From the IMG/VR virus record IMGVR_UViG_3300025080_000002, positions 1 to 20,310 of that record: a DNA stretch of 20,310 bases, one strand, 5' to 3'. Below the pieces are notes generated by a model. That model ran no database searches, was not told the origin of the DNA, and saw nothing but the letters and a program-made list of their open reading frames with translations. This DNA comes from a virus. Made by a program: the position numbers and the translations under genes. Shown here piece after piece: positions 1 through 20,310 of the stretch; within the stretch, counting starts at the first letter, position 1, and every line of letters starts with the position of its first letter.

Positions 1-120
1 CCCGCGAATCTGCGAGCGGATCGTGTAGCCGGTCAGTGTGGTGGGGATCCCCCCCTCGCGGTATACGCACGCGAGCAGGAATGTGTCACCTCGTTTGATC
101 GGCGGCAGTGTCGGCGTCAT
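1..120 (-). CDS. Hypothetical tail/fibre-region protein, 3'-truncated by window edge
   Basis: The ATG at 120 follows GGAGG by 8 bases. The 40 visible codons read MTPTLPPIKRGDTFLLACVY, then REGGIPTTLTGYTIRSQIRG, with no stop before the window edge. The motif IKRGDTF.L.C......P..LTGYTIRSQIR is a common start of small phage proteins found after tail fibre genes, of unknown function but with a likely Ig-like beta fold. It is the first gene of the unseen continuation, where lysis genes might follow. Confidence 0.72.
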   Translation of the reverse strand, partial: MTPTLPPIKRGDTFLLACVYREGGIPTTLTGYTIRSQIRG

Positions 121-149
121 GGCTCAGACCTCCAGAGACAGTGTACCAC

Positions 150-575
150 TCAGACCCACGGCCGGCTATCCGACACGACCTCATAGCTACCGCTGCTAAC
201 GACGGTCGCGCCGCCGTCAAGCGAAATCTCCAGCAGCAAAGTGCTAGATCGCAAACCGCCTGGCGAAGACGCATTCTCCCACGCCCTGTCCGCCGTCAGC
301 GGCAGCCACGCGCCCAGCGTACCGGACGATGGATTCTCCCCGCCGGTCAGCGTGGCCCGCACCGATCCGACCCCGCCCGCGCCGTGGTGCCAGCGGTGGT
401 CTACCTGCATGGCCGTCCCAACCTCGTGCTGGGACGCAACGATTCCGCTGGAAAAAAACGTCAGCCGCGTGAACGTCGCCGCGTTGTTGGCTTGCGTTTC
501 GGCCACGCCTCCCGGCAGCGGGATGACCACACCACCCCCACCATCACCACCGCCCAGCATCATGCGCAGCATCAT
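150..575 (-). CDS. Gly-rich fibre-associated protein, 141 aa
   Basis: The ATG at 575 overlaps the fibre stop (ATGA). Residues 8-27 are Gly-rich (GGGDGGGGVVIPLPGG), then VAETQANNAATFTRLTFFSS and a beta-rich body with LRSSTLLLEISLDGGATVVS at the end. The N-terminal Met/Leu/Gly segment resembles a flexible anchor. I do not recognise a family, but position and beta-rich composition suggest a small tip or fibre component. Near 150 the protein ends SDSRPWV with a TGA. Confidence 0.65.
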   Translation of the reverse strand: MMLRMMLGGGDGGGGVVIPLPGGVAETQANNAATFTRLTFFSSGIVASQHEVGTAMQVDHRWHHGAGGVGSVRATLTGGENPSSGTLGAWLPLTADRAWENASSPGGLRSSTLLLEISLDGGATVVSSGSYEVVSDSRPWV

Positions 576-1579
576 GTCAGGCCCGCCCCGGTGATGATCG
601 CCTCAGTCGGCGACCTGAACCACAGGGTAGCCATGCCGCGCTGCGCCAATGCGCGGTTGCCGGTCGATGCCGTGCCCGCAAGGCGCAAAGTCAGACCAGC
701 GCCCTGCATCACCGCAATGGACGCCGCGCTATTGTTGTAAACGGCCAGCGAATCGCCATCGACATACACGCCGGACGGGATCGTCACCCCCGCCGTCGCC
801 ACAATGCAGCGCCCGCGATCCGCAGCCTGCGCCGTCCCCGCCGTGGCACTCGATGGGATGATGCGCCCCGGCGCGTAGGTGGCCACCTCCACCCACGGCT
901 GCCATACGCGACCCGTGGCGTCATGTATGGCGCGTCGGAAATGCAGCAGGTCCGTGTGGTACGCGAGGTTCCACTGCGCTGCCCACAGGTCGGAATGCCC
1001 GGTCTGGATCAGTACGTGCGACCAGTTGGCTACCGGCTTGCCGGTCACGGCGTCGGACACGTCACGCAGCCCAGATTGCGTCAAGTCGTCCATGCTGCCG
1101 CTTGTCACCATCGGCGCACGATCCGCCGGCACAAACCTCATCGAACCGCCGTCACAGTGGACCGTGAACTCCGCCGGCCCGCGCACCAGCGTCCCCAGCA
1201 CAGTGATCGCCACGGTATGCGGCACGATGAACCGCACCCACCAGCCATTGCCCAGCGTTGCCGGCGCGTCGAAGGTTTGCGCAAAGGTGGCGGTCGCATG
1301 GATCGTCTTGTCCCGATCCGCCCGCAGCAGCATGATGTTTGACGCGCGGAAGATGTAGCCGTCATTGTCCGTTGACTCCACATCGATCCATGCGCTATTC
1401 GCTGCGTTGCGCCGTCGCACAACGCCCGCCGTGGTGTCGGCGTATCGCATGTGCGGAAAGAGCGCAGCAGGTGCAGCCGTGCCGCTGTTAGCCGTGGCAA
1501 TCGCCAGCAGCGCGGCGTTGAGGTCGGCCCGGACGGCAGCGCCGCCGGCGTTATCGATCACGTAATCATGTTGCGGCAT
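572..1579 (-). CDS. Tail fibre-like protein
   Basis: The 335-residue protein starts with MPQHDYVIDNAGGAAVRADL, then NAALLAIATANSGTAAP, HMRYADTTAGVVRRRNAANSAWIDV. This N-terminal pattern of YVI.N..G.aVRaDLN.AL.Ai...NSG..aP....Y.wwADTtaG.lk.RN.aNsaWi.v is a frequent opening of fibre and base plate-associated phage proteins. The remainder is beta-rich with GTLVRGPAEFTVHCDGGSMR and a DSLAVYNNSAASIAVMQGAG stretch. It probably forms a side or tip fibre binding the host surface. The C-terminus is complete; the next gene overlaps by 4 bp. Confidence 0.82.
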   Translation of the reverse strand: MPQHDYVIDNAGGAAVRADLNAALLAIATANSGTAAPAALFPHMRYADTTAGVVRRRNAANSAWIDVESTDNDGYIFRASNIMLLRADRDKTIHATATFAQTFDAPATLGNGWWVRFIVPHTVAITVLGTLVRGPAEFTVHCDGGSMRFVPADRAPMVTSGSMDDLTQSGLRDVSDAVTGKPVANWSHVLIQTGHSDLWAAQWNLAYHTDLLHFRRAIHDATGRVWQPWVEVATYAPGRIIPSSATAGTAQAADRGRCIVATAGVTIPSGVYVDGDSLAVYNNSAASIAVMQGAGLTLRLAGTASTGNRALAQRGMATLWFRSPTEAIITGAGLT

Positions 1580-1814
1580 GGTCAGCCCCTATGCGTTGCG
1601 CCCATTCGAGCGGCCAAAACGCACCGTCGATCCAGATGTATTCGTTCGGCGGAAGATCGCACTCCGGCACGTCCGGCAGATGCCGCTGGGTCAACTGCTC
1701 CGCCGATTCCAGCTCATCGACCCGGACAAACACCCCGCGATCATCCAACAGCGCAGCGCGGATGCGCGCAGGCGGCACATCGATTGACTCGACCTGTCCT
1801 AGCTTCATCGTCAT
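1566..1814 (-). CDS. Small protein between J-like and fibre genes, 82 aa
   Basis: The start overlaps the J stop (ATGA) and the stop overlaps the fibre gene by 14 bp. The protein has a beta N-terminal half (MKLGQVESIDVPPARIRAAL with DRGVFVRVDE), then LPDVPECDLPPNEYIWIDGA and FWPLEWAQRI. I do not recognise the family. The double overlap and location suggest a tail-tip or fibre accessory protein, for example a fibre chaperone or linker. This is inference from place only. Confidence 0.68.
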   Translation of the reverse strand: MTMKLGQVESIDVPPARIRAALLDDRGVFVRVDELESAEQLTQRHLPDVPECDLPPNEYIWIDGAFWPLEWAQRIGADHAAT

Positions 1815-4543
1815 ACCCCCTCTGCGATCACGCGCAGGCCGCTCACATGGATATTGAATTCCGGATCAGTGCTGCGCAAGTGCGCACGGAACTGCACCGC
1901 CCGGCAAACGAACTCGGCAGCATCAAGCCGCTGCCACGCACTCCACACCGGGCTGCCGATTGGATTATCGTCGGTCTGCCGAGCCTCGATAAACGCATCG
2001 ACCGGCGCACCAGTCCCTGTCGTCCCATCGAAGCTCGGCCATGTATCCATGTTCGCCGCCCGTGTGTCCAGCGTATGCAGTACGTCCACCACAATCGCCT
2101 GCAACTCGCCGGTCAATCGACGCCGAGAAACTGCGCCGAAATCCATGCCTGAGGCAAACCGGTACACACCAGCCAACGCCGGGGGCTGTAGACGCAGTAC
2201 ACCATCCGCCGAAACCGTGCCATCATGCACACCAGAGAATGACGGATTCTCGATGACCGTGGAAATCGTGGAGTACGCCAGTACCGACGCCTGCTTCGTG
2301 GTCACGACGGCCTCGCCGGCGCTCTGGTGGCCCGTCGAATCCTGCGCCCGCACGAGATAGCTACCCGCCTTCAATGGCAGGATGATGACTGTCTGGTCCC
2401 CAGACACGCCATCCGCGTCGCCGATGCTCAGTGACTCCGGCCACGTCGCGCCGACCATCGCCGCCGAATGCCGCACGATGAACCGCCCGCCTCGGCGCAC
2501 GTCCATGTCAGGATGCGTTGCCATCGTCAGCACCGCCAGTCCGCCCATCGCTTGGATGCTGCGGATGACCGGCACGCTCGGCGGAGCCGACAAGCCGAGA
2601 ATCGACGCTGTGACCTGCTGCGACCACGGACTCGCAGCCCCATTCACTGCCTGCGTCCGCACGCGCCACACGTACACGCCGGGCGCGAGATCGAGGATTT
2701 CCGCACTGGTCGAGCGGGTCAGCGGGTGGCTGATCCACGGCCCGCCGACGTGATGCTGCAGCTCATAGCTCGCGCCGAAAAGGTAGCTCGACGCCGCCCA
2801 CGAGACTAGCGCCTTCGCCGCTACACCACGGCCCTCGCGGGTTTCGTACAGCTCTTCTCGCACCAGCGGAACTCCAGGCGGCCCAACGTCTCCGGGGTGC
2901 GGTAGCTGGGTGTTCGGCGCGATGTCGAGTAGCGCATCCTCTGCGGTCGCCCAATCGTAGATCGCCGCCGCCGTCTCACGCAGGCCAAGCCGTACCAGCA
3001 GCTCGCCCTGCGCACCCAACACGAACCGCGACTCCGTGACCTCGAACACCTTGCCCGACCATCCATAGCGAGCGAAGCTCAGCATGATCGTGCTACCCGC
3101 GTGCGCCAGCCACGCCCGGACACTGCACTCCACCTCGACACTCAGCGCCTCACGGCTGGATAGCAGTTCGATCTTCGCCAGTCGCTGCGCTTGACTCGAC
3201 CTCGCAACGAAAGCCGCCAAGTCCATGTCGCGCCACACCACCGGATCGAGACTCGGCGGGCGCAACGCCGGAAAACTGGTCGGCTGCCACGTCTGCGGAT
3301 CAGTGAAAACACCCTTGACCGCCGTACAACTCTCGCGGCGCGACATCATGGACTGCACTTGCACCGACCCGACTAAATCGTTTTCGTCTAGGGACAGCGT
3401 TGGCACCTCAAAACCGCCCGCGTAGATCGACCAGCGGCCACCTACATGTACCGCCTTGCCCGCCATCGCCGCCAACAGCAGCCCCAGCACCTCACGCGGC
3501 GCAGAGTCCGTCGTGAAGCTGCCATTGGCCGTGTAGCGCGGCTCATCCCACGACAGCAGCGAGAACGCACTCGTTCCGGTGATCGAGATCGCCACGCCGG
3601 CCAATGCATCCTCCGCGCTCGCCGCCAGCTGAATACCACCAGCCGATCCGCGCATCACATGATAGGTGACGCCCTCCAGTAGAGGCGCTGGAAGCGCCCC
3701 GACCAGTCGCACGCCTTCGCGCACCGCCGGCACTCGCTGCCCAGCGGCCAGCCGCAACGTGCTGAACGTCACGCCAGTCACCGCCGTGGATACCTGTGCG
3801 ATCCGCACACGCTCATCACACAGGTTCGCCGCTGCGATCAGCCGCGCCGTGTCCACCTCGGTCGCCCCGACACCGAACACCGCATTCGTCAGGTAGTCGG
3901 CGGCGCACAGCGCCGCGTTGTTGCTCCACCGCGTAAGGCCGTTGCGCGGGTCAAACACCCTGCGCCCATGCACCAGCACCGCAATCGCCGGCACGCCGTT
4001 CGGGTACGCCTCTGCGCTCGCCGTCAGCCGCACATGCACTTTGCCACGCCCCGTCTGCCGCCAATCGTCGAGCCACGGGCCGATGATCTCGGGGAACGGC
4101 TGGCCGATCTCGCTGCCCAGCGATCTCGTGATGTGCGCACGGCCGGCGAACGGCGCACTCTCCACCGCGCCGGCAGGAGTCATCACGAGCATCCGGTCGC
4201 CGAACCACACGTCATGCAGCGCTGCACATTCGTGGCCGGTGAGGGTCAGCACCATGTGCAGTGTCAGCCGGTCGGAGTGCGCGTAGGTGATCGTCCCACC
4301 GACCCGAGCCTCGCCATAGACCACCTGCCACGGGCTGATGGGCTGCCGAATGTTCGCGCTTCGCCCGCCCTGCGCCGAAATCGCAGCGCTGGGTCGTGGC
4401 CTAGGAGTCAGCGCCCGAGTGACCAGCCCGCCAACCACCGCCGCAGCGACACCCGCAAGGATGCGCCCAATCGTGCCAACGACTACCCTCTGGACAAGGC
4501 GACTTGCTACGGCTCCAATCGCTGCACCGATGAGCTGCGGCAT
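1811..4543 (-). CDS. Central tail tip/host specificity protein, J-like
   Basis: The start at 4543 is chosen for the TAATG junction with GGAGG 8 bases upstream, giving 910 residues; an in-frame ATG at 4564 is an alternative. Residues about 1-45 are hydrophobic (MPQLIGAAIGAVASRLVQRV, then TIGRILAGVAAAVVGGLVTR). Then come PISPWQVVYGEARVGG, LHDVWFGDRML and RRVFDPRNGLTRWSNNAALC with an ADYLT helix (about 194-220), typical of phage tail tip proteins (Phage-tail_3 type). Further on are EPRYTANGSFTTD and a GRWSIYAGGFEVPTLSLDEN DL-region motif. A beta-type insert occupies about 250-332. A fibronectin type III-like domain lies at about 560-650, and a C-terminal beta region follows. The protein closes the tail and contacts the host receptor. 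Confidence 0.88.
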   Translation of the reverse strand: MPQLIGAAIGAVASRLVQRVVVGTIGRILAGVAAAVVGGLVTRALTPRPRPSAAISAQGGRSANIRQPISPWQVVYGEARVGGTITYAHSDRLTLHMVLTLTGHECAALHDVWFGDRMLVMTPAGAVESAPFAGRAHITRSLGSEIGQPFPEIIGPWLDDWRQTGRGKVHVRLTASAEAYPNGVPAIAVLVHGRRVFDPRNGLTRWSNNAALCAADYLTNAVFGVGATEVDTARLIAAANLCDERVRIAQVSTAVTGVTFSTLRLAAGQRVPAVREGVRLVGALPAPLLEGVTYHVMRGSAGGIQLAASAEDALAGVAISITGTSAFSLLSWDEPRYTANGSFTTDSAPREVLGLLLAAMAGKAVHVGGRWSIYAGGFEVPTLSLDENDLVGSVQVQSMMSRRESCTAVKGVFTDPQTWQPTSFPALRPPSLDPVVWRDMDLAAFVARSSQAQRLAKIELLSSREALSVEVECSVRAWLAHAGSTIMLSFARYGWSGKVFEVTESRFVLGAQGELLVRLGLRETAAAIYDWATAEDALLDIAPNTQLPHPGDVGPPGVPLVREELYETREGRGVAAKALVSWAASSYLFGASYELQHHVGGPWISHPLTRSTSAEILDLAPGVYVWRVRTQAVNGAASPWSQQVTASILGLSAPPSVPVIRSIQAMGGLAVLTMATHPDMDVRRGGRFIVRHSAAMVGATWPESLSIGDADGVSGDQTVIILPLKAGSYLVRAQDSTGHQSAGEAVVTTKQASVLAYSTISTVIENPSFSGVHDGTVSADGVLRLQPPALAGVYRFASGMDFGAVSRRRLTGELQAIVVDVLHTLDTRAANMDTWPSFDGTTGTGAPVDAFIEARQTDDNPIGSPVWSAWQRLDAAEFVCRAVQFRAHLRSTDPEFNIHVSGLRVIAEGV

Positions 4544-4956
4544 TAGCCGATCCTCCATGCACACAGCGCATCCGCCACCGGCACATAGCGCAGGCCAACG
4601 TCACCCAGCACCGCCGCATCAACGCCGAGACACACGCCCAGCGCCTCGCCCAGCGGCGTGTCAATGCACACGATATCCCCGCGCCGGGCATGGCTCGCAG
4701 CGACACGCGGGCCGCACAGCCAGTCCATGCCCTCCGACAGACCTCCATGCTCCGCTATCAGCGCGTAGGCGTCTGCGCGGGTCTGGTAGCGGCCTGCGTA
4801 GGCTGCCCAATGATCCACGCCAGTCAAGGCCTCAATGGCCGCGCACGCGAAGCGAAAGCAGTCCTGGGAACCGTAGCCGAATGGCACGCCCTCAGCGTCG
4901 GCGATCACCGCGAACAGCCGCAGCTCCCACCCATCGGCGCGCTCTATGGCCCCCAT
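4543..4956 (-). CDS. NlpC/P60-like tail tip protein (DUF6950-type)
   Basis: The 137-residue protein has the Cys-nucleophile motif YGSQDCFRFACAAIEALTG (Cys33) near the N-terminus and RRGDIVCID (92-99) with ALGVCLG (105-111) further on. NlpC/P60 peptidases cut cell-wall peptides; in lambda-like tails the homologous domain is in gpK, just before gpI and J. Here the usual catalytic His of the second motif is not obvious: its place is taken by the ALGVCLG stretch. This is typical of the DUF6950 relatives, and it may be structural rather than enzymatic. Its TAA overlaps the J start as TAATG. Confidence 0.75.
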   Translation of the reverse strand: MGAIERADGWELRLFAVIADAEGVPFGYGSQDCFRFACAAIEALTGVDHWAAYAGRYQTRADAYALIAEHGGLSEGMDWLCGPRVAASHARRGDIVCIDTPLGEALGVCLGVDAAVLGDVGLRYVPVADALCAWRIG

Positions 4957-5510
4957 ACAAGCTCCATGTCTTGCAGTGCTGCGACCTGCGAGAATCCGCG
5001 ATCCGCAGGGAACTCGATGTGCTGATCCTCCGGCGTGTAGTACCTCAGTCGCGGGCGCTCAAGGTCTACTAGGTGACTCTCGTAGGACACCGTGACCGTC
5101 GCAGAATCGCCGTCGTCACTCATGACGCTGGTGTCCAGCCGGCCGCCCTGCAACACCACCGGATCACCGATGATTGCACCAGCATCCGTCAGCATCGCCA
5201 GCCACAGCGTGGCCGGCCTGCCCTGCCGGATCGCGGCCAAGGCCCGCCACACATGCAGGCTCGGGATGCCGTTCAGCGACACCGCAAATCCGGTAGCCCG
5301 CATCTCCGAGCTTTCCTCGATGGGCGAGATTCCGAGCAGCTCGCCGCCACCAAGGAACGTGCGACCGCCCCACGTCAGCGCGCCCACACCCGTCCACAGG
5401 CGCACCATCTCGACCGACGCGCCATCGGCAAACTCGCCCTCGTACAAGATCGCCGGAAACAGGTTGCCGGCCGCCAGCGCCGCCGCCGTGCTGGCGTGCA
5501 CTTGCCTCAT
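4944..5510 (-). CDS. Distal tail protein, DUF2163-like
   Basis: The 188-residue product starts at an ATG overlapping the previous stop. It shows FPAILYEGEFADGASVEMVR, a WTGVGALTWGGRTFLGGGEL strand pair, LLGISPIEESSEMRATGFAV, a GRPATLWLAML strand, TVTVSYESHLVDLERPRLRY and YTPEDQHIEFPADRGF. The last segments are reminiscent of tail-tip proteins that precede an NlpC/P60-type protein and a J-like protein. It probably forms part of the ring joining the tube to the tip complex. The Pfam name is a recollection of pattern, not a search result. It overlaps the next gene by 13 bp. Confidence 0.65.
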   Translation of the reverse strand: MRQVHASTAAALAAGNLFPAILYEGEFADGASVEMVRLWTGVGALTWGGRTFLGGGELLGISPIEESSEMRATGFAVSLNGIPSLHVWRALAAIRQGRPATLWLAMLTDAGAIIGDPVVLQGGRLDTSVMSDDGDSATVTVSYESHLVDLERPRLRYYTPEDQHIEFPADRGFSQVAALQDMELVWGP

Positions 5511-6112
5511 CGCAGATCCTCAACGCAGCGCAACCGCAACCCGTAGGTCGTCGCCGCCGTGATGGTGTGCTCCATGACCGGATCGGCCAGCATCATCGTG
5601 GCATGCGGCAACCACGGCCACACCGACTCATTGTGGGCCGGGGACACCCGCAAGCGCGGCCAGATGGGCAGCGCCATCCGCATCGACCCGTCCGCCACCG
5701 TGTCCGCCGTGACCATGTGCAGTCGCGGCGGATACGACACCTGGAACCGATCACCGCGCAGCATCGTCGTGCCCTCCGGAACGCCGCCAACCACCAGCGT
5801 CGATCCCGTCTGCCCGCCGCCATCGACACGCGGCGAATGAGCCCCCATCGTCCCACGCGGCCCCGGGTGAACGGGATGCTGCAGCATGAACCGATTTCGC
5901 CGACCATCCAGCGCGGCCAGCCACCCGATCAAATCCTCCGCCGCGTCACGATCCGGGATAGGCATGAACTCAATGTCTGCCTCCCACCATCCACCGGGCC
6001 AAACGTGGACCTGCTGCCGGCCGGTGTACGGTGAGCGCGTCTCCGCCGAGCGCGTGACCATGCGCATGGTAACGGATGCGTACTGCTGTAGCGGCATCGT
6101 CAGGAGGTTCAT
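5507..6112 (-). CDS. Distal tail/minor tail protein, 201 aa
   Basis: The start at 6112 overlaps the tape measure stop (ATGA); MPLQQYASV five codons in is an alternative. The protein is beta-rich and contains VWPGGWWEADIEFMPIPDRD, then AEDLIGWLAALDGRRNRFML, where a short helix is followed by HPVHPGPRGTMGAH. A Gly-rich stretch (DGGGQTGSTLVVGGVPEG) and a further barrel-like half follow. Position right after the tape measure is that of the distal tail protein (lambda gpM/gpL area). Specific identity is by context. Confidence 0.65.
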   Translation of the reverse strand: MNLLTMPLQQYASVTMRMVTRSAETRSPYTGRQQVHVWPGGWWEADIEFMPIPDRDAAEDLIGWLAALDGRRNRFMLQHPVHPGPRGTMGAHSPRVDGGGQTGSTLVVGGVPEGTTMLRGDRFQVSYPPRLHMVTADTVADGSMRMALPIWPRLRVSPAHNESVWPWLPHATMMLADPVMEHTITAATTYGLRLRCVEDLR

Positions 6113-8031
6113 GCGAATGCCTGCGCGAAGGAGCCGCCACGGCGGCGAGCATCAAACACCGCGCCAACAGCACGCTGTTCGATACTGCCGTGCAGCTGCG
6201 CGATCATCGATTCCAGTCGGGCCAGTCCCTCACGGTCTGCGCCACGCGCATCAATGTAGTAGGTGCCCCCGCCACTGGATTGCAGCGCGTTGTGCGGTAC
6301 GATCTTGCCGCTGCCACTCGGGACGAATAGCTCAGGCCCGCGCTCGCCGACCATGTAGGCGCGGCCATGATCGACCGGCCCACCCTTGGCACGCGGGCCG
6401 CCGAACAGACCGCCGAACAGATCGCGGAACACCAGCCCAAGCCCTTCCCCCAGTGGCCGCGACACATGCTCTTGGATCAGCACCCGCGCAATGTCATCCG
6501 CCACCTGCCGCAAAATGCCCGACAGCGTGACACCACGCTCGCCGAGCCGCGAGAATGCACTCTCGCCGATACGGGCCAACTGATCCAGCCCACGGCCCGC
6601 CCTGTCAGACGATGCTTGCGTGTCATCAAGCGCCGCATTCATGCGGCCGACGCTCGTTTCCGCACCGACGGCCATCGTGTCGAACCACTTCAGCGCGGCA
6701 TTCACCATCTCGACGATGATCGAGTTACCCACCAGCCGCTGATACATGCGCTGCGCGCCGTCCACCACGCCTTGCCACGTCTCGGCCACGCGCCGCGCAA
6801 TGCGCCCGAACGCGCCGAAAACCACATCAACGATCTCGCGCACCGTGCGCGAAACCCAGCCGAAAGCGTCAACAATGGCCGTGCGCAATACGCCCAGCGC
6901 AACCCCCACCGCATCCACCACCACACCGAAAATCCGCCGGATGTCATCGCCCCACAGCACCCACGCCGTAGTGAGTGCCGCCGCCGCGCCGATCAACAAA
7001 CCGATGGGGCCAGTGCCAACCATAATCAGCGCCTTCACGGCCAGCCCAACCAGCTTTGTCCCCGTTGCGAATGCCGCAAATGCCACGACCGCTGCCTTGA
7101 CGGCCGCTATCGCCGCCGCGAATACAGGGATGATCGCGCCAATGCTCGCCACCACCGCGCCGAACGCCACCAGCACCGGCCCCAGCACTGCCGCAATGCC
7201 GCCAGCAATGACGATCCATTTCACCGTCCGATCACTCAGCGACTCCAGCCAGCGCACCACGCCGCCAAGTGCTTCCGTCAGCGGTGGCAGTACCTTGACG
7301 ATCACCTCGCCGATCCGCTCGGAGAACTCGCCCCACGCCAGTCGCAGCGAGTTCATTTGTCCGCTGGTGGTCGCGGCCATCGCAGCGGCTTGGCCGCCAT
7401 ACTGCCGCTCAAGCTCGGCCAGGATGATCCCCTGCGCGCCGGCGACGTTGCCGGCCTCGGCCATTGCCTTGATTTGCTCGCGCTGCTGCTCGGTGAATAT
7501 CACGCCAACACGATGAAGCGCAGTGACTCCACGGATCGGATCATTGATTGCCCTACCGACCAAGATTGCGCTGCCCTGCAAGTCTTTGCCGAGCCGCGCT
7601 GAAAGATTGATCGCCGCCAACTGCGCACGATCAAACGCTTCGCCGGCGATATTCCCAAAGGTCAGCAGGTTTGCCGTTACCCTGCCCAGCACAATATCGC
7701 CATCCACACCGAGATCGCGCTGAAGGGCCATCGCCATGTCTTGCAGCTGTTGCGATGTGCGCCCGGCTGCCGGCCCCATCGACGCCAGCGCCGCTTCCAC
7801 GCCCGCCACCGCCCGCTCCGCCTCTTGATAGGCCAGCACCGAGGCCGCGCCAAAGGCAGCAACCGGAAGCGTCACCGCAGCGGTAAGCCCCGCGCCGACC
7901 TTCGCAGCTCTCGCGCCCATCCGGCGCATGGAGTGCGCGGTCTGCTGTTCGGCAGAGTCCAACCCCTGCCGCAAATCCCGATCATCCGTCACCAGCTTCA
8001 GGACTGCTCGACCCAGCGATTCCATCGTCAT
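6109..8031 (-). CDS. Tape measure protein
   Basis: This 640-residue protein is the second longest of the tail genes. It is helical throughout, begins with a coiled-coil region (LRQGLDSAEQQTAHSMRRMG), has a strongly hydrophobic zone at about 272-360 that could cross the host membrane during ejection, and ends with the conserved AKGGPVDHGRAYMVGERGPE / LFVPSGSGKIVPHN motif seen in many tape measure proteins. It sets tail length and exits ahead of the DNA. At about 0.15 nm per residue the tail would be about 100 nm (inference). The start overlaps GT by 50 bp; an ATG two codons in (8025) is an alternative. No peptidase domain is seen. Confidence 0.92.
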   Translation of the reverse strand: MTMESLGRAVLKLVTDDRDLRQGLDSAEQQTAHSMRRMGARAAKVGAGLTAAVTLPVAAFGAASVLAYQEAERAVAGVEAALASMGPAAGRTSQQLQDMAMALQRDLGVDGDIVLGRVTANLLTFGNIAGEAFDRAQLAAINLSARLGKDLQGSAILVGRAINDPIRGVTALHRVGVIFTEQQREQIKAMAEAGNVAGAQGIILAELERQYGGQAAAMAATTSGQMNSLRLAWGEFSERIGEVIVKVLPPLTEALGGVVRWLESLSDRTVKWIVIAGGIAAVLGPVLVAFGAVVASIGAIIPVFAAAIAAVKAAVVAFAAFATGTKLVGLAVKALIMVGTGPIGLLIGAAAALTTAWVLWGDDIRRIFGVVVDAVGVALGVLRTAIVDAFGWVSRTVREIVDVVFGAFGRIARRVAETWQGVVDGAQRMYQRLVGNSIIVEMVNAALKWFDTMAVGAETSVGRMNAALDDTQASSDRAGRGLDQLARIGESAFSRLGERGVTLSGILRQVADDIARVLIQEHVSRPLGEGLGLVFRDLFGGLFGGPRAKGGPVDHGRAYMVGERGPELFVPSGSGKIVPHNALQSSGGGTYYIDARGADREGLARLESMIAQLHGSIEQRAVGAVFDARRRGGSFAQAFA

Positions 8032-8646
8032 GCACCACCCCCACGCCCATCATCGCCAATCGACTGCGCCACTCGGCTGGCGTCAGCTTGCGCTTGGGCA
8101 GGCCCGCCCTCGCTGCTTTCTGCCACGCGCCGACCATCCGCTTCATCGCCTCCCGCTTGATCGTGGCAGCGCCGACCTGCACCACCGCCGACAGCGCCAG
8201 AGCCTCTTGCGCCCGCATCCGATGCATGGCCTCGGTCGCTGCGGTCAGCATCGAGAGCGGCATGTCCAGCCACTCTTCTACGCTCCCGCCGTAGAATCGG
8301 AGGCAGTACCAGATGGCGTCGTACTCGCCTGCGCCGACGACGGGCGCACAGTAAAAACCTCGATCACCGCAGCCATCTGTCCAGGTGCCAACTTGGCCGC
8401 CACCTCGGGCGGCACACTCGGCGCGACCTGCGCGAACACCGCCGCAAGGGCAGCATCACAGGCCATCGCCTCTTCTTCAGACAGATCATCGCGTGTCGCG
8501 TGCTCAGACAGGACTCGCGCTTGTCGGCGCAGGCGCGATGCTTCGAGTGTGGACAACGATCCGGGATCGGTCAGCGCATAGTGCACGCCGTCAATCGTGA
8601 TCGTGTCCGGTTCCGTTTTGGTGCTGATGTCCCGCAGATTGGCCAT
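7982..8646 (-). CDS. Tail assembly chaperone GT, by programmed -1 frameshift
   Basis: The reading frame -1 to G is open from before 8360 down to a TGA at 7982. After the shift it encodes EYDAIWYCLRFYGG, SVEEWLDMPLSMLTAATEAM, a helical Ala-rich part and GLPKRKLTPAEWRSRL. The stretch upstream of its first in-frame ATG (8263) is clearly coding-like, so the T part is not an independent gene. Joining at the TTT codon 8355-8353 gives 98 + 123 = 221 residues. GT proteins recruit tube subunits to the tape measure. The T end overlaps the tape measure gene by 50 bp, as is common. The frames and overlap are seen; the shift itself is inferred from the conserved G/GT arrangement. Confidence 0.8.
8278..8646 (-). 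CDS. Tail assembly chaperone, G-type
   Basis: The ATG at 8646 has GAAGGGG upstream. The 122-residue zero-frame product has strand-rich DTITIDGVHYALTDPGSLSTL, then a helical middle (ASRLRRQARVLSEHATRDDL onwards) and a low-complexity Ser/Thr/Ala C-terminus. It lies directly between tail tube and tape measure, where lambda has gpG. G proteins coat the tape measure before tube assembly. A -1 shift near codon 98 gives the longer GT product; the stretch after that point in the zero frame looks like filler. Confidence 0.8.
   Translation of the reverse strand: MANLRDISTKTEPDTITIDGVHYALTDPGSLSTLEASRLRRQARVLSEHATRDDLSEEEAMACDAALAAVFAQVAPSVPPEVAAKLAPGQMAAVIEVFTVRPSSAQASTTPSGTASDSTAGA
8330..8359 (-). 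promoter_or_regulatory. Ribosomal -1 frameshift signal: T-run plus hairpin
   Basis: On the minus strand the zero-frame codons are GAG GTT TTT ACT. The run GGTTTTTA (8359-8352) allows a U-UUU slip. Four bases after the TTT codon a perfect 6-bp GC-rich stem follows: TGCGCC (8348-8343) pairs with GGCGCA (8335-8330) over a 7-base loop. A slippery run followed closely by a hairpin is the usual -1 signal, though the heptamer is not the canonical X-XXY-YYZ form. Confidence 0.65.
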
Positions 8647-8806
8647 GGTGTTCCCCTTCGCCGATGAACTGCAACTCTAACCGGTTGGCAATCGAGCGCA
8701 GCGTGGATAACTCATTCATGCATTCGTGCAGCCGCGAACGGTGATACCGCACGCGACTCTTGTGCTCCCGCGCCTCGCGTTCCAATGCGGCGATGCGCGA
8801 ATCCAT
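8591..8806 (-). CDS. Small coiled-coil protein between tail tube and chaperone
   Basis: The start at 8806 forms a TAATG junction with the tail tube gene. The first 50 residues (MDSRIAALEREAREHKSRVR onward, then LHECMNELSTLRSIANRLEL) make a convincing charged coiled coil. The frame then overlaps gene G by 56 bp, where its own sequence turns into low-complexity His/Gly/Asp text, as if the tail is tolerated rather than selected. Without this gene about 160 bp would be empty, unlike the rest of the operon. No family recognised; a chaperone or translational-coupling role is possible. Confidence 0.6.
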   Translation of the reverse strand: MDSRIAALEREAREHKSRVRYHRSRLHECMNELSTLRSIANRLELQFIGEGEHHGQSAGHQHQNGTGHDHD

Positions 8807-9402
8807 TACAGCGGCACAGTAGTCTGCGCACGCAACACGCCGAACTCTTGGCCGGCAGGCGCAGACGTGTCAATCAGCGCAACACAACTGATCTCCAGAC
8901 CGGCAGGCTCGCCACGCGAATACACCACCTCGGCCTCAGCGCGGAAGTAACACCGGCGCAACTCATATTGCAGCGGGAATGCCGCGCCATACGGCCCCGG
9001 CCCGCGCAACAGCAGCGACCGCACCGGCGGCGATCCCGCCCCCCGATACAGGTTGATCGAGCGCGATCCCGGCACGCCAGCAGAAGCCGGAACGCTGGTC
9101 AGCGGATTGAAGCCGAGTACCGCCTGATAGGCTTCGAGCGTCAGGTCATGCAGCACGAAAGACAAACTCAAGCCCTCCGACACTCGCGCCGCCTTGACCG
9201 GGCCAGTCGCGCCCAGCATGCGGAACTCCTCGATTTCTTCCTCGTGCGCGACGGTGATGCCATCCTCCGAAATGTTCATGTTCCCCCGCGTGCCAAGCCG
9301 TGCCCACGGCACTGCCGGCGCAACAGTCAGCAGCGGGAATGCGGTGCCAGTCGGTGCGACCCAAACATCGTATGGCGCAGCGATGATCTCAAACGGTTCC
9401 AT
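8806..9402 (-). CDS. Major tail tube protein
   Basis: The start at 9402 has AGGAG 6 bases upstream. The 198-residue protein starts with a PYDVWVAPTGTAFP strand pair, then MNISEDGITVAHEEEIEEFRMLGATGPVKAAR, typical of siphophage tube proteins. Next come LSLSFVLHDLTLEAYQAVLG and a second beta half with a RRCYFRAEAEVVYS strand. The single-beta-sandwich tube subunit forms hexameric rings of the non-contractile tail. Size and place (before the G/GT chaperones and tape measure) agree. Its TAA overlaps the next ATG as TAATG. Confidence 0.85.
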   Translation of the reverse strand: MEPFEIIAAPYDVWVAPTGTAFPLLTVAPAVPWARLGTRGNMNISEDGITVAHEEEIEEFRMLGATGPVKAARVSEGLSLSFVLHDLTLEAYQAVLGFNPLTSVPASAGVPGSRSINLYRGAGSPPVRSLLLRGPGPYGAAFPLQYELRRCYFRAEAEVVYSRGEPAGLEISCVALIDTSAPAGQEFGVLRAQTTVPL

Positions 9403-9411
9403 ATTCGTCTC

Positions 9412-9825
9412 CTAGGTTTCAGATGCCAGCACGGTGTAGGACTCCCACACGCGAGGCCAGCGGGTATCAGGGTCGCGTCCGGTGCTGTAGCCGCCGGCTG
9501 GTTGCGCCCAGTGGAAAAGCACAGCCCCGACCTGCACGCGGGTCATGGATCGCAAAGCAGCACGCACCGCACGCCGCAAGCGCTGCGCCTCATGCGGAGT
9601 CACCCCATAACACCAGGCATCCACCCGCAACGAATCGAGCGGCAACGCACGCGCATACTCCGTCACCGTCCCGCCCGATGGCGTCAGCACCAGCGCAGAG
9701 CGCGGCATGTGAGCCGTCTCGCCGGCAGGCAACTCGACACCAAAGACGCGATCACCGACCAGCGCGACGATGCCCGGCTGTGCGCGCAAGTGCGCAACCA
9801 TCGCTGCGAGCAGGTCGCGGATCAT
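9412..9825 (-). CDS. Tail terminator (DUF3168-like)
   Basis: The 137-residue protein begins IRDLLAAMVAHLRAQPGIVALVGDRVF, the usual helix-turn of DUF3168/gpU-like terminators, followed by PRSALVLTPSGG, a DSLRVDAWCYGVTPHEAQRLRRAV helix and a C-terminal beta hairpin. Proteins of this type cap the tail tube and set the stop of tube polymerisation. Its placement between the gp10-like gene and the tail tube supports this. The start overlaps the previous stop (ATGA). Confidence 0.82.
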   Translation of the reverse strand: MIRDLLAAMVAHLRAQPGIVALVGDRVFGVELPAGETAHMPRSALVLTPSGGTVTEYARALPLDSLRVDAWCYGVTPHEAQRLRRAVRAALRSMTRVQVGAVLFHWAQPAGGYSTGRDPDTRWPRVWESYTVLASET

Positions 9826-10175
9826 CGGCTGCGCTCCATCTGCCGGGACAGCTCGCCCACCAGCTCGGGATAGACCGCATCCGCTGCCGGGCGCAGGAAC
9901 GGGAAAGCCGGCATCCTGCTCGTGCCCAGCTCCAGGAAAATCGCGTATGCCGTGTCCGCGCTACCCCACAGCCCGGCAACGCCGTGGCGATCCTCATACG
10001 CGTAATAGGTGATGCGGATCGACCCCTCAAGGATGCCCGTCCGATTGGTCCACGGGTGATTCTGCTTCGCGTGGATGACACAGCGCGACATGATCCGGTT
10101 GACGGCGCGCTTTTGCGCGGTCAGCACCCGACGCAGGTATTCCTTGCCGGTCCAGTCAATCGTGTATCGCTTCAT
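9822..10175 (-). CDS. HK97 gp10-like neck/tail component
   Basis: The ATG at 10175 overlaps the preceding TGA (ATGA). The 117-residue protein shows the gp10 family pattern: an N-terminal helix with KEYLRRVLTAQKRAVNRIM, HPWTNRTGILEGSIRI (the family TG.L..SI motif), then YAIFLELGTSRMPAFPFLRPA, where YA.fLE.GT..mpa.PFl.PA is the hallmark. These proteins act at tail completion or head-tail joining in HK97-like siphophages. The end overlaps the tail terminator start by 4 bp. Confidence 0.9.
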   Translation of the reverse strand: MKRYTIDWTGKEYLRRVLTAQKRAVNRIMSRCVIHAKQNHPWTNRTGILEGSIRITYYAYEDRHGVAGLWGSADTAYAIFLELGTSRMPAFPFLRPAADAVYPELVGELSRQMERSR

Positions 10176-10516
10176 GCCGCACGCTCCAACTGCGCCTCGA
10201 CGTAGCCAAACCGCCGACGCAAGGCCGATGCAATCACCCACACGCCGGGGAACACCACACTGCCCAATCGATCCTCGATCCGGGCGATACGATCCACAGG
10301 CCGCACGTCAGCTCCAACAGGCAGCGCGCACCACAACACCTCGACACGCGCCACTTTCTCGCCGTCCGCCACCATGCTGGGCCGCTCCGAATGCCACGCA
10401 TGACACGGCACCACCGCGAGCGGCTGCCAGTCGGGCGGCGTCGGGTGGCCATATGCGTCGAGGCCAGCCGACACGCTGCGCTCCACGATGGCCCGGTAGG
10501 TCATCCGACCGCGCAT
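10172..10516 (-). CDS. Probable head-closure/head-tail adaptor protein
   Basis: The start is taken at 10516 because of the TGATG junction; an ATG four codons in (10504) is possible. The 114-residue protein is rich in beta strands: PLAVVPCHAWHSER, VARVEVLWCALPVGADVRPVDRIARI, then GVWVIASALRRRFGYVEAQLE. A small beta-barrel between the gp6-like connector and the gp10-like protein fits a stopper/adaptor of the SPP1 gp16 type. The assignment is by position and predicted fold more than by motif. Confidence 0.65.
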   Translation of the reverse strand: MRGRMTYRAIVERSVSAGLDAYGHPTPPDWQPLAVVPCHAWHSERPSMVADGEKVARVEVLWCALPVGADVRPVDRIARIEDRLGSVVFPGVWVIASALRRRFGYVEAQLERAA

Positions 10517-11034
10517 CACACCAGCCCCAGCCGGCCCGCCAACAGCGGGGCCAGCAGCATGTCCCTCTCTGCCTGATACACCGGCAGCGTGACCGAGTAG
10601 TCCCCAGCCTTTTCCGACTTCGCGCCGGAATACTGGATCGACAGCTTCACGAGGTCGATCTGCACACGACGGCGAATATCCAAGTCCGAAACCGGGACGT
10701 AAACCACGACCACTTCCTCGCCCCACCACACACGCGGATTGGCACCCGTCGCCAGCCGCAGCAGCTCACGCGAGTGCGTCAGCCGCCAATCGCTAGCAGC
10801 CAAAGCCTGCCCCACACCACCCACTCGCTCCGTGATGCTGGTGACGGACACCACCGGACGCGAGGTGACCAGCACCCGCGAATCAGGCAAAAGGAAAGTG
10901 TCGCGCTGCGCGTTGTGCGCTCCGGCGACGGACGCGATTTCCTGCGCCGCCGCCGACAGCAGCCGAGTCAAGGCCGAGTCCGAAAGGTCGGACTCCACAT
11001 GCTCCCGGACTTGTCGCAGCGTGACATCGCTCAT
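10516..11034 (-). CDS. Head-tail connector, gp6-like
   Basis: The 172-residue protein opens with TLRQVREHVESDLSDSALTRLLSAAAQEI, an all-helical beginning in which residues span a short helix bundle. A beta segment follows (RVLVTSRPVVSVTSITERVG), then a helix with LVKLSIQYSGAKSEK. This is the arrangement of HK97 gp6 / SPP1 gp15-type connectors, which dock as a ring under the portal. Its location right after the capsid and 56-aa genes supports this. Its stop shares one base with the next ATG (TGATG). Confidence 0.8.
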   Translation of the reverse strand: MSDVTLRQVREHVESDLSDSALTRLLSAAAQEIASVAGAHNAQRDTFLLPDSRVLVTSRPVVSVTSITERVGGVGQALAASDWRLTHSRELLRLATGANPRVWWGEEVVVVYVPVSDLDIRRRVQIDLVKLSIQYSGAKSEKAGDYSVTLPVYQAERDMLLAPLLAGRLGLV

Positions 11035-11201
11035 TTGCGCTGCGGCCTCGGCCGCTCCTTGGTCTGCGCGACCAGCAGCGGCTGCTGTTCCTCCGCCACC
11101 GGATCACCCGGCGCGGCGTACAACTCCGCCGCGTCAGGATCACCCTCGTACACCAGCCGCGTCCGGTCAGCAGTCCAGTAGATGCGTTGCTCGGCGATCA
11201 T
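11031..11201 (-). CDS. Small virion-region protein, 56 aa
   Basis: The ATG at 11201 follows GGGAG by 6 bases, starting 12 bp after the capsid stop, and its TGA overlaps the connector start (ATGA). The translation begins MIAEQRIYWTADRTRLVYEG, continues DPDAAELYAAPGDP, and ends in a basic RPRPQRK tail. Small proteins with this YWTADRxRLVxEGDPDAA pattern occur between capsid and head-tail connector genes in related phages, from memory of the family. The function is unknown; position and basic tail are compatible with a minor head role. Confidence 0.78.
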   Translation of the reverse strand: MIAEQRIYWTADRTRLVYEGDPDAAELYAAPGDPVAEEQQPLLVAQTKERPRPQRK

Positions 11202-11213
11202 GACGTACTCCCA

Positions 11214-12509
11214 TCACAGACCGGTCACGGTGCAAAAGGCAGCCGGGCGGAACACCACGAATGCCCAGCGACCATCCGCCCGCATCGTGCGCCGCCCCTG
11301 CGCGAACTGGTCGCCGATGTAGCCGACCTGTACATCCACGCCGCGCCGCTCGGCCAGCGTGACCCACTGCGGCGAGAACGAGCCAACAAAGGCCGTGCCC
11401 GCAGCACCCGCCTGCGACAACACCACCGGCAAGCCGAAGAGCCGATCCGGGCCGGGCTGGCTCGGGTGGCCCCACAGCCAGTTGCCGTTCGTGTCGCGCT
11501 CCGTGCGCACCGCCGACCAGTTGGTCGAGTGCATGACCACATGGGTCGGCTCAGCGCGGCCAACCGAACGAACCAAGTCCATGGCGCGGAAGATCGCAAC
11601 CGGGATCGGCTCCAGAGGCGGGCCAACACCGCGTGCCGTGGTCTGGATGCCGGCCGTGTTGAGCAGGCCGCGCAGGTTCGGCGCAGTGCCGTTGCCGACC
11701 AGCACCTGCGAGTCCAGCCGCTGCCGCACGCCGAACATCAAGCGCGTGTTGAGGTAGCTCTCGACCTGCGCCACATCCTCCAGCTGTTCGTCCGTCACCG
11801 GAATCGACTCGGCGATCTTGCGAACGAGGCTCGTGCGCTCGGTCAAAACGAAGGTCGAAGAGCCATACAGCGCGCCCTCCAACACCTCGACTCCACCATG
11901 CGTCCGGGTCGTTTCCTCCATGTACACCACGCTGTCTCCGACAGTGCGCGACAGCGGCATGATGTCCAGGACTTGGATCGGACGGGTTGCAGCCTCGACC
12001 ATTTCGCCGATGCGGATGCGCTCCGGTGCCCAGCCAGCAGTGGTGGTCATCATCTTGGCGTGCATCGTGTTGTTGCCGCCAGACGCCACCAGCAGGTCAG
12101 ACGGCATCACGCCGTCAAGTTGGAGGGTGATGCCGCCCGCCCCGCCCGACTTCGACCAGCGCACATAGTCGGGATGGCTCGTGACCATCTCGCCCAACGA
12201 CTTCTGCGGGCCACTGTATGCCCGCTCGTCGCCGCCCGGATGACGGATCGACCCACGTGAGGATTCACGGTCGGCCTGCGCCTTGGCCGCTTTCTCGACC
12301 GCCTCAAGCGAATCGATCTCGGTGCCGATGGCGTCGAGTTCCGCGTTCATGGCGCGGATTTTCTCGGCCTTGGCGATGGTGCTCAGGTCGCCCAGCGACT
12401 TGATCCGATCAAGGTCGAGTTCACCGGAATCGGTGCGGGCTTCGGTGAAAATTCCGCCGAGGGCGGATTGCTTGGCCGCGAGTTCTTCGCGCTTCTTGCT
12501 GATGCTCAT
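11214..12509 (-). CDS. Major capsid protein, HK97 fold, with N-terminal delta domain
   Basis: The ATG at 12509 follows AGGAGG by 6 bases and is chosen over an upstream in-frame ATG (12656) that would overlap the protease. The 431-residue protein starts with a charged coiled-coil (about 1-85: SISKKREELAAKQSA, then AKAEKIRAMNAELDAIGTEI), typical of the scaffolding delta domain removed by the protease. The rest has HK97-capsid features: TAGWAPERIRIGEMVEAATR, LDIMPLSRTVGDSVVYMEET for the N-arm/E-loop region, KIAESIPVTDEQLEDV, YLNTRLMFGVRQRLDSQVL, and the C-terminal FRPAAFCTVTGL. It forms the icosahedral shell. The exact cleavage site cannot be fixed by eye. Confidence 0.93.
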   Translation of the reverse strand: MSISKKREELAAKQSALGGIFTEARTDSGELDLDRIKSLGDLSTIAKAEKIRAMNAELDAIGTEIDSLEAVEKAAKAQADRESSRGSIRHPGGDERAYSGPQKSLGEMVTSHPDYVRWSKSGGAGGITLQLDGVMPSDLLVASGGNNTMHAKMMTTTAGWAPERIRIGEMVEAATRPIQVLDIMPLSRTVGDSVVYMEETTRTHGGVEVLEGALYGSSTFVLTERTSLVRKIAESIPVTDEQLEDVAQVESYLNTRLMFGVRQRLDSQVLVGNGTAPNLRGLLNTAGIQTTARGVGPPLEPIPVAIFRAMDLVRSVGRAEPTHVVMHSTNWSAVRTERDTNGNWLWGHPSQPGPDRLFGLPVVLSQAGAAGTAFVGSFSPQWVTLAERRGVDVQVGYIGDQFAQGRRTMRADGRWAFVVFRPAAFCTVTGL

Positions 12510-12606
12510 GGCGTCCTCCTGGGACTGCACACGGCCAGCAAGCGGCCTGGAAAATGGGTTGGCTGCGACAAGCGCGGGGAAATCAGAACACGGAAAAATG
12601 CCCCCG
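12510..12606. other. 97-bp gap between protease and capsid genes
   Basis: No ORF is visible. On the minus strand it carries the strong capsid ribosome binding site (AGGAGG, 12527-12522). Near the protease stop there is only a weak possible stem with G-U pairs around a T-rich stretch, and I do not call it a terminator. The gap may allow independent, high-level translation of the capsid gene. Confidence 0.5.
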
Positions 12607-13305
12607 TCAAGTACGCCGCAGCACGAATGCACTGTAGGCGCGTCGTACCTCTGCATCTGCCGAGCGGGTCAACTCGTCGGCAAGGGGCAGCAATGCAGCA
12701 ATGGCGGCCTTGATGCGGTCGAGGTCTTCGCAACGATCCTGCGACAGCCTCCGCCCGTCGGCAGCGCGCAGCGCCTTGATGGCGGCCATGCGAGCAGCAA
12801 GCGATTCGATTTCGGCCCGCACGTCGGCAATCTGCGCGATCACAGAGCGGTCTCCGTGCTTCATCGCCAATGTCCGGGTGCCGAGGCCCGCACCGATAAC
12901 CACCGGTGAGACCTCATGCACGCGCAGCGATTCGAGATAGCGGACGCTCTTGCCGTCGATCTGGCCGAGCGAGGATTTGACGATCTCGAAGCCGTACGAC
13001 CACTGCTGCGTGGGCTGGTCGAGCAGGTCGAACTTCAGCGCTGCGTGCCAATCGCGGGCGGCCTCGATCTCAAGGTTTAGCGTGAACTCCGCCATCGCCT
13101 CGTTGCCCTGCTCGAAGATGCGCGCCTTGCCAATCGGGACATGCCCCCAATCGTGCGCAGGCAGCACCTTGACCGTCTGCTCTCCGAATGCACCGGGCAG
13201 GGTCACGTCGCCATCTCGATCAACGACGCCCAACGTCGCAAATACTGCGAGGCCGACGCCCTTGTCCGAAACGCGCTTGATTTCGGTGATGTGCTTGATG
13301 TCCAT
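12607..13305 (-). CDS. HK97-family prohead maturation protease
   Basis: The start at 13305 has GAGG upstream in the short gap after the portal gene. The 232-residue protein has the family layout: an early DRDGDVTLPGAF motif, catalytic His51 in LPAHDW followed by PIGKA, catalytic Ser103 in QWSYGFEI, and VHEVSPVVIGA (129-139). The protease cleaves the scaffold-like N-terminal region of the capsid protein and itself during maturation. Residues about 155-232 form a long helical tail with Ala/Arg/Glu repeats; such tails can direct incorporation into the prohead. It precedes the capsid gene as expected. Confidence 0.92.
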   Translation of the reverse strand: MDIKHITEIKRVSDKGVGLAVFATLGVVDRDGDVTLPGAFGEQTVKVLPAHDWGHVPIGKARIFEQGNEAMAEFTLNLEIEAARDWHAALKFDLLDQPTQQWSYGFEIVKSSLGQIDGKSVRYLESLRVHEVSPVVIGAGLGTRTLAMKHGDRSVIAQIADVRAEIESLAARMAAIKALRAADGRRLSQDRCEDLDRIKAAIAALLPLADELTRSADAEVRRAYSAFVLRRT

Positions 13306-13314
13306 CTTTTCGCC

Positions 13315-15378
13315 TCAGTCGAGATAGTGCGGTGCGAAAGACCGCGTGCCGTTGGGATGCTCGGTGAGCATCAACTCATACGCCTCGTCCGCGCTCACAA
13401 TCGCGCCATCTAGTGCCATGCAGATTTCATCGGTGTCACCCAGCCGCGCATCGAAGATGATGTAGTGCAGTATGCCGTTCGCTCGGCCATGCTCTACCGT
13501 CGAGTAGTTCTGTGCGTACTTCGCTTCGGTTCTGGCGATGACCTCGGCGCGAATCTTCGGCGATGACCACGGGCCAGCCGGCACCGCATCGCGGATCTGC
13601 CGCGCAATCGCAGCAGCCCCCAGACCCTCCGCCCGCCCATGCGCCACCGCCGACAGGATCGCATCACGGGTCTGCGCGCCAATGTCCACCAGCCCAGCAC
13701 GCCGGCCACCCGTGGCGATGATCGCACGGGCCACCGGATCGGAGATGCTCGTGGCAAGCTGCGGCAAGCCAGCACGCGCCGCCGCACTGCGCACGTCTTC
13801 AGCGCAGCGCAAATACTCGCGCTCGTAGAGGCCCACAAACAGCCTCCGGTGCTCGGGCATCTGCATCGCCTCGATCACCCGATCCGTCAGCATTCCGTTT
13901 AGTAGGGCGCTCTTTTCCTCGGCCTCAATCGCCGGCTCAGCAGCAGTCGCGGCCGCTTCGCCAAGCTCGCGGAAGTACGTCCCAAGCGCCCGCGCCCATC
14001 GTGCCGACGATCTCCGGCGCAGCGCCTCCAACGAGTCGGCAAAGGTTTCCTCCGCCTCGGTCGGCTCGGTATGTGGCGCATGTTCCGCAATGCGTACATC
14101 AATCGGTGAGTGCGAGTGCTTGACGTGGGCGCTCTGATGGTGGCACTTGGTGCCAGTCGCCTGCGCTGCTTTCGTTGCCGCCGGCGTCTCGATTACGCCC
14201 ATCGGACGCAGAAAGATGTCGTGACTGCGATTAACCGGGATGCCGAGCATCTGCCGGCTCTCGGCCAGGGTGATGATGCCGGCACGGAGTAGCTTGTCGG
14301 CGCGGCCCGCCACCGCGTCAGCATCTTCTCGCAGCGCCTCAATCTGGGCCGTGTCGAAGTAGAGGCGCAAGCGGGCGGGTTGCTGGAAGTCAGGGCCTAG
14401 CGAGCGCAGCACCTCCGATGCGATGTTGTTCTGCATCGGGATGACGCCACTGTGCCACGCGATCCGCACCTGCTCGCGCATGGTCGCGCCTACGCTGGTC
14501 TGGCTGGTGCCCGCGTGCAGACCGACCACCACCGGCGGCACGCCAAGCAACGCACACACACGCTCCTCGGCGCGGTCAGTGATCGAGGTGAGGTCGAGTT
14601 CTTTCGGGTTCCACGCCAACCGGTCGATCTTCGTTTTCGCGCTGAAGACCAGTGGCGTACCGCGCTTGGTGCCGCTGAACTGCTCGCTCAGGTAGCGCTT
14701 CATGGCGGCCAAATCGTCGGGACTGGCCGACTGCGGGCCGTCGGGCGACAGGATCAGGCCAGGGATGCCCGCGTTGCGCAGGATCGCCGCAGCAAATACG
14801 GACGCCTCCATGTCCGACCACACCTCGCGCAGCGCCGCGGCCAGCGGAGCCAGCCCCATGCGCAGGTCATCGGGATTGATGCCGGCGCGGATATGCACTA
14901 CGTCCGATGGTAGCAGCGTCTGCACCTCCGTGCCGGGCCGGTATTCGTAGTGGCTGATGTACTCGCTCCCATCCACCGGCCAGCGCGGACGGATCAGCCA
15001 ATGCGGCGCGTACCAGAGTTCGACAACGCGGCCCGACCCATTGCGCACCTTGAGCCAGTAGGCATTCCCCGCCGTGCACAGACTCAGCACGGTAGCGGAC
15101 AGCAGGTGATCGCGGCTATAGGCCGGATTCGGATTGTGCAGCAGCGCCGCGAGCGGATGATTGGGGAGCGGCTTGCCGTCAGCCTCGACCACCAGCGGGG
15201 CGGTCGGGACGGTGCGCTGCAACCACTGCACCGGGGCCATGATGACCGAAGAGCCGAGGCCGTTGCCGACCTCTCGGGCCATGTCAACCGCCGCCTGCTC
15301 CGATGTGCCGGCGCTCGCCCAAGACCACGACGTGGACGGGTGGCGGATACGGTCGAGTGCCTTCAAGAGCCAGCTCAT
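13315..15378 (-). CDS. Portal protein fused to MuF-type minor head protein
   Basis: This 687-residue protein has two parts. Residues about 1-400 match HK97-type portals: VQWLQRTVPTAPLVV, HNPNPAYSRDHLLSATV with GNAYWLKVRN, VVHIRAGINPDDLRMGLAPL, the LLGVPPVVVGL stem region, and a final ITLAESRQMLGIP. Residues about 447-687 match the phage Mu gpF (SPP1 gp7) minor head family: AIARQIRDAV, RAEVIARTEAKYAQN, DARLGDTDEICMALDG and a terminal HPNGTRSF. A His/Ser/Pro-rich linker (about 411-440) joins them. The portal is the dodecameric DNA channel; MuF proteins sit inside or at the portal vertex and help assembly or DNA ejection. Such fusions exist in some phages but the two are normally separate genes. 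No stop or frame change separates the halves. The protease gene starts 9 bp downstream. Confidence 0.9.
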   Translation of the reverse strand: MSWLLKALDRIRHPSTSWSWASAGTSEQAAVDMAREVGNGLGSSVIMAPVQWLQRTVPTAPLVVEADGKPLPNHPLAALLHNPNPAYSRDHLLSATVLSLCTAGNAYWLKVRNGSGRVVELWYAPHWLIRPRWPVDGSEYISHYEYRPGTEVQTLLPSDVVHIRAGINPDDLRMGLAPLAAALREVWSDMEASVFAAAILRNAGIPGLILSPDGPQSASPDDLAAMKRYLSEQFSGTKRGTPLVFSAKTKIDRLAWNPKELDLTSITDRAEERVCALLGVPPVVVGLHAGTSQTSVGATMREQVRIAWHSGVIPMQNNIASEVLRSLGPDFQQPARLRLYFDTAQIEALREDADAVAGRADKLLRAGIITLAESRQMLGIPVNRSHDIFLRPMGVIETPAATKAAQATGTKCHHQSAHVKHSHSPIDVRIAEHAPHTEPTEAEETFADSLEALRRRSSARWARALGTYFRELGEAAATAAEPAIEAEEKSALLNGMLTDRVIEAMQMPEHRRLFVGLYEREYLRCAEDVRSAAARAGLPQLATSISDPVARAIIATGGRRAGLVDIGAQTRDAILSAVAHGRAEGLGAAAIARQIRDAVPAGPWSSPKIRAEVIARTEAKYAQNYSTVEHGRANGILHYIIFDARLGDTDEICMALDGAIVSADEAYELMLTEHPNGTRSFAPHYLD

Positions 15379-16574
15379 TCTGCGATGATCCTCCAGCCTG
15401 ATCCCGCCATGGCCGAGTAGGCGTAGGCGGCAGCGTCCACCCCATCATCATACGCACCTGCGGGGAATGACGCAACCTCATCGCGGAACCACGCCGGCAC
15501 GCCGGACGGATCGTGCCGCACCATCCGCTGCTCGTAGCGGGTGAGCAGCGGTGCAAAGCGCGTGATCTTGTCCCGGTCTGGCCGCACCCCGCGCACCGGT
15601 AGCGCAGTGGTGCGGGCCAGTTCCTGCACGACGGCGGCCTGATACTGCGTCTGCTCGATGGCGATCATCACCGGATTGTGCCGGGCGGCGGCGGCAGTGA
15701 TTCGGTCTAGTGCGTCGGCGAACCCCACTCGATGCCGCTCCGCCTCTCGGATGTAGACGATGCCGGTCTGCGGGTCGCGGGCGATGGCCACGATAGCGGT
15801 GTAGTTGGCCCCGTCCTTCGTGCTGATTGCCAGATCGACGCCGAGCGTGATCGGCAGGCCGGGCGGCATGATGCCGTCGAGGATCATCTCGGGCTTGACC
15901 AGCCCGGAGCCGAACTCAACGAACTCCGCCAGATATTCCTGCCGGTACACGAGGTCGGGCAGCTCCAGCCGTCGCGATTCGATCTCGGCCGGCGATATGT
16001 GCGGATTGGCGCTGGTCGGCGCGTGGAACGACTGCCAGTCGGGATAGGCCGGGTCGCCCCCGCGCCGGTACAGGTCGCGGAAGTATCCCGCGCCGGCAGG
16101 CGTGGACAGGAACCGCGCCGAGCCGCGCAGGTCAGTGAGTGTCGGGCTGATTGCGCGCTCCCACACCTCAGCGAGGTTGCGCGAGTGCGCCGCCTCGTCG
16201 ATGACTACCCGCGCGTACTTGCGGCCACGGCCGGCTTCCATGTCTTGCAGCGTCCAGCCGTCTATCGTGCCGCCCGTCACCAGCTCGATCCGCATTTCCA
16301 GCCGGTTGCTGCGCTTCATGAGCGGCCTCAATGTGCGCTCCAGCTCGGCCCACGGGTCCAGCAGTAGCTTGTACGTCGGCGCAAAGATGGCGACGGGCAA
16401 GCCGTCAATCGCCCCGCCGGCCGACAGCGCCAGCCACTCGACGGCTAGGGCCGTCTTGCCGAATCGCCGACCACACGCCGCCACGACGTACCGCGCCGGA
16501 CAGTCATGGATGACCTGCTGCACCGGGTGCAGGTCGGCCGGCGTGATGTGCGCTCGCTTGCGGGCCGCCGGCAC
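15375..16574 (-). CDS. terL: Terminase large subunit (packaging ATPase/nuclease)
   Basis: The 399-residue protein starts at a GTG overlapping the terS stop by one base. The N-terminal ATPase shows Walker A GRRFGKT (35-41), Walker B VVIDEA (123-128, catalytic Glu127) and a coupling motif STPAG (157-161). The C-terminal RNase-H-fold nuclease shows Asp247 in GVDLAIS, Glu307 in MIAIEQT, and the DDGVD cluster (376-380). The enzyme pumps DNA into the prohead at the portal vertex and cuts the concatemer. It is at the short end for the family but complete. Its TGA overlaps the portal start (ATGA). Confidence 0.96.
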   Translation of the reverse strand: MPAARKRAHITPADLHPVQQVIHDCPARYVVAACGRRFGKTALAVEWLALSAGGAIDGLPVAIFAPTYKLLLDPWAELERTLRPLMKRSNRLEMRIELVTGGTIDGWTLQDMEAGRGRKYARVVIDEAAHSRNLAEVWERAISPTLTDLRGSARFLSTPAGAGYFRDLYRRGGDPAYPDWQSFHAPTSANPHISPAEIESRRLELPDLVYRQEYLAEFVEFGSGLVKPEMILDGIMPPGLPITLGVDLAISTKDGANYTAIVAIARDPQTGIVYIREAERHRVGFADALDRITAAAARHNPVMIAIEQTQYQAAVVQELARTTALPVRGVRPDRDKITRFAPLLTRYEQRMVRHDPSGVPAWFRDEVASFPAGAYDDGVDAAAYAYSAMAGSGWRIIAE

Positions 16575-17116
16575 TACGCGCCCTCAGGGCGCTTGAGCTG
16601 CGCATAGCTGCGGATGATCTCGATTTCCTCGACCGGTGCCGGGGCCTCGCTGCGGTGCGCGGCCAGCAGCGCCAGCGCCGGAGATAGCGCCTCGTTGCCG
16701 ATCTTCGCCAACGCCCCCACCGTCCGCAGTTCCTCAATGTCGCCACCCACCTGCATCCGCTCGGCCTGTACCCTGGCCAGCGCGTGCAACCGGCGGCCCG
16801 TCCGCGCACCGTCCGCCGCTGCATGAGCAACGTCGGTGCTGATGCCGCGTAGCTGGTCGGCGAGGGTCATCGCCATCTCACGCTGATACGGCTCCAGCGC
16901 ACCTATCAGCGCATCCGCCACCTCCCTGGTGTCCGCCGCCTCGGCGACCGTCTGTGCCGCCATCCGGACAGCCCGGCCGCCGTTACTTACGCGGTGAGAA
17001 ATCGCGGCGTGGCTCACACCGTATTCACGGGCGAGGTCTACGACCCCCTCGCCGGCGGCTAGGCGCATCTCTACGTCGCGCCACTGTTCTGTGGTCAGTT
17101 TGCTGGGTCGGCCCAC
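16574..17116 (-). CDS. terS: Terminase small subunit
   Basis: The start is GTG at 17116, with AAGGAGG about 7 bases upstream. The 180-residue protein begins MGRPSKLTTEQWRDVEMRLAAG and has a helix-turn-helix at about residues 20-46 (EGVVDLAREYGVSHAAISHRV). Long alpha-helices follow that fit an oligomerisation core, then a C-terminal segment that would contact the large subunit. Small terminases recognise the phage packaging site and feed DNA to the large subunit. Identity rests on the N-terminal HTH, the length, and immediate coupling to the large terminase: its TAG shares one base with the GTG start of terL. Confidence 0.85.
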   Translation of the reverse strand: MGRPSKLTTEQWRDVEMRLAAGEGVVDLAREYGVSHAAISHRVSNGGRAVRMAAQTVAEAADTREVADALIGALEPYQREMAMTLADQLRGISTDVAHAAADGARTGRRLHALARVQAERMQVGGDIEELRTVGALAKIGNEALSPALALLAAHRSEAPAPVEEIEIIRSYAQLKRPEGA

Positions 17117-17117
17117 T

Positions 17118-17207
17118 TGCCAGCCCTCCTTGGGATGCGGTCATCGGCCCATCCGGTCTTTGGCGACTGCCATGACGGGGGGCGGTGTGTCGGGATGCGG
17201 GCTGGCA
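17118..17207 (-). repeat. Inverted and direct repeats in the pre-terminase gap
   Basis: The 94-bp gap between the 55-aa gene and terS carries a perfect 9-bp inverted repeat: TGCCAGCCC on the minus strand at 17207-17199 pairs with GGGCTGGCA at 17126-17118. It also holds two copies of CCGCATCCC (minus strand 17200-17192 and 17140-17132), 60 bp apart. The left arm abuts the AAGGAGG ribosome site of terS, so an RNA stem could mask it. Alternatively the repeats may be terminase or regulator binding sites. No ORF is present in the gap. Confidence 0.5.
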
Positions 17208-17210
17208 TGG

Positions 17211-17378
17211 TCAGCCGGCGAGGTAGCGGATGGCCGGCGCGTCAGGCTCCGGCTCATCGCCCGGGCCGCCATGCTCGTCCCATGCCCATGCCCGGCTGTC
17301 TGCCGTGGCCATTTCGTACTCCTTGGCCGTGGCCAGTCGTTCCAGCGCGTCGGCGATGCGCCTCAGTTGCTCTTCCAT
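17211..17378 (-). CDS. Small acidic hypothetical protein, 55 aa
   Basis: The ATG at 17378 has GAAGGAG 7 bases upstream, 17 bp after the previous stop; a longer open frame in the same phase would overlap the 103-aa gene and is rejected. The N-terminal half (MEEQLRRIADALERLATAKE) is a heptad-like helix and the C-terminal half is acidic and proline-containing. No family recognised. It is the last small gene before the gap preceding terminase. Confidence 0.62.
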   Translation of the reverse strand: MEEQLRRIADALERLATAKEYEMATADSRAWAWDEHGGPGDEPEPDAPAIRYLAG

Positions 17379-17394
17379 TTCGCTACTCCTTCGG

Positions 17395-17422
17395 ATTATC
17401 CGATCATTTGGGGTTTTGTCAA
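17395..17422 (-). promoter_or_regulatory. Near-consensus sigma70-type promoter ahead of the packaging genes
   Basis: On the minus strand, TTGACA (17422-17417, 6/6 to consensus) is followed after 16 bases by GATAAT (17400-17395, 5/6 to TATAAT). It lies in an unusually AT-rich patch of an otherwise GC-rich sequence, inside the 3' end of the 103-aa gene. Transcription would begin near 17388, about 10 bases before the 55-aa gene start and about 270 bases before terS. It is the only candidate of this quality I noticed in the window. That it is active is inference. Confidence 0.6.
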
Positions 17423-17707
17423 GCCCATCTGATGCAACTCCGCCTTCAACCACGAGCGGCTGTAGGTCGCCGCATGCGGGTCGATGGTGGCGAATAGCTC
17501 CATGCCTCGCGTTTTCTCGATCGCCTTCTGCTCTTCGGTGCCGGCCTTCGGCGCATAGATCATGCCCGAGCGGCTCATGTAGAGCGCGGTGCGCTTCTGG
17601 CTCGTGGCCCATGCGAGGACGGCGAGTTTATGGACGCGGCTGGTGGCTGTGTCGAGGCCCGTGGCGATGGATGCGATGTGCTCGACTAGGATGGTCTTGC
17701 TGCTCAT
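17396..17707 (-). CDS. Hypothetical protein, 103 aa
   Basis: The ATG at 17707 overlaps the resolvase stop (ATGA). The protein starts MSSKTILVEHIASIATGLD and continues with a helical, mildly basic middle and a C-terminal helix-like stretch before GLTKPQMIG. I do not recognise the family. The last codons, from the TTG for Leu to the TAA stop, double as a near-consensus promoter for downstream genes (17395-17422). Confidence 0.65.
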   Translation of the reverse strand: MSSKTILVEHIASIATGLDTATSRVHKLAVLAWATSQKRTALYMSRSGMIYAPKAGTEEQKAIEKTRGMELFATIDPHAATYSRSWLKAELHQMGLTKPQMIG

Positions 17708-18048
17708 GCGTTGCTGCTCCTGATGGTGATGGTGATGCTGTATTCCTTGCCCTTTTGCTGCCCGTAGCCCCAGCGGATGCGCTCGTCGCCGTCGTCGATG
17801 CCGATGGCGTCGGCCACCCCATCGCGCACGGCCTTGCACGCCGAGGCCAGATTGTCGCTGTCCAGCTTGCGCGGGCCGACCCGCACGATCTTGACCTCAT
17901 AGGGCGGCTCTAGTGCGTCACGCCGCAAGCCGGACTGCACTGCCAGCCGACACACGAGCCGCTCTTGAGCGGCCCGCCGCGCCTTCGGTGCCCAGTGCTC
18001 GCGCAGGTTGGCGACGCTGTAGAGTCGCAGCGGAAGGCGGATCACCAT
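17704..18048 (-). CDS. RusA-like Holliday junction resolvase
   Basis: The start at 18048 overlaps the previous stop by 7 bp, with AAGGAAGG upstream; a longer frame to 18108 would overlap the YbcO gene heavily and is rejected. The 114-residue protein has RusA-type acidic residues: D63 and D65 in KLDSDNLASACKAVRDGVAD, Lys72 and D80, then GIDDGDERIRWGYGQQKGK (D85, D86, D88). RusA family enzymes are homodimers that cleave four-way DNA junctions in a metal-dependent way. The length matches the family (about 120 residues). Placement after ninB and the YbcO-like gene matches the ninB-to-Rap/RusA arrangement of lambdoid phages. Confidence 0.82.
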   Translation of the reverse strand: MVIRLPLRLYSVANLREHWAPKARRAAQERLVCRLAVQSGLRRDALEPPYEVKIVRVGPRKLDSDNLASACKAVRDGVADAIGIDDGDERIRWGYGQQKGKEYSITITIRSSNA

Positions 18049-18335
18049 GTGACCCAGCCTTCCTTGACCAGCGCGGCTTGCGTGCGCACCACGCCTTCGA
18101 GAAAGCACTTGTCCACGAAGTCGCGGTCGAAACCGCTGCTGCCGTGAACGTCATAAGCCTTGTGGCAGTGGTCGCACGCCCACGCTCCGATTAGGTCAGG
18201 CGACTTGATCCCCATGCCGCTGACGCCGCTCAGCCGGACGTGGGCGAGCACGGTCGGCGAGTGCTGGCAGCCGGGCAGCCGCACCTGACACTCCCGGTGC
18301 GCCGCCTGTTTCCGCAGGTCATTCATGCGCTTCAT
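18042..18335 (-). CDS. YbcO/DUF1364-like nuclease
   Basis: I chose the first ATG (18335) because GGAGG lies about 6 bases upstream; an internal ATG three codons later is weaker. The 97-residue protein closely follows E. coli YbcO (DLP12 prophage): NDLRKQAAHRECQVRLPGC, then VLAHVRLSGVSGMGIKSPD, LIGAWACDHCHKAYD, then a final MxRTQAxLVKEGW-like helix (here VVRTQAALVKEGW). Conserved metal-ligand candidates are C16, C23, H32, C54, C57, H58 and H64. YbcO is described as a small metal-dependent nuclease-type fold, placed with Holliday-junction or recombination genes in lambdoid phages. It sits here between ninB and a RusA-like gene. Confidence 0.88.
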   Translation of the reverse strand: MKRMNDLRKQAAHRECQVRLPGCQHSPTVLAHVRLSGVSGMGIKSPDLIGAWACDHCHKAYDVHGSSGFDRDFVDKCFLEGVVRTQAALVKEGWVTW

Positions 18336-18768
18336 TGCGCCCTCCGTTGTCGTGAAGCGGAATCCCTTGATCCACCGCCCATGCCTGCGAGCAGGTAATC
18401 AGGTCGGCCATGTCCATGACGCCAAGGCCGCGCGTCTGCACTCCGAGGTTGACCACGCTCTGCCCGTCGAGGCTTGGCACGATCCGGCACTGCGGCCTGC
18501 CCTCGGTGCGTGCCCATGCGTCAACGAGTAGCCGCTTCCAGCCTTCGGCGTCCATCGGATGCCCGGCCCATGTTGGCCGCGCCTCGGCAACGTCGGAACA
18601 CAAGGCGTGAAACATGTCGTTCTGCTCCCGGCTGCGGCGGGCGCGGTATTCCTCGACCGTCACGCGGACGCGCTTTCCAAGCTCAAGGTAGGACTGCGCG
18701 GCCCGCCACGCGGCTGCCATGCGGACCTTGGCTTGATCGGTGTCTAGGATGAACACGGAGCGGATCAT
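18319..18768 (-). CDS. ninB: NinB-like recombination protein
   Basis: The 149-residue length is close to that of lambda NinB (Orf). Family features are seen: an N-terminal strand and helix, then SREQNDMFHALCSDVAE (about residues 46-62), where the family has an S.xQN...W motif, then DAEGWKRLLVDAW, then a PSLDGQSVVNLGVQTRGLG strand-turn region, then MDMADLITCSQAWAVDQGI. In lambda this protein is a single-strand-binding recombination mediator in the Red pathway, able to replace RecFOR. The gene is coupled by ATGA to the winged-helix gene. It overlaps the YbcO-like gene by 17 bp, forming a recombination cluster with the resolvase downstream. No Red beta or exonuclease is present in the window. 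Confidence 0.88.
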   Translation of the reverse strand: MIRSVFILDTDQAKVRMAAAWRAAQSYLELGKRVRVTVEEYRARRSREQNDMFHALCSDVAEARPTWAGHPMDAEGWKRLLVDAWARTEGRPQCRIVPSLDGQSVVNLGVQTRGLGVMDMADLITCSQAWAVDQGIPLHDNGGRNEAHE

Positions 18769-19055
18769 GTCGCCACCAGGACCCGCTGCGCCCGGCCACT
18801 GCGCCCGAGCCGGCGCTCGCCCGTGTCCACGATCTTGCCCCGCCGCAGCAGCGCACTGAACCGCGCCGTCAGCGTGGGGTATCTCATGCCGGGCAGCGCA
18901 TCCAGCAACGCGTCCTGTGTCGTCCCGTGCGCCCCAGCGGCGCGGATGGCGCGCAGCACGCGATCCTCGGCGCTGTCGGTGTCCACGGCGTAGGCAGCAG
19001 CCACGCTGGTGTCGTGCGCGTAGTGGCGGTGGAGCATGTAGGCGGGTGTGGTCAT
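18765..19055 (-). CDS. Winged-helix-like phage protein
   Basis: This is a 96-residue protein coupled by ATGA overlaps at both ends. Residues 27-95 read as a winged helix: a helix SAEDRVLRAIRAAG, then GTTQDALLDALPGMRYPTLTARFSALLRRG (helix-turn-helix), then a wing with KIVDTGERRLGRSGRAQRV. This pattern, ending in a basic Arg/Ser/Gly wing, is shared with many small phage DNA-binding proteins that sit beside NinB or nuclease genes. It probably binds DNA. Whether it regulates transcription or assists recombination cannot be told. Confidence 0.75.
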   Translation of the reverse strand: MTTPAYMLHRHYAHDTSVAAAYAVDTDSAEDRVLRAIRAAGAHGTTQDALLDALPGMRYPTLTARFSALLRRGKIVDTGERRLGRSGRAQRVLVAT

Positions 19056-19483
19056 GGCGTCACATCCACAACTGCATCGGGGTCGCTGGTGTAGCGCACC
19101 ACACGCCCGTCATAGTCAACGGTCGGGAACGCCGGGTTCGGGTCGCGGTGCATGGAGAGCGCCCGCTCCATCGCCTTCTTGATCTCCCACGCGCGATGGG
19201 CTCTAGCATCTACGTGCCGATGGCCGATGCCGTTTGAGCCGCTCGGGTGATAGCCGAGGATGTGTTTGCACTCGCGCATCTTCGCGTCGATCAAATCGAC
19301 CTCCTCGCGCCCGGCCGTCCTTCGCGGGCTGCCGGAGTCAAGGCCGCCGACCGGGATCGTGCCATCACTCACGAGGCAGGCCACCTCCTCAAGCTGCCCG
19401 ATGCAGAGCCGTGCGTATGTGTCGAGCGCAAACTTGATGGTGTGCGCTTGTTCGAGCGTGGCCTGAATTGTGACCGTGGTCAT
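19052..19483 (-). CDS. Hypothetical phage protein, 143 aa
   Basis: The start overlaps the previous stop as ATGA, and its own stop overlaps the next start in the same way. The N-terminal 35 residues (TTVTIQATLEQAHTIKFALD, then TYARLCIGQLEEVACL) look like an amphipathic helix, as in a family of short phage early proteins. The middle contains a conserved-looking KMRECKHILGYHPSGSNGIGH stretch. A helical ARAHRAWEIKKAMERAL segment follows, and the C-terminus is acidic. I recognise no enzymatic motif. Its position two genes upstream of ninB suggests an accessory role in early or middle expression. Confidence 0.72.
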   Translation of the reverse strand: MTTVTIQATLEQAHTIKFALDTYARLCIGQLEEVACLVSDGTIPVGGLDSGSPRRTAGREEVDLIDAKMRECKHILGYHPSGSNGIGHRHVDARAHRAWEIKKAMERALSMHRDPNPAFPTVDYDGRVVRYTSDPDAVVDVTP

Positions 19484-19719
19484 TCGGCTTCCCCCGCCAT
19501 CCGCTCAAGCTCCCACCAGGGCCGCGCGCCAGCCTCGGCGTGCTCTTTCCACTGCCGCGCGAACGGCTGCATGTCTTCCGGCAGCGACTCGGTGAGGCAG
19601 TCGGCGCAGACTCCCGAGCCGCGCGACGACTCCCCGCACTTCGGGCATGCGCCCATCGTCGTGACGGCGGGGCGCATGACTTGATAGCGCAGGCTGAATA
19701 GCGTGTCGTGGATGTTCAT
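19480..19719 (-). CDS. Small zinc-ribbon protein
   Basis: This 79-residue protein starts at an ATG that overlaps the stop of the DUF1566 gene (ATGA), preceded by GAGGAAGG. Its centre contains two CxxC pairs, CPKC and CADC, spaced by nine residues (C-x2-C-x9-C-x2-C), a classic treble or ribbon zinc site. The N-terminus (MNIHDTLFSLRYQVMRP) and the acidic, Trp-containing C-terminus are not recognised. Such small zinc proteins in phage early regions may bind nucleic acid or host protein, but nothing here decides that. Its end overlaps the next gene by 4 bp. Confidence 0.75.
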   Translation of the reverse strand: MNIHDTLFSLRYQVMRPAVTTMGACPKCGESSRGSGVCADCLTESLPEDMQPFARQWKEHAEAGARPWWELERMAGEAE

Positions 19720-20129
19720 GCCTTCCTCGCTTTGTCGATGGCCGGCACCGAACGCACCGCGCGGACGAGGCCGAAGCTGCTGTCGCGGTAGTCGTAGCTG
19801 CAGTAGCCGTAGCCGAAGCTGACGAGCCAGGCGAGGGCCGGGGACCACGCGCAGATGGTGCTGGTCCAGTACCAGTCTGGCTTCGTATCCGGGAAGAAAG
19901 TGGTGTCGATGGCCGGGTTGTGCCGAGAGCGATCGACGAGCGCGAGCAGCTCGTGGTCGCTAGGGAGGCGCCAATCGTCGTGGCCAGCGAGCCGTAGCTC
20001 GCGGCAGAGGTCTCCCGCCTGGTGTTGGGTGACACCGACCTCGGTGATGGTCGCCTGCGAGAACATGAGGCCGAGCGCGGGCAGTGTGACGGTGCCATCG
20101 CCGTTGTCGATGAAGCGGGGGTTATCCAT
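19716..20129 (-). CDS. DUF1566 (Lcl C-terminal-like) domain protein
   Basis: The start at 20129 is chosen because AAGGAG lies 6 bases upstream and because it overlaps the previous stop by 8 bp; a longer open frame to 20285 has no such support. The 137-residue protein opens with NGDGTVT and GLMFSQA, then has DDWRLPSDHELLALVD (about residues 56-71), an FFPDT motif, a DWYWTST motif, an AW..SFG stretch and a final VRAVR. This order is the signature of DUF1566 domains, which have a C-type-lectin/FGE-like fold. These occur both as surface or binding proteins and as accessory phage proteins of unknown role. Between AW and VRAVR lies a run rich in Tyr, Ser, Asp and Gly whose codons nearly all end in C, resembling a variable region (see findings). 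No reverse transcriptase is in the window. The molecular target is unknown. Confidence 0.82.
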   Translation of the reverse strand: MDNPRFIDNGDGTVTLPALGLMFSQATITEVGVTQHQAGDLCRELRLAGHDDWRLPSDHELLALVDRSRHNPAIDTTFFPDTKPDWYWTSTICAWSPALAWLVSFGYGYCSYDYRDSSFGLVRAVRSVPAIDKARKA

Positions 20130-20310
20130 TGTTGTTCTCCTTGTTGGCGGCGAACTGCGCGAACCGTCGCGCGATGAGCTTGGCCCACCAGTGCGGGTCG
20201 CCAATGACGGTTCCGGCAGGCATTTCGCGGGCGAGCCATTCGGTGAAGTCGGCAGGCACCGCCACCGGCTGCGTGGACCGGGCAAGATAGCCCGTCACGC
20301 AGTCGCCCAC
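20122..20310 (-). CDS. Hypothetical phage protein, probably 5'-truncated by window edge
   Basis: The frame is open from the window edge to a TAA at 20122-20124, giving at least 62 residues. The first codon at the edge is GTG, but no ribosome binding site can be seen, so the true start may lie outside. The C-terminal part contains a run like MPAGTVIGDPHWWA followed by a basic amphipathic helix. I recall this pattern from small early-region phage proteins of unknown role, but cannot assign a function. Its last bases overlap the start of the next gene by 8 bp, consistent with one operon. Confidence 0.6.
   Translation of the reverse strand: MGDCVTGYLARSTQPVAVPADFTEWLAREMPAGTVIGDPHWWAKLIARRFAQFAANKENNNG

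Follow-up and report, generated by a model that had tools for sequence, protein, structure and literature searches.

A probable sigma70-type promoter merged with a stop codon ahead of the packaging genes of an uncultured GC-rich phage

The 20,310-base record of an uncultured GC-rich phage analysed here in full (below, the window; about 65% GC) contains, on its minus strand, a near-consensus promoter-like site where a recombination module gives way to the packaging/structural operon. Judging by its sequence, the site is probably, if by no means certainly, a functional host sigma70-type promoter that would serve the late operon. The recombination module would comprise ninB, ybcO, rusA and the gene of a 103-aa protein, and the downstream operon the gene of a 55-aa protein, terS, terL, the portal gene and onward. 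Host RNA polymerase would start at 17386–17389 and produce the main late-operon transcript. One would expect a late promoter at such a module boundary before a packaging operon. If active, the promoter marks a transcription boundary of this phage, and demonstrates that the last codons and the stop codon of a gene can accommodate a promoter of near-consensus sequence. As a sequence element it is credible but ordinary in kind, and it opens no long-standing question.

All 25 genes listed between positions 572 and 20129 have the same orientation. Their order along the minus strand is ninB, YbcO-type HNH nuclease, RusA-like resolvase, the 103-aa gene, the 55-aa gene, probable terS, terL and portal, with the tape-measure gene further along; thus the promoter is on the same strand as, and upstream of, probable terS, terL and portal (Table 1). 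Neither Pfam nor PHROG gives a match to the 103-aa protein at E ≤ 0.1. Probable terS matches, at 40–43% over 42 aa, a gene ahead of terL in three loci (L008, L009, L016), and TerL has no match with at least 60% identity in the phage collection searched. The searches for Rfam families (gathering threshold) and tRNAs across the window produced no match. Upstream of the ninB module, the minus-strand gene at 19716–20129 encodes an Lcl_C domain (Pfam PF07603, E 1e-25).

Table 1. The promoter and neighbouring features (window coordinates)
Feature	Coordinates	Strand	Remark
-35 hexamer TTGACA	17417..17422	-	6/6 consensus
-10 hexamer GATAAT	17395..17400	-	5/6 consensus
Perfect 13-bp palindrome TCGGAT-A-ATCCGA	17391..17403	.	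spans -10; candidate operator
Shine-Dalgarno AAGGAG of the 55-aa gene	17386..17391	-	ATG at 17378
NinB	18319..18768	-	
YbcO-type HNH nuclease	18042..18335	-	
RusA-like resolvase	17704..18048	-	PHROG 34; no Pfam match
103-aa gene	17396..17707	-	promoter in its 3' end
55-aa gene	17211..17378	-	weak PHROG 35332 match, E 0.0009, residues 1-20
37-codon ORF	17095..17208	-	starts 2 nt past the 55-aa stop, overlaps terS start
Probable terS	16574..17116	-	HTH_7, E 2.6e-5
9-nt inverted repeat	17207-17199 / 17126-17118	-	pairs over terS SD in local fold
terL	15375..16574	-	Terminase_6C; PHROG 2
Portal protein	13315..15378	-	PHROG 2662

The original prediction described TTGACA, a 16-bp spacer and GATAAT as an 11/12 match in a GC-rich phage, lying within the coding end of the 103-aa gene; the sequence, the coordinates and the minus strand were all verified. 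The two hexamers together match 11 of the 12 positions of the sigma70-type consensus, and the spacer (17416–17401) falls within the 16–18 nt range of such promoters. The weak points are the G as the first base of the -10 hexamer, the lack of TG ahead of it, and the spacer of 16 rather than 17. The site is indeed in the coding end, as the TAA stop codon of the 103-aa gene (17398–17396) is contained in the -10 hexamer, whose final T is one base beyond the gene. With the -10 hexamer placed at -12 to -7, the predicted +1 is 17388 (G, a purine). It falls inside the Shine-Dalgarno (SD) sequence of the 55-aa gene (17391–17386), which bears out the expectation that a start near 17388 would cut into it; with 17389 as the first transcribed base, GGAG would be retained. 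The predicted leaders are GAGTAGCGAAATG from 17388 and GGAGTAGCGAAATG from 17389.

Sites of this quality are rare in the window. When the minus strand was modelled by Markov chains of order 1–3 and spacers of 15–19 were allowed, 0.008–0.023 sites matching at least 11/12 were expected per 20.3-kb strand, compared to one observed; the estimate is rough, as it rests on 9, 4 and 3 simulated matches in 8 Mb each. The promoter is the only site matching at least 10/12 on either strand. It is also the single lowest-GC 28-mer, the only one of 20,283 with GC ≤ 36%. Its score by a positional weight matrix (PWM) is 12.1, versus 9.2 for the runner-up on the same strand.

To calibrate the site against other phages we used all fetched loci with GC of at least 0.60 (41 loci, 355,006 bases, some of them unrelated to this phage and some not independent of each other). 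These loci contain four sites matching at least 11/12, all in three loci: two divergent sites in L011, and a single site in L014 as well as in its homologue L015. Each of the four is at most about 150 nt from a small regulator-like gene and 3.4–4.8 kb before terL. The consensus promoter-like sites are at 197–235 in L011, 2582–2610 in L014 and 173–201 in L015, and likely represent the early control regions of the group. The small regulator-like ORFs near the strong sites of the TerL relatives contain an HTH_3 domain in L014 and L015 and a YdaS-type domain in L016 and L012, while those of L011 and L008 have only weak matches, to a repressor in the case of L011. The promoter considered here resembles the sites of L011, L014 and L015 in having TTGACA and an 11/12 match in a GC-rich phage of the same TerL group. 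However, those sites are distant from terL and three of the four are on the strand opposite to it, whereas the promoter here lies between co-directional genes and adjoins terS. Since sites matching at least 11/12 are so rare in GC-rich loci, a site this good is probably a promoter. Such sites carry less weight in loci richer in AT: of the two in L012 (52% GC), one is at regulator genes and the other antisense beyond the end of terL.

Twelve TerL relatives (50–70% identity, a near-identical contig excluded), none of which keeps the 103-aa or 55-aa gene, have no sense site matching at least 10/12 within 1.5 kb before terL (0/12), whether or not A and T are required at positions 2 and 6 of the -10 hexamer. 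The best PWM score in this zone, assessed in 11 of the 12, is 8.2, versus 12.1 for the promoter here. No TerL relatives were found in genome contigs. The 24 GC-rich loci that contain a rusA or ninB relative (189,366 bases) lack sites matching at least 11/12 and have nine matching 10/12, two of them sense and 1.9–2.9 kb downstream of the gene (L038, L052); under the position 2 and 6 rule, three 10/12 sites are retained, none of them a downstream sense site. Around the YbcO relatives (11 loci, from 1.5 kb before to 3.5 kb after the gene start, the same rule applied), five sense sites matching at least 10/12 are concentrated in three AT-richer loci (L025, L026, L028), and the other eight loci have none. 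As far as can be seen, the position of the site ahead of terS is a peculiarity of the present phage.

Several other readings have to be weighed; they overlap with the preferred one and with each other, and their probabilities are not expected to sum to one. The likeliest of them, which we nevertheless regard as unlikely, is that the site is a real but minor internal promoter: one operon spanning early and late genes would be transcribed from an upstream promoter outside the window, and the site would top up terS and terL with no late switch. The co-directionality of the 25 listed genes and the fact that no terminator-like site was called on the minus strand from 20000 to the promoter are compatible with such read-through. 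So are the TerL relatives: in six of the 11 scored (L008, L011, L012, L014, L015, L016) strong sites are situated 3.1–4.8 kb before terL and none near terS, several of the other loci being too short upstream to cover this zone. On the other hand, by PWM score (12.1 versus 9.2) the site is the strongest of the window, and it is located at the module boundary, as a late promoter would be.

It is improbable that the site is a product of chance, an AT-rich gene end and a ribosome-binding site having together spelled an unused promoter. The TAA codon and the stretch ahead of the SD sequence do explain a part of the low GC content, and three other 50-nt stretches before gene starts also have GC of 0.52–0.56. 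Moreover, the window is one of many open to scanning, and at the 9/12 level there is no excess, two sites being found in positions 1–20000 compared to the shuffle mean of 2.3. However, doubling of the Markov estimate gives only 0.015–0.046 sites matching at least 11/12 per window for both strands, and when the end of the 103-aa gene was resampled synonymously with the real downstream sequence kept, such a site arose in 25 of 200,000 draws. The -35 hexamer ends 39 nt ahead of the ATG, beyond any need of ribosome binding, and in the 355 kb of GC-rich phage loci sites of this grade occur only beside regulator-like genes. Of the codons used at the gene end, ACA, AAA, CAA, GGA and the stop codon TAA are the rarest synonyms in the 25 listed genes, TTG is the third of six and CCC the second of four. 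The GC3 of the last nine codons stands out only moderately (among 5,965 runs of nine codons, 176 have a GC3 as low; among the 25 gene ends three, those of the 82-aa, ninB and 143-aa genes, are lower, and that of the 232-aa gene is equal), hence the signal resides in the specific bases rather than in low GC3.

The near-consensus hexamers suggest that the promoter would probably need no activator, and hence its timing would be set by something else. The candidates are a repressor bound to the palindrome at the -10, antitermination of the lambda PR' kind, and simply the rising number of templates. The first of these corresponds to a reading that overlaps with the preferred one, namely that a phage regulator binds TCGGATAATCCGA and silences the promoter in the lysogenic state or early in infection. 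The perfect palindrome covering the -10 hexamer suggests it, as does the CI-type repressor gene (Peptidase_S24 and HTH domains) of the TerL relative L012, situated on the other side in that locus, which points to temperate-looking members of the group. Yet the palindrome is single-copy, no other place in the window being within three mismatches of it; with 13 palindromes with arms of at least 6 in the window, the probability of a chance overlap with the -10 hexamer is a few percent; and no regulator gene was identified within the fragment. We consider this reading improbable.

The merger of the promoter with the SD sequence affects the expected translation of the first genes of the late operon. 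Since the predicted start is inside the SD sequence, the 55-aa gene may be poorly translated from the promoter transcript, and would probably be translated mainly from read-through transcripts. The 9-nt inverted repeat forms a local fold of -51.8 kcal/mol (z -2.44; three of 200 shuffles as good) and lacks a U-tract. When the longer leader, starting at 17388, is folded, the arms of the repeat do not pair with each other; the G bases of the terS SD sequence are mostly paired elsewhere and its A bases are open. The terS SD sequence is therefore predicted to be mostly paired. Ribosomes translating the 55-aa gene might open it, and so bypassing this gene might lower the translation of terS. As the 37-codon ORF starts two bases past the 55-aa stop and enters terS, translational coupling is possible. 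An origin of this ORF as an HNH gene remnant was considered and rejected: a phage search gave five weak matches, the best with E 0.7, none of them annotated as HNH.

The original prediction allowed for a second, late transcript beginning at the 55-aa gene or at terS, with terS perhaps as the intended first gene. A promoter at this boundary is the best reading of the data on rarity, position and calibration, but terS as the first gene is not plainly favoured, its SD sequence being predicted to be paired. It is most unlikely that the merged promoter, stop codon and SD sequence form a start-site switch, in which the choice of promoter would set the TerS:TerL ratio: the read-through RNA with the full SD sequence would translate the 55-aa gene, its ribosomes would re-start at the 37-codon ORF and free the terS SD sequence from its pairing, and the RNA from 17388, devoid of a part of the SD sequence, would keep terS low.

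The nearest published layout seen is that of SPP1. According to PMC6316719, the late promoter PL1 lies just upstream of gene 1 (terS), and another promoter, PE5, is inside a coding sequence; the -10 of PL1 is canonical but its -35 is atypical, and an early phage factor is required for late transcription. As described there, PL1 resembles the preferred reading of the promoter here in lying directly before terS and serving the packaging and late region, and PE5 in being within a coding sequence. In contrast to PL1, the phage here has a perfect -35 and a 5/6 -10, and the comparison is by layout, not by sequence kinship.

Lambda PR', with Q antitermination, is a host-polymerase promoter that follows the nin-type genes and drives the late operon, and the late genes of lambda begin with lysis genes. 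The promoter here is similar in its position past nin-type genes and ahead of a late operon, presumably recognized by host polymerase. Unlike lambda, the 55-aa gene and terS come first, and neither a Q-like gene nor a downstream terminator was seen in the fragment. In particular, no intrinsic terminator-like site was called on the minus strand between 17395 and terS, hence a tR'-like target was not seen; the fragment ends at 20310, and the 103-aa gene immediately upstream is without a PHROG or Pfam match. Q and PR' are named in PMC10695390.

One contig, IMGVR_UViG_3300011182_000009 (L003), is near-identical to the window. Its first base matches position 17418, inside the -35 hexamer, and it retains the -10 hexamer and the SD sequence. 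An in-frame 6-nt deletion within its 55-aa gene favours translation of this gene. The start of this contig as a natural genome end was considered and rejected, since the other end is within the tape-measure gene and the contig matches the window throughout; it is probably an assembly fragment.

Apart from it, no relative retaining the 103-aa or 55-aa gene was found among the searched contigs and loci. For the 103-aa protein, the viral contigs produced one weak partial match of 29 residues, within a different, larger ORF; neither the genome contigs nor, at E ≤ 1, the phage collection had a match. The 55-aa protein matches the near-identical contig and, by 18 N-terminal residues, one other locus (L018), in whose neighbourhood inspection by eye revealed no promoter. 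The relatives gathered for the recombination genes were from 11 loci for YbcO, 11 for RusA and the best 80 of 169 for NinB. Among the 91 RusA and NinB loci (for NinB, the best 80 of 169), the 103-aa, 55-aa and terS proteins have no match at E ≤ 0.01, and the 11 YbcO loci match YbcO alone. A dual constraint on the 103-aa gene, by the protein and by the promoter, would involve only its last codons.

The exact junction pattern has five matches in the viral contigs: the near-identical contig, three members of one unrelated coding family, and L034. The latter, an unrelated GC-rich phage, has at 2286–2332 GTGACA, a spacer of 16 nt and GATAATCCGAAGGAG preceding a gene, with the same merger of promoter and SD sequence as judged by eye, probably a coincidence.
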